Below, one piece after another: positions 1 to 64,000 of a stretch of 64,000 bases of DNA; position 1 is the first letter of the stretch; each line of letters starts with the position of its first letter. The DNA comes from Bacteroidetes Order II. bacterium (lineage in GTDB: Bacteria; Bacteroidota; Rhodothermia; Rhodothermales; UBA2364). Below the pieces are notes generated by a model. It worked only from the letters and a program-made list of their open reading frames with translations. It was not told the DNA's origin and made no database searches. The position numbers and the translations under genes were made by a program. Where the stretch lies: contig JAEUSQ010000032.1 in the NCBI GenBank assembly GCA_016788705.1, positions 62,001 to 126,000 of the forward strand. Reading direction: 5' to 3'.

Positions 1-1
1 G

Positions 2-532
2 TTGCGAGACGCGGTGCATTCGGGTGTATCTTTACAAGCGGTTGCTTTGCGCTATTTTAATCCGATTGGGGCACATCCCTCTGCGGAAATTGGTGAATTG
101 CCGGTTGGTGTTCCAGCAAACTTAATCCCTTATGTCACCCAAAGCGCCGCCGGCCTACGGCCACCTGTCACAATCTTTGGCTCCGATTATAACACACCAG
201 ACGGAACTTGCATCCGAGATTATATCCATGTCATGGATTTGGCGGAGGCCCATGTGAAGGCATTGGCTTTTTTACAAAACCAACCCAGTTCCATCTATGA
301 AACGGTGAATGTGGGCACCGGTAAAGGAAGTTCAGTCTTGGAGGTTTTAGAAACGTTCCGTAACACCGTTACACCCGCCTTGCAATTTGTTCGGGGTTCC
401 CGCAGAGCCGGAGATGTAGAGGCCACTTTTGCATCCGTCGAGAAAGCGGAAACCTGCCTTGGCTGGAGCGCCAAACGGTCCCTCGAAGAAGCCTTGCAAG
501 ACGCTTGGCGGTGGCAATTGCGGCTCTCTTAA
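2..532 (+). CDS. galE: UDP-glucose 4-epimerase, C-terminal part (truncated by window edge)
   Basis: The frame is open from the first bases, so only the C-terminal half (about 176 residues) is present; the Rossmann NAD site and the YxxxK pair lie outside. What remains is characteristic of GalE: a LRYFNPIGAH segment near residue 17, then NLIPYVTQ, a TPDGTCIRDYIHVMDLAEAH stretch and VNVGTGKGSSV. The enzyme interconverts UDP-glucose and UDP-galactose (or the GlcNAc forms) in the cytoplasm and supplies galactose-type donors to surface glycans. It is followed by a 214-base gap with a large inverted repeat before the regulator. The family assignment is firm; substrate preference cannot be judged from this half. 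Confidence 0.9.
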   Translation: MRDAVHSGVSLQAVALRYFNPIGAHPSAEIGELPVGVPANLIPYVTQSAAGLRPPVTIFGSDYNTPDGTCIRDYIHVMDLAEAHVKALAFLQNQPSSIYETVNVGTGKGSSVLEVLETFRNTVTPALQFVRGSRRAGDVEATFASVEKAETCLGWSAKRSLEEALQDAWRWQLRLS

Positions 533-600
533 TCCACTTTCTTTGTTTCTCCAGAAAAGTTTATGGCTTTTAAACAGCAATTTAACTTTTCTTTAATGTA

Positions 601-647
601 TTTTGTATTATTATTGAGTAAATTAAATACTCAATAATAATACAAAA
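601..647. repeat. Perfect 20-bp inverted repeat (AT-rich hairpin) upstream of the locus regulator
   Basis: Bases 601-620 (starting TTTTGTATTATT) are the exact reverse complement of 628-647, separated by 7 bases (AATTAAA). It lies about 70 bases after galE and about 100 bases before the regulator start. It could be a bidirectional terminator for galE (T-run on one flank, A-run on the other), an operator for the regulator or UpxY, or an antitermination signal. The sequence alone does not decide. Confidence 0.6.
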
Positions 648-746
648 GGCAACTCAACTCCAATCTTATTGGATGCCCTTCAACCCCGAATGCAAGTATT
701 TTCCTACTTGTTAACGGCGAAGCCGTGAAAAACGGAGCCTTCTCGC

Positions 747-1280
747 ATGATGGACGTACTGATCTCCTCCAAAACAAGAATCAAACTTCTACTCAAACTC
801 TTCCTCAATAAACACGTTGAGGCGCACTTAAGAGGATTGGAGCAAGAGTTTGGGGAATCTAGTAATGCCATTCGCGTAGAACTAAACCGTTTGGAGCAAG
901 CAGAATTACTTACTGCAGCGACCAAAGGGAATAAAAAGTTTTACCGTGCGAATGAAAGCCACCCCCTCTTCAAAGATATCCACAACCTGCTACTAAAACA
1001 TACAGGCATAGATCAGGTGGTAGAGCAAGTGATTGACCGATTAGGTGATGTGGAGCAAGTCTATCTGAGTGGACGTTTGGTGCGGGGGTTAGAAAGCAAG
1101 GTTATTGATCTGATTTTTGTTGGTTCTGTAGATGTGTCATACCTCATTGGACTCATCACCAAAACCGAAGAGGCCATAAATCGCAAAATTCGGTATTTGG
1201 TTTATAGTCCCGACGAATTTCAGACCAACCCCTTTTCAGAAGATGACATTAAACCGTTGCTCATATGGCAAAAGGCGTAG
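747..1280 (+). CDS. Winged-helix regulator with degenerate nucleotidyltransferase-like C-terminal domain
   Basis: This 177-residue protein has an N-terminal winged helix (about residues 6-75, with a recognition-helix-like SSNAIRVELNRLEQAELL stretch and a wing reading GNKKFYRAN). Its C-terminal half (about 85-165) follows the layout of MNT-type nucleotidyltransferase domains found on ArsR-like regulators (sensor strand VYLSGRLVRG, then IDLIFVG, then an RKIRYLVYSPDEF end). The usual GS...DxD catalytic residues are not intact, so the domain is probably a ligand sensor rather than an enzyme. A GGAG sequence at 734-737, nine bases before the ATG, supports this start; a second ATG follows at once. 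The 3' end overlaps upxY by 16 bases, so the two are co-translated. A role in controlling expression of the polysaccharide locus is inferred from position. Confidence 0.75.
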   Translation: MMDVLISSKTRIKLLLKLFLNKHVEAHLRGLEQEFGESSNAIRVELNRLEQAELLTAATKGNKKFYRANESHPLFKDIHNLLLKHTGIDQVVEQVIDRLGDVEQVYLSGRLVRGLESKVIDLIFVGSVDVSYLIGLITKTEEAINRKIRYLVYSPDEFQTNPFSEDDIKPLLIWQKA

Positions 1281-1786
1281 CGGCAGTTGATAAAGAGATT
1301 CCTAAATGGTTTGCGGTGCGAACCCGATTCAAATGGGAAAAAAAAGTGGTGGAAAACTTGCAAAATGCAGCTATAGAGGTCTATTTGCCCCTTTACGAAA
1401 AAGTCAAGCGCTACGAAAAAGTCATCAAGCGAACCACTTTACCCCTCATCCCCAATTATCTGTTTGTTAAAATTATAAAGGATGAGTACGTAACAGTCTT
1501 TAAGCAAGAAGGGGTAATGGGATTTCTGCACAATCATGGCAGCCTCAACGCCATCCCCGAACAAGAAATTGAAATCCTACGCCGCTTCAACGGAGAGTGG
1601 GAAGACTTAGAGGTGGTGGAAGGCAAGTGGGATAAAGGAACACCCGTCAAAATCGTGTCTGGACCTTTGGCTGGCTACGAAGGCAAAGTGGTAGAAGAGC
1701 AAGGGAAAAATAAAGTGGTCATTTTTATGCAAAGCCTTAATCACTCAATTATAATATCCATCAACAAAAAACACATCTGCAACTGA
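1265..1786 (+). CDS. upxY: UpxY-family transcription antiterminator (NusG-like)
   Basis: The protein (173 residues) has a NusG N-terminal domain at about 12-105 (KWFAVRTRFKWEKKV near the start and IPNYLFVKI in the middle) and a KOW motif at about 125-150 (GTPVKIVSGPLAGYEGKVV). UpxY proteins of Bacteroidota are the first or second genes of capsule operons; they load onto RNA polymerase in the operon leader and prevent premature termination across the long transcript. Its place at the head of some 37 kb of co-directional glycan genes fits that role. The 163-base AT-rich stretch after it, before the HisF-like gene, would be the leader on which such a factor acts. The family call is strong; its operon specificity is inferred. 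Confidence 0.92.
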   Translation: MAKGVAAVDKEIPKWFAVRTRFKWEKKVVENLQNAAIEVYLPLYEKVKRYEKVIKRTTLPLIPNYLFVKIIKDEYVTVFKQEGVMGFLHNHGSLNAIPEQEIEILRRFNGEWEDLEVVEGKWDKGTPVKIVSGPLAGYEGKVVEEQGKNKVVIFMQSLNHSIIISINKKHICN

Positions 1787-1949
1787 ATGAATTTAGATTA
1801 AAAATTATTTATTCGAATTAATAGATTCATTAGTTTGTATGTCTTATAAGAATTACTACTATAAAATTGTATTCAAAAAAATATGATGCCAATAATATAC
1901 AGTGTGTATTTTAATATATTGAACAAGCATGTACTAAAATATAAATAAA
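1787..1949 (+). promoter_or_regulatory. AT-rich leader between upxY and the first biosynthetic gene
   Basis: This stretch is non-coding, strongly AT-rich, and has no recognisable gene fragment. It is the expected site for a promoter or UpxY loading sequence. I found no clear TAnnTTTG box or strong hairpin, so this is a positional assignment only. Confidence 0.25.
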
Positions 1950-2810
1950 ATGAATAACATAAGGATAATTGCTCGTTTAGATATTAAAGGCCCTAATTTA
2001 GTAAAAGGAGTTCACTTAGAAGGCTTGAGGGTTTTGGGAAAGCCAGAAGATTTTGCCAAATACTATTATGAAAATGGAGCAGATGAATTATTTTATCAAG
2101 ATGTTGTTGCAAGTCTTTATGGGCGTAATAGTTTAAATGATATTATTTCTCAAACAGCTAAGAAAAGTTTTATTCCTTTAACTGTTTCAGGTGGTATAAG
2201 AACGGTTGATGATATAAAAACAGCCTTGCGTGCCGGTGCAGATAAAGTATGTATTAATACCGCAGCCACTAAAAATCCTTCGTTTATAAGAGAAGCCACC
2301 AAAAAATTTGGTTCATCTACGATTGTGGCAGCAATAGAGGCGATTAAACATCCTTCAGGACAATATTTTGCTTTTATTGATAATGGTAGAGAAGAAACAG
2401 GGCTGGAGGCGCTGTCATGGGCAAAGCAATTGGAGGAACTTGGTATTGGAGAAATAGTCATTACTTCGGTTGATGCAGAAGGTACAGGAAAAGGTTACGA
2501 TATTGAATTAACAAAATTAATTGCCCAAAATGTTTGTGTACCAGTTATTGCACACGGTGGTGCAGGCAAATTGGAGCATTGCTCGGACGTAATTCTCAAA
2601 GGAAAAGCTGACGCTATAGCAGTCGCATCTATGGTTCATTATGAATTCATAGCCAATAAACATAGTGATATGGAAAATAGTTCAGAAGGAAATGTGTCTT
2701 TTTTACAAAGTGGTCGAGTATCATTTAATAAAATATCTCCACATAATTTGACGGAGATTAAGAGTTACTTGCATAAAAATGGCATTTTTTGTCGTGCTAA
2801 AATATCATGA
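1950..2810 (+). CDS. hisF2: AglZ/HisF2-type acetamidino modification protein (HisF paralogue)
   Basis: This 286-residue (beta/alpha)8-barrel protein resembles the HisF cyclase: ARLDIKGPNLVKG at the N terminus with Asp11, SGGIRTVDDI at about 80-89, SVDAEGTGKGYD at about 173-184 and AHGGAGK at 201-207. The position of the second catalytic acid of HisF (Asp130) is Glu130 here (AIEAIK). It has about 35 extra residues near the C terminus. There are no other his genes here, and it overlaps a HisH-like amidotransferase by the ATGA junction. In Pseudomonas O5 (HisH2/HisF2 with WbpG) and in Pse/Leg pathways, this pair feeds ammonia to a sugar amidotransferase that makes an acetamidino group. The WbpG/PseA-like partner lies 14 kb downstream (17239-18474). 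Function in glycan modification, not histidine synthesis, is inferred from context. Confidence 0.88.
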   Translation: MNNIRIIARLDIKGPNLVKGVHLEGLRVLGKPEDFAKYYYENGADELFYQDVVASLYGRNSLNDIISQTAKKSFIPLTVSGGIRTVDDIKTALRAGADKVCINTAATKNPSFIREATKKFGSSTIVAAIEAIKHPSGQYFAFIDNGREETGLEALSWAKQLEELGIGEIVITSVDAEGTGKGYDIELTKLIAQNVCVPVIAHGGAGKLEHCSDVILKGKADAIAVASMVHYEFIANKHSDMENSSEGNVSFLQSGRVSFNKISPHNLTEIKSYLHKNGIFCRAKIS

Positions 2811-3454
2811 AAATAATAATAATCGATTATCAGTTAGGAAACTTATTTAGTGTACAACAAGCTTGTCTATATTTAGGTTTCGATGCGGAAATCTCATCAG
2901 ATGCCAATTGTATTGCAAAAGCAGATGCAATCATTCTTCCTGGAGTTGGTGCTTTTGCTGATGCAATGTATAATCTGCAAAAGTTCGACTTAATTGAACC
3001 CATTAAGGATTTTGTTTCAACTAATAAACCCTTTATGGGTATTTGCTTAGGGTTGCAATTACTCTTTGGTGAAAGTGAGGAATTTGGCATTCATAAAGGT
3101 ATAGGCTTGATAGAAGGTGTTGTGAAGAAGTTTCCAACTCAGGATACTCAGGGGGGGAAACTAAAAGTACCTCAAATTGCTTGGAATACAATTTTTCCTA
3201 ACCAAAAAAGTACGTGGGATAACTCGCCACTTTCAGTATGTGGTTTTGGTGATTATATGTATTTTGTGCATTCTTTTTATGTACAGCCTGCTGCTGATGA
3301 AGTAGTTTTATCTACTACAAATTATGGTGGACATACTTATTGTTCATCTATATTAAAAAATAATATTTTCGCTTGTCAATTTCATCCTGAAAAGAGTGGA
3401 TTAGACGGTATTAAAATATATAAGAATTGGTTAAATAATAATTCTTTAACATAA
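2807..3454 (+). CDS. hisH2: HisH-type glutamine amidotransferase subunit, glycan-associated
   Basis: A class I glutamine amidotransferase of 215 residues. The nucleophile is Cys80 in GICLGLQLLFG, and the His-Glu pair is His193/Glu195 in CQFHPEKSG; an LPGVGAF oxyanion-region motif lies near 44-50. It hydrolyses glutamine and channels ammonia to its HisF-like partner, with which it overlaps by four bases. In acetamidino-sugar systems it acts with a WbpG/PseA-type enzyme. The following DNA is decayed, so this pair seems cut off from the Pse genes by a rearrangement scar. Length and motifs are normal for the family. Confidence 0.9.
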   Translation: MKIIIIDYQLGNLFSVQQACLYLGFDAEISSDANCIAKADAIILPGVGAFADAMYNLQKFDLIEPIKDFVSTNKPFMGICLGLQLLFGESEEFGIHKGIGLIEGVVKKFPTQDTQGGKLKVPQIAWNTIFPNQKSTWDNSPLSVCGFGDYMYFVHSFYVQPAADEVVLSTTNYGGHTYCSSILKNNIFACQFHPEKSGLDGIKIYKNWLNNNSLT

Positions 3455-3785
3455 AATATAATATGCTTTAGGTAAAGTACAGGTTATTTTGTGGAGGAAA
3501 AATTTTCAGAAATGTGGCACGTCTAATCAAATATATATCTCTGATAAAAAAATAAATGTATAATTATTAAGTGTACAAAATATTTTGAATTTTAATGAGC
3601 ATTATAGGTGGGATGTTTGTAGAAATGCTTAATAAAAAAGTCATTGATTGACAAAAAATAAGAGTACAAACTATTTATGTCTTCTTTACAAATATGGAAG
3701 AAAATTGTCTTCTAAACGCAACCTAACGAGGAGAGGAAATCCACTTTATCGTCTCTCCAAAAATGCGGTTAAACAAAGTGAATTG
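3455..3785. other. Non-coding AT-rich gap after hisH2
   Basis: No intact gene is seen. The last part (about 3695-3785) may continue the decayed ugd sequence described next: a stretch at 3753-3780 gives an LSKNAVK reading comparable to the FPKDVKAL segment of Ugd, but this is weak. The rest, roughly 3455-3690, has no recognisable content. Confidence 0.4.
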
Positions 3786-4121
3786 CACCCTTGGCTATAA
3801 CTTTAAAACTCTAAAAAAATCTTGACAATAAATATACAATAAATAAATGATCTTGTTTGATTCTATTTGTCGCTCCTTTAAAGGAAGCCTAAAAAAGCAA
3901 ACAAATTGCCGGGCTTGCCTTCAAAGCAAATACCGATGTGTACATGAGGCCGTCTCCGCCAAATTTTTGGGGATTCGTTGTAGAACGAATTTAGGTCTTC
4001 AGACTTTAGTTACCTTGAACGGCTGCTCAAAAACCGTATCATCTTTGCTGGCCGTAACCTTTATGATTTGGAATGCATGATGCGAGAGCAGGTCACCTAG
4101 ATCGGCGTTAGACGGCCTCAA
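3786..4121 (+). pseudogene. ugd: Decayed UDP-glucose 6-dehydrogenase (C-terminal remnant)
   Basis: Read across frames, this stretch yields successive pieces of the Ugd C-terminal domain in the right order. They are LGYNFKTLKK (from 3788), MILFDSICRSFKGSLK (from 3847), GLAFKANTD (3911-3937, compare [14 protein letters not shown]), EFRSSDFSYLERLLKN (from 3987) and IIFAGRNLYDLECMMREQ, ending with IGVRRP after an in-frame TAG. Several frameshifts, stops, and a missing stretch of roughly 40 residues between the GLAFKANTD and EFRSSDF pieces make it non-functional. It is not a recent copy of the intact ugd at 41061-42395, which reads AFRKPDW and [12 protein letters not shown] at the matching places. 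A 77-codon open frame within it (3847-4080) is only a by-product of the decay. Confidence 0.8.
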
Positions 4122-4182
4122 TAAAATTGATCATCCAGCATATGTCATTACAAATCAGATTATACACTTAACTCCAAAATCA

Positions 4183-5205
4183 ATGTTAGATTTAAACAAC
4201 GCTTCAATTCTTGTCACAGGTGGGACAGGTTCTTTCGGTAAGAAATTTATTCAAACCATTCTTAATCAGTATCCCAATATTAAAAGACTTGTGGTGTACT
4301 CAAGAGATGAATTGAAACAATTTGAGATGTCTCAAATATTCTCTCATACCCAATACCCCGCAATTCGATACTTCATTGGGGATATACGAGATGGGAACCG
4401 CTTTAAACGTGCATGTGAAGGGATTGATTATATTGTACATGCCGCTGCACTTAAACAAGTCCCTACGGCTGAATACAACCCTTTTGAGTGCATTCAGACC
4501 AATATTATTGGCGCACAGAATGTCATTGAAGCAGCACTAGATTTAGGTGTAAAAAAAGTTGTTGCTCTTTCTACCGATAAAGCAGCCGCACCTATCAATC
4601 TATACGGCGCAACCAAACTTTGCTCAGATAAATTATTTATTGCAGCCAATAATATGATTGGCAAGCGTGACCTTTCTTTTTCTGTGGTACGTTATGGCAA
4701 CGTAATGGGGTCTCGTGGTTCTGTGATCCCTTTTTTCTTAAGTAAACGAGGGGAAGGCATCTTACCAATCACGGATGAACGAATGACCCGGTTCAATATC
4801 TCCTTAGAAGATGGTGTGCAGATGGTCTTAAATGCCTTACAAAATGCGTGGGGTGGCGAGATTTTTGTTCCTAAAATCCCATCCTATCGTATCTTAGATG
4901 TTGCAGAGGCTGTAGCGCCACATGCACAAAAAGTTGTTGTTGGTATTCGTCCTGGTGAAAAAATCCATGAGGAAATGATTACAGAAGCGGATTCTTTTAC
5001 GACGGTAGATTTAGGGAAGTATTATGCTATTCTACCACAAGTTCCCAAATGGGATTTGCAAGACTACTTAGCCCATTTTAAGGCAACACCTGTTGAAATT
5101 GGGTTTAAGTTCAACTCTGGTACAAATACCGAATGGCTTTCTGTCGAAGATATTCGTCACTTAATTAAAAGCTATGTAGATCCCAGCTTCACTGTTAGCG
5201 AATAA
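4183..5205 (+). CDS. pseB: UDP-N-acetylglucosamine 4,6-dehydratase (inverting)
   Basis: First enzyme of CMP-pseudaminic acid synthesis; it converts UDP-GlcNAc to the 4-keto-6-deoxy L-arabino sugar. The protein (340 residues) is a soluble extended SDR with the NAD motif GGTGSFG (13-19) and the PseB/FlaA1 active-site set Thr131-Asp132-Lys133 (STDKA) with Tyr141 in YGATK, the same numbering as Helicobacter FlaA1. The absence of an N-terminal membrane domain separates it from PglF/WbpM types. Four bases separate it from pseC, starting a closely packed set of seven genes. The start is the first ATG after the decayed region. It is the only clear UDP-sugar 4,6-dehydratase in the window. Confidence 0.95.
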   Translation: MLDLNNASILVTGGTGSFGKKFIQTILNQYPNIKRLVVYSRDELKQFEMSQIFSHTQYPAIRYFIGDIRDGNRFKRACEGIDYIVHAAALKQVPTAEYNPFECIQTNIIGAQNVIEAALDLGVKKVVALSTDKAAAPINLYGATKLCSDKLFIAANNMIGKRDLSFSVVRYGNVMGSRGSVIPFFLSKRGEGILPITDERMTRFNISLEDGVQMVLNALQNAWGGEIFVPKIPSYRILDVAEAVAPHAQKVVVGIRPGEKIHEEMITEADSFTTVDLGKYYAILPQVPKWDLQDYLAHFKATPVEIGFKFNSGTNTEWLSVEDIRHLIKSYVDPSFTVSE

Positions 5206-5209
5206 TTTT

Positions 5210-6364
5210 ATGCAGGCAATCCCTTATGGAAAACAGCACATCACGCAAGAAGATTTAGATGCCGTAAATGCTGTTTTGTTATCCGATTATCTTACAACAG
5301 GTCCTAATATTAAAATCTTTGAGGACGCGTTTGCTAAATATGTGGGTGCCAAGTATGCCGTTGCTGTCGCAAATGGTACTGCGGCACTGCATCTTTGTGC
5401 CTTAGCGCTTGATGTAAACGAACAGACCAAAGTTATTACAAGCCCAATTACATTTGCAGCATCCGCAAACTGTATCAGATACTGTGGTGGAGAGGTGGTT
5501 TTTGCCGATATTGACCCACAAACGGCCCTTATTGATCTTAACCAGGTACAAGCTTTATTAGCATCCGCTCCCAAGGGGACATATCAAGGCCTTGTTCCTG
5601 TAGATTTTGCAGGATACCCTGTTAATTTAGAAGCTTTTCGGGCTTTAGCAGATGAGTACGGGCTTTGGATTATTGAGGATGCCTGCCATGCACCGGGTGG
5701 GTGGATTAAAGATCATGCAGGACAAAAACAATTTTGTGGAAATGGACAGTTTGCCGACTTGGCCATTTTCTCCTTTCACCCTGTGAAGCATATTGCTTGT
5801 GGCGAAGGGGGAATGATTACAACCAATAATAAAGCCCTATATGATCGGTTGATGGTTTTAAGGACGCATGGCATCACACGCGACCCAGAGGCGATGCAAG
5901 AAAATCATGGTGGATGGTACTATGAGATGGTTGACCTAGGTTATAATTACCGTCTCACCGATTTTCAAAGCGCATTGGGGCTCTCTCAATTAAAGCGCGC
6001 TGATGCAGGTTTAGGTAGAAGAAGAGAAATTGCTCGTCGCTATGACGAAGCCTTTTTGAATACCCCTATTCATGCCTTACGTCCAAGCTCGCACGTTGGA
6101 CATGCATACCACTTGTATGTGATTGAAGTTGAAGACCGAAAAGGCTTATATGACTTTTTGCGAAAGCAAAACATCTATGCACAAGTACACTATATCCCTG
6201 TTCATACCCTTCCTTATTATCAAAAGCTTGGTTGGAAAAAAGGAGATTTTCCTTTAGCAGAGGCATACTATAGCAAGGCATTAAGCTTACCCATGTACCC
6301 AAGTATGACCGACCAAGAGCAAAGCTATGTGATTGAGCAGGTACTAGGCTATTATGGAATCTGA
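5210..6364 (+). CDS. pseC: UDP-4-amino-4,6-dideoxy-N-acetyl-beta-L-altrosamine transaminase
   Basis: A PLP-dependent DegT/DnrJ/EryC1-family aminotransferase (384 residues) that uses glutamate to aminate C4 of the PseB product. The internal aldimine lysine is Lys193 in FSFHPVKHIACGEGGMI; the cofactor region also shows EDACHAPGG at about 156-164 and ANGTAALHLCALAL at about 54-67. The start is four bases after pseB, and the 3' end overlaps the next gene by 11 bases, implying translational coupling. Adjacent pseB, pseF, pseG and pseI homologues make the specific assignment secure compared with the other DegT-type aminotransferase in the window (31416-32600). Confidence 0.94.
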   Translation: MQAIPYGKQHITQEDLDAVNAVLLSDYLTTGPNIKIFEDAFAKYVGAKYAVAVANGTAALHLCALALDVNEQTKVITSPITFAASANCIRYCGGEVVFADIDPQTALIDLNQVQALLASAPKGTYQGLVPVDFAGYPVNLEAFRALADEYGLWIIEDACHAPGGWIKDHAGQKQFCGNGQFADLAIFSFHPVKHIACGEGGMITTNNKALYDRLMVLRTHGITRDPEAMQENHGGWYYEMVDLGYNYRLTDFQSALGLSQLKRADAGLGRRREIARRYDEAFLNTPIHALRPSSHVGHAYHLYVIEVEDRKGLYDFLRKQNIYAQVHYIPVHTLPYYQKLGWKKGDFPLAEAYYSKALSLPMYPSMTDQEQSYVIEQVLGYYGI

Positions 6365-7235
6365 TCTTGTCAAAAAAATCGGACTTGGCTCTGTTCAGTT
6401 TGGGCTTCCTTACGGCATCAACAATTCTTCTGGTCAGGTTATGCCCAATCAAGTTGCCCACATTCTATCTTATGGTGCCTCCATTGGAATAGAAGTGATT
6501 GATACGGCCAGTGCATACGGACGTAGCGAGGAAGTATTAGGAAATATTTTAGCAAGGCAAAGCCATAGCTTCAAAATTATTTCAAAGATTGCGCCTAATA
6601 CTTCCAATATACGTAGTGCTTTACAAGCCTCTCTTCAAAAACTTCAGATCCCAAGACTTTATGGGTTCATGTTTCATCGCATAGAAGATGTGCAAACGAA
6701 CCCTTCACTGGAAGGCGAGCTTAGGGTATTAAAAAAGGAGGGTCATGTAGAAAAAATAGGGTTTTCCTTGTATTACCCAGATGATATCAAATACTTACTC
6801 GACCATAATATCTCATTTGATTTAATTCAAGTTCCATACAGTGTCCTAGATCGAAGATTTGAAACATGGTTTCCCCAGCTCAGAGCATTAGGTGTAGAAG
6901 TACATATTAGGTCTGTTTTTTTGCAAGGTTTATTTTTTAGGGGCGAAGAACATTTGCCATCTTTATTTGATACAATTCGACCAATTTTACAAAGAATAAG
7001 ACAGAATTGTCAAACTTACCAGGTTCCTTTAACGCAGGCCTTGCTCTTTTTTGCACTTATGAATAAAGACATAGATCGTGTTATCGTTGGGGTAGATTCT
7101 TTGGATAATCTAAAAGAAAACACTCATTTTTTGAAGTTAAACCAAGTTCCCTCAGTTAGCCTCATAAACCAAATCTTTGAAGGAATAGCTTGCGAGGATG
7201 AGCAGATTCTATTACCATTTAACTGGAAGCTTTAA
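6354..7235 (+). CDS. Aldo/keto reductase within the pseudaminic-acid operon
   Basis: A 293-residue AKR-fold oxidoreductase with the standard catalytic tetrad: Asp50, Tyr55 (IDTASAYG), Lys78 (ISKIAP) and His108 (GFMFHRIED). AKRs reduce carbonyls with NADPH. None of the six classic Pse steps needs such an enzyme, so it probably tailors the sugar or makes its acyl substituent. It overlaps pseC by 11 bases and shares one base with the following SDR (TAATG), so it belongs to the same translation unit. The natural substrate cannot be read from the sequence. Confidence 0.85.
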   Translation: MESDLVKKIGLGSVQFGLPYGINNSSGQVMPNQVAHILSYGASIGIEVIDTASAYGRSEEVLGNILARQSHSFKIISKIAPNTSNIRSALQASLQKLQIPRLYGFMFHRIEDVQTNPSLEGELRVLKKEGHVEKIGFSLYYPDDIKYLLDHNISFDLIQVPYSVLDRRFETWFPQLRALGVEVHIRSVFLQGLFFRGEEHLPSLFDTIRPILQRIRQNCQTYQVPLTQALLFFALMNKDIDRVIVGVDSLDNLKENTHFLKLNQVPSVSLINQIFEGIACEDEQILLPFNWKL

Positions 7236-7999
7236 TGGATTTTTTATCTCTAGAAGGAAAGGTCATTTTAATTACAGGCGGTTATGGCTACTTAGGTAGT
7301 GCGGTTTCTCAAGGACTAGCGCAAGCAGGTGCAACGGTTGTTGTACTAGGGCGTTCTATTGAAAAATTTCAACAGCAGTTTCTCCATCAAGCCAATATCC
7401 ACTTTGAGCCATGTGATGTCGCATCAACAACTTCCATACAAACCGCATTTTTGAACATCAAGACAAGATTTGGTTGTATAGATGGCTTGATTAACAATGC
7501 TTTTTACTTAAAAGGGCAAAACCCTGAAACCATGACAGATGAAGAGTGGAATGTGAGCATGGAAGGCACTTTAGGTAGTTTGTTTAAATGTATTCGGGAA
7601 GCAATTCCATATATGAAGGAAAAAGGCGGCAAAATTGTAAATGTAGCATCCATGTACGGTGTGGTTGCGCCCGACTTTAGGGTTTATGAAAATAACCCTT
7701 TTTTAAATCCTCCTCATTACGGCGCAGCAAAAGCAGGCATTATTCAACTAACAAAATACTATGCTGCTTATTTAGGAAAGTATAATATCCAAGTAAATAC
7801 CGTAACTCCAGGGGCTTTCCCGAGCGAGGCGGTTCAACAAAACCAAGCATTTATTGAGCGGCTAAAGCAAAAGACGCCTTTAAATCGTATTGGAAAACCA
7901 GAGGATTTAAAAGGCATTTTTGTTTTGCTATGTGCAAAATCATCTGATTTTATCACAGGTCAGAACTTTATTGTAGATGGAGGATGGACTGCATGGTAG
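7235..7999 (+). CDS. SDR-family oxidoreductase (PtmA-like) within the pse operon
   Basis: A classical short-chain dehydrogenase of 254 residues: NAD(P) motif TGGYGYLG at 14-21, INNAF at 86-90, catalytic Ser139, Tyr162 and Lys166 (YGAAK), and the typical C-terminal GQNFIVDGGWTAW. It resembles the flagellin-modification oxidoreductase PtmA group, whose exact reaction is uncertain. With the neighbouring AKR it forms a redox pair inserted between pseC and the cytidylyltransferase, suggesting an extra modification of a pseudaminic-acid intermediate. The next gene begins inside its last codons. Confidence 0.85.
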   Translation: MDFLSLEGKVILITGGYGYLGSAVSQGLAQAGATVVVLGRSIEKFQQQFLHQANIHFEPCDVASTTSIQTAFLNIKTRFGCIDGLINNAFYLKGQNPETMTDEEWNVSMEGTLGSLFKCIREAIPYMKEKGGKIVNVASMYGVVAPDFRVYENNPFLNPPHYGAAKAGIIQLTKYYAAYLGKYNIQVNTVTPGAFPSEAVQQNQAFIERLKQKTPLNRIGKPEDLKGIFVLLCAKSSDFITGQNFIVDGGWTAW

Positions 8000-8712
8000 G
8001 TGCTATTATTCAGGCACGTATGGGATCGAGTCGCCTGCCAGCCAAAGTCTTAAAAACATTACCTTATGATAGTCATATAACTGTTTTAGATCGCATTATT
8101 CAGGTTCTTGAATCTATTCCAGAAATCAATAAGGTCATCATTGCAATTCCCAATACACCCCAAGATGACTCTTTAGCCCAAATATTAGCCGATAAAAAAG
8201 TTTTATACTATAGAGGTAGCGAACAAGATGTTTTGAGCCGCTTCTATGAAGCAAGCCATAGGCATAAACTTCAAACCATTTTGCGCTTTACAGCAGACAA
8301 TCCTTGTATTGATGCTACATTTATCCATCAAACCTTAGTCACACACTTGGCGGCAGGTGCCGATTACACAAACTCGCAAGGTTTACCTTTAGGAACAAAC
8401 TTAGAAGTTTTCTCTTTTACGGCTTTAGAGAAAGCATTTAAAGCTGCCGATACGCCCTATGAACGAGAACATGTAACGCCATATATTAAAAATATACAAA
8501 ATGGATTCATGCTCCACACCATCGCTTATAAAGGATTTGACCCAGAACTGAGGCTGACATTAGACACCGCGCAAGATTATACATTTCAATGCTGTTTATT
8601 TTTAGCCTTGAAGGAAGCAAATCTTCCCCTTACATTGCCCGCAATTCAAGAGGTGATACATCGCCACCCTTGGATGACTGAGATCAATCGTCATATTAAA
8701 CAAGCAAGTTGA
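7993..8712 (+). CDS. pseF: SpsF/PseF-type cytidylyltransferase
   Basis: Nucleotidyltransferase of the SpsF/COG1861 type, predicted to activate pseudaminic acid to CMP-Pse. The N terminus reads GAIIQARMGSSRLPAKVLK, the nucleotide-binding loop of the family; RFTADNP (at about 96-102) and YEREHVTPYI follow. I chose the ATG at 7993 because relatives begin only a few residues before this loop; an ATG at 7984 would add three residues. The start overlaps the end of the SDR gene. A second, NeuA/LegF-like CMP-sugar synthetase lies at 38127-38822, so the two nonulosonates probably have separate activating enzymes. Confidence 0.88.
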   Translation: MVGAIIQARMGSSRLPAKVLKTLPYDSHITVLDRIIQVLESIPEINKVIIAIPNTPQDDSLAQILADKKVLYYRGSEQDVLSRFYEASHRHKLQTILRFTADNPCIDATFIHQTLVTHLAAGADYTNSQGLPLGTNLEVFSFTALEKAFKAADTPYEREHVTPYIKNIQNGFMLHTIAYKGFDPELRLTLDTAQDYTFQCCLFLALKEANLPLTLPAIQEVIHRHPWMTEINRHIKQAS

Positions 8713-8716
8713 AGTT

Positions 8717-10120
8717 ATGCCTCGCGTTTTTTTTAGAGCAGATGGAAACGAAAAGATTGGCCTTGGCCACATTATGCGTTGCTTAGCACTTGCAGAAATG
8801 CTACAAACGCATTTTGAATGCGTATTTTTAATACAAGCACCATCTGTTTTACTAAAACAACAAATAGAAGCATCAGGAAGTTTTGTAATAAGTTTACCTC
8901 AGCAGGAGGTTGATGCAAACGAAGTAACGGAGGAGCTTTCAAAACATATCACAAGCCAAGATATGATTATCTTAGATGGATACACATTCCAAACAGCATA
9001 CCAAAAAGCGCTAAAAAACTTATCTATCAAAGTCGTTTGTATAGATGATATACCAAATGGACTTTACTATGCAGATGCTATTATCAATCATACAGGCGGT
9101 TTTTCTTCGACAGATTATAAGACAGCACAGCCAGCACATTTTTACCTAGGCCCTCAATACGCTTTATTACGCACTAACTTCTTGGCAGCGAAGCGATCTA
9201 TACCTCATATTTTTATTTGCTTTGGTGGAGCAGATCCAGAGAATTACACGATGCAGATGTTACAAACGTGTTTTACCCATCATGCCAGAAGTGTACTTGA
9301 AGTCGTCATTGGAAGTGCTAACCAGCATCAGCAACAACTTTCAGACTTACAACAAATACACTCAAACCTCCATATTCATTATAACTTATCGGCCCAGGAA
9401 ATGGTTGAACTCATGGCACGTTGCGATATAGGGATCACTTCTGCAAGTACAATTGCTTATGAATATTTATCTACTGGGGGTAGGCTCTTCGTTATTCAAA
9501 CAGCAAGTAACCAAAAACACCTATTCCAGTTTCTTGTTTCTGAAGGGCTTGCAGAAGAGGGTACAATATCGAATCTAAACAAGGCACTCAATCCATCCAA
9601 TAAAATTGCCACTTTATTTGATGGCCAACAAGCAAAGCGGCTCCGCCAAGTGTTTTTTGATTTGAGTATAAAAATTCAGCAGGCTAACCTTAATGACGCA
9701 CAAGCTTTATATAATTGGGCAAACGATCCTATTACAAGGTCTCAATCTTTTTCTACCGAGCCTATTGTATGGGACCAACATTTAACATGGTTCCAACGTA
9801 AATTAAACGATCCTCAAAGCGATCTATTAATCGCGTGGTTCGGAGAGGAAGCAATTGGGCAAGTTCGTTTTGATCACCGTACAGATTATACTTTAATTAG
9901 TTACGGGCTAGCCCCAAAATACAGAGGACATGGGCTTGGCTACAGTATTTTAAGGCTTGCTATAGACTGGCTCACAACGCGCCGTAATACAAAGAACTTA
10001 TGGGGCTATGTAAAACTTTCCAACCCGGCATCTATGCGTGCTTTTGAAAAATTAGCTTTTGAACGAAATCACACAACAGACTATCCAGAAACCTATTTAT
10101 ACACTTTAAACTTAAAATAA
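8717..10120 (+). CDS. pseG: Fused UDP-sugar hydrolase (PseG/SpsG) and GNAT N-acetyltransferase (PseH)
   Basis: Two enzymes in one 467-residue chain. Residues 1 to about 310 are a GT-B-like PseG domain (FRADGNEKIGLGHIMRCLALAE, with the PseG catalytic histidine equivalent at His18; CFGGADPEN near 173; GITSASTIAYEYL near 240). It removes UDP from the diacetamido sugar. Residues from about 314 to the end form a GNAT domain (IKIQQANLNDAQALYNW, then YGLAPKYRGHGLGYSIL as the acetyl-CoA loop, then NPASMRAFEKLAF) expected to acetylate the 4-amino group. The two activities are consecutive steps. It lies four bases after pseF and its stop overlaps the pseI start by one base. Confidence 0.93.
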   Translation: MPRVFFRADGNEKIGLGHIMRCLALAEMLQTHFECVFLIQAPSVLLKQQIEASGSFVISLPQQEVDANEVTEELSKHITSQDMIILDGYTFQTAYQKALKNLSIKVVCIDDIPNGLYYADAIINHTGGFSSTDYKTAQPAHFYLGPQYALLRTNFLAAKRSIPHIFICFGGADPENYTMQMLQTCFTHHARSVLEVVIGSANQHQQQLSDLQQIHSNLHIHYNLSAQEMVELMARCDIGITSASTIAYEYLSTGGRLFVIQTASNQKHLFQFLVSEGLAEEGTISNLNKALNPSNKIATLFDGQQAKRLRQVFFDLSIKIQQANLNDAQALYNWANDPITRSQSFSTEPIVWDQHLTWFQRKLNDPQSDLLIAWFGEEAIGQVRFDHRTDYTLISYGLAPKYRGHGLGYSILRLAIDWLTTRRNTKNLWGYVKLSNPASMRAFEKLAFERNHTTDYPETYLYTLNLK

Positions 10121-11163
10121 TGGCTTCTATTCGGCTTTCTACCTGTCAAATTGGGCAAGCACATAAACCCTTTGTGATTGCTGAAATGTCGGGCAATCAC
10201 AATCACTCCTTAGAACGCGCTTTAAGTATTGTAGATGCTGCGGCTGATGCAGGTGCACATGCCCTAAAACTTCAAACTTATACCGCAGATACCATGACAA
10301 TTAAGGGAGCTTACACCATTCAAGATCAAAATTCTTTGTGGCATGGAGCAGAGTTATACGATTTATATAAAAAAGCTTATACGCCCTGGGAATGGCATAA
10401 ACCCTTATTTGATCGGGCAAGAGTGCGGGGGATGATTCCGTTTAGCTCTCCTTTTGATGAAACTTCTGTGGACTTTTTAGAGTCATTAGAGGTCGAACTT
10501 TATAAAATTGCGTCTTTTGAAAATACAGATCATCCACTGCTAAAAAAGGTGGCACAGACTGGTAAACCTGTTATTATGTCCACAGGTGTTAGCACCATTG
10601 CAGATATTTTTGAATCTGTTCAAGTGCTAAAAAACAATGGATGCAAAGAATTAATTTTGCTTAAATGTACCAGTACTTACCCTTCCTCTCCTGAGAATAC
10701 CAACTTAAATACAATTCCCGTTTTACAACAAGTTTTCCAAGATTGTGTTATAGGGCTTTCTGACCATACAATGGGCGTTGGAGTTGCAGTTGCTTCTGTC
10801 GCCCTTGGCGCACGGGTTATTGAAAAACATTTCACCTTACGGCGTGCAGATGGGGGCGTAGATAGTGCCTTTTCTTTAGAGCCAGAAGAATTGGCAACCT
10901 TGGTTATAGAAAGTGAGCGTGCCTTCTTAGGCTTAGGAACGCCTCAATTTAATGTTCAAGACAAAGAAAAAAATAGCCTGTTATTTAAGCGTTCTATTTA
11001 TGTATCCAAGGACATTGAAATTGGGGAACCGTTTACAAGTGAAAACATTCGTGTTATCCGCCCTGGGAATGGTCTTCCTCCTAAGTTTTACGATCTCCTT
11101 TTAGGCAAACAAGCCAAACAAGCATATAAGGCAGGCACTCCTCTTACCTTTGATGCTATCTAA
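10120..11163 (+). CDS. pseI: Pseudaminic acid synthase
   Basis: A NeuB-family enzyme (347 residues) that condenses the 6-deoxy diacetamido-altrose product with phosphoenolpyruvate. The TIM-barrel domain shows FVIAEMSGNHNHS (about 18-30), ALKLQTYTADTM, YKIASFE, STGVSTIADI, GLSDHTMG and EKHFTLRRADGGVDSAFSLE; a C-terminal SAF antifreeze-like domain (about 288-345, KRSIYVSKDIEIGEPF to PGNGLPP) closes the active site. AEMSGNHN and the RADGGVDSAFS segment are of the PseI/SpsE type, whereas the second synthase in the window (14959-15990) reads AEAGVNHNGD and DRSMPGPDHAAS like NeuB/LegI. It is last in the coupled Pse set. Confidence 0.95.
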   Translation: MASIRLSTCQIGQAHKPFVIAEMSGNHNHSLERALSIVDAAADAGAHALKLQTYTADTMTIKGAYTIQDQNSLWHGAELYDLYKKAYTPWEWHKPLFDRARVRGMIPFSSPFDETSVDFLESLEVELYKIASFENTDHPLLKKVAQTGKPVIMSTGVSTIADIFESVQVLKNNGCKELILLKCTSTYPSSPENTNLNTIPVLQQVFQDCVIGLSDHTMGVGVAVASVALGARVIEKHFTLRRADGGVDSAFSLEPEELATLVIESERAFLGLGTPQFNVQDKEKNSLLFKRSIYVSKDIEIGEPFTSENIRVIRPGNGLPPKFYDLLLGKQAKQAYKAGTPLTFDAI

Positions 11164-11200
11164 GATTCAACAATCTAAAGAATTAAAGCCTTATAAATTC

Positions 11201-11225
11201 ACCTTAGCCTTTGTAAAGGTAAGGT
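11201..11225 (+). terminator. Short hairpin after pseI, possible attenuator or weak terminator
   Basis: ACCTTA-G-CCTTT, loop GT, AAAGG-TAAGGT form an 11-bp stem with one bulged G, followed by TTTG. It lies in the 69-base gap between pseI and the next gene and could partly end the pse transcript or stabilise it. Confidence 0.35.
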
Positions 11226-11232
11226 TTGTATT

Positions 11233-12993
11233 ATGATTACAAAGCTGATTTTGGATTTTAGTTATGAATATGGGGCAGCCCAAACAGCACCTCATATTCA
11301 CATTTTAACTTCTTTATATGAAGGAGAAAGAGTTACAAATGTAAAAGCATTTAAGCCAAGTAAAAATCAAATAGACCACTATATTACAGAATGGTCTAAG
11401 CTCATTAAAACGACAAAAGAACATCCACTTCTTCAAGACACCCTTATTGCAGCAGAGCGCACTTTTTATGATGCAGTTATTTCTCCTTTTATTTGTTGGA
11501 TCAATGCCATTCATCATATTTTAGCTCAACATCCAAAGATTGATACCATTTCTTTTGCACAATACAATAATGCAAATCAAGTTTTTTTTATTGAGGCAGA
11601 GGGTGAGGCAAACGGCTCTTTTTTATATAAAAAATATTACTACCTACCCTACTACATTCATCAGTACCTACAAGCACAACTACCCAATATCCATATCCAT
11701 ATCGAAAAAAAAACATCTAAAACAAAGGCATCACTTAGTTTTTTCATGAGAGGCCTCATCTTTTTGGTAGCTAAGCTTATTCAGACTATTGCTTATAAGC
11801 TCATTATTCGAGAACGGAACAATTTACAAGAAGGTCATCAAAACCAAACAATTAAAAGTGCTATTCTAACTCGTGGAATTGTTCAATCGCAGTTTATACA
11901 AGAAGCTCTAAAAGCGTATGCTCCAAGCCTACTTATTTTAGTTTCTGAACAATCTTTCAGGCCTTTTGTGAATTACAATTTATTTAAAAAAAGTAAAGAT
12001 ATTAATTCTTTTTACATAGAATCGGCATTGCCTATCCGCCAACTTTTGATCTTATTAAAAAATGTTTTCTACAAAAAAAAGCTTACACGACAAAAATACA
12101 ATTTAGATTCACTACATATTGAAGGTATTAGCTTCAAGCTTAAAGACTTCATTTCCGAACTACTGGTAAAGGAGTTTGATATTCAAGTTTATCAAGAAAG
12201 TTTGGCAGCTGCTCAGCAAAAACTTAGCCGAGACTTAGGGCTGTCCTTTAGCAAAGTCATCACTATGGAAATGATGACTTCTATTCCATTTTATGTAAAG
12301 AAAGTATATATGGATAAAAAAGTTGTGCAACTACAAACAACTTTAATGGAACCAACTTATAGCCCTCGTTTTATTTTTGCAGACCAGTTTGTATTTACAG
12401 ATCGCAATACGTATGAAGGTTTTTGCAAAGTAAACCCTCAAATGGAATCTTTATTTTCTTGTATTTCATGGTTTAAATATTTAGGAATAAACAAGAAACA
12501 TCTAAAGAGTAGTGTTCATAAAGTTGTTTTCTTTGGGCAACCATATGAAACAGAAAATGAACTAAAAATCACCGCGTACCTTAAAGAGCTATCCCACAAA
12601 TTAGCTTTTAAGCTATATATTAAACCTCACCCTCGTCAACGGGGTAATCCATGGAATGTACCTGAAAACAGGCTCATACCTAATGAAGTAACGATTGATC
12701 AGATATTAGCTGATACAGATCTTGCCATTACAAGGATTTCATCTGTAGGAACTGATTTTTGGGCGTATGGAGTACCTTGCCTTTTTGTTAAGCTAAGTGA
12801 CTTTGACCGTGCTGCAAAATTATTTTATACACCAGATGATTATGAAGGTATCCTAACAGATATAGCAAACATTCGGGATAAAATAGAAGGTATTGTAGAT
12901 TTGCAAAAATCTTTTATACAGCATCCTTTATACAAGTTTTTTGAAGTAGATGAGTCCGCTATTTCAGGCTTGATTTTAGATATTTATACCTAG
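11233..12993 (+). CDS. Putative GT-B-like glycosyltransferase, KPHPR family (copy A; candidate Pse transferase)
   Basis: I do not recognise a named family for this 586-residue protein. No signal peptide is seen; a hydrophobic patch lies near 173-190. The C-terminal third resembles the nucleotide-binding half of GT-B enzymes such as capsule/CDP-glycerol-type transferases: a strand and turn reading FFGQPYETEN, then LYIKPHPR (His466) and ITRISS (Arg501-Ser504), followed by YGVPCLF. The protein at 18467-20287 matches it along its length: both start with an FSYE segment, both have an AEGE segment mid-protein, and both have KPHPR and RISS at equal spacing. Each copy directly follows a nonulosonate module. 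I infer that this one transfers pseudaminic acid from CMP-Pse. It is AT-rich compared with flanking genes. Confidence 0.6.
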   Translation: MITKLILDFSYEYGAAQTAPHIHILTSLYEGERVTNVKAFKPSKNQIDHYITEWSKLIKTTKEHPLLQDTLIAAERTFYDAVISPFICWINAIHHILAQHPKIDTISFAQYNNANQVFFIEAEGEANGSFLYKKYYYLPYYIHQYLQAQLPNIHIHIEKKTSKTKASLSFFMRGLIFLVAKLIQTIAYKLIIRERNNLQEGHQNQTIKSAILTRGIVQSQFIQEALKAYAPSLLILVSEQSFRPFVNYNLFKKSKDINSFYIESALPIRQLLILLKNVFYKKKLTRQKYNLDSLHIEGISFKLKDFISELLVKEFDIQVYQESLAAAQQKLSRDLGLSFSKVITMEMMTSIPFYVKKVYMDKKVVQLQTTLMEPTYSPRFIFADQFVFTDRNTYEGFCKVNPQMESLFSCISWFKYLGINKKHLKSSVHKVVFFGQPYETENELKITAYLKELSHKLAFKLYIKPHPRQRGNPWNVPENRLIPNEVTIDQILADTDLAITRISSVGTDFWAYGVPCLFVKLSDFDRAAKLFYTPDDYEGILTDIANIRDKIEGIVDLQKSFIQHPLYKFFEVDESAISGLILDIYT

Positions 12994-13762
12994 GTCTTTT
13001 GGTCACATAAATAGTCGTTATTTTTTGAACAGGAAATGTATATACAGAAAATTAGAGATCATGAAAGCCCTCAGCAACCGTAGAGAGCTGGCGAATGGGT
13101 ATTAAGGAAGGGAGTTCAGGTTTTTAAGAACAAGGCTGGTCAAAGTCATAAACTGTTGAAAAAATGAATTTAACATCCTGCCTCAAGAAGCGCAAACGTT
13201 TTTTAAAGCATCAATATAGATTCAAGATAAGATAAATGGATCTGCTCTATGGTGATAAGTGACGGGTGTCAAGTCAAGTTGTTTTTTTTTTAGGGAGCGT
13301 CTTTAAAGACGAAACGGTAAAAATTTCAACACAAAGAAAATTATAAATCTGCAAGGCGATCTATATATAGAGGATTCTTCTCCTGCAACAACCAATTATT
13401 TTTCGATACAAGGTAAGGCGTCATTACAAATAATTCTGTTTTGCAATAATTAAATATTTTCTCCTTCAGAATTGATCAACCAACTATTCTTTTGCATTGA
13501 CAATGCTTGGGTAGATGTGGCCCTTAAAATTCAATAACGTTTGAGTATTGGGCAAGAAAGAAGATAGTTAATCTCTTACCTCCTCCATATTCGTCTTGCC
13601 TCAATAATTATTAAATCGCTCTGGAAGAAACCTAAAGTAAGATAGTTTACACTTTATAATTAGCCAGCCGTTAATTGCTGATTGGTTAGCATTGGCGGCT
13701 GTAAGTTCCGAGTTAACCATAAATGTTTCTCCTAACAAGTTTTCAACTTTTCAAAGACTTTT
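12994..13762. other. Long intergenic region without an intact gene
   Basis: All frames are broken by stops. Two stretches look protein-like but decayed: about 13105-13160 (a VLRKGVQVFKNKAGQSHKLLKK reading) and about 13585-13650 (a HIRLASIIIKSLWKKPKV reading, reminiscent of a transposase end). Neither could be assigned. A promoter for the lhgO-neuBC genes must lie within or near this gap, but no convincing box was found. Confidence 0.5.
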
Positions 13763-14962
13763 ATGCAATACGATGTCGTCGTTGTTGGAGGTGGAATTGT
13801 AGGTTTAGCGACCGGCTGGGCCCTTATTCAAACCAACCCCGCCTTAAAGTTGGTCATATTAGAGAAGGAAGCAACACTTGCTCAGCATCAAACAGGCCGA
13901 AACAGTGGTGTAATCCATAGCGGAATTTACTATAAGCCCGGTAGCTTTAAAGCAAAGTTTGCCCGTGCAGGCCGTGAAAGTATGGTCGCATTTGCCAGAG
14001 AATATGGCATTGCACATGATATTTGTGGCAAACTCATCGTGGCAAGCCATGATTCCGAGCGAGAAGGTTTGAATAAGCTTTATGAGCGTGGACTTGAGAA
14101 CCAGATTCGAGTGACGCGCGTGAGCAAAGCAGAGATGAAAGACATTGAGCCGCACTTGCGCGGCGAAGAAGGGGTTCAAGTGCTGGATGCAGGCATTATT
14201 GATTACAAACAAGTCGTCCAACAGCTCAAAACGTTGCTCTTGGCATCAGGGGTGGAAATCCGTTTGGGTATAGAGGCAAAGGAGGTCGTTTCTCATAAAG
14301 ATGGCATTGAGGTTCAGACCAACCAGGCGCTGGTGCGAGGACGATATTTTATCAATTGTGGTGGCTTATGGAGCGACCGCATCGCCAAGAAATCCAAAGC
14401 AACTGTAGAGGTCAAGATTGTTCCATTTCGGGGGGAGTATTTTGAGCTAAAGCCAGAAAAAAACCACTTGGTCAAAAACTTGATTTATCCGGTCCCCAAT
14501 CCCAATTTTCCGTTTTTGGGCGTACACCTCACCCGCATGGTTCATGGCGGTATTCATGCAGGGCCCAATGCGGTACTTGCTTTTAAGCGAGATGGGTATT
14601 CTAAATTAGACTTTAGTTTGCGGGATACTTTAGACACCCTAACCTTTCCCGGCTTTTGGATTTTAGCTGGAAAATATTTGGGAGATGGGGTGCAAGAAAT
14701 GCTTCGCTCATTCAGTAAAAAACGTTTTACAGCCTCCTTGCAAGCCCTCGTTCCCGAAATTCAAATGGAAGATTTAACCCCCTCCCCTGCCGGCATTCGA
14801 GCGCAAGCCATGCTTAGAAATGGACAGTTGGTGGATGACTTTATGATCCATGTAGAAGATCGCGCCATGCACGTTTGTAATGCACCTTCCCCTGCAGCCA
14901 CAGCCTCGCTAGAAATTGGTCGTTACCTAAGCCAAGAACTTATTAAAAGATTTGATTTATGA
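13763..14962 (+). CDS. lhgO: L-2-hydroxyglutarate oxidase/dehydrogenase family FAD protein
   Basis: An FAD-dependent oxidoreductase (399 residues) with a GGGIVG dinucleotide motif at 9-14, TGRNSGVIHSGIYY at about 48-61 (a hallmark of LhgO), VPFRGEYFEL and VPNPNFPFLGVHLTRMVHGGIHAGPNAVLAF in the substrate domain. LhgO oxidises L-2-hydroxyglutarate to 2-oxoglutarate and feeds electrons to quinone. It overlaps neuB by four bases (ATGA), so it is translated together with nonulosonate synthase genes, although no step of that pathway is known to need it. It could oxidise a sugar-derived hydroxy acid or simply be a hitch-hiker. Family firm, local role unknown. Confidence 0.9.
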   Translation: MQYDVVVVGGGIVGLATGWALIQTNPALKLVILEKEATLAQHQTGRNSGVIHSGIYYKPGSFKAKFARAGRESMVAFAREYGIAHDICGKLIVASHDSEREGLNKLYERGLENQIRVTRVSKAEMKDIEPHLRGEEGVQVLDAGIIDYKQVVQQLKTLLLASGVEIRLGIEAKEVVSHKDGIEVQTNQALVRGRYFINCGGLWSDRIAKKSKATVEVKIVPFRGEYFELKPEKNHLVKNLIYPVPNPNFPFLGVHLTRMVHGGIHAGPNAVLAFKRDGYSKLDFSLRDTLDTLTFPGFWILAGKYLGDGVQEMLRSFSKKRFTASLQALVPEIQMEDLTPSPAGIRAQAMLRNGQLVDDFMIHVEDRAMHVCNAPSPAATASLEIGRYLSQELIKRFDL

Positions 14963-15990
14963 ATAAAACTCAAGTGCTAATCATTGCAGAGGCTGGCGTA
15001 AACCACAATGGAGATTTAGCCCTTGCAAAGAAGTTGATAGAAGTTGCCGCTGCTGCGGGGGCAGACTATGTAAAGTTTCAAACTTTTTTAGCCAAAAACT
15101 TAGTCAGTGCTCATGCTAAAAAAGCGAAATATCAAATTGAAAACTTGGGTGCGGCTTCGGAAGATGACACCCAATATTCGATGCTTAAGCAATATGAATT
15201 AAGCCCTTCAGACCATGCAACATTGATTGCACATTGTAAGGCTTGTGGCATTCGCTTCCTTTCTACCGCCTTCGACCTAGAGAGCTTAGACTTATTGCGC
15301 CAGATTGACCTTGACTTATATAAAATTCCATCAGGTGAAATCACCAATTTGCCCTATCTAAAAGAACTTGGTCGTTTAGGTAAACCGATTGTTTTGTCAA
15401 CGGGTATGGCAACTTTGGAGGACATCGAAGCTGCGATTCAGGTTTTACAGGCAGCAGGAGCAGACCGAGAAACCATTACAGTCCTGCACTGCAATACCGA
15501 ATATCCAACGCCTATGGAGGATGTAAACTTGCGGGCGATGCAGACCATTCAAACACGCTTGGGCGTGGCAATTGGGTACTCCGATCATACTTTAGGGATC
15601 GAAGTACCCGTGGCAGCCGTTGCTTTGGGGGCCGTTTGTATCGAAAAGCATTTTACCTTAGATCGGTCTATGCCAGGCCCAGACCATGCCGCCTCTTTAG
15701 AACCAGAAGAGCTTAAAGCAATGGTTAAAGCCATTCGCAACATTGAAAAAGCGTTAGGACATGGGCTAAAAACGCCTTCTCCTTCTGAAATAAAAAATAT
15801 GGCGATTGCCCGAAAAAGCATCCATTTAGCCCATGACCTCGCTCAAGGAACCTTGCTAAGTGAAGCAGATTTGGTGATGAAGCGCCCCGGTGATGGTCTC
15901 TCGCCGATGGAACTGCCTAACGTTTTAGGCAAACGCCTCAAGTATGCTTTAGCGGCTGACCATAAACTTGATTTAAAGGATTTGGCATAA
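14959..15990 (+). CDS. neuB: N-acetylneuraminate/legionaminate synthase
   Basis: Condenses a 2-epimerised hexosamine (ManNAc or 2,4-diacetamido-2,4,6-trideoxymannose) with phosphoenolpyruvate. The 343-residue protein has AEAGVNHNGD (10-19), VKFQTF, YKIPSGEITN, STGMATLEDIE, GYSDHTLGIEVPVAA and EKHFTLDRSMPGPDHAASLE, then a C-terminal SAF domain with KSIHLAHDLAQGT and MKRPGDGLSP. It is followed without a gap by the hydrolysing 2-epimerase. The DRSMPGPDHAAS motif is of the NeuB/LegI type rather than PseI. The choice between Neu5Ac and legionaminic acid is open; a LegF-like synthetase, a CBS-nucleotidyltransferase and an amidotransferase nearby favour a legionaminic-type sugar. Confidence 0.93.
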   Translation: MNKTQVLIIAEAGVNHNGDLALAKKLIEVAAAAGADYVKFQTFLAKNLVSAHAKKAKYQIENLGAASEDDTQYSMLKQYELSPSDHATLIAHCKACGIRFLSTAFDLESLDLLRQIDLDLYKIPSGEITNLPYLKELGRLGKPIVLSTGMATLEDIEAAIQVLQAAGADRETITVLHCNTEYPTPMEDVNLRAMQTIQTRLGVAIGYSDHTLGIEVPVAAVALGAVCIEKHFTLDRSMPGPDHAASLEPEELKAMVKAIRNIEKALGHGLKTPSPSEIKNMAIARKSIHLAHDLAQGTLLSEADLVMKRPGDGLSPMELPNVLGKRLKYALAADHKLDLKDLA

Positions 15991-17154
15991 ATGGCTCGTA
16001 AAATTTGCGTTGTGACGGGTAGCCGTGCCGAATATGGTCTGCTCTTTGGGCTTTTGAAAGAAATCCAAGAAGACCCTGACCTCTGCTTGCAATTGGTCGT
16101 CACAGGCATGCACCTCTCGCCAGAATTTGGACTAACCTATAAAACTATTCTACAAGATGGCTTTGAAATCCATGAAAGGGTCGAAATCCTACTTTCGAGC
16201 GATAGCGCCCAAGGCGTTTCAAAAAGTGTTGGTTTGGGGCTAATTGGGTTTGCAGATGCCTTTGAGCGCCTTAAGCCTGATCTTCTGGTTTTACTCGGCG
16301 ACCGCTTTGAAGTGTTTGCTGCCGCCCAAGCAGCCATGCTTGCCCGCATCCCTATCGCCCATCTACACGGCGGCGAAACCACAGAAGGAAACTTCGATGA
16401 AGCCATACGCCATAGTATTACCAAAATGGCCCACTTGCACTTTACTTCAGCCGAAGTCTATCGAAACCGCGTTATTCAATTGGGAGAAGCGCCAAACCGC
16501 GTTTGGAATGTAGGAGCCTTGGCAGTGGACAACCTCAAGCAAGTTCCGCTTTGGTCACGCAATCAATTGATCGAAAACCTGAATATTACCTGGGGCAACC
16601 CCATGCTTTTAGTGACTTACCATCCTGTAACCAACTCAGAAGAGTCCCCAGAAAGCCAGCTTAAAGCCTTATTTGAAGCTATAGATGCCTTCCCTAACGC
16701 AAAAGCGGTGATTACAAAAGCAAATGCGGATACGGCTGGGCGGGTTATTAACCAATTGATCGAAACCTATGTTGCCACACAACCGCATCGTATTTTTGCT
16801 TTTACTTCATTGGGACAGGTTCGATATTTGAGTATGTTACAAGAATGTGATTTAGTCTTAGGGAACTCTTCAAGCGGCATCATTGAAGCGCCTCTATTTG
16901 GTAAGCCTACTATTAACATTGGTCTAAGACAAGCTGGTCGCCTTAGAACTTCATCTATTTTGGACTGCGAAGCCTCCAAAGAAGCCATTATAGATGCCAT
17001 TAAAACAGGGCTTAGCTCCCGCTTTAAAGCACAAGCAAAGGAAACTGCTTCGCCTTATGGACAAGTAGGAGTCGCAAAAAGAATCAAGGCCGTTGTCAAA
17101 AGTATGCCTTTAGAGGGCATTTTATTTAAAACTTTTTACGATCTTTCTCAATAG
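15991..17154 (+). CDS. neuC: Hydrolysing UDP-N-acetylhexosamine 2-epimerase
   Basis: A GT-B-fold enzyme of 387 residues that hydrolyses UDP and inverts C2, giving free ManNAc or its 4-acetamido-6-deoxy analogue for the synthase upstream. Family features are VTGSRAEYGLL (8-18), VTGMHLSPEFG, LGDRFEVFAAA, HLHGGETTEGNFDEAIRH, VTYHPVT, KANADTAGR and GNSSSGIIEAP. These mark the NeuC/LegG group, distinct from the non-hydrolysing WecB-type epimerase at 27145-28230. It begins on the base after the neuB stop. An 84-base gap with a short AAACGA/TCGTTT hairpin (17196-17212) separates it from the amidotransferase. Confidence 0.94.
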   Translation: MARKICVVTGSRAEYGLLFGLLKEIQEDPDLCLQLVVTGMHLSPEFGLTYKTILQDGFEIHERVEILLSSDSAQGVSKSVGLGLIGFADAFERLKPDLLVLLGDRFEVFAAAQAAMLARIPIAHLHGGETTEGNFDEAIRHSITKMAHLHFTSAEVYRNRVIQLGEAPNRVWNVGALAVDNLKQVPLWSRNQLIENLNITWGNPMLLVTYHPVTNSEESPESQLKALFEAIDAFPNAKAVITKANADTAGRVINQLIETYVATQPHRIFAFTSLGQVRYLSMLQECDLVLGNSSSGIIEAPLFGKPTINIGLRQAGRLRTSSILDCEASKEAIIDAIKTGLSSRFKAQAKETASPYGQVGVAKRIKAVVKSMPLEGILFKTFYDLSQ

Positions 17155-17238
17155 CGAGCTTATACCCCACCGTATAACCTCCCTTAATCCAATTTAAACG
17201 ACTAAATCGTTTTAACCCTTTCAATTTTAGCTCTTGCG

Positions 17239-18474
17239 ATGAATACAGCACAGCCATTAGAAGCATATTATGGGCTTCCAACAGAAGTAAAGTTTTGCAA
17301 GCAATGTGTTATTTCTAACCAACGCCCCGCTTCCGCCATAGAGTTTAAACATAACATCAACTCAAAAAAAGTTACCATGGCTTTGGATGAGGAAGGCGTT
17401 TGTGACGCATGCAGGCAAGCTGAAATTAAAAACCGAATAGATTGGCAAGTACGCGAAGAGCAACTTTTACAGCTTTTAGATAAACATCGAAGCAAAGATG
17501 GCTCTTATGATTGTATTGTACCGGGCAGTGGCGGCAAAGACAGCGCTTACCAAGCCCATGTATTGAAATACAAATATGGAATGAACCCGTTAACGGTGAC
17601 CTGGCCTCCCATTCTTTATACCGAATATGGATATGAGAATTGGAAAAACTGGATTGATATAGGCGGTTTCGACAATCTATCCTTCCGCAGAAACGGACGG
17701 GTTATGAAACTCTTAACCAAACTGTCCATCGAAAACTTACTACATCCTTTCCAAACCTTCATTTTAGGCCAAAAAAACTTTGGGCCCAAAATTGCCGCCA
17801 AAATGGGCATTCCGCTTGTTTTTTATGGCGAAAATGAAGCCGAGTATGGCAATCCCATTGCTGATAATACCTCTTCACTTCGGGATAAATCCTATCATAC
17901 CTTCCAAAACATAGATGAACTCTATTTAGGTGGAGTTTCCATTCGTGAGCTACGTGAGAAATATGAAGTAAGCCTAAATGACTTAATGGCCTTTTTGCCG
18001 CCAACGGCCGAAGAACTAAGTAAAACCAATGTTCAGGTGCATTATTTGGGCTACTACCTTAAGTGGACTCCCCAAGAAGTCTATTATTATGCTGTTGAAA
18101 ATACAGGATTTAAAGCCCGCCCCTTCCGCACGCAAGGGACTTATAGCAAATACAATAGCATTGACGACCAAATAGACGATCTCCACTATTACACCACCTA
18201 TATCAAGTTTGGCATTGGACGTGCAACCTATGATGCCTCCCAAGAAATCCGTAATCGCCATCTAACCCGAGAAGAAGGTGTTGCCCTTGTCGAACGCTTT
18301 GATGGCGAGTTTCCAGACCGGTACTTCAATGGTATCATGGATTACATCGGCATGAACCCTGAACACTTTATGGTCCTCTGTGATAAATTCCGTTCACCGC
18401 ACCTTTGGGGTAAAAATGAGAAAGGCGAATGGAAACTACGCCATACAGTAGGAGGTAAAGGATTAAATGACTAA
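17239..18474 (+). CDS. N-acetyl sugar amidotransferase (WbpG/PseA/LegA type)
   Basis: An ATP-dependent amidotransferase (411 residues) that turns an N-acetyl group into an acetamidino group, using ammonia supplied by a HisH/HisF-like pair. Two Cys pairs, CKQC (20-23) and CDAC (55-58), form a probable zinc site. The PP-loop is PGSGGKDSAY at 95-104, followed by VTWPP and a NEAEYGNP acidic segment. This is the third part of the WbpG-HisH2-HisF2 system; the other two genes lie at 1950-3454. Placement right after neuB-neuC suggests a 5- or 7-acetamidino legionaminic-type sugar. In Pseudomonas O5 the same trio acts on a diacetamido-mannuronic acid, so the substrate is not settled. Confidence 0.9.
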   Translation: MNTAQPLEAYYGLPTEVKFCKQCVISNQRPASAIEFKHNINSKKVTMALDEEGVCDACRQAEIKNRIDWQVREEQLLQLLDKHRSKDGSYDCIVPGSGGKDSAYQAHVLKYKYGMNPLTVTWPPILYTEYGYENWKNWIDIGGFDNLSFRRNGRVMKLLTKLSIENLLHPFQTFILGQKNFGPKIAAKMGIPLVFYGENEAEYGNPIADNTSSLRDKSYHTFQNIDELYLGGVSIRELREKYEVSLNDLMAFLPPTAEELSKTNVQVHYLGYYLKWTPQEVYYYAVENTGFKARPFRTQGTYSKYNSIDDQIDDLHYYTTYIKFGIGRATYDASQEIRNRHLTREEGVALVERFDGEFPDRYFNGIMDYIGMNPEHFMVLCDKFRSPHLWGKNEKGEWKLRHTVGGKGLND

Positions 18475-20287
18475 GCGATTATTTGTTGCGTTTAGTTATG
18501 AAGATGCGCTCGCATTGGCAAACGACAAACAGGAGCATGACCATGTTTTGCTTTTTGCCATAGACCCCAAACATAACATTGCAGATTTGCCTTATCAAAA
18601 TGCAATCGTTGTGGGGGATTATGTTTCTACTGTAAGCGATAATATGGAATTTTATGCTCAACTCCATGCCGCTTATCGGGATCAGATTGAACAAATCAAA
18701 ACAAAGCACCCCATTATTTGGGAATATGCGAATACAATCTTAGTTAACTTGGTCTATCGTATAGGGCTGATTATTTATAAGCTTCAGGCGCAGCTCGATC
18801 AATTTAATTATCAAGAGGTTATTATCTATGGGCAAGAATACCATAAACACTTTCCTGTATTTGGCGCAGAAGGAGAGGTCGTCTCTCGGTTTCAGTACTT
18901 CCCGATGCTCCTTTATACCTCATACCTTATAGCCTTATGTAAGCAACACCCTGCACCCTATCGTTTAGCTAACTCGCAGGCACTTTCTTTCCTAACTCCT
19001 CTAAAGCTCGCTTTTCGAGACCTTACGATTGACACAGGAAAACTCTTGTACCTTCTGCGACAGCGCTTCCAAGCACGCAAAGGCTCTTTTTTATTTAGCG
19101 AAAAAATGCCTTTAGTAAAAGAAGACTATGACCTCATTTTGCTACTAAGAAATGAAATAGGCGCATCTTTCTTTGCGTCATTTGTACACTGGGCAGGTAC
19201 TCATAAAAAGAAAAAGATTCTACTGATTTGCGACGAAATGCTACAACGAATAGGTTGCTTAACAATGGTTAAAAAGCTATATCCAAAGCTTCCATATATC
19301 AACTTGCTCAAGCATCAGAGTATGGCAACCCTTATAAAGGAATGGTTTAAAAATAGGTTTCGCAGCGCTACAGCACAGGCACAAGAGACCCTCCAACTAG
19401 CAACCCCCAACGTTCAGTTTTCCATTCCCATCAAGCCCATTGAAATCCACCTAATGCGCTCGATGATAGACAAACAGTTACGAAAAACGGTACTTGACAA
19501 GGTGCTAAAAGCATTGCCCAAAAAACAAGCTTCCGTTCTTTCTGGTGAAATGGTCAGTGTAGATGCAACCTTAGAGGCAAATCTTTGTCAAAAGCATGGC
19601 TTTAAGTACTGGAATGCAGAAGTGGCAAGTTGCGATCCTTTAGAGGCTATTCGGGAAGCACCGGGCGAAGGATTTTTAGCTTCTTCCCATCATGAAGCCA
19701 ATATTATTGCGCACCACCACCCCGACGAAGCGCATAAAATATACCATATCGGGCTTTTTAGATTTCCAGAATTTAGCTTAGAAGTGTCAAACACCAGCGC
19801 TAACTTAAAAACAGTTACCTTTTTCACCCAACCGCCACCTCTTCCTAACCATGAAAACATAGTCTTGTTAGAGGTTCTAAATGAGCTTGCATACCAACTC
19901 GGGTTTAAGGTTGTCGTCAAACCGCACCCTAGGGATACTACATCCTATGAAAGATTTGCAACAAGCCCCAATGTCGTGTTACAACCGAGAATTGGCGTTT
20001 TAAGCACAGATTTAATTAAAGCCTCGGATTTGGTAGTTGCGAGAATTTCTTCCACCCTTCAAGAGTCGCTCTTCTTGGGGGTTCCTTATATTGCCTTCAA
20101 TACTGATCAGCGAGCAAATTTAGAGTGGGATTTTTTGCATCCAGATTTAGGCGTAACAAGCCATCATATTACCGACTTTACCTCCAAAATTAACAATTAT
20201 ACTCAATATCAAAGATCGTTTTATTCAAATAGAAAAAAATTCCTTCAACATAACTTAGAATCCACTTTCAAATGGGTCTTCGACTAA
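18467..20287 (+). CDS. Putative GT-B-like glycosyltransferase, KPHPR family (copy B; candidate Leg/Neu transferase)
   Basis: This 606-residue protein is related along its length to the one at 11233-12993. Shared landmarks are an FSYE N-terminal segment, KTKHP near residue 85, AEGE near 137, FFTQPP, FKVVVKPHPR (His487) and VARISS (Arg526), then LGVPYIAFN. It overlaps the amidotransferase gene by eight bases, so it is coupled to the second nonulosonate module, and the flippase follows. I infer that it adds the CMP-activated Leg/Neu-type sugar. No named family is certain; capsule transferases with an HP motif are the nearest resemblance I can name. No signal peptide is seen. Confidence 0.6.
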   Translation: MTKRLFVAFSYEDALALANDKQEHDHVLLFAIDPKHNIADLPYQNAIVVGDYVSTVSDNMEFYAQLHAAYRDQIEQIKTKHPIIWEYANTILVNLVYRIGLIIYKLQAQLDQFNYQEVIIYGQEYHKHFPVFGAEGEVVSRFQYFPMLLYTSYLIALCKQHPAPYRLANSQALSFLTPLKLAFRDLTIDTGKLLYLLRQRFQARKGSFLFSEKMPLVKEDYDLILLLRNEIGASFFASFVHWAGTHKKKKILLICDEMLQRIGCLTMVKKLYPKLPYINLLKHQSMATLIKEWFKNRFRSATAQAQETLQLATPNVQFSIPIKPIEIHLMRSMIDKQLRKTVLDKVLKALPKKQASVLSGEMVSVDATLEANLCQKHGFKYWNAEVASCDPLEAIREAPGEGFLASSHHEANIIAHHHPDEAHKIYHIGLFRFPEFSLEVSNTSANLKTVTFFTQPPPLPNHENIVLLEVLNELAYQLGFKVVVKPHPRDTTSYERFATSPNVVLQPRIGVLSTDLIKASDLVVARISSTLQESLFLGVPYIAFNTDQRANLEWDFLHPDLGVTSHHITDFTSKINNYTQYQRSFYSNRKKFLQHNLESTFKWVFD

Positions 20288-20333
20288 TTTTTACAACATA
20301 GTAGCTATATATTTAGGAACCACTCTTGATACT

Positions 20334-21674
20334 ATGATAAAAAAACATCTCGTAAATATTTTAAACGCCCAAAACTGGCTTAATCATGTAAGGCGCTACC
20401 TGTTAGGGAAGGTTTCTGCCAGACTTATTCTTTGGGTATTCGTATTATTTTTAGGCTATCAATTACAAGATAAAACAACATATTCTCACTTCTTAACCTT
20501 TATGCTGGCAAGCCAACTTATTTCTGGTGTAATTAATGCAGGAATGCCAGCTGCAATCCTACGATTCGGTGTAATTAATCAAAAAGAAGAGCCTGACCAA
20601 GTTTCAGCACAAGGGGTTTGGGGCATTAGTTTAACCATAGGGGTTATTGCCAGTGCCTGTTTATTTCTTATATACCTTTTCATTGGCGCAACTACTTTAC
20701 GGTTTCCCTTGGAAATGGGTGCTATTACTTGCTTATTTAGCTTCCTCTTAGCCCAAGAAGCAAATTGCATGAGTATTTTTCAGCTAAAGAGTAGAAGTGA
20801 CTTGTATGAAAAATATTACATATTATTATCTATCTTTGTTTTACTTATTATTATCTTGCTTTATTTCTGGGGGTGGGATAATAGAGTTTTTCAAGCAACT
20901 TTATTTTATGTTATTGCAGTACTGATCACGCTTATTTGGGCTACTTACTATGCCTACAAGCTTGTTGGCTTACCAAATATAAGAAAATGGAAAGAGCCAT
21001 TGGCATATGCCTTACCCTTGTTGCCGCACTTACTAGGAATGTACTTTTTAACCTCTGCTGATTTCTTTTTGATTAAATACTTACTTGGTGAACAAACATC
21101 TAGTATATATGGTTTTGCTTACCAAGCAACTTCTGTGATTTCAATGTTTACTATGGCAGTGGTCACCTACCTAACCCCCGTTATTTATGAATCTTTGCAA
21201 AATAGGGATGTGGTTTCCTTACAGAGTATCTCGAAAAAAATCAGTATGATCTCTGGTATTGTTTTGATGATTTCTTTTATTGGAATCTTTGCATTCTATA
21301 TGATTGTTTATTACTTTTTAAATCAGTATATAGACAGTATTCCATTAGTTTGTATTCTTGCTCCTTCTTTTGTTTTTCATTTTATATATGCAGTTGCAGG
21401 GATTCCTGCAATGTTCTACGGTAAAACAGGCTTATTTAGCCTTGTTTCCTTGATCGTAGCAGGATGTAATATGCTTGGAAATTACATTACTATTCCTATA
21501 TGGGGAGTTTATGGCGCAGCCTGTATCAATGTGGCATCTTATGCCCTACTTTCAATGGGTCATGTTTATTTGATGAGAAAAACTTCCGACCTCAAAATTT
21601 CATTTAAACACCCTTACACCTTAGCCGCTGTTTCTGTGAGCATTGGCTTAATACTTGGCTTCATAGTTAAATAA
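20334..21674 (+). CDS. Wzx-like polysaccharide repeat-unit flippase (first cluster)
   Basis: A polytopic membrane protein of 446 residues with about 12 hydrophobic helices spread over the whole length, as in MATE/MOP-superfamily O-antigen flippases. There is a cluster of basic residues at the N terminus and the mid-protein region reads YALPLLPHLLGMYFLTSADFFLIKYLLG, typical for the start of the second half. It would move undecaprenyl-linked repeat units across the inner membrane. Nine bases separate it from the polymerase gene, and both are AT-rich, as usual for Wzx/Wzy pairs. A second flippase lies at 43349-44860. Confidence 0.85.
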   Translation: MIKKHLVNILNAQNWLNHVRRYLLGKVSARLILWVFVLFLGYQLQDKTTYSHFLTFMLASQLISGVINAGMPAAILRFGVINQKEEPDQVSAQGVWGISLTIGVIASACLFLIYLFIGATTLRFPLEMGAITCLFSFLLAQEANCMSIFQLKSRSDLYEKYYILLSIFVLLIIILLYFWGWDNRVFQATLFYVIAVLITLIWATYYAYKLVGLPNIRKWKEPLAYALPLLPHLLGMYFLTSADFFLIKYLLGEQTSSIYGFAYQATSVISMFTMAVVTYLTPVIYESLQNRDVVSLQSISKKISMISGIVLMISFIGIFAFYMIVYYFLNQYIDSIPLVCILAPSFVFHFIYAVAGIPAMFYGKTGLFSLVSLIVAGCNMLGNYITIPIWGVYGAACINVASYALLSMGHVYLMRKTSDLKISFKHPYTLAAVSVSIGLILGFIVK

Positions 21675-21683
21675 AATAACTTC

Positions 21684-22958
21684 ATGAAACGTCTTAATGT
21701 TTACCTTTGGCTCATCTTAGTTTTTGACCCTTTTATCTCGATCCTAAGACAGGCAAACATATACAATACAGCGGTTCTCGTTATTATCTATGGCATTGTT
21801 GCTTTTTTTATGGTAGCACCAGAAGCAGTACGTACCTATTATGGTAAAAATGATGTATTTTTAAAAACTCTAGCTTTTGGTTTAATTCTTGGCTCCATTG
21901 TAGGCATTAAAAATGGTTCCGAACAAGATTTTTTACGCAATTACTTGGCAGATTCGTTTAATATTCTAAAGGCAATTATGTTGTATTCCTTTGGAATGAA
22001 TTTTTCTACACCACTTACAATTACTAAAAGTTTTAAAAGAATTATTTTCTTTTCAACTATTTCTTGCACACTAGCAACTATCGTCCTAATTATTGGCGTA
22101 AATACTGGCCAAATTGGATATTTATCAGGCCCTGGGTACACCCTACTACTCCCATTATCATATTATGCAAACTTAAATAATGCTACAATGGCTTTTGTTT
22201 TGGTGCTCATTTTCTTTTCAACAAAACGTGGCGCCATTTTGATGGCATTAGGAGTTTCTTTATTAAGCTTGTTTTTAGGAAGAAAATATTTTAAAAAAGA
22301 AATAACAAAAAATAGTTTATATCGTAATATTTTAATTGGATTGTTTGCTGTTATTCTTGTGATAGCACTCGCACTTAATCCTAGAGGAAATGTTTGGATC
22401 AACAAACAACTCAATAATGTCATCACTATTTTTGATTATAAAGTTCTGGGTTTTTTAGAAGTAGATATCTCAAACCAGAGACAATTAGACCGTCTAGGTT
22501 CAGGACGCATTACGGAAGCAGAAAGCGCGATGAATGCAATGAAACCCATAGATTGGATTATTGGTGGAGGTCATGGTTTTAGTTATTATATCGAAGACTA
22601 TGCAGATTCAGAAGGGATTCATAATGTACACTTTACTCCTTTGTCTTTGACTACCCGTTACGGGGTTTTTGTCACAGCTCTAATTTATTTGAATATTATA
22701 AGTTTGATCATTCGGGGTATTTACTGGACGTGGAAAGTTCAGAACTTCAACCATTTTAAAGTACCGCTGCTCTATGTAACAGGAGCCTTTATCTACTCGT
22801 TTACGGCATATTCTATTATGAACGACTTGTTATTTATGTTTATGGCAGGGCACTTAAGCAGTATGTTAATCAATCTTAAAAAAGCACGATTGCAAAATCA
22901 GCAAGTATCAAAAAAGTTGTATAATACCCAAAGCACCTCTTCTTTTGTCCATGTATGA
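21684..22958 (+). CDS. Wzy-like O-antigen/capsule polymerase (first cluster)
   Basis: A polytopic membrane protein (424 residues, about ten predicted helices) with the topology of Wzy polymerases. There is a long periplasmic loop at about 245-310 (RLGSGRITEAESAMNAM, then IIGGGHGFSYYIED and HNVHFTPLSLTTRYG), containing the Arg/Gly/His-rich pattern common to this class. It would join repeat units at the periplasmic face. It follows the flippase by nine bases. Sequence conservation in Wzy proteins is too low for a more exact call; a ligase role is less likely given the flippase neighbour. Confidence 0.75.
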   Translation: MKRLNVYLWLILVFDPFISILRQANIYNTAVLVIIYGIVAFFMVAPEAVRTYYGKNDVFLKTLAFGLILGSIVGIKNGSEQDFLRNYLADSFNILKAIMLYSFGMNFSTPLTITKSFKRIIFFSTISCTLATIVLIIGVNTGQIGYLSGPGYTLLLPLSYYANLNNATMAFVLVLIFFSTKRGAILMALGVSLLSLFLGRKYFKKEITKNSLYRNILIGLFAVILVIALALNPRGNVWINKQLNNVITIFDYKVLGFLEVDISNQRQLDRLGSGRITEAESAMNAMKPIDWIIGGGHGFSYYIEDYADSEGIHNVHFTPLSLTTRYGVFVTALIYLNIISLIIRGIYWTWKVQNFNHFKVPLLYVTGAFIYSFTAYSIMNDLLFMFMAGHLSSMLINLKKARLQNQQVSKKLYNTQSTSSFVHV

Positions 22959-22997
22959 TATACAATTGCAATTTTATCAAGCTAACCTATTTAAAAT

Positions 22998-24965
22998 ATG
23001 TGTGGAATTCTAGGAATTGTCAATAACAAGTCATCGAAGCATGTGCAAGTAGAGGAATTGACTTGCATGTTGGAAACGATTGCGCATCGCGGCCCAGACT
23101 CTTCGGGAGTTGTCATTGGAGGCAAACAAGGACAACTAGGCTTAGGGCATGTACGGCTTAGTATTGTGGACTTGCGTGCAGGACAACAACCTATGGCAAG
23201 CGAGGATGGAAATGCTTGGCTTGTTTTTAATGGCGAGTTGTATAACCATAAAGCGCTTCATCAAGCGTGGCTTCCGAATTATCAGCCCAAAAGTAGCTCT
23301 GATACAGAGATTTTATTAGAATTATTACGCGAACATGGCACGAAAATACTTCCGCATTTAAATGGTATTTTTGCGTTTGCTTATTGGGATCGTCGAACAG
23401 ATCAAGTTTTAGTCGCACGTGACCATATAGGGGTAAAACCCATCTACTATACAAACACGGATCAAGGGTTCGTTTTTGCGTCTGAGGCAAAAGCCATTAT
23501 CGCCCATCAACCAGCAACACAAGCAGTTCACTGGGATAGTTTAATCCAATATTTGACTTATTCTAATATCTGGCAGCCAAACAGCTTATTTGAGGGAATT
23601 AAAACCTTACCTGCAGGGCATTATATCACTGTCGAACCGGATGGGGATTTGCAAATTGTGTCTTATTGGCACCCTTTTAATCAACCTCTGGCCAAGCCGG
23701 AGCCTTTTTCTCAAGACGGTTTTGAGGCTTTGATTAAAGATGCTGTAGGCTTACAGTTGATGAGTGATGTGCCTTTAGGTGCTTATGTAACAGGCGGAAT
23801 AGATTCAAGTACAGTTGCAGCGATGGCGGTAAAGTCCACACCAGACCTCAAAACCTTTGTGGCAGTATTTGATTCTGAAGATAGCCGTCAAGAGTTGCAT
23901 TACAGTCAAAAAGTCGCAGAAGGCTTAAAAACCAATCATCATGTTTTAAATGTAGCCGATCAAAAATTAGAAAGCCACTTGCCTCAAATCTTATGGCACT
24001 TAGACGAACCGAGAATTGGCGCAGCGATTTTACCACAATATTTAGTTTCTGGCCTAGTAAAAAGTGAGGTAACGGTCGTTTTAGGGGGGCAAGGTGGCGA
24101 CGAGGTCTATGGGGGCTATGCGCGATATTTGCTTTCCAATCCACTTAAAACGGTAGGTAAAGTGCTTGCCCAGCGCCTTAAGTCGGCTTTAGGAGTGGGT
24201 GCTCAAGAGTCAGTGCCAAGTACGGCGCATAAGCAGCTAGATAAAGGTGGGCAAAAGTGGCTAAAAGACAATATCCAACTCTTTTTATCAAGCATGGAAG
24301 AGCGGTACGTAAAACAACTATCTCCTTTTGACAGCCCTGAATCCATTCAAGTTTTACGCGATCAATATTATAATGCGATCCGAAACTTGCAAAATGGCAA
24401 GCAAGTACGCGAAATATTAACGCAGGTTAAATCTTATAGCGCCTTGCAACAGGTGATGTTTTTAGAACAGCAAACCTATTTACAAGGCTTATTACACTTA
24501 GAAGACCGTTTAAGTATGGCGCATTCATTGGAATCCCGTGTGCCCCTTTTGGATTATCGTTTGATCGAAATGATGAGCCATGCACCTGATGAGGCTAAAA
24601 TGCAGGGTTTCCAAACGAAAGTATCTCTTAAAAAACTTGCTGCAAAGCACATTAGCCGCGAAGTCATTGAACGACGTAAGATGGGTTTCCCAACCCCCTT
24701 AAGCCGTTGGATCAATACAAGCAATCGCGAATGGATTTTAAGTGTACTCTTAGATAAAAATGCTTGGATTCATGAATTAATCCATAAGGAAAGGCTGGAA
24801 GCTTACCTGAACCTTGCGCCTGAAAAACGGACACGGCGCTGGGAGTTTTCTGTTTGGATGTATTTATGTTTGGAGCTTTGGCATCAAATGTTCATTACAA
24901 ATACCCTTTCCATGCGTTCGCCAGTTAAGCTCATTCAGCCCAAAGTTGTTGTTTTGGACGCTTAA
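22998..24965 (+). CDS. asnB: Asparagine synthase (glutamine-hydrolysing) family amidotransferase
   Basis: A two-domain protein of 655 residues: N-terminal class II glutaminase with Cys2 as nucleophile (MCGILGIV), AHRGPDSSG, VRLSIVDL and FNGELYNH; then a synthetase domain with the ATP pyrophosphatase loop VTGGIDSS (about 264-271) and GGQGGDEVYGGY. Free asparagine synthesis is possible, but AsnB homologues inside polysaccharide clusters are often linked to amidation of uronic acids. A nucleotide-sugar dehydrogenase (34523-35866) that would make such a uronate is in the same cluster. It stands 39 bases after the polymerase and 30 before the heparinase-like gene. Confidence 0.9.
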   Translation: MCGILGIVNNKSSKHVQVEELTCMLETIAHRGPDSSGVVIGGKQGQLGLGHVRLSIVDLRAGQQPMASEDGNAWLVFNGELYNHKALHQAWLPNYQPKSSSDTEILLELLREHGTKILPHLNGIFAFAYWDRRTDQVLVARDHIGVKPIYYTNTDQGFVFASEAKAIIAHQPATQAVHWDSLIQYLTYSNIWQPNSLFEGIKTLPAGHYITVEPDGDLQIVSYWHPFNQPLAKPEPFSQDGFEALIKDAVGLQLMSDVPLGAYVTGGIDSSTVAAMAVKSTPDLKTFVAVFDSEDSRQELHYSQKVAEGLKTNHHVLNVADQKLESHLPQILWHLDEPRIGAAILPQYLVSGLVKSEVTVVLGGQGGDEVYGGYARYLLSNPLKTVGKVLAQRLKSALGVGAQESVPSTAHKQLDKGGQKWLKDNIQLFLSSMEERYVKQLSPFDSPESIQVLRDQYYNAIRNLQNGKQVREILTQVKSYSALQQVMFLEQQTYLQGLLHLEDRLSMAHSLESRVPLLDYRLIEMMSHAPDEAKMQGFQTKVSLKKLAAKHISREVIERRKMGFPTPLSRWINTSNREWILSVLLDKNAWIHELIHKERLEAYLNLAPEKRTRRWEFSVWMYLCLELWHQMFITNTLSMRSPVKLIQPKVVVLDA

Positions 24966-24995
24966 TATAGTTGAGAGATCGCAAAAAGGTAATGT

Positions 24996-27080
24996 ATGAT
25001 CACCAAACTCCGTCGGGTACTTGACCTTGTAAAGCATCTTGGGCTTAAGTGGATTCTCTTTCGGGTGTATTATGCACTTTACACTAAACTCGGTATTTTA
25101 GCCCGCAAGACAAAGAGGACGGCGTGGGATTGGGAAGCTTTATCGCAATTAACCCAAACCCCGAACCAAGCTTCTGTTGCTTATTGGGCCAAGTTTCAAG
25201 AACGTAAGCCTAAATTTTTATTTGATCCAAAAGACCGTGCAAAATATGCCCCTTTTCTGCATGCCTTAGATCAAGAAGCTGAGAATCCCCAAGCTTTACG
25301 AGAAGAAGTACAGGCTTTTTTAGAAGGGAAGCTTCGTTTCTTTGACGGTGCTTATCAACCCATCGGTTTTCCCCCCCGATGGAACTTCAATTGCATTGAT
25401 GAAATTGAAATTCCAAACGATGTGCATTGGAGCCGCTTAAGCGATTTTGCGTTTGGCGATATAAAACTTGTTTGGGAAATGAGCCGTTTTAAGATGGTCT
25501 ATAAACTGGTGCGTCTGTACTGGCGAACAGGTGACGCATCTTATGCAGAAGTCTTTTGGCAGCTTATTGAAGATTGGGTTTTGCACAACCCTCCTAATCT
25601 GGGCCCAAATTGGAAGTGCGGACAAGAAACCAGCCTCCGCGCCTTTGCTTGGACGTTTGGACTATATGGTTTTGCCGACTGCCCAGCTTCCACACCAGAG
25701 CGCATCCGCCGTTTGGTCTTTATGATCGGTGTATCTGCCGAAAGGGTAGAAGCCAACTTAGCTTATGCCATTAGCCAACGCAATAACCATGGCATTAATG
25801 AAGCATTTGGGCTTTGGTTTATCGGATTATTGTTCCCAGAGTTTAAAAGCGCGCCCCGTTGGTTTCAAAAAGGGCAAAAATGGTTAGAATATGAGGCGCA
25901 GGAACTCATCGCGCCTGATGGCTCTTTTGTCATGCACGGACACAATTACCATCGGATTATTTTAACGACTTATTTAATAACGGTTCAATTAGCGACACTA
26001 AATAAGCTTGCATTTTCACAGACATATGAGACCCGCTTAAAAACCAGTTTTAATTTTCTTGCTCGGTTTGTCATCGGTGAAAAAGGAGAAGTACCAAACT
26101 ATGGATATAATGATGGTTCTCTAAATATGCCCTTAAGCACCCAAAATTTTCATGATTTTCGCCCGATTTTACAAGCAGGGCTTATTTGGGCAAACCAGCA
26201 TAAAGCATTTAAATTAAGCAGTGGTAATGAAGATAGCATTTGGCTTTTAGGTCTAAACGCTCTAAATAGCCCCTATCAACCTATTGATAGCCAGCCTTTA
26301 TTTGCTTCTCCGAGCGATTATTTCATTTTACAAGACGAGGCAAGTACAGTTTTCACTCGAAACGCCATTTATACAAAAGACCGCCCAGCCCACGCTGATG
26401 CCTTGCATATTGATTTATGGTGGAAAGGAATCAACTTAGCCATAGACCCCGGCACTTTTAGCTATAATGGAAAGGGCAAGGAGCATTTAGCATTTGAAGA
26501 AAGCCGTTTCCATAATGTCGTTACCGTAAATGGTGCAAATCAAATGATACGCTTCAGCCGTTTTTTATGGCTGCCTTGGGTTAAAGGGCAAAACAAAGTA
26601 GAAACCAAAACCAAACGCCCTATCTTCTATGGCAAACATGACGGCTATGAAGTACGGTTTAATACCTATTATGAGCGCCAAATTATAAGCTTAGGGCAAG
26701 ATAAATGGGTAATATTAGACTGGTTAGAAGCTCAAAAACCAGAGCAGTACACGTTACATTGGTTATGGGGAAATTTCCCAGTAAAACAAGAGGGTGACCA
26801 ACTTATATATGAAACATCCAAAGGCAATTTCTATGGGAAGGTGCTATCGAATCATCCCTCGCTAAGGATTGACTTAACAAAAGGAACACCTTTATCCGCA
26901 GAAGGGCAGTTTGCCCCAAACTATTATGCGCTAAAGGCAACAACAGCTTTGAAAGCAAGTGTTCAAGCTCAATCTTGTTTATTTGTAACCGTCTTTGCCC
27001 CACAACCTTGCTCCGTTACATTAAAAGATCATGTATTAACGGTAAACGATCAAATCATGACAATTTCTAAACAATTATAG
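24996..27080 (+). CDS. Heparinase II/III-family protein
   Basis: A 694-residue protein with an N-terminal alpha-toroid (about 100-360; RWNFNCIDEIEIPNDVHWSRL, then GQETSLRAFAWTFGLY and QRNNHGINEAFGLW) and a C-terminal beta-sandwich (about 440 onward; HADALHIDLWWKGINLAIDPGTFSYNG and SRFHNVVTVNGANQM), the layout of heparinase II/III-type polysaccharide lyases. The NNH motif and the RFHN/TVNG segment are family signatures. No clear signal peptide is present, so secretion is uncertain. Such genes are common in uronate-containing O-antigen and capsule clusters next to an AsnB-like gene; whether it trims polymer or has a transfer role is unknown. Confidence 0.85.
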   Translation: MITKLRRVLDLVKHLGLKWILFRVYYALYTKLGILARKTKRTAWDWEALSQLTQTPNQASVAYWAKFQERKPKFLFDPKDRAKYAPFLHALDQEAENPQALREEVQAFLEGKLRFFDGAYQPIGFPPRWNFNCIDEIEIPNDVHWSRLSDFAFGDIKLVWEMSRFKMVYKLVRLYWRTGDASYAEVFWQLIEDWVLHNPPNLGPNWKCGQETSLRAFAWTFGLYGFADCPASTPERIRRLVFMIGVSAERVEANLAYAISQRNNHGINEAFGLWFIGLLFPEFKSAPRWFQKGQKWLEYEAQELIAPDGSFVMHGHNYHRIILTTYLITVQLATLNKLAFSQTYETRLKTSFNFLARFVIGEKGEVPNYGYNDGSLNMPLSTQNFHDFRPILQAGLIWANQHKAFKLSSGNEDSIWLLGLNALNSPYQPIDSQPLFASPSDYFILQDEASTVFTRNAIYTKDRPAHADALHIDLWWKGINLAIDPGTFSYNGKGKEHLAFEESRFHNVVTVNGANQMIRFSRFLWLPWVKGQNKVETKTKRPIFYGKHDGYEVRFNTYYERQIISLGQDKWVILDWLEAQKPEQYTLHWLWGNFPVKQEGDQLIYETSKGNFYGKVLSNHPSLRIDLTKGTPLSAEGQFAPNYYALKATTALKASVQAQSCLFVTVFAPQPCSVTLKDHVLTVNDQIMTISKQL

Positions 27081-27144
27081 AATCAAAAGTTCCTTAGTTT
27101 CCTTTTTACGATTAAAAAACCTCTCTTCTCTAAGTAAAATAGTT

Positions 27145-28230
27145 ATGAAAATCGTACATGTCGTAGGGGCACGCCCCAATTTTATGAAAATAGCCCCTGT
27201 TTGGAAAGCAATTTCTACTTTAACAGATTGGATCCAAACCCTTGTGCATACAGGACAACATTATGATGATAATATGTCCACTATTTTTTTTAATGAACTT
27301 GGTTTGCCTAAACCACATGTCAATTTAGAAGTAGGGGGTGGAACCCATGCTTATCAAACCGGACAGGTCATGATCTTATTCGAGGCTTTGATGCTCAAAG
27401 ATCGCCCTGATTGGGTTTTGGTTTATGGAGATGTTAATTCCACAGCCGCCGCCTCTATGGTTTGTGCCAAACTCGGCATCAAAGTCGCCCATGTAGAAGC
27501 AGGGCTTCGCTCTTTTGATCGAGAAATGCCTGAAGAAATTAACCGATTGGTAACAGATCAATTGGCTGATTTACTCCTTACACCTTCATTAGATGGCAAT
27601 TATAACCTGATAAGAGAAGGCATACATCCTGATAAAATTCATTTTGTTGGTAATGTAATGATAGACACGCTTATCCAGTTAAAACCACTTTCAGACCAGC
27701 AATGGGTTACACTAAGCAAAGACTTAAACATAGAAAAAAAATGCTTTATACTTGTAACGTTACACCGACCTTCAAATGTAGATGATGCAGCACAACTAAC
27801 GCTTCTCTTAGCATCACTAGAGGAATTAAGCTCAAATATTAAGATCATTTTTCCTTTACATCCACGTACTCGCAATCGTTTAGTATCCCAAGGATATGAC
27901 TTTAAAAGAAGTTCGCTTCATTTTATTGAACCTTTAGGTTATCTTGCTTTTCTTGCTTTGCAGGCTCACGCTAAAGTTGTTGTTACAGATTCTGGCGGTG
28001 TTCAAGAAGAAACAACCTATCTTGGCGTTCCTTGTCTTACGATGCGAGAAAATACAGAACGACCAGTAACCGTCACGGTTGGGACTAATAAACTTATTGG
28101 ACGTGATGTACATCTAATGCTTCAAGAGTGCCAGCTTGTTCTTAATGGCACGTATAAAAAAGGTCAAATCCCGCTTTATTGGGATGGTAAAGTGGGCGCA
28201 CGCATTGTCCAAGCGTTACAACTCTCTTAA
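27145..28230 (+). CDS. wecB: Non-hydrolysing UDP-N-acetylglucosamine 2-epimerase
   Basis: Interconverts UDP-GlcNAc and UDP-ManNAc (or the WbpI-type diacetamido-uronate). The protein (361 residues, GT-B fold) begins MKIVHVVGARPNFMKIAPV and shows HTGQHYDDNMS at about 37-47, VYGDVNSTAAAS, HVEAGLRSFDREMPEEINR, VTLHRPSNVD and TDSGGVQEETTYLGVP, all strong WecB signatures. Combined with the WecC/WbpA-type dehydrogenase at 34523-35866 it could give UDP-ManNAcA, or act like WbpI on a GlcNAc-uronate. A 64-base gap precedes it. Distinct from the neuC-type enzyme at 15991-17154. Confidence 0.95.
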   Translation: MKIVHVVGARPNFMKIAPVWKAISTLTDWIQTLVHTGQHYDDNMSTIFFNELGLPKPHVNLEVGGGTHAYQTGQVMILFEALMLKDRPDWVLVYGDVNSTAAASMVCAKLGIKVAHVEAGLRSFDREMPEEINRLVTDQLADLLLTPSLDGNYNLIREGIHPDKIHFVGNVMIDTLIQLKPLSDQQWVTLSKDLNIEKKCFILVTLHRPSNVDDAAQLTLLLASLEELSSNIKIIFPLHPRTRNRLVSQGYDFKRSSLHFIEPLGYLAFLALQAHAKVVVTDSGGVQEETTYLGVPCLTMRENTERPVTVTVGTNKLIGRDVHLMLQECQLVLNGTYKKGQIPLYWDGKVGARIVQALQLS

Positions 28231-28259
28231 AACTAAAGCCCTTTGTTGCTTATATCCAT

Positions 28260-29477
28260 ATGTTTCATACCCTCCTTATTCACCAAGGTTTTGTATCTCC
28301 TAAAGAGGCAGGAGGAACACGCCATTATGAATTTGCACGATACATTACAAAACGAGGAAATAAGTTTACGGTTGTCGCCAGTACACGTAACTACTTAAGT
28401 GGTAAGATGACGACGGCACAAGTTGAAGGCGACTTGGATGGCATAATGGTTTTGCGTGCCCATACACCAAGTGCACACCATAAAAGTTTTGTTTGGCGCG
28501 TATATGGTTTCTTAGTTTTTATGCTTTCCTCTTTATGGAAAGCCTTACGCGTCCCCAGTTTAGATATTATCATGGGAACATCCCCCCCCATTTTTCAAGC
28601 AGGCTCCGCGTTAGTTATTGCAAAACTAAAAAGAAAACCCTTCTTATTAGAAGTCCGAGATTTATGGCCTGAGTTTGCAATAGATATGGGTGTTTTAAAA
28701 AGCGTATTTTTAATTAAAATATCTCGTTGGTTTGAAAATTTTTTGTATAGAAATGCGGATCATCTGTTAGTAAATTCTCCTGCCTATAAAACATATCTTA
28801 TCGAATATGGTGTACCAGAGCATAAGGTAAGTTTTATTCCCAATGGCGTTGACCCTGAAATGTTTAATACTCAAGGCGATGCAAGTCGTTATCGCAAAAT
28901 ATGGGGCATTGAAGAGAAGTTTGCGGTTGTTTATGCAGGCGCATTAGGGCCCGCAAATGATATCCCAACGATCTTACAAGCTGCGGCTAAAATTCAAGAT
29001 ACATCGAACGTTTTTTTTGTCTTTGTAGGGGATGGTAAAGAGCGTACACGATCTGAAGCTCTTACAGCAACATTGAATCTAAAAAATGTTAAATTTGTAG
29101 GTGGCTTACCAAAGTCTGAAATGGCTGATGTTTTAGCTGCGGCAGATGTAACTATCGCAACCCTGCAAAATATTCCAATGTTTACAACAACTTATCCCAA
29201 TAAGGTTTTTGATTATTTGGCAGCAGGAAAACCGATTATATTTAATATTGATGGGGTAATTCGAGAGGTTGTGGAAAAAGCTGATGCGGGACTTTTTGTT
29301 CCTCCTGGCGATTCAGATGCCTTGGCAAAAGCCATTTTAACTTTAGAACATAAGCAAGGTGAACTAACAGAAATGGGACAGCGTGGTAAACAATATGTTG
29401 CAAAGAATTTCAACAGAAATGATCATGCAAAAGCTTTTTTAGCCTTATTAAACAAGTTGGCTCAGAGACGTACATAA
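28260..29477 (+). CDS. WbuB-like glycosyltransferase, family 4
   Basis: A GT-B retaining glycosyltransferase (405 residues) resembling WbuB-type transferases. Landmarks are HQGFVSPKEAGGTRHYEFARYI at 8-29, the MGTSPPIFQAGSALVIAKL region near 104-122, EVRDLWPE, SFIPNGVDPEMF (about 197-208), YAGALGPAND and the EX7E-like PNKVFDYLAAGKPII. It probably adds the second sugar to the lipid-linked residue made by the PglC-like transferase that follows 69 bases later. It is cytoplasmic with possible membrane contact near residues 83-95. Confidence 0.88.
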   Translation: MFHTLLIHQGFVSPKEAGGTRHYEFARYITKRGNKFTVVASTRNYLSGKMTTAQVEGDLDGIMVLRAHTPSAHHKSFVWRVYGFLVFMLSSLWKALRVPSLDIIMGTSPPIFQAGSALVIAKLKRKPFLLEVRDLWPEFAIDMGVLKSVFLIKISRWFENFLYRNADHLLVNSPAYKTYLIEYGVPEHKVSFIPNGVDPEMFNTQGDASRYRKIWGIEEKFAVVYAGALGPANDIPTILQAAAKIQDTSNVFFVFVGDGKERTRSEALTATLNLKNVKFVGGLPKSEMADVLAAADVTIATLQNIPMFTTTYPNKVFDYLAAGKPIIFNIDGVIREVVEKADAGLFVPPGDSDALAKAILTLEHKQGELTEMGQRGKQYVAKNFNRNDHAKAFLALLNKLAQRRT

Positions 29478-29546
29478 ATTTGTTTTTGTATATAAATCTC
29501 CCTTTAGCCTGCTTGCAATAACATTTTTAGGTAAAGAACTACGACA

Positions 29547-30143
29547 ATGAAACGAGCGTTTGATATTATAGTGTCTCTGGTTGCACTCATTGTTCTTGCT
29601 CCATTCATTTTACTTTTGGCAGCCTGTGTCACTTATAAAATTGGGGCGCCTGTTTTATTTGCCCAAGACCGCCCCGGCTATAAGGGAAAAATATTTAGAA
29701 TGTACAAGTTCCGAACGATGACAAATGAGCGAGATGCTTCAGGTGCTTTATTACCAGATGCCCAGCGGATGACCCCTATAGGACGTTTTTTACGTAGTAC
29801 TAGTTTAGACGAACTTCCAGAACTATGGAATGTACTAAAGGGTGAAATGAGTTTGGTAGGGCCTCGTCCATTACTCGCACAGTATCTTGCTTATTACTCA
29901 TCAGAACAAGCAAGAAGGCATAATGTAAAACCCGGTATTACAGGGTGGGCACAAGTAAATGGACGTAATGCTATTACCTGGGAAGAAAAGTTTAAGTTAG
30001 ATACATGGTATGTAGATCATCAGTCTTTAGCGCTTGATATTAAAATACTTTGGATGACAATTGTCAAAGTTTTTAATAGGGACGGTATTAGTGCAGTAGG
30101 ACATGAGACAATGCCATTATTTACAGGATCACACTATGACTAA
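29547..30143 (+). CDS. PglC-like initiating phosphoglycosyl transferase
   Basis: A small monotopic phosphoglycosyl transferase (198 residues) that moves a sugar-1-phosphate to undecaprenyl phosphate, starting each repeat unit. The N-terminal hydrophobic segment (about 4-28) is the re-entrant helix; KFRTMT lies at 54-59, the catalytic Asp-Glu pair is Asp88-Glu89 ([27 protein letters not shown]) and [13 protein letters not shown] follows. Its length is that of the minimal PglC type, lacking the WbaP-like N-terminal extension. The following acyltransferase overlaps it. The sugar it uses is probably an N-acetylated 6-deoxyhexosamine, judging from its neighbours. Confidence 0.93.
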
Positions 30144-30720
30144 CAGGACGATCCGATTGACAGACCTGCCTTGGTGGAGGCTTTTTGATCTTGTAAAAGG
30201 TGTACTAAGATCTTTTATATGGTTTCGCAAAGCATCTTTAAAACATATTTCAGCCATTCATTCAGGGGCTAGAATTAAAGAGTGGAAGGGAAGTGTCATG
30301 CTGGGGCATAAATGTGAGCTACATGAACGCGTGATGATTTCTGCAACAGGTACACCAGAAAAAAAAGCATTGGTTCAAATTGGTAACCAAACAACAATTT
30401 GGTACAACACGGTCATTAGTGCAAGGCATGAGATTATTATAGGTGACAATTGCGCTATTTCATGGAACTGCACAATTATTGATGATGACATGCACACAAT
30501 AGTTTACCCGTCTAATTATACACCTAAAGAACGCGGAAACTTTGTCCACTTAGGAAATCGAGTTTGGCTTGGAGCAAATGTAACCGTCTTAAAGGGTGTA
30601 ACCATTGCAGATGATGTGATTGTAGCCGCAGGTTCTGTTGTTACAAAAGATTTGGCTTCCAAGTGGATTTATGCTGGAAACCCCGCAAAACCCATTGCAC
30701 AAGTAGAGACGTGGTACTAA
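30136..30720 (+). CDS. Left-handed beta-helix acyltransferase (WbbJ-like)
   Basis: Hexapeptide-repeat acyltransferase of 194 residues. Irregular LbH turns occur from about 40 to 185 (VQIGNQTTIWYNTVISARHEIIIGDNCAISWNC, then RVWLGANVTVLKGVTIADDVIVAAGSVV), ending GNPAKPI. It probably acetylates a sugar hydroxyl or amino group. I chose the ATG at 30136, which overlaps the end of the phosphoglycosyl transferase by eight bases; an ATG at 30103 would add 11 residues over the neighbour's coding frame. Thirteen bases separate it from the NeuD/PglD-like gene. Confidence 0.85.
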   Translation: MTNRTIRLTDLPWWRLFDLVKGVLRSFIWFRKASLKHISAIHSGARIKEWKGSVMLGHKCELHERVMISATGTPEKKALVQIGNQTTIWYNTVISARHEIIIGDNCAISWNCTIIDDDMHTIVYPSNYTPKERGNFVHLGNRVWLGANVTVLKGVTIADDVIVAAGSVVTKDLASKWIYAGNPAKPIAQVETWY

Positions 30721-30733
30721 ATCATTTGCGATA

Positions 30734-31381
30734 ATGACAAAACTTGTAATTATTGGTGCAGGAGGACATGGTAAAGAGGTTGCAGACATCTTACTTGCAC
30801 AACATAAAGAGAGCACAACTACCGTAGTTGCAGGTTTTATAGACGAAGATCCCGCCAAATACGGAGCCTATATAAACGGATTACAAGTACTTGGTAATAC
30901 TAACTGGCTCTTCACACAGCCCATTCATGCTTATAAGGTGGTTGTGGCGATAGGGAATTTACAGGTACTAAAAAAAGTTGTCACTGAAATTAAGCAGCAC
31001 GGCATTGCCCTTACAACTGCCATTTCTCCAGACGCACTTGTTTCACCTTCTGCCCAAGTTGGTGATGGGAGTATTTTATTTCCTCACACTTCTATTGGTG
31101 CAAACGTTCAAATTGGAGAATGTGTAACCTTAAATGTTGGGACAAGCGTAAGCCATGATAGTATAATTGGTAAGTACACAGGGTTAAATCCTGGGGTAAG
31201 ATGTGCAGGGAGTGTTCAAATTGGAGAGGGGGCCTATATCGGCATTGGTACCAGTATCATCCAAGGACGTAAAATAGGATCATGGAGTACGATAGGCGCA
31301 GGCGCAGTTGTCATTAGAGATATTCCTGATCATGTAACAGCGGTAGGTATTCCCGCGAAGGTGATTAAAAGCAATAAATAA
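30734..31381 (+). CDS. NeuD/PglD-family sugar acetyltransferase
   Basis: A trimeric LbH acetyltransferase (215 residues) with the family's small N-terminal Rossmann-like domain (VIIGAGGHGKEVADIL, 5-20; FIDEDP at 35-40) and a hexapeptide helix from about 100 to 205. The likely catalytic base is His141 (SVSHDSIIG), followed by NPGVRCAGSVQIGEGAYIGIG. PglD/LegH members acetylate the C4 amine of UDP-4-amino-sugars; NeuD members act on sialic acid. It precedes a PLP aminotransferase by 34 bases, as PglD and PglE often go together, which favours the 4-amino-sugar role. Confidence 0.9.
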   Translation: MTKLVIIGAGGHGKEVADILLAQHKESTTTVVAGFIDEDPAKYGAYINGLQVLGNTNWLFTQPIHAYKVVVAIGNLQVLKKVVTEIKQHGIALTTAISPDALVSPSAQVGDGSILFPHTSIGANVQIGECVTLNVGTSVSHDSIIGKYTGLNPGVRCAGSVQIGEGAYIGIGTSIIQGRKIGSWSTIGAGAVVIRDIPDHVTAVGIPAKVIKSNK

Positions 31382-31415
31382 GATTTGTCAATTAAAACAA
31401 AAAAACTTTAAAACC

Positions 31416-32600
31416 ATGGATAAAATTAGGACAACTCCTTTAGCACCATGGCCGCATTTTGATCAGGATGAAATTAATGCGGTTATGCGTGTTTTGCAAT
31501 CAGGAAAAGTTAATTATTGGACAGGGCAAGAGTGTAAACAATTTGAAAAAGAGTTTGCAGCTTATGTTGGTACTCAGTATGCCATTGCTGTTGCAAATGG
31601 CACAAATACTATTGAACTCGCTCTTCATGCTCTCCGCATTCCGCGTGGAGCAGAGATGATTTTGACAAGTAGAACATTCATGGCTTCTGCCAGCGCGGCA
31701 GCAATCAGGGGCATTAAACCTGTTTTTGCAGATATTGATCCGATTACACAAAACGTAACAGCCGAAACGATCCGCAAAGTTATTACGCCTAATACAAAGG
31801 TTATCATGGCGGTTCACTTAGGAGGTTGGCCTTGTCCAATGGATGAAATTATGGGATTGGCTAAGGAGTTCAACCTTAAAGTCATTGAAGATTGCGCCCA
31901 AGCACATGGCGCTTCCTATAAAGGTATAAAAGTAGGAGCATGGGGGCATATTAACTCTTTTTCGTTCTGCCAGGATAAGATCATGACAACTGGTGGAGAA
32001 GGAGGAATGATTACCACTGATGATAAAGAACTATGGGAAAGAGCTTGGGCATATAAAGATCATGGCAAAAACTATGATACAGTTTATCACAAGCAGCACC
32101 CTCCAGGCTTCCGTTGGCTCCATGAGTCGTTCGGTACGAATATGCGTATGACAGAAATGCAAGGTGCTATTGGGCGCATTCAACTCCGTAAATTAGATGA
32201 GTGGGTAGCGAAGCGTCGGGCAAATGCCGACATTTTAAATCGGACTTTTGAGAATATTAAAGGCTTGAAGGTTACAATTCCCCCCTCAGATGTTTTTCAT
32301 TCTTATTACAAATATTATGTATTTTTAGATTTATCGCTTCTGAAAAATGACTGGAACCGCGAGCGCATCATGCAAGAGGTAGGCGCTTTGGGTATTCCCT
32401 GTTTCAGTGGTAGCTGTAGCGAAATCTATTTAGAAAAAGCTTTTGAACGCTGTGCACTACAGCCGCTTGAACGCCTTCCTGTTGCAAAAAACTTAGGCGA
32501 AACCTCTCTAATGTTCATGGTACATCCGACAATGTCTAAAGAAGAAGTTGAACAAACAGCCTTAGCCTTAAAAATAGTTATGGCTCAAGCTGTCGCCTAA
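31416..32600 (+). CDS. DegT/DnrJ/EryC1-family nucleotide-sugar aminotransferase
   Basis: A PLP aminotransferase (394 residues) with Lys188 as the Schiff-base residue (SFCQDKIMTTGGEGG), EDCAQAHGASYKG at about 159-171, and NYWTGQECKQFEKEF and ANGTNTIELAL at the N-terminal side. It converts a keto group on an NDP-sugar to an amine. Its neighbours (PglC-like transferase, NeuD/PglD-like acetyltransferase, membrane SDR) resemble a Pgl-type bacillosamine module, so C4 amination is the first guess; a WbpE-like C3 amination of a uronic acid cannot be excluded. No dedicated 4,6-dehydratase for it is seen, apart from PseB far upstream. Confidence 0.88.
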   Translation: MDKIRTTPLAPWPHFDQDEINAVMRVLQSGKVNYWTGQECKQFEKEFAAYVGTQYAIAVANGTNTIELALHALRIPRGAEMILTSRTFMASASAAAIRGIKPVFADIDPITQNVTAETIRKVITPNTKVIMAVHLGGWPCPMDEIMGLAKEFNLKVIEDCAQAHGASYKGIKVGAWGHINSFSFCQDKIMTTGGEGGMITTDDKELWERAWAYKDHGKNYDTVYHKQHPPGFRWLHESFGTNMRMTEMQGAIGRIQLRKLDEWVAKRRANADILNRTFENIKGLKVTIPPSDVFHSYYKYYVFLDLSLLKNDWNRERIMQEVGALGIPCFSGSCSEIYLEKAFERCALQPLERLPVAKNLGETSLMFMVHPTMSKEEVEQTALALKIVMAQAVA

Positions 32601-32640
32601 ACCAATCTTTCACCCTTTCTCACTCAAGACTTACATCTTT

Positions 32641-34164
32641 ATGCAAACGTTCTTATCTAACAACCTGACATTTCAACGCATCATTCGCATGGCTGCGGAT
32701 GTTTTGATGTTGTCTTTTAGCATCATCGCTGCATTTGTACTCCGTTTAGCCTTCTCTAAAGATGAAACGGTAGTGTACAATGTTCAAGACTGGATTAAAA
32801 CTGCTGCGGCACTTGTTGCTATTGCATTACCAGTTTTCATGCTTAGCGGTTTCTATACTTCTGGCCGTTTTTATCAAGGCAAGTATAAAGCAATCACTGT
32901 TTTACAAGCAGTTGCTTTAACATACTTGATATTCACTGCGTTAACCTTTTTTTCGGGTAAGCTACTATGGTACTCTCGCTCAGTTTTGTTGGTATCATGG
33001 ATTTTTAGCTCCATCTTGTTAGTTGGAGCGCGACTCTGGTCTGTGGTGTGGAAATATGTCTTACGGTCAGAAGTATCTATCTCTAAAAAGCGCAATCCTG
33101 GACAAATTAAATCTATTCGTAACGTTTTAGTTATTGGTGGGGCAGGGTATGTTGGATCAGGCTTAATTCCTCGTTTACTCGAAAAAGGTTATAATGTCAA
33201 ACTTCTAGACATAATGATGTTTGGTTATGAGCCAATTAAGAGTGTTCGCAACCATTCTAACTTACAGATTATTCGTGCAGACTTTCGGCAAATAGATAAA
33301 GTTGTTGAAGCGGTTCATGGCGTGGATGCGGTTATTCATTTAGGCGGCATTGTTGGCGACCCAGCTTGCTCTCTAGATGAGCAGCTAACCATTGATGTAA
33401 ATCTTGCTGCTACTCGTATGGTTGCAGAAATTGCAAAAGGGTATGGTGTGCAGCGTTTCATTTTCGCCTCCTCTTGCAGTGTATATGGCGCCAGTGATGA
33501 AGTCTTAAATGAGCTCTCTAGCTTAAGTCCAGTTTCACTTTATGCAAAAACTAAAATTGCTTCCGAAAAAGTTTTGCAGCAACTTTCAGGGCCAGATTTC
33601 TGTCCTGTCATTTTGCGTTTTGGAACAATTTATGGTTTTTCTGGGCGTACCCGCTTTGATCTTGTTACCAACCTATTAACAGCGAAGGCCGTGAAAGAAG
33701 GTAAGATCACGGTTTATGGTGGAGATCAATGGCGGCCTTTTATCCATGTAAATGATGTGGCAAAAGCAGTCTTTTTAGCCTTAGAGGCGGACCTTTCACT
33801 AGTCCAGAATGAAATATTTAATGTTGGATCAGATGCTCAGAATATGACCCTTTGGCAAGTTGGCGAGCTAATCAAAAAGCAAGTCCCAAGCGCTGAACTT
33901 TTAGACTTAGGAATGGACGGAGATCGCCGTAATTATCGGGTTAGCTTCAAAAAAATTGCAGAAGTTTTGAACTTTAAGCCAGATTGGACAATGGAAGCTG
34001 GGATTACCCAGGTGCTAGAAGCATTGCACGTAGGGGCTGTAAAAGATTACAAAAACCCTATGTATAGCAATGTTCAGTTTTTAAAAGAACATGAAAACTC
34101 GGAATTGTTTAAGCAATTGGAAAAAGATCATGACTTAAAGCTCCTAGAAGTTTTCAGTAACTAA
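32641..34164 (+). CDS. Membrane-anchored SDR: four-TM domain fused to an NAD-dependent epimerase/dehydratase
   Basis: A 507-residue protein with four hydrophobic helices (about 16-37, 51-70, 85-104, 113-131), like the N-terminal membrane part of WbpM/PglF/CapD, then a single extended SDR domain: GGAGYVG at 166-172, an IVGDPAC motif, SSCSVYG and YAKTK (Tyr301, Lys305). Normal WbpM-type proteins carry an extra Rossmann domain and a dehydratase with STDKA; both are missing. The SDR half instead resembles the soluble protein at 37137-38111 (shared GDPAC, RFDL, QxWRP and HVND segments). It sits where a pgl-like cluster would have PglF. Reaction unknown: epimerase, reductase or dehydratase. Confidence 0.8.
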   Translation: MQTFLSNNLTFQRIIRMAADVLMLSFSIIAAFVLRLAFSKDETVVYNVQDWIKTAAALVAIALPVFMLSGFYTSGRFYQGKYKAITVLQAVALTYLIFTALTFFSGKLLWYSRSVLLVSWIFSSILLVGARLWSVVWKYVLRSEVSISKKRNPGQIKSIRNVLVIGGAGYVGSGLIPRLLEKGYNVKLLDIMMFGYEPIKSVRNHSNLQIIRADFRQIDKVVEAVHGVDAVIHLGGIVGDPACSLDEQLTIDVNLAATRMVAEIAKGYGVQRFIFASSCSVYGASDEVLNELSSLSPVSLYAKTKIASEKVLQQLSGPDFCPVILRFGTIYGFSGRTRFDLVTNLLTAKAVKEGKITVYGGDQWRPFIHVNDVAKAVFLALEADLSLVQNEIFNVGSDAQNMTLWQVGELIKKQVPSAELLDLGMDGDRRNYRVSFKKIAEVLNFKPDWTMEAGITQVLEALHVGAVKDYKNPMYSNVQFLKEHENSELFKQLEKDHDLKLLEVFSN

Positions 34165-34181
34165 GTCTTCTATTGAAGATT

Positions 34182-34227
34182 GAGGTAGCATCACTTCTTT
34201 ACTTAAAAGTGATGCTACCTCGCTTTT
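34182..34227 (+). terminator. Strong intrinsic-terminator-like hairpin after the membrane SDR gene
   Basis: GAGGTAGCATCACTT (34182-34196) is perfectly complementary to 34207-34221 (15-bp stem, 10-base loop) and is followed by GCTTTT. It stands 18 bases after the stop codon, so it probably ends the transcript from the upstream genes, subject to UpxY readthrough. Confidence 0.7.
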
Positions 34228-34327
34228 AAGAGTAACCGTAAGTTCAGCCAAGATAAAACCTAGCTTGGACCTTAAAAAGGTGAGTGCTAAATTAGTTTAT
34301 TTGCCTCACAAACAAGCATTAAAATTT

Positions 34328-34478
34328 GTAACTACTTAGCACCCTCCTAAATTGGGTGTTTTTCGAACAAAGCAACCCCTGAGAAATCGATTGTGGTGCG
34401 CCAAATCTCTCAAATTGTAGCAAAAAAGATTTTGACGAACGTGACAGCATTAAAATCGAGGGGGTGCTAAACAGTTAC
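34328..34478. mobile_element. 151-bp MITE-like element with GTAA ends and near-perfect 8-bp target duplication
   Basis: The left end GTAACTACTTAGCACCCTC and the right end (reverse complement GTAACTGTTTAGCACCCC) are imperfect inverted repeats. They are flanked by TAAAATTT (34320-34327) and TAAAATTC (34479-34486), an 8-bp direct repeat with one change. GTAA ends and an 8-bp duplication are features of IS66-family elements. The interior is far too short for a transposase and has none, so this is a non-autonomous element needing a transposase in trans. Confidence 0.7.
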
Positions 34479-34522
34479 TAAAATTCATATAGGTTATCTT
34501 GATCACAAACAAATTTGTCTAA

Positions 34523-35866
34523 ATGAAACATTATACACATTTACAAGAGAAAATTGTAAACAAAACAGTTCAAGTTGGCATTGTTGGACTAGGCTATGTT
34601 GGGCTACCACTCGCAGTAGAATTTGCCAAAGCTGGCGTAAAAACGTTGGGCTTGGATGTAAGCGAAGAAAAAGTTGCTTTAATCAATAAAGGGCAAAACT
34701 ACATTGGTGATGTAAAAGATGAAGAATTAGCTGTTGCTGTTTCTTCGGGACAGCTTCAAGCCACAACAGATTGGTCAACAGGTAGCGACATAGATGTCTT
34801 TGTCATCTGTGTACCAACCCCAATGTCTTTACATAAAGATCCCGATGTTACCTATATTGAAAAAGCTTCTGAAGCGATTGCTGCAATTTTACGCCCAGGT
34901 CAATTGGTTATTCTAAAATCAACAACGTATCCTGGTACAACGGAGTATGTTGTTCAGCCTATTTTGGAGAAGGTTGGGCTTAAACTTGGAGAAGAATATT
35001 TCTTAGCCTATAGCCCAGAGCGGGTAGATCCTGGGAATGAAATATGGCATACAGGCAATACGCCTATTGTAGTCGGAGGTGTAACAGAAGCTTGTTTGAA
35101 GTTAGCCTCGGCAACCCTTAAGCTTTTTGTAGGGCATGTACATGAGGTTAGTTCGCCGAAAGTAGGTGAAATGGAAAAGCTGCTTGAAAACACCTTCCGC
35201 TCCGTTAATATTGCTTTAGTGAATGAGCTTGCCCAACTTTGTGATCGCATGGGCGGTATTAATATTTGGGAGGTGATCAATGCAGCTGCCACTAAACCAT
35301 TTGGGTACATGAAGTTTACTCCAGGCCCAGGTGTAGGGGGGCATTGCATTCCTATTGACCCTTACTACCTCTCTTGGCTTGCCAAACGGTATGATTTTGA
35401 AACCAGTTTTATCACGCTAGCAGCAAAAACCAATGAGTCTATGCCGTTTTATGTGGTGGATGCTACGATTCGTGCTATCGCAGAACAACCCGTTGCATTA
35501 AAAGATGCCAATGTTTTGGTTATGGGCGCCACCTTCAAAAAAGATGTTGCAGATTCGCGGCATTCACTGGCAGAACCTATTTTACGGCTTCTACGAGAAA
35601 AGAACGTCCAAAACATTACCTTAGCAGACCCGATTGTAGATAGTTTTTCCTTCGATTGGTGGGATGGAAAGCACGAAACAATTCCGACCCAACCCTTGAC
35701 ACAGGCACTTGTTGAAAAATCTAATGTGGTTATTTTAATCACCGATCATTCAGCATTTGACTATGAAATGGTCGCAATACATGCCAAGCATATAGTAGAT
35801 TCGCGCAACGCATTTGCAAAAATTAAAAACCGAACCAATATTACGTTGATTGGCGGTGGTCAATAA
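34523..35866 (+). CDS. Nucleotide-sugar 6-dehydrogenase (WbpA/WecC type)
   Basis: Oxidises C6 of a UDP-N-acetylhexosamine to the uronic acid in two NAD steps. The 447-residue protein has the NAD motif GLGYVGLP (22-29), VPTPM at 98-102, STTYPGTTE, YSPERVDPGN, and the catalytic Cys275 in PGPGVGGHCIPIDPYYL, then a C-terminal domain with GATFKKDVADSRHS. The SPERVDPGN and GGHCIPIDP motifs fit UDP-GlcNAc/ManNAc dehydrogenases rather than Ugd, which has [10 protein letters not shown] (see 41061-42395). With wecB it would supply UDP-ManNAcA, or UDP-GlcNAcA alone. The MITE ends 44 bases before its start, so expression may be altered by the insertion. Confidence 0.92.
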   Translation: MKHYTHLQEKIVNKTVQVGIVGLGYVGLPLAVEFAKAGVKTLGLDVSEEKVALINKGQNYIGDVKDEELAVAVSSGQLQATTDWSTGSDIDVFVICVPTPMSLHKDPDVTYIEKASEAIAAILRPGQLVILKSTTYPGTTEYVVQPILEKVGLKLGEEYFLAYSPERVDPGNEIWHTGNTPIVVGGVTEACLKLASATLKLFVGHVHEVSSPKVGEMEKLLENTFRSVNIALVNELAQLCDRMGGINIWEVINAAATKPFGYMKFTPGPGVGGHCIPIDPYYLSWLAKRYDFETSFITLAAKTNESMPFYVVDATIRAIAEQPVALKDANVLVMGATFKKDVADSRHSLAEPILRLLREKNVQNITLADPIVDSFSFDWWDGKHETIPTQPLTQALVEKSNVVILITDHSAFDYEMVAIHAKHIVDSRNAFAKIKNRTNITLIGGGQ

Positions 35867-35903
35867 ATTTGCAAACGGCTTCATATCACATGAAATTTTA
35901 GAA

Positions 35904-35944
35904 GAGAGGCTCTTTATCTACCTTACGGATAGATGGGGCCTCTC
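35904..35944 (+). terminator. Interrupted hairpin after the nucleotide-sugar dehydrogenase
   Basis: GAGAGGC pairs with GCCTCTC, with an inner ATCTACC/GGATAGAT stem around a TTAC loop. No strong T-run follows. It lies in the 211-base gap before the CBS-nucleotidyltransferase and may reduce or end transcription. Confidence 0.4.
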
Positions 35945-36077
35945 GTTATAATGTTATAGTTTCGCTAAATAAAAATTAACTTTAAAGATTATGACATAGA
36001 AAAAAAAGTTGGTATTTTAAAACATATATGGATGTTTACTGCACCAAAATTACCTCTATTATATTGAGTACCCCATA

Positions 36078-37121
36078 ATGTTCTCTCACCACCTCATACG
36101 TGACAATCTATCCATCCTAGATGCATTAGCCTGCCTCAATACCCTCCATGATGCATTGACCCTCTTTGTCCTCTCCGAAAAGGGTGAATTAGTTGGAACA
36201 CTTACTGATGGGGATGTTCGGCGTGGCTTGCTGGCAGGTCTTACAGTGAACGCCCCCGTAACCTCTATCATGAGAACGTCTTTTCGTTATTTAAAAATGG
36301 GTGATTTTACGTTAGCCCAAGTAGATGAAATTCGAAAAGCAGAAGTAAGTTTGATCCCCTTATTAAATCAAGAAGGGTGTATAGAAGATGTTATAGACCT
36401 CTCCAAAAAACGTTCTGTTTTGCCATGTGATGTCGTGATGATGGCTGGCGGCTTAGGAATACGTTTGCGGCCCTTGACCTTAGACAAACCTAAGCCTATG
36501 CTACCCGTAGGGAATAAACCTATTATTGAGCACAATATTGATCGCTTAATCAGTTTTGGGATTTATAATTTTACGATTTCTATTAAATATTTGGGAGAGC
36601 AAATAGCAGGCTACTTCAAAGATGGGCGGCATTTAGGGGTTCAAATACAATACCTTATCGAAAATGAGCCATTAGGCACCATTGGGTCAGTGAGCCAAAT
36701 CTCTGCCTTTAAGAACGACTATGTTTTGGTGATGAACTCTGATATTCTCACGACGATTGACTTTGAGGAAATGTTCAGAACCTTTATCGAAAAAGAGGCG
36801 GATATGATGGTTGCAACGGTTCCTTATGAAGTCAAGGTTCCTTATGGGGTTTTAGAGACCAATGAAGACGATGCTGTTTTATCTTTAAAAGAAAAACCGA
36901 TCTATACCTATTATGCCAATGCTGGCATTTATTTGATGAAGCGAAAAGTACTTGAGTTCATTCCTCAAAACACTTTTTTTAATACCACGGACTTGATGGA
37001 TGTGGTCATCGCTAAAGGAATGAAGCTTTCCTCGTACCCAATTTTGGGTTACTGGTTAGACATTGGGCAGATGGAAGATTACCATCGTGCGCAGCATGAT
37101 ATTAAACATTTACAACTTTAA
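36078..37121 (+). CDS. CBS-domain sugar nucleotidyltransferase (PtmE-like)
   Basis: A 347-residue protein with a CBS pair at about 1-110 (LVGTLTDGDVRRGLLAG is typical) and a sugar-1-phosphate nucleotidyltransferase domain from about 118 (MMAGGLGIRLRPLTLDKPKPMLPVGNKP, then MNSDILTTID and ANAGIYLMKR). This architecture is that of PtmE, the glucosamine-1-phosphate guanylyltransferase of the GDP-linked legionaminic-acid route in Campylobacter. Mannose-1-phosphate guanylyltransferases share the second domain. Its position, two genes before a CMP-Leg/Neu-type synthetase, supports the PtmE-like role. Fifteen bases separate it from the SDR gene. Confidence 0.85.
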   Translation: MFSHHLIRDNLSILDALACLNTLHDALTLFVLSEKGELVGTLTDGDVRRGLLAGLTVNAPVTSIMRTSFRYLKMGDFTLAQVDEIRKAEVSLIPLLNQEGCIEDVIDLSKKRSVLPCDVVMMAGGLGIRLRPLTLDKPKPMLPVGNKPIIEHNIDRLISFGIYNFTISIKYLGEQIAGYFKDGRHLGVQIQYLIENEPLGTIGSVSQISAFKNDYVLVMNSDILTTIDFEEMFRTFIEKEADMMVATVPYEVKVPYGVLETNEDDAVLSLKEKPIYTYYANAGIYLMKRKVLEFIPQNTFFNTTDLMDVVIAKGMKLSSYPILGYWLDIGQMEDYHRAQHDIKHLQL

Positions 37122-37136
37122 TATAAACAAAGTTTT

Positions 37137-38111
37137 ATGAATCGTATTTTGGTTACTGGTTGTGCAGGGTATATTGGCTCTGTACTGACTCGCTTGCTTT
37201 TAAATGATGGATACCAAGTTGTGGGCTTAGATAGCTTGAAGTTTGGCGGAGCGGCTTTGGTTGATATTTATAACCATCCTAGCTTTACGTTTGTTCGAGG
37301 CGATATTCGAGATATAGAAGGGTTCCGATCAATCCTAAAAACCTATCAAATCGATGGTGTCGTAAACTTAGCGGCTATTGTGGGCGATCCTGCATGCCGC
37401 AAATTTGAGCAAGAGGCGACAGAGGTCAATTTAGAAACCCCAAAAACCCTTTTTGATATTTGTAATGACGCAGCTGTACAACGGTTTGTATTTGCTTCTA
37501 CTTGTTCCAATTATGGTAAGATGGAAGGAGATGGCTTTGTTAAAGAAGATTCGCCGCTCAATCCTGTTTCACACTATGCCAAAACTAAAGTTGCTTTCGA
37601 GCAGTTTTTATTGGATAAAACAAATGGGGTGACAGCGCCCATCATTTTGCGTTTTTCAACCGTTTATGGGCTTTCGCCGCGCATTCGGTTTGACTTGACG
37701 GTAAACGAATTTACACGTGATCTTTCTTTAGGGAAGGAGTTAGATATTTTTGGACCTCAGTTTTGGCGGCCCTATTGCCATGTAAACGACTTGGCGCGCT
37801 CGGTCATGGTTGCTTTAAAAGCAGATGAAGCGCTTGTTCGGGGCGAAGTTTACAATGTCGGGGACTCTACCGAGAATTACCAAAAGCAAATGATTATTGA
37901 CGAAATAGCGAAGGTAGTTCCTAATACCAAGATTAAGTACACGCCTCAAATAGATGATCCGCGCGATTACCGTGTCAATTTCGACAAAATCCAAACCAAG
38001 CTTGGGTTTTCGATTACCAAAAAAGTCATTGATGGCGTTGAGGAAATTCATCGTTTCATTCAAGACGGTATTATCGCCGACCCTTATGATGCTGCCTACC
38101 GAAACGTATAA
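37137..38111 (+). CDS. NAD-dependent epimerase/dehydratase (extended SDR, GDPAC type)
   Basis: A soluble extended SDR of 324 residues: GCAGYIG at 8-14, AAIVGDPACRKFEQ near 79-92, STCSNYGKM, catalytic Tyr147 and Lys151 (YAKTK), and RIRFDL, QFWRPYCHVND in the substrate domain. These same unusual motifs recur in the SDR half of the membrane protein at 32641-34164, so the two probably share chemistry. It lies between the PtmE-like enzyme and the CMP-sugar synthetase, 15 bases from each. It might act on a GDP-sugar of a legionaminic-type path, but it lacks the STDKA or STDEV dehydratase signature. Confidence 0.85.
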   Translation: MNRILVTGCAGYIGSVLTRLLLNDGYQVVGLDSLKFGGAALVDIYNHPSFTFVRGDIRDIEGFRSILKTYQIDGVVNLAAIVGDPACRKFEQEATEVNLETPKTLFDICNDAAVQRFVFASTCSNYGKMEGDGFVKEDSPLNPVSHYAKTKVAFEQFLLDKTNGVTAPIILRFSTVYGLSPRIRFDLTVNEFTRDLSLGKELDIFGPQFWRPYCHVNDLARSVMVALKADEALVRGEVYNVGDSTENYQKQMIIDEIAKVVPNTKIKYTPQIDDPRDYRVNFDKIQTKLGFSITKKVIDGVEEIHRFIQDGIIADPYDAAYRNV

Positions 38112-38126
38112 GAGAGCAAGGCATTT

Positions 38127-38822
38127 ATGCGATATTTAGGCTTTATCACCGCACGCGCAGGCTCCAAAGGCATTCCGCATAAAAACATGCGCCTGCTTAA
38201 CGGTAAGCCTCTGATTCAATACACCTATGAAGCAGCTTTAGCCGCTCAGTCTTTGGCAGAAACCCACTTAAGCTCTGATTATCACGAAGCGATGGTATTG
38301 GGCGAGGAAATGGGTATTGGGGTCTTGTATAAACGTCCAGAGGCATTAGCATCCGACCATGCCACCAGTATTGAAGTTATGCTTTACCACTTCGATTTTA
38401 TGGAGGCGCAAGGTATGGCTCTGCCTGATGCGGTTGTGCTTTTACAACCGACCAGCCCCATCCGAAGCGAAGGTTTAATAGATCGCTGTATTAAAGCCTT
38501 TGAGCAAAGTGGTAAGGAAAGCTTAGTGGCGGTAAGTGCTTGCATTCAGCATCCATATAGTACGTTTACGATACAGGATGGGAAAAACAAGTTTATCAAC
38601 CCAACCCCCACCCGGCGGCAGGACTATCCGCCTTACTACTTCATTACAGGCTCTGTTTATATTGCAACGCCCGCTTTTTTGCGGCAGCATCGGGTGTTTT
38701 TTAACGAAGATACTGCCCTTTACGAAACGTCTGAGTACGAAGCCATTGATATTGACACGCCTTTTGATTTGGCGCTGGCTTCCTTTATTCTTGCATCTGA
38801 AAGTAATTTCACTCATAAATAA
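38127..38822 (+). CDS. CMP-nonulosonate synthetase (NeuA/LegF/PtmB type)
   Basis: Transfers CMP from CTP to the product of the second synthase. The 231-residue protein has the family P-loop RAGSKGIPHKN (10-20), KPLIQYTYEAAL, SSDYHEAM, YKRPEALASDHATSIEV, LLQPTSPIRSEG and EAIDIDTPFDL. It is of the sialate/legionaminate group, unlike the SpsF-like PseF at 7993-8712. It completes, with neuB and neuC, a minimal route to CMP-Neu5Ac or CMP-Leg. It is the last gene before a gap with an IS1 remnant, so it probably closes the first polysaccharide cluster. Confidence 0.92.
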   Translation: MRYLGFITARAGSKGIPHKNMRLLNGKPLIQYTYEAALAAQSLAETHLSSDYHEAMVLGEEMGIGVLYKRPEALASDHATSIEVMLYHFDFMEAQGMALPDAVVLLQPTSPIRSEGLIDRCIKAFEQSGKESLVAVSACIQHPYSTFTIQDGKNKFINPTPTRRQDYPPYYFITGSVYIATPAFLRQHRVFFNEDTALYETSEYEAIDIDTPFDLALASFILASESNFTHK

Positions 38823-38843
38823 ATATGATCCCTTTTCTGTCCC

Positions 38844-39171
38844 TCATTTAGCATGTTGCTTTGTGGCATAAGGTAGAGCCAAGTCATGAGTGATAAGTTG
38901 TGGTTGGAAATGAAAATTCTGGACATACTTCAGGAGGAGTTTTGATTTTGAATAGGACAATGCACAACGAACAAACTTACAAATCCTTTGATGCAATGTG
39001 TTATCCCAGCGTTCCATATTTTTGGCCTGACGAGTGGCTTTACTAACATTTTGATGCTGTGTGTTTTCCAAGGTCTTTTATAAGATGCGTAAAAGTTACT
39101 ATAAATCATTGACCTGCGATAGCCTCCGAAACCAGCGCTTACAGTGCCTGAAACCATTCCCGCGCTACTCG
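38844..39171 (-). mobile_element. IS1-family transposase remnant (InsB-like, frameshifted)
   Basis: On the minus strand one frame gives YRRSMIYSNFYASYKRPW (upper end), and after a frame change another gives ENTQHQNVSKATRQAKNMERWDNTLHQR, continuing to CALSYSKSKLLLKY. This matches the C-terminal half of IS1 InsB proteins (YSDFWAAY, then HVERWNNTLRQR, then KTLSFSKS). The N-terminal half is missing and the frame is broken, so the element is dead. It marks the boundary between the two polysaccharide clusters. Confidence 0.75.
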
Positions 39172-39384
39172 CAATAAAGTTCCTTTCATTTCTTTAGAGT
39201 GGACAAAAAGTTTAAAATAATCCGTGAAAATCGCAAACTCTACACTTGTATTCTGAGAATGACGTTTTTTACAGCATTTGTTTTCAGTTGTTACTCATTT
39301 CGATACAGATACGATTCCCTCACTAATTGACACTATCTCCTATTTGGCGGTGGTCAATATTGAGGAGTGTATCCTATCAAGTAA

Positions 39385-39420
39385 AAAAAGCCCTCGGCAG
39401 TTTTTTACCGAGGGCTTTTT
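39385..39420. terminator. Bidirectional intrinsic terminator at cluster boundary
   Basis: AAAAAGCCCTCGG (39385-39397) pairs perfectly with 39408-39420 around a 10-base loop, giving a GC-rich stem with A- and T-runs on either side. This is a textbook terminator and would end the first cluster's transcript. Confidence 0.85.
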
Positions 39421-39882
39421 GTTTGGGTCTGTATATGAAAAACCGGATACTAAATTTATATCGTTGGCATAAAGCTATTATATTTAAAGACGCACAATTG
39501 AAGCACCTATTTGAAGTAATTCCTCCATGTTTTATTTGTTTGGTAGTGAACCTATATGGTTAAGAAAGAAGGCAAAAAATGTTGCTTCACGATTTGTGTG
39601 AATGGCCTAAAGGTAATTCATAGTGTTCAAAGATACGTAAACAAAATGAATACGTGACTTGATCCTTTTTCCTCGCTGTAGTGTTACCTACATCAAAAAG
39701 AATACACTTGATTTATAGAAACATATAGTGTCTTTAGTAAAGGCGATACGTGCTATAAATAAAGTGTTCTCCTACATAGACCCATCCTGATATGATAACA
39801 AATAAATTCACAATCGGTAACAGACTGGAAGTGGCGGATAGAAGATATTGCTGGTACGATCTCATCCTTTCAAGATAAGGTG
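39421..39882. other. Intergenic stretch before the second cluster
   Basis: No gene or fragment was recognised here. It must hold the promoter of the second polysaccharide cluster, but I could not place a convincing box. Confidence 0.4.
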
Positions 39883-41001
39883 ATGGAAGTTCTGGCGCTC
39901 GTCATAGGTTTTTTGTGCAGTTTCGTCACGGCTGTGGTCTGTACAAAATTGGTTCGTGATTTGGCTATTCGTCATGAACGGTTAGATCATCCCGACTTGT
40001 ATCGGAAAGTGCATGAAGTACCCACGCCACGATTTGGAGGTATCGCGATGGTACTTTCAACCTTAGTGGGGCTGGGTATCTATCTTTTGTTTGCTCTGAT
40101 ATTGGATTTTTCACCCAATTTGCCAGACGGGTATATTCTGGCAGGGGCATCTGTGCTTGTTTTGACGGGTGTGTTGGATGATTTTTTTCATCTGGGCGTG
40201 CGGCATAAATTAATCGGGCAAATTGTAGCCATCCTCATTGTGGTAATGAGTGATGCGGCACACCGGATTTATCTGCCGGAATTTAAGATAATGGGCATAG
40301 ACCATCACACAGTGGCCGTCTTGGTGACTGTTTTGTGGCTATTGGGTATTATCAATGCAATGAACCTCATTGATGGCTTGGATGGTTTGGCTGCGGGGAT
40401 TTCGGTTATTGCGATTGTCTCGTTTACGGCTATCTATGCTTCTCAGCAAGTAATCCCAAATGCGGTAGCAGGGATAGTGCTATTAGGTACCTTGTTGGGT
40501 TTTTTGGTGTATAATTTTCGTCCAGCTTCTATTTTTATGGGGGATACGGGCAGTTTAACCATTGGCTTTTTCTTGGCTGTATATGCTATTCCGAGCTTCA
40601 ATGCCCCTTTCTATTTTACCGGAACTGCTGTGGCAGATGCATGGGTGCCTGCGATTCTCATCTTAGGCTTGCCTATCTTAGATACGTTGAGTAGTATTTT
40701 TCGTCGGATTTTGTCACGAAAATCAATTTTTGCACCAGATCAAGACCATATACACCATAGGGTTGTGAAGGCATGGGGGCTATCTCATTTGTCGGCAGTC
40801 TTGCTTTTGTATGCAGTAGGTTTTTTCCTTGGGTTAGCCGCATGGCTGTATGCCAATTTAGGGGGAGGAGGCAAAGTCATCACATTATCTGTCGTTACTG
40901 GGGGGATTATTCTCTTTTTTATAAAACTGAGGACTTCTCAGTTACCAGTCGCAGTCTGGCCTTCTGAACACTTTAAAGCCCCCAATGAAGGTAATCTTTA
41001 A
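39883..41001 (+). CDS. WecA/TagO-like undecaprenyl-phosphate GlcNAc-1-phosphate transferase
   Basis: A polytopic polyprenyl-phosphate phosphoglycosyl transferase (372 residues, about 10-11 helices) that begins lipid-linked glycan synthesis. It shows HEVPTPRFGG (about 44-53), VLDDFFHLG as the Mg-binding acidic motif, NAMNLIDGLDGLAAG (about 158-172), FMGDTGSLTIGF and the cytoplasmic DQDHIHHRVV loop. These features are those of WecA/TagO rather than MraY. I prefer the ATG at 39883 to the GTG just before it. It is the second initiating enzyme in the window and opens the second cluster. Confidence 0.92.
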   Translation: MEVLALVIGFLCSFVTAVVCTKLVRDLAIRHERLDHPDLYRKVHEVPTPRFGGIAMVLSTLVGLGIYLLFALILDFSPNLPDGYILAGASVLVLTGVLDDFFHLGVRHKLIGQIVAILIVVMSDAAHRIYLPEFKIMGIDHHTVAVLVTVLWLLGIINAMNLIDGLDGLAAGISVIAIVSFTAIYASQQVIPNAVAGIVLLGTLLGFLVYNFRPASIFMGDTGSLTIGFFLAVYAIPSFNAPFYFTGTAVADAWVPAILILGLPILDTLSSIFRRILSRKSIFAPDQDHIHHRVVKAWGLSHLSAVLLLYAVGFFLGLAAWLYANLGGGGKVITLSVVTGGIILFFIKLRTSQLPVAVWPSEHFKAPNEGNL

Positions 41002-41060
41002 GAAAAAAAGACATTGTATGCGGTTAAATGTCGGTATCATAAGGTGAATTAAAAAACAAT

Positions 41061-42395
41061 ATGAAAAATCAATCTGTTGCAGTTGTCGGGACAGGGTATG
41101 TTGGACTGGTAACGGGTACCTGCTTTGCAGAAATGGGCTATTCCGTTCTTTGTGTGGATATTGATGAAGCCAAAGTTGCAAAAATGAGGAAGGGCATTAT
41201 GCCCATTTTTGAGCCGGGGCTCAATGTATTGTTTGATCGCAACCGAAAAAATGGCCGATTACAATTTACCACGGACTTAAAAATGGCTGTGGAAAAATCT
41301 ACCTTCATTTTTCTCGCCCTTCCTACTCCGCCGGGCGCGGATGGGGCAGCTGATTTATCCTATGTCTTAGGGGTTGCGAGACAAATAGGCCCATTCTTTA
41401 ACGGTTATAAGTTGATTATCAATAAAAGTACCGTTCCAGTGGGTACCGCAGATATGGTAAGGGAGGTGATTGAACAGCAGGGAAAACGGGTGGGGGTGGA
41501 TTTTGACGTGGTTTCAAATCCTGAATTCTTACGCGAAGGCGTTGCGGTAGATGATTTTATGAAGCCGGAACGCGTGGTCATTGGGACCTCTAGTTCTCAG
41601 GCAGGCGAAATGATGAAACAACTCTATGAGCCTTTTGTCCGGAATGGTAATCCGATTCTCATCATGGATGAACGTTCTTCCGAAATGACCAAATATGCTG
41701 CCAATGCATTTTTGGCAACCAAGATCACGTTCATGAACGAAATTGCAAACCTCTGTGAACAGGTTGGCGCCAATGTGGATGCCATTCGGGTGGGTATTGG
41801 TTCGGACAGCCGAATCGGGAAACAGTTTCTTTACGCGGGAATTGGCTATGGCGGTTCTTGTTTCCCCAAAGATGTACAGGCATTGGCACAAACCTCTGAA
41901 CAATTCGGTTATCGGTTTAAAATCTTAGAGGCTGTTCTGAACGTAAATCAACAACAGCAATTGGCCTTGTTGCCGCCCATGCGCTCTTATTTGGGAGGCA
42001 GCCTTCGGGGCAAATGTGTTGCCGTCTGGGGTCTTGCTTTCAAGGCCAATACCGACGATGTCCGAGAAGCATCTGCCCATGCCATGATTCGGCAACTATT
42101 GGCAGAAGGGGCGTCTGTGCGTGCGTTCGATCCAGAAGCCATCGAGACAACCCGTGCTATTTTTGGCAACCAGATTGCATATGCCACCGACCTCTATGAT
42201 GCCTTGAATGGAGCTGAGGTACTGGCTATTTGTACCGAGTGGAACGCCTTTCGTAAACCGGATTGGGAGACTGTGAAAGAGAGGTTACGGTTTCCGGCCA
42301 TTTTTGATGGACGCAACTTATATGCCCCACGTCAGATGGAAGAATTAGGCTTCTTTTACCATAGCATAGGTCGTCCGTACCACAAAGGAGTATAA
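41061..42395 (+). CDS. ugd: UDP-glucose 6-dehydrogenase
   Basis: Makes UDP-glucuronate from UDP-glucose. The 444-residue protein has [17 protein letters not shown] at the NAD site (about 10-26), [39 protein letters not shown], the catalytic Cys in [32 protein letters not shown] and [12 protein letters not shown] at the end. It is directly followed (5-base gap) by UDP-glucuronate decarboxylase, so the product may be used as UDP-GlcA or passed on to UDP-xylose. An older, decayed ugd of another lineage lies at 3786-4121. Confidence 0.96.
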
Positions 42396-42400
42396 AAGAG

Positions 42401-43342
42401 ATGAAACGAACCCTTATTACCGGTGGTGCCGGATTTATCGGGTCTCACTTGTGTGATCGGTTTATCCAAGAAGGGCATGACGTGATTTGTATGGATAACT
42501 TTATTACGGGTTCGCCTGATAATATTGCCCATCTGGTCGGACATCCAAAATTCCACTTAGTCCGGCATGATGTATCGAATCACGTCTATATTGCAGGTAA
42601 TCTGGACTATATTCTCCATTTTGCAAGCCCCGCCTCTCCAATAGACTATTTGAAGTTGCCGATTCAAACCCTGAAAGTCGGTGCATTGGGTACGCATAAC
42701 CTTTTAGGATTGGCGAAAGCAAAAAATGCACGTTTGTTATTGGCCTCCACCTCCGAGGTGTATGGTGACCCACTTATACATCCTCAGCATGAATCCTATT
42801 GGGGGAATGTGAATCCTGTAGGTGTGCGGGGTGTCTATGATGAGGCGAAGCGATTTGCCGAAGCCATCACCATGGCCTATCAGCGTTATCATGGGGTCGA
42901 GACCCGAATTGTTCGCATTTTTAATACTTATGGCCCCAGAATGCGTGCAAATGATGGGCGTGTGGTTTCTAATTTCATTAATCAGGCGCTACGTAATTTA
43001 CCCATTACGGTATATGGAGATGGGTCGCAAACCCGCAGTTTCCAGTATTGCGACGATCTCGTGGAAGGGATTTGGCGACTTTTGCACAGTGATGAAGCTG
43101 AGCCTGTAAATATCGGTAATCCCAATGAGATCACCATTTTGAACTTTGCTGAAGAAGTGATTACTTGGGTTCAGAGCGAAAGTAAGATTGTATTTGAACC
43201 CTTACCGGAAGATGATCCTAAGATTCGGCAGCCAGACATCCTTAAAGCAAAAACAGTCTTAGGCTGGGAACCCGTTGTTAGTCGGAGTGAAGGAGTCCGA
43301 AAAACCATTTCCTTCTTTAGAGAGACAATGGTTTCATCCTAA
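42401..43342 (+). CDS. uxs: UDP-glucuronate decarboxylase (UDP-xylose synthase)
   Basis: An extended SDR of 313 residues: [15 protein letters not shown] at 7-21, [33 protein letters not shown] (about 73-94, strongly Uxs-like), [24 protein letters not shown], catalytic Tyr146 and Lys150 (YDEAK), [10 protein letters not shown], and [11 protein letters not shown]. It oxidises and decarboxylates UDP-glucuronate to UDP-xylose. Adjacent ugd supplies its substrate. Its stop is six bases before the AT-rich flippase gene, where base composition changes sharply. Confidence 0.95.
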
Positions 43343-43348
43343 ATACGA

Positions 43349-44860
43349 ATGAAACGTATATTTGCCCAATATAAAGCCCTATTTATTGCCGGAGGCAATA
43401 CCGTTGTAAACGTATTGGTTATTATATTTAATTTGATATCGGTGCCCATTTATTTGCATTTTTTAGGTGTAGAGAGTTACGGATTAATAGGCTTTTATGC
43501 CACCTTGTTGGCAACAACCAGTTTGCTTAATTTTAATATTGGTGCCGTAATGAGTAGAGAAATTCCGCGAATGAAGACACTTCAAATGAGAGAGGGGAAT
43601 ATTAATACAGTGATACATACTTTGGAAGTTCTTTTTTGGATATTAGGGATTGGCGTTGGTTTGGTGATAGGTCTTTTTGCATATCCCTTGTCTTCCTGGA
43701 TGAATGCCGACACCCTTCCAAAATGGTTGATTCAACAATGTATATGGCTCATGGGAGGGGTATTGGCACTTAATTGGCCTTTGCAAATGTATGCAGGTGT
43801 TTTTAATGGACTTAATCGCCAATTAGATGCTTCAGGTTTTTATCTGGTCTATAGCTTTACTCGGATATTTGGCGTAGTTCCATTTTTTTATATTTTTAAA
43901 ATAGGTGTTATAGAATATTTTATATATCAATTTGTTGTCTCAGTCATTTTTATGATCATCCAACGTATCTGGGTTTGGAAATGTTTGATTGTGAAAGGTG
44001 AAGTATTTGGCTATAATTTAGCTGCTGTAAAAGAAGTTGCAGGTTTTTTAGGACAAATGTCTGTTGTCGGTATATTGACGGTTGTGGTTTCTCAGTTAGA
44101 TAAGTTATTTGTCTCTAAAATGTTGCTTCTTTCAGATTTAACCTACTACACTATTGCTGCCAGTATTTGTAGTGGCATTATTATCATTGGGAGTACATTT
44201 AATACCTACCTACTTCCGAAATTTACTAAATATTATTTTGAAAAAGATTTAGTAAATTTGCAAAATAATTTATATCATTATGTTTCAATATCAACTTTTA
44301 TTATCTTGCCTATATCTGTGTTTTTATTTTTATATTCTTATGAATTTTTATTGGTGTGGACACAAAATAGCTTAGTCACAAAAGAGACTGAAATTGTTTT
44401 AAAATATTTATTGATTAGTACTACATTATTGTCACTAATGAATATACCAATAACTGTTTTTACGGCTACAGGACATACAAAATTTATTGTTCTCCAAAAT
44501 GTAATAATGATTCTAATAGGTATTCCTTTATTGTACTTTTTTATCAAGAAATATCAACTATTAGGGGCTGCATATTTTGGTATTATAATAAATAGTATTT
44601 ATTTTATTATAGGCTACTGGTACCTCTTTTGCAGAATGAATTTGGGTACAGTGACCAAAATCATCAAACTGTTTACTGTTGCTTTATTCAAAATTAGTTT
44701 TGTTGTCCTTATCATTGATTTGATACAAAAAACTTATTTAAATAAAATTTCTCCATTAATGTTGTTAATCATAACAGGTGTTTTGTTTTTTATATTATAT
44801 GGCGTCTTTCAAATTACACAAATTCCGACTTTAGTAAAAGTTTTAAGAGAAAAAAACTAA
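43349..44860 (+). CDS. Wzx-like flippase (second cluster)
   Basis: A polytopic protein of 503 residues with about 13-14 hydrophobic helices, typical of MOP-superfamily polysaccharide exporters. The N-terminal segment GGNTVVNVLVIIFNLISVPIYLHFLGVESYGLIGFYATL is characteristic. It would flip the lipid-linked repeat unit of the second cluster. The gene is markedly AT-rich, especially after about 44200, unlike ugd and uxs before it, which suggests exchange of the wzx-wzy block. Only distantly similar in sequence to the flippase at 20334-21674. Confidence 0.87.
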   Translation: MKRIFAQYKALFIAGGNTVVNVLVIIFNLISVPIYLHFLGVESYGLIGFYATLLATTSLLNFNIGAVMSREIPRMKTLQMREGNINTVIHTLEVLFWILGIGVGLVIGLFAYPLSSWMNADTLPKWLIQQCIWLMGGVLALNWPLQMYAGVFNGLNRQLDASGFYLVYSFTRIFGVVPFFYIFKIGVIEYFIYQFVVSVIFMIIQRIWVWKCLIVKGEVFGYNLAAVKEVAGFLGQMSVVGILTVVVSQLDKLFVSKMLLLSDLTYYTIAASICSGIIIIGSTFNTYLLPKFTKYYFEKDLVNLQNNLYHYVSISTFIILPISVFLFLYSYEFLLVWTQNSLVTKETEIVLKYLLISTTLLSLMNIPITVFTATGHTKFIVLQNVIMILIGIPLLYFFIKKYQLLGAAYFGIIINSIYFIIGYWYLFCRMNLGTVTKIIKLFTVALFKISFVVLIIDLIQKTYLNKISPLMLLIITGVLFFILYGVFQITQIPTLVKVLREKN

Positions 44861-44873
44861 TGCTGATTTAATA

Positions 44874-46250
44874 GTGCTGATAAATAAAAAAAATATAATA
44901 GAAATAATCTCTATATTGGCATTGATTTATGTTAATGCTTTTGGGATTGTTGGTACCATTATATGTGGAATAGTCTTATTGTTCTGGGGAGTACTGCGAG
45001 TAGAAAATATATTTAAAGCATTTTTAATGGTCAGTATCGTTGCCTTGTTACATCCTAATGTGTTGTCTGGTGGATTGCCTGTACTTCTTCGTTATTTGAT
45101 TACCTTTGTATTTTTCGGCAGGCTATTGTTGCATAAATTTAGATCTGGCGAACTAAAACTTCAGCAAAATACGGTAAGATTTGGTGCTTTTATTGGATTA
45201 ATATTATTGTTTTCTGTTGCGGGCTTGCTTCCGTTGGTATCGGTATTGAAACTGTTATTGCTTTATATTGTGGTATTTATTTTTTTTGAATCTGTTATGT
45301 ACACCAATCAGGGTTTGGGTGAGTTTATGTTTCATACTTTTTTGGCAATTATCATAGGAAGTTGGTTTATTTATGATCAGCATGTATTTGTTGAACAGTG
45401 GAAAGTCTATCAATCTGGATCATCTGGTATATTTAGTCATCCACAAACATTTGGTATCATTTCAGCGGTTATTTTTGTATATTTCATGGTCCGATTCATT
45501 GATGAAAGAAAATATTTTTTTGTTATAATGGCATTATTAACAGGTATATTAATTGTCCTTTCTGAAGCGCGAACAGCGTTACTGAGTGCAGTCATTGCGA
45601 TTGGACTGGCCTATTTAATTTTTAATAGCTCATTAATTGAAAGTATGCGTAAAATCCTAAAAATGCCAGGAGTTTTGCTGGCTTCAGTAGTTGGACTTAT
45701 ATTTATTATTTCCTATTCTGAAGTTATTACAAACGGTGTAGTGGAATTTGTAAAGAAAAACCAGAAAATGGATTCGGTATCTATTATAGAAAGTTATAAC
45801 AAGAGCCGAGGTGATTTAATCGAGAAATCCTTGACGGCTTTTTCTGCAAGCCCTCTAATTGGTTCTGGTTTTGGGCTTACGTTCCCTATCGAAGAAGGGC
45901 GCTTGGTACGAAGTGAATGGCTATGGAATATGCCAATATCTTATTCCGTAGAGCCAGGGAACTTGTATATTGCATTCTTTGCAGAAGCAGGGATTCTTGG
46001 AGGAATCGCATTATTTATACTAATTGGATTTTTATTTTGGTCTATATATCAAAAAAGAGAGCCGATACTAATGGCAATCTTTATTACCATCTTATTGGTA
46101 AACCTGGCTGAAGCATGTTTATTGGCGCCTAATGGCGTTGGAGGAGTGTTTATGGGGTTTATAGCCTGGGCACAAATGAGGTCTAAGGAAAAGAAGCCTC
46201 ATAAAAACAAGATACCATATCAGTCAATGACCAACTCGTATATGACATGA
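44874..46250 (+). CDS. O-antigen polymerase/ligase-like membrane protein (second cluster)
   Basis: A 458-residue polytopic protein of the Wzy/WaaL (O-antigen ligase) superfamily with about 11 helices, a central VLSEARTALLSAVIAIGLAYL segment and a large periplasmic loop at about 290-360 (YNKSRGDLIEKSLTAFSASPLIGSGFGLTF), whose GSGFG is typical of the family. The start is a GTG at 44874; no ATG in frame fits. It overlaps the next glycosyltransferase by four bases (ATGA). Polymerase is favoured by the flippase neighbour; ligase is possible. AT-rich. Confidence 0.8.
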   Translation: MLINKKNIIEIISILALIYVNAFGIVGTIICGIVLLFWGVLRVENIFKAFLMVSIVALLHPNVLSGGLPVLLRYLITFVFFGRLLLHKFRSGELKLQQNTVRFGAFIGLILLFSVAGLLPLVSVLKLLLLYIVVFIFFESVMYTNQGLGEFMFHTFLAIIIGSWFIYDQHVFVEQWKVYQSGSSGIFSHPQTFGIISAVIFVYFMVRFIDERKYFFVIMALLTGILIVLSEARTALLSAVIAIGLAYLIFNSSLIESMRKILKMPGVLLASVVGLIFIISYSEVITNGVVEFVKKNQKMDSVSIIESYNKSRGDLIEKSLTAFSASPLIGSGFGLTFPIEEGRLVRSEWLWNMPISYSVEPGNLYIAFFAEAGILGGIALFILIGFLFWSIYQKREPILMAIFITILLVNLAEACLLAPNGVGGVFMGFIAWAQMRSKEKKPHKNKIPYQSMTNSYMT

Positions 46251-47284
46251 AAAATGTATTGTTTGTATTACGTGATTTACCTTGGTATTATTATAGTGCC
46301 ATAAATACTTTTTCTAAAACCTCTAAAGTGTCTATTATTGTAACGAAAAAAGATAAAGATGCGCCATATTCCTTTCTAATATCTCCTGATATACAAATAT
46401 TCCAGGTGGATGATACAGACAAAGAACAAGTATTGGCTATTTATGACCAACTTAATCCAGCTATGGTTGTTTTGGGTAGTTGGAGTGGAAAAGTGTTTCG
46501 TGGAGTTGCACGAAGAGCAAAAAAAGATGGAAAAAAAACGGTTATTGGTGTAGATAATCCTTGGGAAAATACTTTTAAACAAGACCTGCTGTGTTTGTTT
46601 TCATGGTTCTTAATAAGACGGATATTTACATATGTATGGGTTCCCTCTATTAGCCAGTATGAGTATGCGAAAAGATTAGGATTTAAGCGAAAAAATATTA
46701 TATTCGGGTTATATACTGCTGATGATACACTCTTTTTAATTGATGAAGATGATATTGCTAAGAAGGAAAAAAACATTCTATTTATAGGAAGACTTTTAGA
46801 TTGGAAAGGAATATTAGAACTTAATAACGCATTTATTCGTGTGTCCGAAGAAAAAGAACATGATTGGAAGTTAATTGTTATAGGAAACGGTCCAATGAAG
46901 GAGCAATTAAAGCCGCATAAAAAAATTAACTTCATATCCTTTTCTCCTCCTGAAATGATTGCTTCATACATGAAGAAAAGTGCTGTTTTTTGTTTACCAA
47001 GTTGGCACGAGCATTTCGGAGTGGTGGTACACGAGGCGGCGATGGCGGGATGTGCCTTGTTGCTTTCTGATGGCGTACACGCAGGGGATGAATACCTGGT
47101 GGATGGCTATAATGGCGTGTTGTTTGCGTCTCGGGATAACACCTCTCTTCAACAAGCCCTCTCGACGTTGATGTTTTCTCAACCCATAGAGGAGGTCATT
47201 GAGATGGGAAAGCGTTCTCGGATATTGAGCATGAAAAACGCTCCAGAAATATGGGCTAATCGTTTGGCAAAGTTATTGAACTAA
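46247..47284 (+). CDS. Family 4 glycosyltransferase with mosaic base composition
   Basis: A GT-B glycosyltransferase (345 residues). The C-terminal half carries ILFIGRLLDWKGI (about 180-192), VIGNGPMKEQL and the EX7E motif in HEHFGVVVHEAAMAG, followed by LVDGYNGVLF. The N-terminal half is less conserved. The first 730 bases are AT-rich like the upstream wzx-wzy genes, while from about 46990 on the sequence becomes GC-richer and matches the downstream genes in character, suggesting a recombination join inside the gene. Donor and acceptor are unknown. Confidence 0.85.
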   Translation: MKNVLFVLRDLPWYYYSAINTFSKTSKVSIIVTKKDKDAPYSFLISPDIQIFQVDDTDKEQVLAIYDQLNPAMVVLGSWSGKVFRGVARRAKKDGKKTVIGVDNPWENTFKQDLLCLFSWFLIRRIFTYVWVPSISQYEYAKRLGFKRKNIIFGLYTADDTLFLIDEDDIAKKEKNILFIGRLLDWKGILELNNAFIRVSEEKEHDWKLIVIGNGPMKEQLKPHKKINFISFSPPEMIASYMKKSAVFCLPSWHEHFGVVVHEAAMAGCALLLSDGVHAGDEYLVDGYNGVLFASRDNTSLQQALSTLMFSQPIEEVIEMGKRSRILSMKNAPEIWANRLAKLLN

Positions 47285-47298
47285 AGCTTTTACTAAAC

Positions 47299-48426
47299 AT
47301 GCACATACTACAAACCATTGCCGGATTAAATATAAACAATGGGGGAACTTCTCGAACAGTTCCTTATTTGTGCGAAGTACTTACTGAGCAAGGAGCCAAA
47401 GTTAGCCTTTTAACGATTGGGAGCCCTGACGAAGTGTTGTCCCTGCCAGACGAACATAAGGTCAACGTTCGTGTGGTACGGCCTAAAACGTATGCTGATA
47501 AACGCTTTCAAATGGCCCGTGAATTTGAAGTACACCTCGAACACCTTATCCAGACCCAAAGGCCAGACGTGATACACGATCATGGGGTCTGGCTTTGGAG
47601 CAATTGGTTAGTGTCTAAAATTGCCCACAAACACAACATCCCTTTGGTGAATAGCCCAAATGGGATGCTAATGCCCGCATCGTTGGCACATAAAAGCCTC
47701 CTGAAACGCATGAGTTGGATGTTTTACCAAAGACCAGTAACGCAGCGAGCCAGTGCACTTCATGTTACTTCGGAGGTAGAAGGGGCTTATTTATCGGCTT
47801 TAGGGATTCATAAACCTACTTGGGTGATCCCCAATGGTATTCGGTTGCCAGATACCATGCCGACGAAACGGTTCATTATGCCGCGTAAAGCCTTATTTTT
47901 GTCTCGGCTACATCCCATCAAAGGCATCATGCTTTTGTTAGATGCCTGGCAAAACATTCGTTCAGAGGGCTGGGTGCTCGAAATAGCGGGGCCAGACGAA
48001 GGCGGATATGCTGCTGAAGTGTTACAAAAAGTAACGGAAAACAATCTTACGGCCACGGTTCGGGTCACTGGGCCAGTAAGTGATACCGAGAAATGGGAGC
48101 TTCTTACACAGGCCGACTTGTTTGTATTGCCCTCCAAAAGCGAAAATTTTGGCATCGTGATTGGCGAAGCAATGGCGGCTGGGTTGCCGGTGATCACTAC
48201 CACAGGAGCACCTTGGCCTGTTTTAAAGACCGAAAAAATGGGTTGGTGGGTGGCACCTACGCTACCAGCCTTGGCGGGGGCGCTTCAGGAGGGCATTGGA
48301 CTTTCGCCAGAAGCCCGGTCTTTGATGGGAGCACGTGCCCGCCAATATGTGACCAAGAGATTCGCGTGGGATCAGATCGCATCTACGTTTTTAGACAAAT
48401 ACCGGAGCCTACGTACATGCACATAG
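47299..48426 (+). CDS. Family 4 glycosyltransferase
   Basis: A GT-B enzyme of 375 residues: N-terminal IAGLNINNGGTSRTVPYLCEVL (8-29), DVIHDHGVWLWSN near 94-106, VIPNGIRLP (about 177-185), ALFLSRLHPIKGIMLLLDAW as the start of the nucleotide domain, and the EX7E motif in SENFGIVIGEAMAAGLPVI. It belongs with enzymes that build the second repeat unit. It begins 14 bases after the previous gene and overlaps the following GT2 gene by ten bases. Confidence 0.88.
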   Translation: MHILQTIAGLNINNGGTSRTVPYLCEVLTEQGAKVSLLTIGSPDEVLSLPDEHKVNVRVVRPKTYADKRFQMAREFEVHLEHLIQTQRPDVIHDHGVWLWSNWLVSKIAHKHNIPLVNSPNGMLMPASLAHKSLLKRMSWMFYQRPVTQRASALHVTSEVEGAYLSALGIHKPTWVIPNGIRLPDTMPTKRFIMPRKALFLSRLHPIKGIMLLLDAWQNIRSEGWVLEIAGPDEGGYAAEVLQKVTENNLTATVRVTGPVSDTEKWELLTQADLFVLPSKSENFGIVIGEAMAAGLPVITTTGAPWPVLKTEKMGWWVAPTLPALAGALQEGIGLSPEARSLMGARARQYVTKRFAWDQIASTFLDKYRSLRTCT

Positions 48427-49193
48427 AGCACATAACCCCTTTAATACTTACGTACAATGAAGCCCTTAACATTGGGCGGGTTTTAGACCAACTTACTTGG
48501 GCTGCTGAAGTCTTGGTGATAGACAGTATGAGCAATGATGCTACCAAAACCATTGCCGCCCAATACCCCAACGTCCGATTTTTGGAAAGACCGTTTGATA
48601 ACCATGCCGCTCAATGGCAATATGGACATGATCAGGTGAGGTCGGAATGGATTCTTTCGCTGGATGCCGATTACATACTCAGGGAAGAGGCCCCTCATGA
48701 GTTGAAGTGCTTGCCTGAAGATTCATTGGTGAATGGCTATGAAGCATCATTTACCTATTGTATTTATGAAACCGAGTTGGGTGCCTCCCTTTATCCGCCA
48801 AGGGTTGTATTATACCGAAAAGCTGCAGCCCATTATGTACAAGACGGTCACACCCAGCGATTGGTACTTGAAGGCGAGGTAGGTACACTCAAAACGACGA
48901 TTCGCCATGATGATCGGAAGCGGATGGATCATTGGCTGGCGTCTCAGCAGAAATATGCCCGTCTCGAAGCCGAAAAATTGGCGGCCATGGCATGGAAGGA
49001 TATGGGTATTGCGCAAAAGATGAGGTGGCTTAGGATTCCCGCTATTTTGGTGATGCCCTTGTATTGTCTTTTCGGAAAAGGGCTTGTTTTTCAGGGCGCA
49101 GCTGGCTGGTTTTATACTTGGCAACGAACCTGTTTTGAAGTGATACTGTGTTTATACCTCATGGAGCGAGATTTTACCTCACCCTCGAACTAA
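48417..49193 (+). CDS. Family 2 glycosyltransferase (WaaE/KdtX-like)
   Basis: A GT-A inverting glycosyltransferase of 258 residues. It starts MHIEHITPLILTYNEALNIGRVL, with VLVIDSMSNDAT as the nucleotide-binding segment, SLDADYILREE (DxD, about 78-88), and a WaaE-like RKRMDHWLASQQKYARLEAEK at about 162-182, with a hydrophobic C-terminal region. The frame is open well upstream, but residues before the ATG at 48417 would only overlie the preceding glycosyltransferase and have no family match, so I use this start. Seven bases separate it from the carbamoyltransferase gene. Confidence 0.88.
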   Translation: MHIEHITPLILTYNEALNIGRVLDQLTWAAEVLVIDSMSNDATKTIAAQYPNVRFLERPFDNHAAQWQYGHDQVRSEWILSLDADYILREEAPHELKCLPEDSLVNGYEASFTYCIYETELGASLYPPRVVLYRKAAAHYVQDGHTQRLVLEGEVGTLKTTIRHDDRKRMDHWLASQQKYARLEAEKLAAMAWKDMGIAQKMRWLRIPAILVMPLYCLFGKGLVFQGAAGWFYTWQRTCFEVILCLYLMERDFTSPSN

Positions 49194-49200
49194 AATCAAA

Positions 49201-50928
49201 ATGTATATACTTGGAATAAATGCCTATCATGGCGATGCCTCTGCTTGTATTCTAAAAGATGGTGTGCTTATCGCGGCGACCGAAGAGGAGCGTATTCGGC
49301 GTATCAAACACTGGGCAGGACTACCCACGGAGGCCATTCGATTTTGCTTGAAGGAGGCAGGAATTACGTTGAAAGAAGTGGATGTAATGGCGGTGTCTCG
49401 TGATCCGATGGCAAAAATTGAGCAGAAGATTTTCCATTCACTAAAAAAAATGGTTTCTTGGGCAGCCATTAAAGATCGCGCTGGTAACTCATTTAAAATC
49501 AAACAGATTAAAGAAGACGTAGCAACTGCTTTAGGCCATGAGGAATCCGAAATAAAGGCAACCTTACGGTTCGTGGAACACCACCGTAGCCATATTGCCT
49601 CGTCCTTTTTTGTTTCACCATTTCATGAAGCGGCCATTCTCTCGATTGATGGATTCGGCGATTTTTCTTCCACCATGCGCGCAACGGGACAAAATACGCA
49701 ATTCAGGGTCTTGGATAGTGTCTCGTACCCTCATTCAGTGGGTGCATTCTATACAGCCATGACCCAGTTTCTGGGCTTCCCTTATTATGGCGATGAGTAC
49801 AAGGTAATGGGTTTGGCACCCTATGGGAATCCTGTTTATGTTGACGCATTACGAGACATCTTAATTTTTAAAGCGAATGGATTATTCGAACTCAACGGTG
49901 CTTATTTCCGGCATTTCAAAGAAGGGGTCAGTATGAGTTGGGAGGGCGGTATTCCGCACATTGAGCCAATGTTCACTTCGCGTATGGCAGCGTTGTTCGG
50001 TTCTCCACGAGAAAAAGAAGATCCATTGACCGAAGTACACCGAAACCTTGCAGCATCTGTTCAACGCATTACCGAAGAGGTTATTTTTCACATGGCGGAA
50101 GATCTGTACCAAAAAACAGGCATGGCGCACTTGTGTCTAACAGGTGGGGTTGCTCAAAACTCGGTGGCCAATGGGAAAGTGGTTCAGAATACTTCGTTTC
50201 AGCGGGTATTTGTCCCGCCCGCCGGACATGATGCGGGCACGAGCATTGGTGCTGCATTATATGTTTGGCATCAGGAAAAACAGCATACACGTCGCCCATA
50301 CGAGCATCAGGCATATACTGGGGCCACCTTTTCGGATCAGATCGTCGCAGACCTCTTAAAAGCAAAAGGCATCGCTTTTGTAGAATTGACGGATGATGCA
50401 CTATACGACCGGGTTACGGATTGTCTAATGCAGGGCGGTGTGGTAGGATGGTTTCAGGGACGGGCAGAGTTTGGGCCACGCGCATTAGGCAATCGTTCCA
50501 TCTTGGCGGATCCGCGTCGGGCAGATGCAAAAGACTTATTGAATTCAAAAATCAAACGACGCGAAAGTTTTCGGCCTTTTGCACCTTCTATCTTGCGAGA
50601 AGCCGTACCAGATTTTTTTGAGCAGAACGATGAGGCGCCTTACATGGAGAAAGTTTTTAAAATCAAAACCGAAAAACAAGCCTTGATACCTGCCGTGGTT
50701 CATGTGGATGGTACGGGCCGATTGCAAACGGTAGAGGAAAAAGATAATCCGCGCTATTATGCCCTCATCCAGCGATTTGGCCAGAAAACTGGCGTACCAA
50801 TTTTATTAAATACGTCCTTTAACGAAAACGAGCCGATTGTCAATGCGCCCGAACATGCGTTGGACTGCTACCTTCGGACGCACATGGACTTGTTGGTTTT
50901 GGGTAATCTCGTTATTGCCCGCACCTGA
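49201..50928 (+). CDS. NodU/CmcH-family carbamoyltransferase
   Basis: Transfers a carbamoyl group from carbamoyl phosphate (through carbamoyl-AMP) to a sugar hydroxyl. The 575-residue protein has the N-terminal ASKHA-like domain (GINAYHGDASACILKDGVLIAATEEERI at 5-32; VEHHRSHIASSFFVSPF; LSIDGFGDFSS; GDEYKVMGLAPYG) and the C-terminal YrdC-like domain (TGGVAQNSVANGKV; GRAEFGPRALGNRSILADPR; LLNTSFNENEPIV). NodU modifies Nod factor; its presence here means the second glycan probably carries O-carbamoyl groups. Placed between two glycosyltransferases. Confidence 0.93.
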   Translation: MYILGINAYHGDASACILKDGVLIAATEEERIRRIKHWAGLPTEAIRFCLKEAGITLKEVDVMAVSRDPMAKIEQKIFHSLKKMVSWAAIKDRAGNSFKIKQIKEDVATALGHEESEIKATLRFVEHHRSHIASSFFVSPFHEAAILSIDGFGDFSSTMRATGQNTQFRVLDSVSYPHSVGAFYTAMTQFLGFPYYGDEYKVMGLAPYGNPVYVDALRDILIFKANGLFELNGAYFRHFKEGVSMSWEGGIPHIEPMFTSRMAALFGSPREKEDPLTEVHRNLAASVQRITEEVIFHMAEDLYQKTGMAHLCLTGGVAQNSVANGKVVQNTSFQRVFVPPAGHDAGTSIGAALYVWHQEKQHTRRPYEHQAYTGATFSDQIVADLLKAKGIAFVELTDDALYDRVTDCLMQGGVVGWFQGRAEFGPRALGNRSILADPRRADAKDLLNSKIKRRESFRPFAPSILREAVPDFFEQNDEAPYMEKVFKIKTEKQALIPAVVHVDGTGRLQTVEEKDNPRYYALIQRFGQKTGVPILLNTSFNENEPIVNAPEHALDCYLRTHMDLLVLGNLVIART

Positions 50929-50967
50929 AAAGTTTTGCTTCTCGAAAAGGTTTAGCGATACAAACGA

Positions 50968-52230
50968 ATGATTTTATTTATCAATAGAACATATGCCCCA
51001 GATAGCGAAGCGGTAGGGCAGTTACTCACCGAATTGGCCGAGGCACTCGCCGATAAAGGCTTCCATGTAGAAGTATTGGCCACCAATGGTCAGTTTAGCG
51101 GTGTCAAAAATGGGGTGTACCTGCACAAAGTGGGCGGAGAGCCTGTGTTTTCGAGAAACACCTTTACTTCCCGTACTTGGTCTTACCTTCGTCTGTATCC
51201 GCACCTCTACCGGAAAGCATGGAAGTTGGCGAGCAATGCGGTTGTTGTAACTTCTACAGACCCGCCTTTGCACTATGTCTTTGCGGTGTTGCTCAAGAAA
51301 TTGCGGGGGGCAAAATTGGTTCACTGGAGCCAAGATTTATATCCAGAAGTGGCAGAAGAGTTACAGGTACTTAAAAAAGGTGGTTTCGTTGCGGGTTGGT
51401 TCCGACACCTTTCCACATGGGCCCTTAAACAACAAGACACGATAATTTGCGTGGGCAGATGCATGCAAGATCGTTTACAAGCACGCGGAATCCCCCTTGA
51501 AAAAATACGGGTTATCCAAAATTGGACTGATGTTCAAAAAGTGTTCCCCATAGACCATAAAGAAAACCCTTTCCGAAACCTGCATCACTTAGAAGAGAAG
51601 TTTGTGGTCATGTATTCGGGTAATTTCGGGTTGGCACATCCCTTCGATGAAATATTAGAGAGTGCTCGGATTCTCAAAAAACAAAACCCTCGCATCCGTT
51701 TTGTACTCATTGGCGATGGCCCAAGAAAATCACAGATTGAACACGTTATCCAGGCTCAACATTTAGATAATGTGCTTTTATTGCCCTATCAGCCCAAAGA
51801 TGTCTTGGCCCAAAGCCTCAGTGCGGCTGATTTGCACTTGGCCACAATGTTCCCCACTTTGCGGGGGCTGGTGGTTCCGAGTAAGGTCTATGGCATTATG
51901 GCCGTCGGGCGACCAGCGTTGTTCATTGGTTCGCCGGAAAGTGAAGTGGCGCGGCTCATTCAGGAAAACGATGCAGGAGACGTTTTGGAAAACCTCCAAA
52001 CCGAACAATTGGTCAAGCGAATTGAATGGTGGAGCCAGAACCCACGTAAAAGAGAAATCGCTGGGCTTAATGCACGTAATGCCATTGAAAACAAAGGTCT
52101 GACCCACGTGGTAACCCATTTTGAAGCGGTATTTCAACCGCTATTAGAGGAGGTCCTTACTGGCCCGGTAGCCTTAATACCGACTAAACGTGTACGGCAG
52201 CCCCACTCTGTATTGCAAGAACGGGAGTAA
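50968..52230 (+). CDS. WbuB-like glycosyltransferase, family 4
   Basis: A GT-B enzyme of 420 residues starting MILFINRTYAPDSEAVGQLLTELAEAL, with VVTSTDPPLHYVFAVLLKKL near 91-110, HWSQDLYPEVAEEL, VIQNWTDVQKVFP (about 182-194), VMYSGNFGLAHPFDEIL and PSKVYGIMAVGRPALF. It resembles the protein at 28260-29477. It is the last plus-strand gene of the second cluster, and its final 57 bases overlap the convergent Wzi-like gene, so the two stops lie inside each other's coding sequence. Confidence 0.88.
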   Translation: MILFINRTYAPDSEAVGQLLTELAEALADKGFHVEVLATNGQFSGVKNGVYLHKVGGEPVFSRNTFTSRTWSYLRLYPHLYRKAWKLASNAVVVTSTDPPLHYVFAVLLKKLRGAKLVHWSQDLYPEVAEELQVLKKGGFVAGWFRHLSTWALKQQDTIICVGRCMQDRLQARGIPLEKIRVIQNWTDVQKVFPIDHKENPFRNLHHLEEKFVVMYSGNFGLAHPFDEILESARILKKQNPRIRFVLIGDGPRKSQIEHVIQAQHLDNVLLLPYQPKDVLAQSLSAADLHLATMFPTLRGLVVPSKVYGIMAVGRPALFIGSPESEVARLIQENDAGDVLENLQTEQLVKRIEWWSQNPRKREIAGLNARNAIENKGLTHVVTHFEAVFQPLLEEVLTGPVALIPTKRVRQPHSVLQERE

Positions 52231-53862
52231 AAACTGCTTGTTTCCCAACATAGCGTCTTCTTCTTTCTGGAAAATAACCCCCACATCCAAAAACGCCGTA
52301 TTAAACATCCGCCAAGAAATGCGCGACTCTGCCAACAGGGTGTTTACCCGAATACCCTGAAGCATGTTGTTGCCATAAGTATTTCGCGGAAGCAAATCCG
52401 TACTATGATAGGTGATGGTGGGATCCGCGCCATCATTTTTATCGGAAGAATTACGTCCCCGTTGCGTATAAGTAAGCGTCAGGTTGCCATATAAACGGTC
52501 ATTCATCAGGTGATGCAGGGAGGCCAAAAATGTTCTGGAGTTGGGGCCAGATTGCAAACCCAGAACATCATTGCCATGTATATAGGCCGAACTGGGATTG
52601 AAATGGGAATATAAAAAGGGCCTTGCCGATCCGGCTTCTATCCGAATATCGGTTTTTTGGAGGCCAGCCCAGTGGAAGCCCAACAAACCCGCGTACTTAT
52701 TGGCCCAGTACCCATTTTGTGCCTTAATTTCCTTGAAGGTAAATTCGTCCAGAATCATTTGGCCATAGAGGCGAATGTTTTTTCGGGTTTGCCACGATGC
52801 TTGCGCACCAACCAAGGCATTGTCTGGACTGCCCCGGTCACGTTCCACGGAACGATAAAAAATGATGGGATTTAAATAGGTCAGTTCAAAATTGTACAAT
52901 TCCTTGCCCGTCTCACTGGGGCGTGAAAAGACAATACTTTCGAATACCGAAACATCCAAGCGCTTAGCAATCCTGAGTGTAAGTTCATGAAAGGTCGCAA
53001 AACGGCGTGGAACCATTCCATTGACCAAAGTAGGACGGGATAAATCGTTAAAGGCCGCAAAAAGGTTCACATATTGTATTTGTTTGCCCAGCGTGGTACG
53101 AATTTGCAATTGGTCATACTTGGCGGGATAATTCGACAGCAAAACACTATTCATACCCTCGGCCCATCGGTTGTTATCACGTCCAAACCGCACTTCAAAA
53201 TGCTTGGAATGGTATCCTACGATCCCCGTTGCATCAAAGTAGTCGTAGTTATCCTGGCGTCCTCCAAAGTCCTGATAATACATAAAATGGGCATGACGGG
53301 GCGGGTGGCCGTCGGTGTCGGGATACGGGACCTGTTCCACATTGCCGGAAATATGGGTTTCAAAAAAGACCCCTTTCCCAATATGTCCAGATGCTCGGAC
53401 GCCCAAGGTACGCCGCCAAACAGTTTTTTGGCTATTTTCTTTTCCTGTTTCCTGAAAAAGACCCGGTCCTGCGCCTATATAGGCAATGGGATTTAATTGA
53501 ACCCTATACCCATCGCCAATGGTAGAAAGAAAGTCCTGTTTGTTTTTATATAGAAACGAACTTTTTTTCTGCGCCCAACTTGCGGTAGGGTCTTGCTTGT
53601 TATGCAAATAAAAGTCCAACAACGATTGGTCGGTTGGCGGAAGTTCTTGCCTATGTTTCTCGATTTCTATGAGCGCCTTTCGGGCGTCATGAGCAGAGAT
53701 CGGTTGATGGTTTAAAAAAGCCTCCGGTAGAAGCCCTTTGGTCTGTTGGCGGACTAAAAACTGCGTTAGTTCGTCGTGGATTTGTTGTAAACCATCGCTT
53801 TGTGCATGAAGGGAAATGGCAAAAGCCAGGCATAATAAAACGCCTTTTATGAAAATACGCAT
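52174..53862 (-). CDS. Wzi-like capsule-assembly outer-membrane protein
   Basis: A 562-residue protein with a signal peptide (about 1-20, ending LHAQ) and a long C-terminal region rich in alternating aromatic beta strands (for example GKGVFFETHISGNVEQ, FEVRFGRDNNRWAEGMNSVLLSNYP, ELYNFELTYLNPIIFYRSVE, IRLYGQMILDEF). This fits Wzi/capsule-assembly beta-barrels, which attach polysaccharide to the outer membrane. It is on the opposite strand right after the second cluster, and 84 bases after mreC. The last residues end with an aromatic (SRY). The Wzi link is based on strand pattern and position; other barrels are possible. Confidence 0.7.
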   Translation of the reverse strand: MRIFIKGVLLCLAFAISLHAQSDGLQQIHDELTQFLVRQQTKGLLPEAFLNHQPISAHDARKALIEIEKHRQELPPTDQSLLDFYLHNKQDPTASWAQKKSSFLYKNKQDFLSTIGDGYRVQLNPIAYIGAGPGLFQETGKENSQKTVWRRTLGVRASGHIGKGVFFETHISGNVEQVPYPDTDGHPPRHAHFMYYQDFGGRQDNYDYFDATGIVGYHSKHFEVRFGRDNNRWAEGMNSVLLSNYPAKYDQLQIRTTLGKQIQYVNLFAAFNDLSRPTLVNGMVPRRFATFHELTLRIAKRLDVSVFESIVFSRPSETGKELYNFELTYLNPIIFYRSVERDRGSPDNALVGAQASWQTRKNIRLYGQMILDEFTFKEIKAQNGYWANKYAGLLGFHWAGLQKTDIRIEAGSARPFLYSHFNPSSAYIHGNDVLGLQSGPNSRTFLASLHHLMNDRLYGNLTLTYTQRGRNSSDKNDGADPTITYHSTDLLPRNTYGNNMLQGIRVNTLLAESRISWRMFNTAFLDVGVIFQKEEDAMLGNKQFLLPFLQYRVGLPYTFSRY

Positions 53863-53946
53863 ATCGTATGCTGTTTAGGATAAAAGAATAACTTCTTAAC
53901 GGTCACAAAAAGGTGTGTAACAGAAGGTTCAGAGAGACAATAAAGA

Positions 53947-54789
53947 TTAGTTGGTTTGCAAAAGAGAGTCTGCTGTGTGTTGTATTCGGATTTGATTCTG
54001 GTCTGGCTTATAAAGCAAAACAAAAGCATGTTCGGTTTGCGTAAGTGGAACCATTGGACGTACATAGATGAGCCAGTCATTTTGGCCTTTCCGAACGGCG
54101 GTGGAATCTACGTAGCCGATCGGAATGCCAGCTGGGTAAAAGCCATGTGTATAGCCCGCTGTCACAATGGTATCGCCTTTGGATACTTTTTCGGTTTTAA
54201 CCACATGATCCATTAGAAGGCGGTCTGGACGATTTCCTTCCCAGCGAATAATGCCATAAATTTGTTGCGGCTGAATTTTGGCGGCTGCCCGAAAGGTGGT
54301 GTTCAGGAAAGGCATGACCACGCTGTAGTTGCGGCTAACCAAAACAATTCTGCCAATAAGACCACGATCGCTGATGACGGGCATCCCCTTTTCAATTCCC
54401 TGATTGCTGCCAACGTTGATGGTTAGGAGGTTGTTGCTTTTGGTAACATCTCGCGAGACAATCTGTGCTGCAATACGCGGATATTCTGCCCATTTAGATT
54501 TAAGGTGTAGTAAACCGCGTAAGCGCTGATTTTCAATTTCTTCTTCGAGGAGGCGGGCCAAACGGCTGGAAAGGCGAAGGTTGTTTGCCCGTAATTGATC
54601 ATTCTCATTGAGCGCATTTACATAACGTCCTACCCAAGCAAAGGCACTTTCTACCCGCGAAGTAAACTCAAGCGAGGCACTCCGCAAAGACAAAAACGCC
54701 TCATACTGAACGCCTAAAAGGACGATCAGCGAGGTAATAAGCAAGACCGCTAAAAAGACAAAGTCTCGGATGCGATCCCAAAGGCGCAT
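53947..54789 (-). CDS. mreC: Rod shape-determining protein MreC
   Basis: An inner-membrane protein of 280 residues with one N-terminal transmembrane helix (about 9-28), a coiled coil (about 57-95; ENDQLRANNLRLSSRLARLLEEE) and the MreC beta-barrel region (LTINVGSNQGIEKGMPVISDRGLIGRI). It links MreB to the periplasmic wall-synthesis machinery. It follows mreB by 60 bases with a hairpin between them. The usual next genes mreD, mrdA and rodA are not found; the Wzi-like gene follows instead. Confidence 0.93.
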   Translation of the reverse strand: MRLWDRIRDFVFLAVLLITSLIVLLGVQYEAFLSLRSASLEFTSRVESAFAWVGRYVNALNENDQLRANNLRLSSRLARLLEEEIENQRLRGLLHLKSKWAEYPRIAAQIVSRDVTKSNNLLTINVGSNQGIEKGMPVISDRGLIGRIVLVSRNYSVVMPFLNTTFRAAAKIQPQQIYGIIRWEGNRPDRLLMDHVVKTEKVSKGDTIVTAGYTHGFYPAGIPIGYVDSTAVRKGQNDWLIYVRPMVPLTQTEHAFVLLYKPDQNQIRIQHTADSLLQTN

Positions 54790-54817
54790 ATAGGGGTTGA
54801 ATGAAGGTTAAGGGGAG

Positions 54818-54843
54818 CGCGGGACACCGAAAAGTGCCCCGCG
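54818..54843 (-). promoter_or_regulatory. Hairpin between mreB and mreC
   Basis: CGCGGG pairs with CCCGCG, then one mismatch and a CAC/GTG pair around a CGAAAA loop. There is no T-run on the mreC side. It may protect mRNA ends or tune the mreB to mreC ratio. Confidence 0.45.
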
Positions 54844-54849
54844 ACCAAA

Positions 54850-55863
54850 TTAACTAACGACGGTTTCGTAGTATTCTAAATTCTCTAACACTTTTCCCGT
54901 GCCACGAACTACTGCCGTAAGCGGGTCTTCGGCTACGTAGGCAGGCAATTCCGCCTGACGACGAATGCGCTGGTCTAACCCACGCAACAAAGCGCCACCT
55001 CCTGTAAGCATAATACCGCGCTCCAAAATGTCTGCCCCCAATTCTGGAGGCGTCCGCTCTAATGCCCGTACCACAGCGGCCACAATTTGATCTACGGGGT
55101 CTTTGATAGCCTCACGGACATCCTCGGAAGAGATCGTCCGGATTTTCGGTATCCCACTCACTAAGTCGCGTCCTTTCACGGAAAGTTCTAATTCTGGATC
55201 CAGTTCCACCGCGCTACCAACTTCGCACTTGATTCGCTCTGCGGTACGTTGGCCAATAAGTAGGTTGTGGTTACGGCGGAAATATTGAACCAATGCATTG
55301 TCTAATTGGTCTCCAGCCAGACGGATGGATTCGTCAATCACGATACCAGACAACGCAATCACGGCGATCTCGGTGGTTCCCCCTCCGATGTCCACAATCA
55401 TGTTTCCTACTGGTTCATGAACGTCTAAGCCGATACCAATGGCTGCTGCCATCGGTTCATCTATCAGATAAACCTGCCGCGCTCCGGCGTGTTCCGAGGA
55501 GTCTCGAACAGCGCGTTTTTCTACTTCGGTAATCCCACTTGGTACACATACCACCATTCGGCGGATGTTGGTGTACCATTTGGTTTGTACCTTCATAATG
55601 AGGCGCTTGATCATTTGCTCGGCCACGTCGAAGTCGGCAATCACGCCGTCTTTGAGAGGGCGGATGGTTTCGAGGTCTTTGTGCGTCCGTTCGTGCATCT
55701 GCTGCGCTTCATGGCCAATGGCCACGATCTTGCGCGTATTGCGGTTTACGGCCACAATACTTGGTTCATTAAGAACGATGCCGCGTCCACGGATGTAGAT
55801 CAGGGTGTTGGCAGTACCCAAATCTATGGCTACGTCGGTAGCAAAACTGCTAAAAATGCCCAT
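54850..55863 (-). CDS. mreB: Rod shape-determining protein MreB (bacterial actin)
   Basis: An actin-like ATPase of 337 residues, standard length: DLGTANTLIYIRGRGIVLNEPSIVA (about 13-37, phosphate 1), MVVCVPSGITEVEKRAVRDS, IDEPMAAAIGIGLDV, DIGGGTTEIAVIAL (phosphate 2) and LTGGGALLRGLDQRI (adenosine site). It forms membrane-bound filaments that guide lateral wall growth. The purH-mreB-mreC order is typical of Bacteroidota-like genomes. A 155-base gap separates it from purH. Confidence 0.97.
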   Translation of the reverse strand: MGIFSSFATDVAIDLGTANTLIYIRGRGIVLNEPSIVAVNRNTRKIVAIGHEAQQMHERTHKDLETIRPLKDGVIADFDVAEQMIKRLIMKVQTKWYTNIRRMVVCVPSGITEVEKRAVRDSSEHAGARQVYLIDEPMAAAIGIGLDVHEPVGNMIVDIGGGTTEIAVIALSGIVIDESIRLAGDQLDNALVQYFRRNHNLLIGQRTAERIKCEVGSAVELDPELELSVKGRDLVSGIPKIRTISSEDVREAIKDPVDQIVAAVVRALERTPPELGADILERGIMLTGGGALLRGLDQRIRRQAELPAYVAEDPLTAVVRGTGKVLENLEYYETVVS

Positions 55864-56018
55864 GAGTCGTGATTAATCTGTTCGGTGGTTGACAGTGGGT
55901 GTTATCGGATATAGAGGGAATTTACCTTGCACATCAAATCAGACTCCAAGATACGATATTTGAAGGGGTAATGGACAAGGGAAATCGAATACTTAATCAA
56001 GTTGCAAGATAATTAATT

Positions 56019-57620
56019 TCAATGCCTGAAGTGACGTTTTGCCGTAAAAACCATCGCTAAATTTTGTTGATTTGCGGCCTCAACCACTTCTTCATCTCGG
56101 ATCGAGCCTCCAGGCTGTATGGCAGCGGTCGCGCCTGCTTCGGCAGCGGCCAATAGGCCATCTGCAAAAGGGAAAAAGGCGTCTGATGCCACCACGCACC
56201 CCAAAAAGTCGTGCGCTTCTTTTTGTCCTTTCATCACCGCTACTTCAGAGGCATCAATCCGGCTCATTTGCCCAGCACCGATGCCCAATGTAGCGCCTTG
56301 TTTGGCATATACAATAGCATTGCTCTTCACATGCTTGGCAATCCGCCAGGCAAAGTCTAAGTCGAGCCATTCTTCATCGGTAGGTTGACGTTTTGTAACC
56401 ACTACATAATGGTTTTTGGCGTCTTCGATGGTGCGTAAAACGCTGTCACGGCTTTGTACCAAAAGTCCTCCAATCACCGATCGGACATCGGGTGCATGAT
56501 CGAAGCGGGCAGCCAAATTCATTTGTATGATGCGTCGTTGTTGTTTTTTGCTTAATAAAACCAGCGCTTCTTTATCAAATGAAGGCGCAAGTACTATTTC
56601 GGTAAAAATCTGGTCTATGGCTTGAGCAGTTGCCAAGTCTAACGGACGGTTAACCACCACAATACCGCCAAAAGGCGATTGCCGATCGGTCGAGAAGGCT
56701 TTTTTGTATGCAGCAGAAAGAACATTTGCCGTTCCTACGCCACAGGGATTGGTGTGTTTTAGAATGGCAGCAGTGGGCCCAGCATCTTTGAACTCATCTA
56801 TTAAAAACAGGGCGGCACTTAAATCCAAAAGATTGTTATAAGATAAGGCTTTACCGTGTAATTTTTTAAAAAAGCGATCTGGCCGTCCAAAAAAAGCTGC
56901 TTTTTGATGTGGATTTTCACCATACCGAAGGGGTTGTACAAGAGGAAGCGATATGTGGAGCGGGCGCTCAAAGATCGGCTCCTCCGGAATTGGTGCTGGT
57001 TTCGTGAAATAATGTGCAATGGTTGCATCGTAGGCAGCGGTATGCTGAAACGCTTTGGTTGCCATCTGGCGACGGAATTCCAAGGGTAAAGCCCCGTTGT
57101 TGGCCTGCAATACGTCTGCCACGGCTTCATAATCTGCCGGAGATGTTACGATAGTGACGAAGAAGAAATTCTTGGCTGCCGCCCGAATCATCGTAGGGCC
57201 GCCAATGTCTATGTTCTCGATGGCAAGTGCATCTGTTACGCCTTCTTGGGCAATTGCCTGTTCGAAAGGGTAGAGGTTTACCACCACCAGATCAATCAAT
57301 TCGGATCCAATGCCTCGTAGTTGAACCAAGTCATCTGGATCGTTCCGGCGGGCCAGCAAACTGCCATGCACATTTGGGTGAAGGGTTTTTACGCGGCCAT
57401 CCATAATTTCGGGAAATCCAGTTATATCCGAAACATCCTTCACCTGAAGGCCAGCTTCACGAAGGGTCCGGGAGGTACCGCCCGTAGAAATAATTTCTAT
57501 ACCACTTTTTGCCAATCGTTGTGCAAAAGGGACGAGGTTGGTCTTATCGGAAACAGAGATAAGCGCACGTTTAACCGTTTGCAGGTTATCGGGAGCCGGA
57601 AGCGATTTGGGGTTGATCAT
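56019..57620 (-). CDS. purH: Bifunctional AICAR transformylase/IMP cyclohydrolase
   Basis: Performs the last two steps of IMP synthesis. The N-terminal MGS-like cyclohydrolase domain (RALISVSDKTNLVPFAQRLAKSGIEIISTGGTSRTL, then MDGRVKTLHPNVHGSLLARR) and the C-terminal transformylase domain (LRYGENPHQKAAFF; the Lys288-His289 pair followed by TNPCG; SDAFFPFADGLLAAAEAGATAAIQPGGSIRDEEVVEAAN) are complete. I use the ATG at 57620; an upstream TTG would add 11 residues without family support. It follows purN on the minus strand with a 148-base gap. Confidence 0.96.
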   Translation of the reverse strand: MINPKSLPAPDNLQTVKRALISVSDKTNLVPFAQRLAKSGIEIISTGGTSRTLREAGLQVKDVSDITGFPEIMDGRVKTLHPNVHGSLLARRNDPDDLVQLRGIGSELIDLVVVNLYPFEQAIAQEGVTDALAIENIDIGGPTMIRAAAKNFFFVTIVTSPADYEAVADVLQANNGALPLEFRRQMATKAFQHTAAYDATIAHYFTKPAPIPEEPIFERPLHISLPLVQPLRYGENPHQKAAFFGRPDRFFKKLHGKALSYNNLLDLSAALFLIDEFKDAGPTAAILKHTNPCGVGTANVLSAAYKKAFSTDRQSPFGGIVVVNRPLDLATAQAIDQIFTEIVLAPSFDKEALVLLSKKQQRRIIQMNLAARFDHAPDVRSVIGGLLVQSRDSVLRTIEDAKNHYVVVTKRQPTDEEWLDLDFAWRIAKHVKSNAIVYAKQGATLGIGAGQMSRIDASEVAVMKGQKEAHDFLGCVVASDAFFPFADGLLAAAEAGATAAIQPGGSIRDEEVVEAANQQNLAMVFTAKRHFRH

Positions 57621-57768
57621 GGTTTGGTAGCAAGCGGATTTTTCGGAAGCCAAAATAGAAAAAAGTATCTCTCGGAACGATGATTTGGTTTCAAGATCAT
57701 ATGAGTATTTTGAATGATAAGGCTTTCAAAAACACTGAAATGGGATAAGAGGAGCACCAAACAAGATT

Positions 57769-58431
57769 TTATCCGTTTCCTGATCGTGGGGTACGGGAAT
57801 AACCATGCGGCCTAGGGTGGGTTATTTCGACTTTTCTACCAATAATTTTAACCTTTTCAGTAGCAAATAACTGAAGGGCTTCTGGATAGATGCGGTGCTC
57901 TTTATACAAGACACGTGCTGCGAGGGATTTGAGCGTGTCATCTTGCCGGACGGGAACGGGTTCTTGAAGTACAATGGGCCCGGTGTCATACTCGGCATCC
58001 ACCAGGTGAACAGTGGCGCCTGTCCATCGAACCCCTTGTGCGAGAACGGCTTCGTGGACGTGGTGGCCATACATGCCTTTTCCACCAAATGCTGGAAGGA
58101 GGGATGGATGAATGTTTAGGATGCGGTTTTGGAATGCTTCAATTAAGCTTGTGGGTATCTTTTTAAGGTAACCTGCCAGCGCAATAAAGTCCACGTCGTA
58201 TCGAGTCAATACAGCCAAGAGGTCTGCGTGATAACCCGTTTGGTCGGAATAAGTGGCTGGGTTCAGGGTGTGGGAAGGAATCCCTATCCGAGCGGCCCGC
58301 TCGTGTACACCAGCGGTTTCTACATTGCTGACCACCACCGAAAGACGGGCGTCCAATTTTTCTTCCGTAATTGCTTGCGCAATGGCCTGAAAATTAGAAC
58401 CGCCGCCCGATGCAAAAACCGCCAGATTCAT
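57769..58431 (-). CDS. purN: Phosphoribosylglycinamide formyltransferase 1
   Basis: Uses 10-formyltetrahydrofolate to formylate GAR. The protein (220 residues from this start) opens with NLAVFASGGGSNFQAI, and Asn106 and His108 in RILNIHPSLLPAF match the E. coli catalytic numbering; HLVDAEYDTGPI follows. The ATG at 58431 lies one base after the purQ stop, which favours it over an upstream ATG that would add 16 residues. The C-terminal tail (about 15 residues, rich in Arg and Gly) is longer than usual. Confidence 0.96.
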   Translation of the reverse strand: MNLAVFASGGGSNFQAIAQAITEEKLDARLSVVVSNVETAGVHERAARIGIPSHTLNPATYSDQTGYHADLLAVLTRYDVDFIALAGYLKKIPTSLIEAFQNRILNIHPSLLPAFGGKGMYGHHVHEAVLAQGVRWTGATVHLVDAEYDTGPIVLQEPVPVRQDDTLKSLAARVLYKEHRIYPEALQLFATEKVKIIGRKVEITHPRPHGYSRTPRSGNG

Positions 58432-58432
58432 G

Positions 58433-59134
58433 TTATACACCCACAAATGATTGGATAAGGGAGCGGAATATCCAAGCACCGTCCGCAGACCCCAACAAGG
58501 GTTCTACATGCCGTTCTGGGTGAGGCATCATGCCCAATACGTTACCGCGTTCGTTAATAATGCCTGCAATGTTATTTCGAGAGCCGTTTGGGTTTGCACT
58601 TTCGGTGACCTCTCCTTTGGAGGTAACATAACGGAATATCACCCTGTTTTCGGCTTCTAACCGGGTAAGGGTTTCGTCGTCGGCATAATAGCTGCCGTCT
58701 CCATGTGCAATGGGGATGTCCAAGACCTGTCCCTTGGCCAATTGGTTGGTAAAGGGTGTTACGTTGTTTTCTGTACGAAGATAGGTGGGCTTACAGATAA
58801 AGCGTAAATCGCGGTTACGTCCCAAACCGCCAGGCAATAAATGAGATTCACACAGTACCTGAAAGCCATTACAGATCCCAATCACCAGTCCGCCACCATT
58901 TGCAAAGTCGGTCACAGCTTTCATAACGGGTGAAAACCGAGCAATCGCCCCACTTCTGAGGTAGTCTCCATACGAAAAGCCGCCAGGCAGTAAGACCACA
59001 TCCACCCCTCCGAGTGCATCATCTTTGTGCCAGATAAAACGGGCCTCCTGATTGAAAATGTGTTTAATGCTATGGTAGGCGTCGTGGTCGCAGTTAGAGC
59101 CTGGAAATACGACAATACCAAACGAAACAGCCAT
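58433..59134 (-). CDS. purQ: Phosphoribosylformylglycinamidine synthase subunit I (glutaminase)
   Basis: The glutaminase part of the three-subunit FGAM synthase (233 residues). Class I amidotransferase features are the N-terminal [28 protein letters not shown], the nucleophile Cys88 in [11 protein letters not shown], and [14 protein letters not shown] with the His-Glu pair. It supplies ammonia to PurL, which together with PurS is not in the window. Coupled to purN by a one-base gap. Upstream is a 323-base divergent region shared with tolC. Confidence 0.96.
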
Positions 59135-59342
59135 GAGAGGATTGTGGTTGGGTCTAAAAAGAGAATAGGACTCAAATTAAAATGGTAGGGACGGGTGAAG
59201 TCATGAACTTTCGGTCTGTTTGTAGTCTGCTTGAAGGTGTGGATTTTTGATCCAAGAAGGAGGTATGCGGTTCATATGTCTTTGGGAAATATCCAAATGT
59301 TGCTTATTTTTTATATATAATTACGCAACGTTTTCTTGAAGG

Positions 59343-59375
59343 TTGTATCAAGCTTGGTTTTCGGCATTACCTTTG
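59343..59375 (+). promoter_or_regulatory. Bacteroidota-type promoter candidate for the tolC operon
   Basis: TACCTTTG at 59368-59375 fits the TAnnTTTG minus-7 consensus, with TTG at 59343-59345 as a minus-33 element (22 bases between). It lies about 80 bases before the start of the TolC gene. The rest of the 59135-59457 gap shows nothing else recognisable. Confidence 0.45.
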
Positions 59376-59457
59376 TTTCCACGTAATGTAACTAAACGAG
59401 TGCTGTCTCGTGTAAAATATAATTGTCCTTACCGATGTCATGAATGCGATTTTTCAT

Positions 59458-60843
59458 ATGAAGCAAGCTTTTTTTATCTGGTCATGTCTTTTTTTACTGC
59501 TTTTGGGCACGATAGAGGCATCGGCACAGGTACCCCAGAAACTCACTCTCCGACAAGCCATTCTTACGGCCCTTGGGAATAGTGTCGCCTTGAAAAAAAC
59601 TGAAAATGCGGTGTCCATTCAGCGGGTTGCCGAAGCCCAAGCATTAGATGCTTTTCTACCAAGTGCGCAGGTAAGTGCCAATTTGAATCCGGGATATGGG
59701 CGAAGTTTTGACCAAACGACCATTAATTTCTCATTCTCGCCCTCCATTTCGGGGGGGGCATCGGTAAGTGGAGGTTTGCTTTTGTGGCAAGGCGGATACT
59801 GGAACCGGCTTTTTTTTGGCGGAAACGAACAAGCGCCCACCTATTTACAAGCCAAGCGTCAGACTGATGCCAGCGAGTTGACGGTACGGCGGGCAAGGGA
59901 AAATATCATTTTTGCGGTGGCTTCGGGCTATTTAGACGTGATTCGGAATCAGGAGCAAATCCGAGTGGTGGAAGAAAACCTCGCGGCGCAAAAGCAACAG
60001 TTGGCACGGATACAGCAATTTGTACGTGGTGGCGTTCGGGCCGAGTCCGACATGTTGCAACAGCAAGCCTTGGTTGCACAGGCCGAGCTACAGGTGCTGA
60101 ACCAGCAATTGGCCTTTGAGCGTGCAAAAACACGGTTGATCCAATCCTTAGAAGTAGATCCTTTTGTGGTCTTTGAGTTTGAAGTACCAGACATCGGCAC
60201 GGCCACTTTGCTGAAAGAGAACTATGACGTAGAGGCAATGATCCGGACTGCGCTTCAAAATAGGATGGACATACAGGCCCAAAAAGCCACCATCGAAGCA
60301 AATCAGATGAATATGGACCTGATTCGGGCCAATCGGCTACCCACCCTTACTTTGGGGGGCAGTGTGAGTACACAATACTCCAGTCGTGGCAACGACAACA
60401 TCTTTCGTCAGGTGCTGGATAACCGGAATTTTGGATTAGGATTTTCGCTTTCTTGGAATATCTATGACCGGAATCAGGTACGTCGTTCCCTCCAAATAGC
60501 CCGCTATCAGTCCCTAAATGCGGTTCTGGATTTGCGGAATTTGGAACAGTCGGTGGCCTCGGAAGTGCGTCAGGCATATTTGGATTATCTGAATGCCGAT
60601 AAACAGGTACAAGTGGCCGCCGTTCAGGTAAATTACCGGAAACAGGCCTTAGACGTAGAACAAAATCGCTATAACTTGGGTGCTTCTACCCTTACCGAAC
60701 TTGCGCAGATGCGTGCCGGCTTGGTAGAAGCCCAAAGTCAGGAAATTCAGGCACGGTATGGCTTGGTCTTTCAAAAACAGGTATTGGAATATTATATAGG
60801 CCGTATTAAACCTGAAATGTCGCTCATACCAAACTCAAAATAA
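59458..60843 (+). CDS. TolC-family outer-membrane efflux protein
   Basis: Forms the outer-membrane duct of a tripartite exporter. The 461-residue protein has a signal peptide (MKQAFFIW to about residue 23, ending ASAQ), then two OEP repeats: LRQAILTALGNSVALKKTENAVSIQRVAEAQ near 29-59, GGLLLWQGGYW, and the second half from about 250 with LQNRMDIQAQKATIEANQMNMDLIRANRLPTL and LSWNIYDRNQVRRSLQIA. Alternating coiled-coil helices match TolC. I chose the ATG next to the signal peptide; an ATG six codons upstream (59440) is also in frame. It is followed by a MacA-like adaptor. Confidence 0.93.
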   Translation: MKQAFFIWSCLFLLLLGTIEASAQVPQKLTLRQAILTALGNSVALKKTENAVSIQRVAEAQALDAFLPSAQVSANLNPGYGRSFDQTTINFSFSPSISGGASVSGGLLLWQGGYWNRLFFGGNEQAPTYLQAKRQTDASELTVRRARENIIFAVASGYLDVIRNQEQIRVVEENLAAQKQQLARIQQFVRGGVRAESDMLQQQALVAQAELQVLNQQLAFERAKTRLIQSLEVDPFVVFEFEVPDIGTATLLKENYDVEAMIRTALQNRMDIQAQKATIEANQMNMDLIRANRLPTLTLGGSVSTQYSSRGNDNIFRQVLDNRNFGLGFSLSWNIYDRNQVRRSLQIARYQSLNAVLDLRNLEQSVASEVRQAYLDYLNADKQVQVAAVQVNYRKQALDVEQNRYNLGASTLTELAQMRAGLVEAQSQEIQARYGLVFQKQVLEYYIGRIKPEMSLIPNSK

Positions 60844-60895
60844 ACCCCAACCCCCGGAAAGCCCTGTTGCATTCCGGTTCCCAAATAGCAAAATC

Positions 60896-62269
60896 ATGGC
60901 AGCAAAGCGCAATACGACCCGAAATCTGCTGATCATTAGCGGTGTTGTGATCGTGTTACTGGTCGTCGTTCTCTGGATGTTCAAAGACCGGAATAAGGAA
61001 GAAGGAAAGGAAGTGGAGGTGGCAAACGTAGAACGCCGAGACATCACCCAAGTGGTTACGGCTTCGGGTAAAATTCAACCAGAAGTAGAGGTGAAGATAT
61101 CGCCAGACGTCTCGGGAGAAATTGTTTTTCTTGCGGTAAAAGAAGGCGATTGGGTGGAAAAAGGCATGTTACTTGCCCGCATCAATTCCGACTTTTATGC
61201 CGCCCAGGTAGAACAAGGTGAGGCTGGGGTAATGCAATCTAAAGCGGCCTTGGCCCAATCTCAGGCCCAATTTATGGGTGCTGAGTTGGATTTCAACCGC
61301 CAGAAAGACCTTTTTGAGAAGGGGGTAATCCCGAAAAATACCTTTGAAGCGGCCCAAACACAATATAATATTGCTAAAGCCAATACCGATGCCGCGAGAT
61401 TTGCGGTACAAAGTGCCGAAGCCCGCCTCCGAGAAGCCCGCGAACAATTAAACAAAACCTCCATTTTTGCCCCTATGAGTGGCGTTGTAAGTCAGTTGAA
61501 CGTGGAATTGGGCGAGCGTGTGGTGGGAACCAGTCAGATGAGTGGGACCGAGATGATGCGTATTGCCCGCTTAGACCAGATGGAGGTGCAGGTGGATGTG
61601 AACGAAAATGACGTGGTGAATGTAGCCGTGGGTGATACCGCCAATGTGTCGGTGGACGCCTATCCGGAGCGGGTATTTAAAGGCGTGGTGACGGAAATCG
61701 CAAATTCTGCCCGTACCACGGGAACGGGTACGCAAGACCAAGTGACGAACTTTCCTGTTAAGGTGCGCTTGGTTGGGCAAACCCCTCTTACCGCCGAAAA
61801 TGTGAAACGTAACCTGAAACCCATGCCCAGCGCCGAGGAAACTCCTGTTCAGGTGACACAAGCCGAGTTCCGGCCCGGCATGAGTGGAACCGTAGATATT
61901 TCTACCGATACGGTTATTAATTCAGTGGCCATTCCAATTCAGGCTGTTACCGTGCGTGATTTTGCCAAGCCAAAAGGACAACAAGCAAAAGGTACTGCCA
62001 AAACAGAGGAAGAGACACCCACAGAAGCTGCTAACCCCAATCCGGTGAAGAAAAAAGAAGACTTACGCAAGGTGGTATTTGTGATGCGAGACGGGAAAGC
62101 ACAGATGGTTCAGGTAGAAACGGGTATCTCGAACGAAACCCATGTGGAAATCAAATCCGGCTTGTCGGGCACCGAAAAAGTGATTATTGGGCCTTATAGC
62201 ATCGTTAGTCGAGAATTGGAAAATGGCGAAGCGGTCCGAACCCGCAAAACCGATACCAAGAAAAATTAA
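60896..62269 (+). CDS. MacA-like periplasmic adaptor (membrane fusion protein)
   Basis: A 457-residue adaptor anchored by one N-terminal helix (about 11-28): lipoyl halves flanking a hairpin ([38 protein letters not shown] near 48-85 and [21 protein letters not shown] near 188-208), an alpha-helical hairpin (about 100-180) that docks on TolC, a beta-barrel domain ([19 protein letters not shown]) and a C-terminal membrane-proximal domain. A charged low-complexity linker occurs near 360-388 ([18 protein letters not shown]). It is 52 bases after tolC and 49 before the ATPase. Confidence 0.92.
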
Positions 62270-62318
62270 TCACTTGTACAAAAATCTGACACTGTCGGAT
62301 ACATCAAACCACAAAAAA

Positions 62319-63044
62319 ATGGCAGAACCGTTGATCAGCATCCGCGACATGACCAAAATTTATGTCATGGGCGATCAGGAAGTACGCGCCTTGAATGGTG
62401 TTTCGCTGGATATTTTCCCCAACGATTTTGTGGCCATTATGGGACCTTCCGGGTCGGGAAAATCCACTATGATGAATATGGTTGGTTGTTTGGATACCCC
62501 CACGGCGGGCACTTATATGCTGAACGGGCATGATGTAAGTAAGATGCGGGATAATGAGTTGGCCGAAGTCCGTAACCGCGAAATTGGTTTTGTTTTCCAA
62601 ACGTTTAATCTGATTCCGCGCATCAGCATTTTGCAAAATGTGGAATTGCCGTTGGTGTATGCTGGCATTAAACGATCCGAACGCCGCGAACGGGCACAAG
62701 GGGCCTTGGATAGCGTGGGCTTGGGGGACCGAGTGAACCATAAACCGAATGAGCTTTCCGGTGGTCAGCGGCAACGGGTGGCGATTGCACGGGCCATTGT
62801 TACGCGCCCGTCGCTTATTTTGGCAGATGAGCCAACGGGGAACTTGGATACCCGAACCAGTGCAGAAATTATGCGGATTTTTGAGGCCCTGTACCGACAA
62901 GGCAATACGGTGGTAATGGTCACACACGAAGAAGACATCTCGCATCATGCCCGAAAGATTGTGCGCTTTCGAGATGGGGTTGTGGAAGCCATTGAAGCCG
63001 TCGAAAATCCAATATTGGCCAACGAAGTGGTTACCTTGTCCTAA
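62319..63044 (+). CDS. MacB-type ABC transporter ATP-binding protein
   Basis: An ATPase subunit (241 residues) of the LolD/MacB group: Walker [10 protein letters not shown] at 42-50, Q-loop [22 protein letters not shown], signature [15 protein letters not shown], Walker [13 protein letters not shown] and VTHEED. It powers export with MacA and TolC. I start at 62319, because the frame upstream only overlies the adaptor gene. It lacks the C-terminal permease domain of MacB, and no permease gene follows: a convergent rlmD ends four bases away. The permease must be encoded elsewhere or be lost. Confidence 0.93.
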
Positions 63045-63048
63045 CCGT

Positions 63049-64000
63049 TTATGAGCGCAGACGAAGTTTAATCACGCTTTCGGTATGATGGGTATGGGGG
63101 AACATATCCACTGGCTGAACCGCTTCAATGGCATACAAATCCGCCAATTCTTTCAACTCTCTTGCTTGCGACATCGGATTACAAGACACATAGACCCATC
63201 TTTCTGGTTGCAACTGTGCAATTTGTGCGACCACTTTGGGGTGCATCCCTGCGCGGGGAGGATCCACCACCAATACGTCCGGCTTTCCATGTTTCCGAAC
63301 AAATTCCGGTGTAAAAAGACGCATCATATCGCCACTTACGAACGTAGTATTGTGAATATTGTTTAGTTGGGCGTTGCCCCGTGCATTGGCCACTGCTTCT
63401 TCTACCAACTCCACTCCCACTACGTGCTGGACGTGTGGGGCACAGAACAACGAGATGGTTCCGGCGCCGCAATACAGGTCATACATCAAATCGGTGGGTT
63501 GCAACGCGCCAAATGCGCGGGTAACGGCATAGAGTTTCTCGGCTTGCGAAGTATTCGTCTGGAAAAAAGCCGTTGGTGCAATCTCAAAGGTTAAATCTCC
63601 GATTTTATCGTAGATCTTCCCAGAGCCATAGATCGTATGCTGGCTTTCGCCGTAGGCTGTTTGTGCAAGCCCGGTATTGCACGTATTAACGAAGGTGGTG
63701 ATTTCTGGAAACTGATCCTGTAAAAACGTAGCCAACAGGTGCATTCGTTCTGGTAAATAGCCATACGTGACCAGATTTACCATCAGGTCTTGGGTATGCC
63801 ACGCCTGACGAATGACCACATGGCGCATAAATCCGTTTTGCTTCCGCGTATCCCAAGCCAACCATTGTTCTTGTATGGCAAATTGGCGGATGCCATTCAC
63901 AATACGGGCACTTAATTCGGATTGGAGGTAGCACATTTCAAGGTCTAAAACCTTGTCGAAGCGGCCGGGTGCATGAAGCCCCAACGCAAAGTTGCGGTCT
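63049..64000 (-). CDS. rlmD: 23S rRNA (uracil-5-)-methyltransferase RlmD-type, partial
   Basis: The C-terminal two thirds of a TrmA/RlmD-family SAM-dependent methyltransferase; the frame continues past the right edge (the first visible residues read NFALGLHAPGRFDKVLDL). Present are FFQTNTSQAEKLY, YDLYCGAGTISLF (SAM site), VVDPPRAGMHPKVV and YVSCNPMSQARELKEL, with Cys as the catalytic nucleophile, and a C-terminal VQPVDMFPHTHHTESVIKL. It methylates a uracil of 23S rRNA at C5. The exact target (U1939 or other) cannot be told from this part. The N-terminal TRAM domain and iron-sulfur cysteines are outside the window. Confidence 0.93.
   Translation of the reverse strand, partial: DRNFALGLHAPGRFDKVLDLEMCYLQSELSARIVNGIRQFAIQEQWLAWDTRKQNGFMRHVVIRQAWHTQDLMVNLVTYGYLPERMHLLATFLQDQFPEITTFVNTCNTGLAQTAYGESQHTIYGSGKIYDKIGDLTFEIAPTAFFQTNTSQAEKLYAVTRAFGALQPTDLMYDLYCGAGTISLFCAPHVQHVVGVELVEEAVANARGNAQLNNIHNTTFVSGDMMRLFTPEFVRKHGKPDVLVVDPPRAGMHPKVVAQIAQLQPERWVYVSCNPMSQARELKELADLYAIEAVQPVDMFPHTHHTESVIKLRLRS

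Follow-up and report, generated by a model that had tools for sequence, protein, structure and literature searches.

Two candidate CMP-nonulosonate transferases with a common GT-B C-terminal lobe behind two nonulosonate modules of a Bacteroidetes Order II. bacterium

Two proteins of about 600 residues, here called A and B, are probably GT-B glycosyltransferases with CMP-activated nine-carbon sugars as donors; A would add pseudaminic acid (Pse), and B a NeuB/NeuC-derived sugar, to a Wzx/Wzy repeat. Among the readings considered for the 64,000-nucleotide stretch of DNA analysed (the window), this one, which an initial annotation of the sequence had already put forward as regards the CMP donors, proved the best, given the cytidine-type K-x-H-P motif and Ser pair, the place of each gene behind a pathway and the finding that relatives of the C-lobe adjoin Pse or Neu/Leg genes. 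The pairing of A with CMP-Pse and of B with CMP-Leg or CMP-Neu is a candidate one and rests on gene position.

With regard to the gene neighbourhood, the arrangement initially described was confirmed, as were the positions and lengths of both proteins (Table 1): PseB, PseC, PseG and PseI precede A, and NeuB_NnaB, NeuC_NnaA and WbuX precede B, all with models above cut-off (module genes were named after NCBIfam equivalog or subfamily models above cut-off). While the pathway genes of B matched N-acetylneuraminate-type models above cut-off, no LegB or LegC model exceeded its cut-off among the window proteins scanned; judging from these models, a Neu-type sugar would be at least as likely as Leg to be the donor of B. 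The other glycosyltransferases scanned in the window were of the GT4, GT2 and bacterial-sugar-transferase types.

Table 1. Proteins A and B, their motifs and the genes of the two nonulosonate modules (positions in the window)
Feature	Position	Strand	Evidence or remark
HisF-like + HisH-like pair going with WbuX	1950..3454	+	WbuZ 258.5 bits (below cut-off 299.7); HisH 193 bits (above cut-off 105.4)
pseB	4183..5205	+	TIGR03589 526.6 bits, cut-off 407.75
pseC	5210..6364	+	TIGR03588 473.5 bits, cut-off 423.5
CMP-sugar cytidylyltransferase (pseF position)	7984..8712	+	PF02348 100.6 bits; no NCBIfam model at E 1e-20
pseG fused to GNAT acetyltransferase (pseH-like)	8717..10120	+	TIGR03590 209.8 bits, cut-off 153.55; PF13302
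pseI	10120..11163	+	TIGR03586 472.4 bits, cut-off 340.25
Protein A, 586 aa	11233..12993	+	candidate pseudaminic acid (CMP-Pse) transferase; 69-base gap from pseI
A FSYE, residues 9-12	11257..11268	+	motif search
A AEGE, residues 122-125	11596..11607	+	speculative catalytic-base loop; between predicted strand and helix (low-confidence model)
A FFGQP, residues 433-437	12529..12543	+	first C-lobe strand, predicted
A KPHPR, residues 464-468	12622..12636	+	putative cytosine/phosphate site, by analogy with MhPST K289/H291/K293
A RISS, residues 501-504	12733..12744	+	putative CMP phosphate-binding Ser pair, predicted helix start; by analogy with MhPST S339/T340
neuB (NeuB_NnaB)	14959..15990	+	TIGR03569 478.7 bits, cut-off 399.65
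neuC (NeuC_NnaA)	15991..17154	+	TIGR03568 478.3 bits, cut-off 235.9
wbuX-type N-acetyl sugar amidotransferase	17239..18474	+	TIGR03573 360 bits, cut-off 203.2
Protein B, 606 aa	18467..20287	+	candidate transferase of NeuB/NeuC-derived nonulosonate; 8-base overlap with amidotransferase gene end
B FSYE, residues 9-12	18491..18502	+	motif search
B AEGE, residues 134-137	18866..18877	+	speculative catalytic-base loop (low-confidence model)
B FFTQP, residues 452-456	19820..19834	+	first C-lobe strand, predicted
B KPHPR, residues 485-489	19919..19933	+	motif search
B RISS, residues 526-529	20042..20053	+	motif search; predicted helix start
Wzx flippase + Wzy-like polymerase, directly after B	20334..22958	+	PF01943 42.7 bits; PF04932 31.0 bits, just below cut-off 31.7
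Second cytidylyltransferase (neuA/pseF type), candidate for module B	38127..38822	+	TIGR03584 119.8 bits, below cut-off 205.7

The paralogy suggested for A and B holds for their C-terminal ~160 residues, which are homologous (BLASTP E 1e-8, 31% over 149 aa; Smith-Waterman Z 15.7, a score reached in 0 of 1000 shuffles; hhalign P 7e-9). This contrasted with residues 1-420, in which no homology was detectable despite FSYE and AEGE: residues 1-420 of A against 1-435 of B gave a Z of about 0 (score reached by 514 of 1000 shuffles), local alignment of residues 1-200 a score reached by 462 of 1000 shuffles, and hhalign of the N-parts a P of 0.07 over the first 25 residues. A weak signal was obtained by end-free global alignment of residues 1-200 (17 of 500 shuffles), and seven 4-mers were common to the two N-parts compared to a shuffled mean of 2.8 (seven being reached by 60 of 2000 shuffles); FSYE, found at the same place in both sequences, may be a suggestive hint of relatedness rather than proof. 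Consequently, the full-length two-member family originally envisaged is not supported, since homology is demonstrable for the C-lobe only and the genomes searched (393 others in the phylum sample, plus sets of 246 and 200 taken from the phyla to which two loci of the scan reported below belong) yielded no further full-length member.

FSYE, AEGE, FFxQP, KPHPR and RISS are present in both proteins as reported; their spacing, which had been called equal, is inexact (37 residues from KPHPR to RISS in A and 41 in B, and 31 and 33, respectively, from FFxQP to KPHPR). In the solved polysialyltransferase MhPST, K-x-H-P and S-S are described as a cytidine-reading, phosphate-holding site (PMC5517516), and (K/R)xHP is stated for GT99 and GT107 in PMC12887879. 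K/R-x-H-P followed by a Ser/Thr pair occurred in A and B only, i.e., in 2 of the 57 long open frames of the window. All 24 C-lobes examined (A, B and relatives) contained K/R-x-H-P, with the eight from scan loci having been partly selected by a pattern containing [KR]PHP and the other 14 relatives not so selected. HP was also present in the scanned region of four of five UDP-epimerases examined, with P or T at the Lys position in all four. The C-lobe of A and B is that of a GT-B enzyme, and by analogy its K-x-H-P and Ser pair form a putative cytidine-type site. As for a catalytic base, a motif search for the D/E-D/E-G of GT38, GT52 and GT80 found no [DE][DE]G in A or B, and AEGE would at best be a variant of it.

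In line with the initial proposal, the Pfam and NCBIfam searches linked neither protein strongly to any family with an unrelated function. The polysialyltransferase model PF07388 (GT38) gave 22.2 bits for B and 16.7 for A, both below the cut-off of 23.3, and B alone was among the matches listed for GT52 (PF07922; 15.8 bits, cut-off 26.1), TIGR04396 (surf_polysacc; 34.3 bits, cut-off 125) and NF046086 (BFO_1060 family; 25 bits, cut-off 200). At E values up to 10, a range in which HMMER filters drop most matches above about 0.1, no match of A or B was listed for PF04464 or for PF05159 (Capsule_synth, KpsS/KpsC type), which we take to cover GT99, GT107 and GT118; the same applied to TIGR04326 and, in Pfam and NCBIfam, to any Maf-type family of flagellin transferases. 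A ten-row C-lobe profile searched against the PDB matched best, and weakly, a TagF-like capsule polymerase (E 0.0024) and TarL (E 0.012). Residues 34-229 of B aligned pairwise, without profile support, with two cytidylyltransferases, which the CMP-transferase reading does not explain. Given that neither protein passed the cut-off of any family tested and that no full-length relative was found, A and B appear to form a rare, new branch within the CMP-ulosonate GT-B enzymes.

Predicted structures were poor (mean pLDDT 48 for A and 49 for B), and the N-part was not visible in them. In Foldseek, the best PDB match of B was the GT38 polysialyltransferase 5wc6 (E 9.6e-5), and the top rows for A included KpsC, polysialyltransferase, TarL, TagF and WbbB, with none at 1e-3 or below. 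The C-lobe of B matched first the UDP-GlcNAc 2-epimerase 4nes (Z 11.1, rmsd 2.5, 101 aligned), and also WbbB 8csd (Z 9.9, rmsd 3.2, 91 aligned), polysialyltransferase 5wcn (Z 9.8, rmsd 4.0, 111 aligned) and KpsC 6mgd (Z 9.8, rmsd 4.1, 106 aligned), while first for that of A was the universal stress protein 3tnj (Z 9.3, rmsd 2.9, 95 aligned), tied with KpsC 6mgd (Z 9.0, rmsd 3.6, 92 aligned). KpsC, WbbB and KrkA (GT99, GT107 and GT140) matched the C-lobes with Z 7.8-9.9, rmsd about 3-4 and about 90-110 aligned, values that UDP-epimerases and stress proteins equalled or exceeded; in these models, the nucleotide is not decided by the C-lobe fold.

An alternative is that A and B are CMP-sugar GT-B transferases whose donors do not follow gene position one-to-one, with one transferring Kdo or the other nonulosonate; in its favour, the C-lobes fit those three Kdo transferases and the polysialyltransferase about equally well, and the window holds two cytidylyltransferases, of which the second is situated some 18 kb beyond B. 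This alternative is unlikely, as each gene is tied to its own pathway (the 69-base gap after pseI and the 8-base overlap with wbuX) and no Kdo enzyme was named by an above-cut-off model among the window proteins scanned. Somewhat less likely again is the use of another cytidine donor (a CDP-polyol, as in TagF and TarL, or a CDP-sugar) or of a UDP-sugar, which would accord with TarL and TagF among the fold matches of A, with the weak but best PDB sequence matches of the C-lobe profile, with the fold matches of UDP-epimerases, and with L080, a KPHP-lobe protein of TIGR04326 whose gene precedes that of a CDP-glucose 4,6-dehydratase and not a nonulosonate gene; the unlisted PF04464, the putative cytosine-reading Lys of A and B, missing from the four UDP-epimerases with HP, and the nonulosonate genes adjoining the relatives argue against it.

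When 84,980 genomes were scanned for the C-lobe, eight loci were obtained, and the expected co-occurrence was borne out, the relatives lying mostly beside nonulosonate genes: a PseI/NeuB-type synthase was present in six of the eight loci, or in four of six without two Balneola loci seeded by the query, compared to 0 of 20 loci of a GT4 control. For weak GT-B matches, the value was 2 of 13, and both matches with a synthase nearby have K-x-H-P and TRFSST. When lineages were counted and the seeded Balneola loci left out, the association was 3 of 5 (p 0.004 against GT4, p 0.10 against weak matches) in this small sample. In two Pontibacter genomes, the relative begins 3 bases past the pseI stop codon (first Met taken), and TIGR04396/BFO_1060 members adjoin Pse clusters. 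In view of the GT4 control and of the K, H and Ser pair intact in both proteins, it is very improbable that A and B are not transferases of these sugars but modifying, priming or inactive GT-B-like proteins in a mere surface-polysaccharide island, even though no catalytic base was found and gene position can mislead, as in B. subtilis SpsB, which is described as adjoining Leg genes and carrying HP motifs, yet dispensable for Leg transfer (PMC7439481).

If A and B are CMP-nonulosonate transferases, CMP would be held in the C-lobe, with the Lys reading cytosine and the His and the Ser pair binding the phosphate and stabilising the leaving group. The donor of A would be CMP-Pse from the pathway encoded immediately upstream; B would use the NeuC/NeuB-made sugar, probably acetamidino-modified first by WbuX/HisF/HisH. 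Both would extend the lipid-linked repeat unit, each by its own sugar, before its flipping by Wzx and its polymerisation. Acceptor choice and donor stereochemistry may be determined by the N-terminal ~440 residues, which are unrecognisably different between A and B.

Many bacterial surface loci contain nonulosonate pathways, but few of these have a known enzyme for attaching the sugar. With one protein per sugar in a single locus, donor specificity can be tested directly, and by their C-lobe signature the uncharacterised BFO_1060 and TIGR04396 families are likely Pse/Leg transferases. We regard as tentative the broader proposal of a new glycosyltransferase family, in which a common CMP-binding C-lobe is combined with two unrelated-looking ~440-residue N-parts, one for Pse and one for neuraminic/legionaminic stereochemistry, and one locus gives a polymer with two nonulosonates; were it true, 354-358-aa TRFSST proteins and BFO_1060/TIGR04396 would be further unrecognised nonulosonate transferases on the same lobe.

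Compared with known systems, A and B resemble GT38 MhPST (5wc6) and the GT52/GT80 sialyltransferases in K-x-H-P, the Ser/Thr pair and the GT-B C-lobe, and MhPST also in the basic residue after HP; they differ in lacking D/E-D/E-G, in scoring below the Pfam cut-offs and in being about 200 residues longer than the MhPST chain of 381. The Kdo transferases of GT99, GT107 and GT140 and the Pse enzyme KpsS1 (GT118), the latter likened by description, have a CMP-ulosonate donor, as would A and B, and the Kdo transferases match in C-lobe fold, in which UDP-epimerases and stress proteins score the same or higher; A and B have no listed PF05159 match at E up to 10 and KrkA has Ser in place of their basic residue of (K/R)xHP. 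TIGR04396 and NF046086 (models of 427 and 365 positions) are weakly alike in the C-lobe of B (P 4e-5 over 44 columns when A/B were compared with seven such proteins by hhalign), although B is far below their cut-offs and A has no match. The KPHP lobe of TIGR04326 (O_ant_LIC13510; 602 positions) is alignable with A/B (hhalign P 8.8e-5; Smith-Waterman Z 8.6 and 6.5 for A, 2.2 and 2.9 for B), in contrast to its N-parts (P 0.74). A cytidylyltransferase gene lies near one of the two TIGR04326 member loci (L081), both from one genome.

The statement that Pse/Leg transferases outside Maf and the sialyltransferase families are poorly known is partly outdated, as PMC6388019 describes T. forsythia GtfS (Tanf_01245) and TFUB4_00887 as transferases of a Pse and a Leg derivative, respectively, and A. 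baumannii KpsS1 (GT118) is cited in PMC12887879. According to these descriptions, the T. forsythia proteins differ from A and B in length (442-445 aa against 586-606 aa), in possessing D/E-D/E-G, and in being 81% identical and found in alternative strains; A and B, by contrast, are alike in the C-lobe only and share a locus. They are similar, as described, in that a C-terminal domain is common to both (241 identical residues) with divergence before it, and in the HP motif; moreover, gtfS is reported as the next locus tag after pseI and GtfS as homologous to GT-B enzymes (PMC6120980), and the Pse derivative was lost in the gtfS knock-out (PMC6388019).

The surface-polysaccharide locus of the window carries two sugar pathways, and these lie where the initial annotation had placed them. 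With models over cut-off, Pse genes precede A, a 586-aa protein, and NeuB, NeuC and amidotransferase genes precede B, a 606-aa protein. PseG is fused to a GNAT acetyltransferase. Since none of the window proteins scanned exceeded the cut-off of the LegB or LegC model, the B module may make a neuraminic-type sugar instead of a legionaminic-type one.

Features of the surface-polysaccharide locus (window positions)
Feature	Position	Remark
HisF-like and HisH-like partners of WbuX	1950-3454	
Pseudaminic acid pathway	4183-11163	PseB, PseC, PseG, PseI each over NCBIfam cut-off
Cytidylyltransferase of Pse module	starts 7984	
A (+ strand)	11233-12993	586 aa; gap of 69 bases to upstream pseI
A+T-rich gap between the two modules	12994-13762	769 bases
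L-2-hydroxyglutarate oxidase equivalog	13763-14962	543 bits, cut-off 299
NeuB, NeuC, WbuX-type N-acetyl sugar amidotransferase	14959-18474	each over NCBIfam cut-off
B (+ strand)	18467-20287	606 aa; 8-base overlap with wbuX
Wzx and Wzy-like protein	directly downstream of B	
Heparinase II/III-type protein	24996-27080	inside the locus
NeuD-type acetyltransferase	30734	

The oxidase gene, situated between A and neuB and overlapping the latter by 4 bases, is unexplained in a nonulosonate locus, and no convincing gene was found in the gap between the modules. G+C content was 33.2% in gene A, compared with 40.7% in B, 40.8% in pseI and 41.9% in the window; it was similarly low in wzx (35.3%) and wzy (33.7%), and the value for A fits an exchangeable gene of the serotype type.

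Pairwise alignment and profile comparison both showed clear homology between A and B over the final ~160 residues (hereafter the C-lobe, with FFxQP, KPHPR and RISS). Over the first 420 residues neither method detected any, the pairwise scores being judged against shuffles. The proposed pairing of the two proteins is supported for the C-lobe but overstated for their full length, and the segments FSYE (residue 9 in both) and AEGE (residue 122 in A, 134 in B) are therefore hints. The equal motif spacing initially described was overstated, as KPHPR and RISS are 37 residues apart in A and 41 in B.

No full-length relatives of A or B were found beyond the window's own genome in any genome set searched. 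These sets comprised 296 phylum genomes, own included, for BLAST with each protein; 394 genomes, and 90 near relatives that were partly the same genomes, for profile A1; the 7 genomes behind the C-lobe scan loci described below; and 246 and 200 genomes from the phyla of two of those loci. Two other species of the genus were covered. The 246-genome search, without a match at E 1e-4, says little, because it missed even genome G397, whose partial match scored E 0.004 in the 7-genome search. Plasmids, phages and viral contigs yielded no relatives, PHROGs no useful match and a PDB sequence search no match to either protein; profile searches of the PDB gave weak epimerase, TagF-like and TarL matches. 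In the open-licence literature, we found neither a published account of A or B nor a naming of the families TIGR04396 and TIGR04326.

AlphaFold2 models were poor overall (mean pLDDT 48 and 49 for the two proteins) but better in the C-lobe (about 70-88; B 450-530, A 430-500), where the predicted order was the FFxQP strand, a helix, a strand whose last residue is the K of KPHPR, and a strand leading to RISS at a helix start. Foldseek ranked 5wc6, a GT38 polysialyltransferase, first among the PDB matches of B (E 9.6e-5), ahead of UDP-sugar epimerases, and the top rows for A included KpsC, a polysialyltransferase with CDP, TarL, TagF and WbbB, none at E <=1e-3. VIA-align compared B with epimerase 4nes (Z 11.1, rmsd 2.5, 101 aligned), WbbB 8csd (Z 9.9, rmsd 3.2, 91 aligned), KrkA 9yfz (Z 9.9, rmsd 3.0, 97 aligned), polysialyltransferase 5wcn (Z 9.8, rmsd 4.0, 111 aligned) and KpsC 6mgd (Z 9.8, rmsd 4.1, 106 aligned). 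The corresponding values for A were obtained with stress protein 3tnj (Z 9.3, rmsd 2.9, 95 aligned), KpsC 6mgd (Z 9.0, rmsd 3.6, 92 aligned), WbbB 5fa1 (Z 8.9, rmsd 3.1, 90 aligned) and polysialyltransferase 5wc6 (Z 8.2, rmsd 3.5, 103 aligned). Because an epimerase and a stress protein score alongside CMP-sugar transferases, the predicted C-lobe fold is generic, that is, GT-B-like and nothing more specific. B residues ~215-440 look Rossmann-like to the eye and would be a candidate N-lobe stretch.

More specific information came from the motifs. According to the MhPST report (PMC5517516), K289 of its K-x-H-P motif hydrogen-bonds cytosine, which the authors call a 'specificity filter' for CMP donors, and the phosphate is held by H291 and S339/T340; according to a further article, (K/R)xHP is a conserved motif of both the sialyltransferase and the retaining Kdo transferase families (PMC12887879). 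A and B share the K, the H and the Ser pair at matching places, with R where MhPST has K293. K or R occupied the first position of K/R-x-H-P in all 24 C-lobes examined (A, B, 8 from the scan loci, partly chosen via a [KR]PHP pattern, 9 BFO_1060/TIGR04396, 3 of the 600-aa type and 2 from stretches L091/L096), while HP was present in the scanned region of 4 of 5 UDP-epimerases, with P or T instead of K/R in those 4. Within the window, K/R-x-H-P followed by a Ser/Thr pair occurred in 2 of 57 open frames of at least 150 aa, namely A and B. The D/E-D/E-G base motif of GT38/52/80 enzymes was absent from both.

The KPHP-like/S-S lobe on its own was rejected as a mark of nonulosonate transferases, since partial matches of profile A1 include WecB epimerases (L006, L010) 48% identical to the window WecB and a Balneola protein that exceeds the PF04464 cut-off; the phylum to which the Campylobacterales locus belongs contributed PseG-like proteins and a GT2 fusion. 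One genome of that phylum contains an 845-aa open frame (L082:1169-3703), by appearance a fusion of GT2 and TagF-like domains, that weakly shares the C-lobe of A (30% over 87 aa).

A C-lobe alignment scan of an 84,980-species collection matched 273 stretches, of which 8 were confirmed: Rhodospirillales, Campylobacterales, Lachnospiraceae, two Balneola, two Pontibacter and Magnetospirillum. The query, A5, consisted of B, A and one Balneola protein (L054) whose NeuC/NeuA-gene neighbourhood had been seen beforehand; the two Balneola loci were thus found by construction, one being the L054 contig itself and the other a close relative. Within flanks of up to 10 kb, some ended by the contig edge, tblastn (E <1e-20) detected a PseI/NeuB-type synthase in 6/8 loci, and in 4/6 without the seeded Balneola pair. 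At both Pontibacter loci, the relative's gene starts 3 bases past the pseI stop codon. No synthase was found at the Rhodospirillales locus, where PseB, a PseC-like aminotransferase and a cytidylyltransferase were present and the contig end was reached, nor at the Magnetospirillum locus, which holds two WbuX-like genes plus HisH/HisF.

As controls, partly shortened by contig ends (11.6-19 kb), we took the best relative of the window GT4 gene per genome (20 of the 39 other phylum-sample genomes with a match), with a synthase in 0/20 loci, and weak partial profile matches with two Balneola places dropped, with a synthase in 2/13. One-sided Fisher tests, rough because the test loci span several phyla and the controls one, gave 7e-5 against GT4 and 0.011 against weak matches for all 8 loci, 0.001 and 0.046 for the 6 unseeded loci, and 0.004 and 0.10 by lineage (3/5 unseeded).

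Both weak matches near a synthase (L091, L096) measure 354-358 aa and carry KLHP together with a TRFSST close to the TRISS/ARISS of A and B; their profile matched the GT-B part of A/B with P 8.6e-6. These proteins have no Pfam match over cut-off, and lie in a compact cluster (L091:4872-10416, L096:8850-14630) with a short NeuB-like synthase (297-311 aa), an SDR and a cytidylyltransferase, possibly an unusual ulosonic acid pathway; a like gene set occurs in L056 and L058.

Similar settings surround named, uncharacterised families. TIGR04396 matched in 53/247 phylum genomes (E 0.001), with a synthase in 11/17 stretches fetched around matches and in 8/9 of the strongest by rank (L044-L052), those loci from family f22 being close relatives and not independent. 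NF046086 (BFO_1060) gave 475 bits on the L047 protein beside pseB, the sole one scanned. In L044-L053, of the window's phylum, proteins of both families, named merely surface carbohydrate or glycosyltransferase, adjoin Pse clusters and look like Pse/Leg transferases. TIGR04326 members lie one gene away from a cytidylyltransferase gene (L081, 396-3888) or before a CDP-glucose 4,6-dehydratase gene (L080), and may use cytidine-linked donors. A 606-aa protein in L043 likewise precedes a cytidylyltransferase gene (8221-10819). Homology of the N-parts of A/B with TIGR04326 or this protein was rejected, none being found.

B residues 34-229 (window 18566-19153) aligned pairwise with PseF-like cytidylyltransferases (L048:2970-3752, L049:15423-16205; Smith-Waterman score 92, Z 8 to 11.5), which ranked 1 and 2 of 867 proteins, the same clade filling 5 of the first 6 ranks; HPAPY and TIDT of B fall on their HVTPF and TVDT. 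A cytidylyltransferase-like domain was not upheld, as profiles of 13, 5 and 8 proteins (E 12, 1.9 and 2.3) put B among shuffled sequences. The window's own cytidylyltransferases gave Z 0.0 and 0.2, and A showed nothing comparable. We leave this alignment unexplained and do not call it a domain.

The initial proposal was right in direction: A and B are a good candidate for a nonulosonate transferase pair outside every family tested. The best explanation, which we consider probable, is that both are CMP-nonulosonate GT-B transferases, each for its own module's sugar, and they are most probably a new variant of CMP-ulosonate GT-B enzymes. The sequences establish the C-lobe homology, the motifs and the neighbourhood. 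By analogy with solved enzymes, the C-lobe would bind CMP and stabilise the leaving group; from gene position, A would use CMP-Pse and B the NeuB/NeuC product, perhaps acetamidino-modified. That AEGE might act as catalytic base is a guess.

SpsB of B. subtilis is a warning case for reading function from neighbourhood and HP motifs: it lies beside Leg genes and has HP motifs, yet is dispensable for Leg transfer (PMC7439481). In T. forsythia, a Pse and a Leg transferase are reported to have an identical C-terminal domain and to differ before it, and their knock-outs to lose the sugar without cross-complementation (PMC6388019). A and B would be a pair of this kind that has diverged much further, with both members within one locus.

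Follow-up and report, generated by a model that had tools for sequence, protein, structure and literature searches.

Which enzyme works at the position of PglF in an operon that otherwise resembles a pgl cluster? The question is raised by a 64,000-nucleotide stretch of contig JAEUSQ010000032.1 from a Bacteroidetes Order II. bacterium, hereafter the window. Here, genes for a PglC-like phosphoglycosyl transferase (PGT; 29547), a PglD-like acetyltransferase (30734) and an aminotransferase (31416) are followed, 40 bp on, by a gene that joins membrane helices to an SDR domain (Table 1). An earlier note had placed this fusion at the position of PglF in a pgl-like gene order, and we confirmed that order.

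Table 1. Positions of the features of the window discussed in the text
Feature	Position	Strand	Evidence or remark
TM4-SDR fusion, main subject, 507 aa	32641..34164	+	intact open ORF; 8 further loci with identical layout
Four-helix membrane bundle, residues 9-147	32665..33081	+	homologous to N-terminal bundle of large PGTs (TIGR03025)
SDR domain, Cj1427-like, residues 160-481	33118..34083	+	PDB 6vo6 E 1.1e-43; Foldseek TMt 0.91-0.95; VIA Z 40.0
GDPAC motif, residues 239-243	33355..33369	+	sequence, alignment
SSCSVYG, residues 277-283	33469..33489	+	S278-C279-S280 = positions of Ser/Thr, acid, base in dehydratases
YAKTK, residues 301-305	33541..33555	+	Tyr301 and Lys305 = Yx3K pair
DegT-family C4 sugar aminotransferase, close relative of Pcryo_0638	31416..32600	+	7l7x E 6.7e-152; Gln183 conserved
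PglD/NeuD-type N-acetyltransferase	30734..31381	+	TIGR03570 above cut-off; PDB: PerB, Neisseria and Campylobacter C4-N-acetyltransferases
PglC-type small phosphoglycosyl transferase	29547..30143	+	53% identical to C. concisus PglC
WecB-type UDP-GlcNAc 2-epimerase, same cluster	27145..28230	+	TIGR00236 above cut-off
Nucleotide-sugar 6-dehydrogenase, downstream of fusion	34523..35866	+	TIGR03026 above cut-off
SDR2, second GDPAC SDR, without membrane part	37137..38111	+	38% identical to fusion SDR
L-2-hydroxyglutarate oxidase LhgO	13763..14962	+	NF008726 543 bits, cut-off 299

A four-helix membrane bundle is joined to a single SDR domain

Hydropathy, an AlphaFold2 model and Pfam searches all agreed with the earlier description of four TM helices joined to a single SDR. 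In the AlphaFold2 model, which was built from 31 sequences and has a mean pLDDT of 88.5 with most SDR blocks above 90, and in the hydropathy profile, long hydrophobic helices occupy residues 9-38, 43-68, 80-104 and 113-147; in the model a short linker then leads to the SDR domain, which begins at residue 160. The GDPAC, SSCSVYG and YAKTK motifs reported previously were all present. In the C-terminal part, Pfam returned Epimerase-type matches only (PF01370, 1.5e-44), with 37 bits for PF02719 versus 153 bits for PF01370.

As had also been observed before, the extra domain and the STDKA signature of PglF/WbpM are missing: Pfam found no complete CoA_binding_3 or DUF linker domain between the bundle and the SDR, and the fusion protein has no STDKA motif. 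A PF13727 match was confined to the first third (residues 69-137), below the cut-off and partly over the membrane region, and no PF02397 match to a PGT catalytic domain was obtained. The fusion thus shares with the UDP-GlcNAc 4,6-dehydratases PglF, WbpM and CapD its operon place, an N-terminal four-helix bundle and a membrane-tethered SDR, but it has neither the CoA_binding_3/DUF linker nor the TDK...Mx3K active site, and its SDR belongs to another branch, Epimerase rather than Polysacc_synt_2, with an SCS...Yx3K active site. The idea of a membrane-tethered sugar-modifying SDR distinct from PglF/WbpM is therefore supported at the level of sequence, and the protein would be expected to sit on the membrane in vivo.

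The fusion recurs in unrelated phyla

An assembly or gene-calling artefact could have fused an SDR to a membrane segment of unrelated origin, and one close relative of the fusion, L037, lacks the membrane part; nothing else was found in support of an artefact. When GTDB contigs were scanned, whole-length homologues with identical layout emerged at eight other loci: L034 from bacterium CPR1 (50% identity to the fusion in the best segment), L035 and L036 from Planctomycetota (49 and 47%), L038 from the isolate Bradyrhizobium sp. LMTR 3 (48%), L039 and L040 from Acidobacteriota, L043 from Colwellbacteria, and L046 from Anaerolineales (Chloroflexota), the last cut by the contig end. Their SDR parts are 45-63% identical, and their membrane parts, at 17-36% identity, have the motifs R.LAD and G[FL]Y[ST] in common. 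The in-frame layout with an alignable membrane part at eight other loci, one of them in an isolate, leaves the artefact reading next to no chance and rules it out, which also disposes of the assembly join that the earlier note had named as grounds for rejection. The TM4-SDR fusion is present in several unrelated phyla. The bundle-linker-SDR protein had no match in viral contigs, and among plasmids 1563 records matched the SDR but none covered 80% of the query, so the same layout was not found there.

The SDR domain is closest to the C4-dehydrogenase Cj1427

The nearest solved protein in a PDB sequence search was Cj1427 (6vo6, 1.1e-43), the second match reaching 4.5e-27. Cj1427 likewise took Foldseek ranks 1-6 (TMt 0.91-0.95) and headed the VIA-align list (Z 40.0 and 39.3; following family 37.8), superposing with an rmsd of 1.5 A over 301 residues at 33% identity. 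This protein is a proven NAD-dependent C4-dehydrogenase of GDP-heptose, in which tightly bound NADH is reoxidised with 2-oxoglutarate to yield L-2-hydroxyglutarate (PMC10680097). It shares with the fusion the SDR fold, Yx3K, the lack of a dehydratase acid/base pair and a conserved late D-x-R-x-Y motif, but it has no membrane part, reads TNS where the fusion reads SCS, acts on GDP-heptose and lies on another branch of the tree. In the SDR-domain tree, the window protein groups with L034, L035, L036, L037 and L038 (100/99), joined less firmly by L039, L040 and L072 (90/98). Cj1427 clusters with the SDR2 set (96/46; whole set 100/98), apart from the TM clade, and the two are not orthologues in the sense of sharing a branch.

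In known dehydratases, the acid/base pairs beside the catalytic Ser/Thr are DE, DK, SE and CE, while that of sulfoquinovose synthase is unknown (review, PMC8987622). The corresponding residues of the fusion SDR are Cys279 and Ser280. In an alignment of the relatives, Cys-Ser was by far the commonest combination and occurred in nearly all GDPAC relatives, Ser-Ser was characteristic of one branch and Asn-Ser of the branch with Cj1427, and none of the SDRs of the family had a dehydratase acid/base pair. These observations bear on the main rival reading, in which the SDR is a 4,6-dehydratase whose active site is new. It would then be a non-orthologous replacement for PglF that dehydrates UDP-GlcNAc, with Cys279 or other residues catalytic where Asp/Glu or Asp/Lys are usual, and ordinary UDP-diNAcBac would be made. 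TunA does have Cys at the acid position, but Ser at the base position means that the acid/base pairs of the dehydratase classes are missing (PMC8987622), and the nearest structure is a dehydrogenase.

The earlier note had suggested an epimerase, and the SDR might indeed be a C4-epimerase or a 4-keto reductase acting on a nucleotide- or lipid-linked sugar, with PseB or another enzyme providing the 4-keto sugar. The [ST]...Yx3K pattern without acid and base is also that of GalE (PMC8987622), the GalE model TIGR01179 was the best NCBIfam match, though its 117 bits fall below the cut-off of 262, and GalE-type epimerases rank behind Cj1427 in the fold list. However, Cj1427, a C4-dehydrogenase, ranks above all epimerases in both sequence and fold comparison. 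The C4-aminotransferase encoded next to the SDR depends on a keto sugar, which an epimerase would not release and for which a reductase would compete. Since, in addition, the linkage to a C4-aminotransferase recurs across phyla, we regard an epimerase or reductase as quite improbable.

The surrounding genes resemble a diNAcBac pathway

The aminotransferase encoded next to the fusion is about 57% identical to Pcryo_0638 (counted from the alignment) and keeps the C2-acetamido-binding Gln183; Pcryo_0638 itself acts on UDP-4-keto-6-deoxy-GlcNAc (PMC8040287). The mobile loop of the PglC-like PGT is near-identical to that of PglC. The diNAcBac enzymes have 6-deoxy sugars as their known substrates. 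The likeness of the partners to these enzymes, which extends to the aminotransferase, the acetyltransferase and the PGT (53% identical to PglC), hence favours a dehydratase, as does the operon position. So does the genome, in which we found no PglF; its sole strong PF02719 (true Polysacc_synt_2) protein is PseB, located within the pseudaminate genes of the window, which is in principle a possible source of a 4-keto-6-deoxy sugar. Absence of PglF is not a rule, because 7 of the 12 genomes with TM, CBS or linker relatives hold a strong PF02719 gene. Because the partner enzymes so closely resemble those for diNAcBac, we keep the dehydratase as the main rival, but weighed against the active site and the operons of the relatives described below, it appears unlikely.

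Several other gene groups lie in the window. The pseudaminate genes span 4183-11163, with PseB above cut-off and further Pse homologues, including an ORF of 467 aa (8717-10120) that by eye looks like PseG and PseH joined. A tight row at 36078-38822 comprises a CBS-nucleotidyltransferase, SDR2 and a PseF-like cytidylyltransferase, and together with NeuB/NeuC at 14959-17154 it perhaps forms a variant nonulosonate route. The operon also contains a heparinase-II-like gene of 694 aa, named by eye (24996-27080), and a Pirellulaceae genome has a homologue of it immediately after the TM-SDR gene (L036:9570-11891), with GT4 and PGT genes next in line. A homologue of the nucleotide-sugar 6-dehydrogenase downstream of the fusion was also found near the SDR in L029, L031 and L045.

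Relatives of the SDR accompany aminotransferases and LhgO

A DegT aminotransferase is encoded on the same strand within 1.3 kb of the TM-SDR gene at eight of nine loci, the window included. Those compared with the PDB were nearest to C4 types, namely Pcryo_0638 for the window, ArnB for L038 and perosamine synthase for L043. SDR2-type relatives occupy the place expected of LegB, beside a LegC-family aminotransferase (above cut-off in L068 and L072), NeuB and NeuC. The legionaminate-type operons L068:2113-8271 and L072:3-5760, consisting of LegC, NeuB, NeuC and an acetyltransferase, have a GDPAC SDR at that place. In a third branch, the SDRs have the SCS motif with NDPLG in place of GDPAC and their genes lie between those for glucose-1-phosphate cytidylyltransferase and RmlC; in L127 and L135 both of these enzymes score above cut-off, and L129 has the same gene order.

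In this third branch, the SDR gene and an LhgO gene share 4 bp in L127, L129 and L135 and are direct neighbours in L137 and L138. The resulting rows of cytidylyltransferase, LhgO, SCS SDR and RmlC (L127:2116-5227, L129:1-2865, L135:7193-10767, and 7138-10312 in both L137 and L138) apparently represent a route to a 4-keto CDP-sugar without the usual 4,6-dehydratase. We pursued the LhgO linkage after first sighting it in the window and in L069/L088; an SCS SDR was found beside LhgO at 5 of the 15 top-scoring LhgO loci and at none of five second copies. An LhgO gene beside the SDR fits Cj1427-type chemistry, since the L-2-hydroxyglutarate produced calls for an oxidase, whereas it would be superfluous for a redox-neutral dehydratase. 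In the window, LhgO is the first gene of an uninterrupted co-directional series whose last gene is the fusion (13763 to 34164, gaps of at most 84 bp). However, some 18 kb separate it from the fusion gene, the LhgO-coupled SDRs are only 33-37% identical to the fusion SDR, and LhgO is common in the class. With 162 of 244 genomes of the class carrying LhgO, only its adjacency is diagnostic, not its presence alone; both same-genus genomes lack it.

Literature searches returned nothing direct on this hydroxyglutarate link or on a fusion of the TM4-SDR layout. An experimentally shown parallel is WbpB with D-2-hydroxyglutarate dehydrogenase in P. aeruginosa, where the NADH of a sugar-nucleotide dehydrogenase is also reoxidised with 2-oxoglutarate and an enzyme oxidising 2-hydroxyglutarate does the recycling (PMC8651671). 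WbpB differs from the fusion SDR in its fold, in acting at C3 rather than C4 and in yielding D- rather than L-2-hydroxyglutarate.

The membrane bundle is shared with large PGTs

Each of the ten N-termini tested, that of the window protein among them, matched the start of the large-PGT model TIGR03025, with scores that are weak yet consistent (E 3.8e-7 to 0.0075). Such a bundle is common to large PGTs and PglF (eLife 91125, PMC10942596). The membrane domain had earlier been called WbpM-like, which holds in that the bundle is shared with PglF; judged from sequence matches, however, the anchor is the N-terminal bundle of the large PGTs, against which it scores best. Compared with large PGTs such as WbaP and WcaJ (TIGR03025), the fusion has the same kind of N-terminal four-helix bundle but no DUF and no PGT catalytic domain.

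Related SDRs carry varied N-terminal parts. The bundle and a PglF-type linker precede the SDR in L031 (= L002, 662 aa) and L044, a Rossmann-like stretch alone in L029 and L045 (by eye and alignment), and nothing in L037 and many other relatives. An SDR of the same family has the bundle and two CBS domains in L042:4230-6032, where PglF-like proteins carry the DUF linker, and another has a CBS domain alone (L041:6554-7966). Within the linker-bearing branch (L031:2608-4596, L044:7206-8993, L029:6071-7489 and L045:7575-8990), the catalytic Lys of Yx3K is replaced by Arg (YARTR). The occurrence of common N-terminal modules in large PGTs and PglF-like dehydratases was called puzzling in a study of WbaP (eLife 91125). 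With the fusion, the bundle is found in a third enzyme class, here without the DUF, and relatives of the fusion carry a DUF or CBS domains instead; the bundle therefore resembles a transferable module that anchors enzymes acting near the first membrane-committed step.

A proposed membrane-tethered C4-dehydrogenase

Taken together, we think it moderately likely that the fusion is a membrane-tethered UDP-GlcNAc C4-dehydrogenase of the Cj1427 kind that feeds the aminotransferase. We favour this reading because Cj1427 is nearest by sequence and fold and the SDR lacks the acid and base residues found in known 4,6-dehydratases, because the C4-aminotransferase linkage holds at nearly all TM-SDR loci in a genome without PglF of its own, and because relatives occupy 4,6-dehydratase places in two other pathways and are coupled to LhgO. 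Against it stand the likeness of the partner enzymes to those of diNAcBac, the modest identity to Cj1427 with its different motif and branch, and the distance of LhgO.

We infer the substrate, reaction and redox loop as follows. The four-helix bundle would hold the SDR at the inner membrane face, next to the PglC-like transferase. The aminotransferase would place an amino group on C4 of the keto sugar released by the SDR, the PglD-like enzyme would then acetylate it, and the PglC-like enzyme would transfer the sugar phosphate to undecaprenyl phosphate. NADH produced by the SDR would be reoxidised with 2-oxoglutarate to give L-2-hydroxyglutarate, which LhgO would return to 2-oxoglutarate. The product would probably be an amino sugar that keeps its 6-hydroxyl and is made by different chemistry. 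In C. jejuni, the same epimerases process 6-deoxy and 6-hydroxy 4-keto heptoses (PMC10680097), so tolerance of both sugar types is possible in downstream enzymes, and these heptoses would serve by analogy as a precedent for a dehydrogenase that replaces a dehydratase while the downstream enzymes are shared.

More broadly, we tentatively propose, at a little less than an even chance, that GDPAC/SCS SDRs generally serve as dehydrogenases in place of 4,6-dehydratases (PglF, LegB and CDP-glucose dehydratase), working with a 2-oxoglutarate/L-2-hydroxyglutarate/LhgO cycle and leading to forms of well-known amino sugars that retain the 6-hydroxyl, with the window protein as the membrane-tethered form that makes an undescribed 6-hydroxy counterpart of diNAcBac. 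If the dehydrogenase reading is true, an operon with the appearance of a bacillosamine or legionaminate operon may produce a different, 6-hydroxylated sugar, and glycans predicted from gene content would have to be revised.
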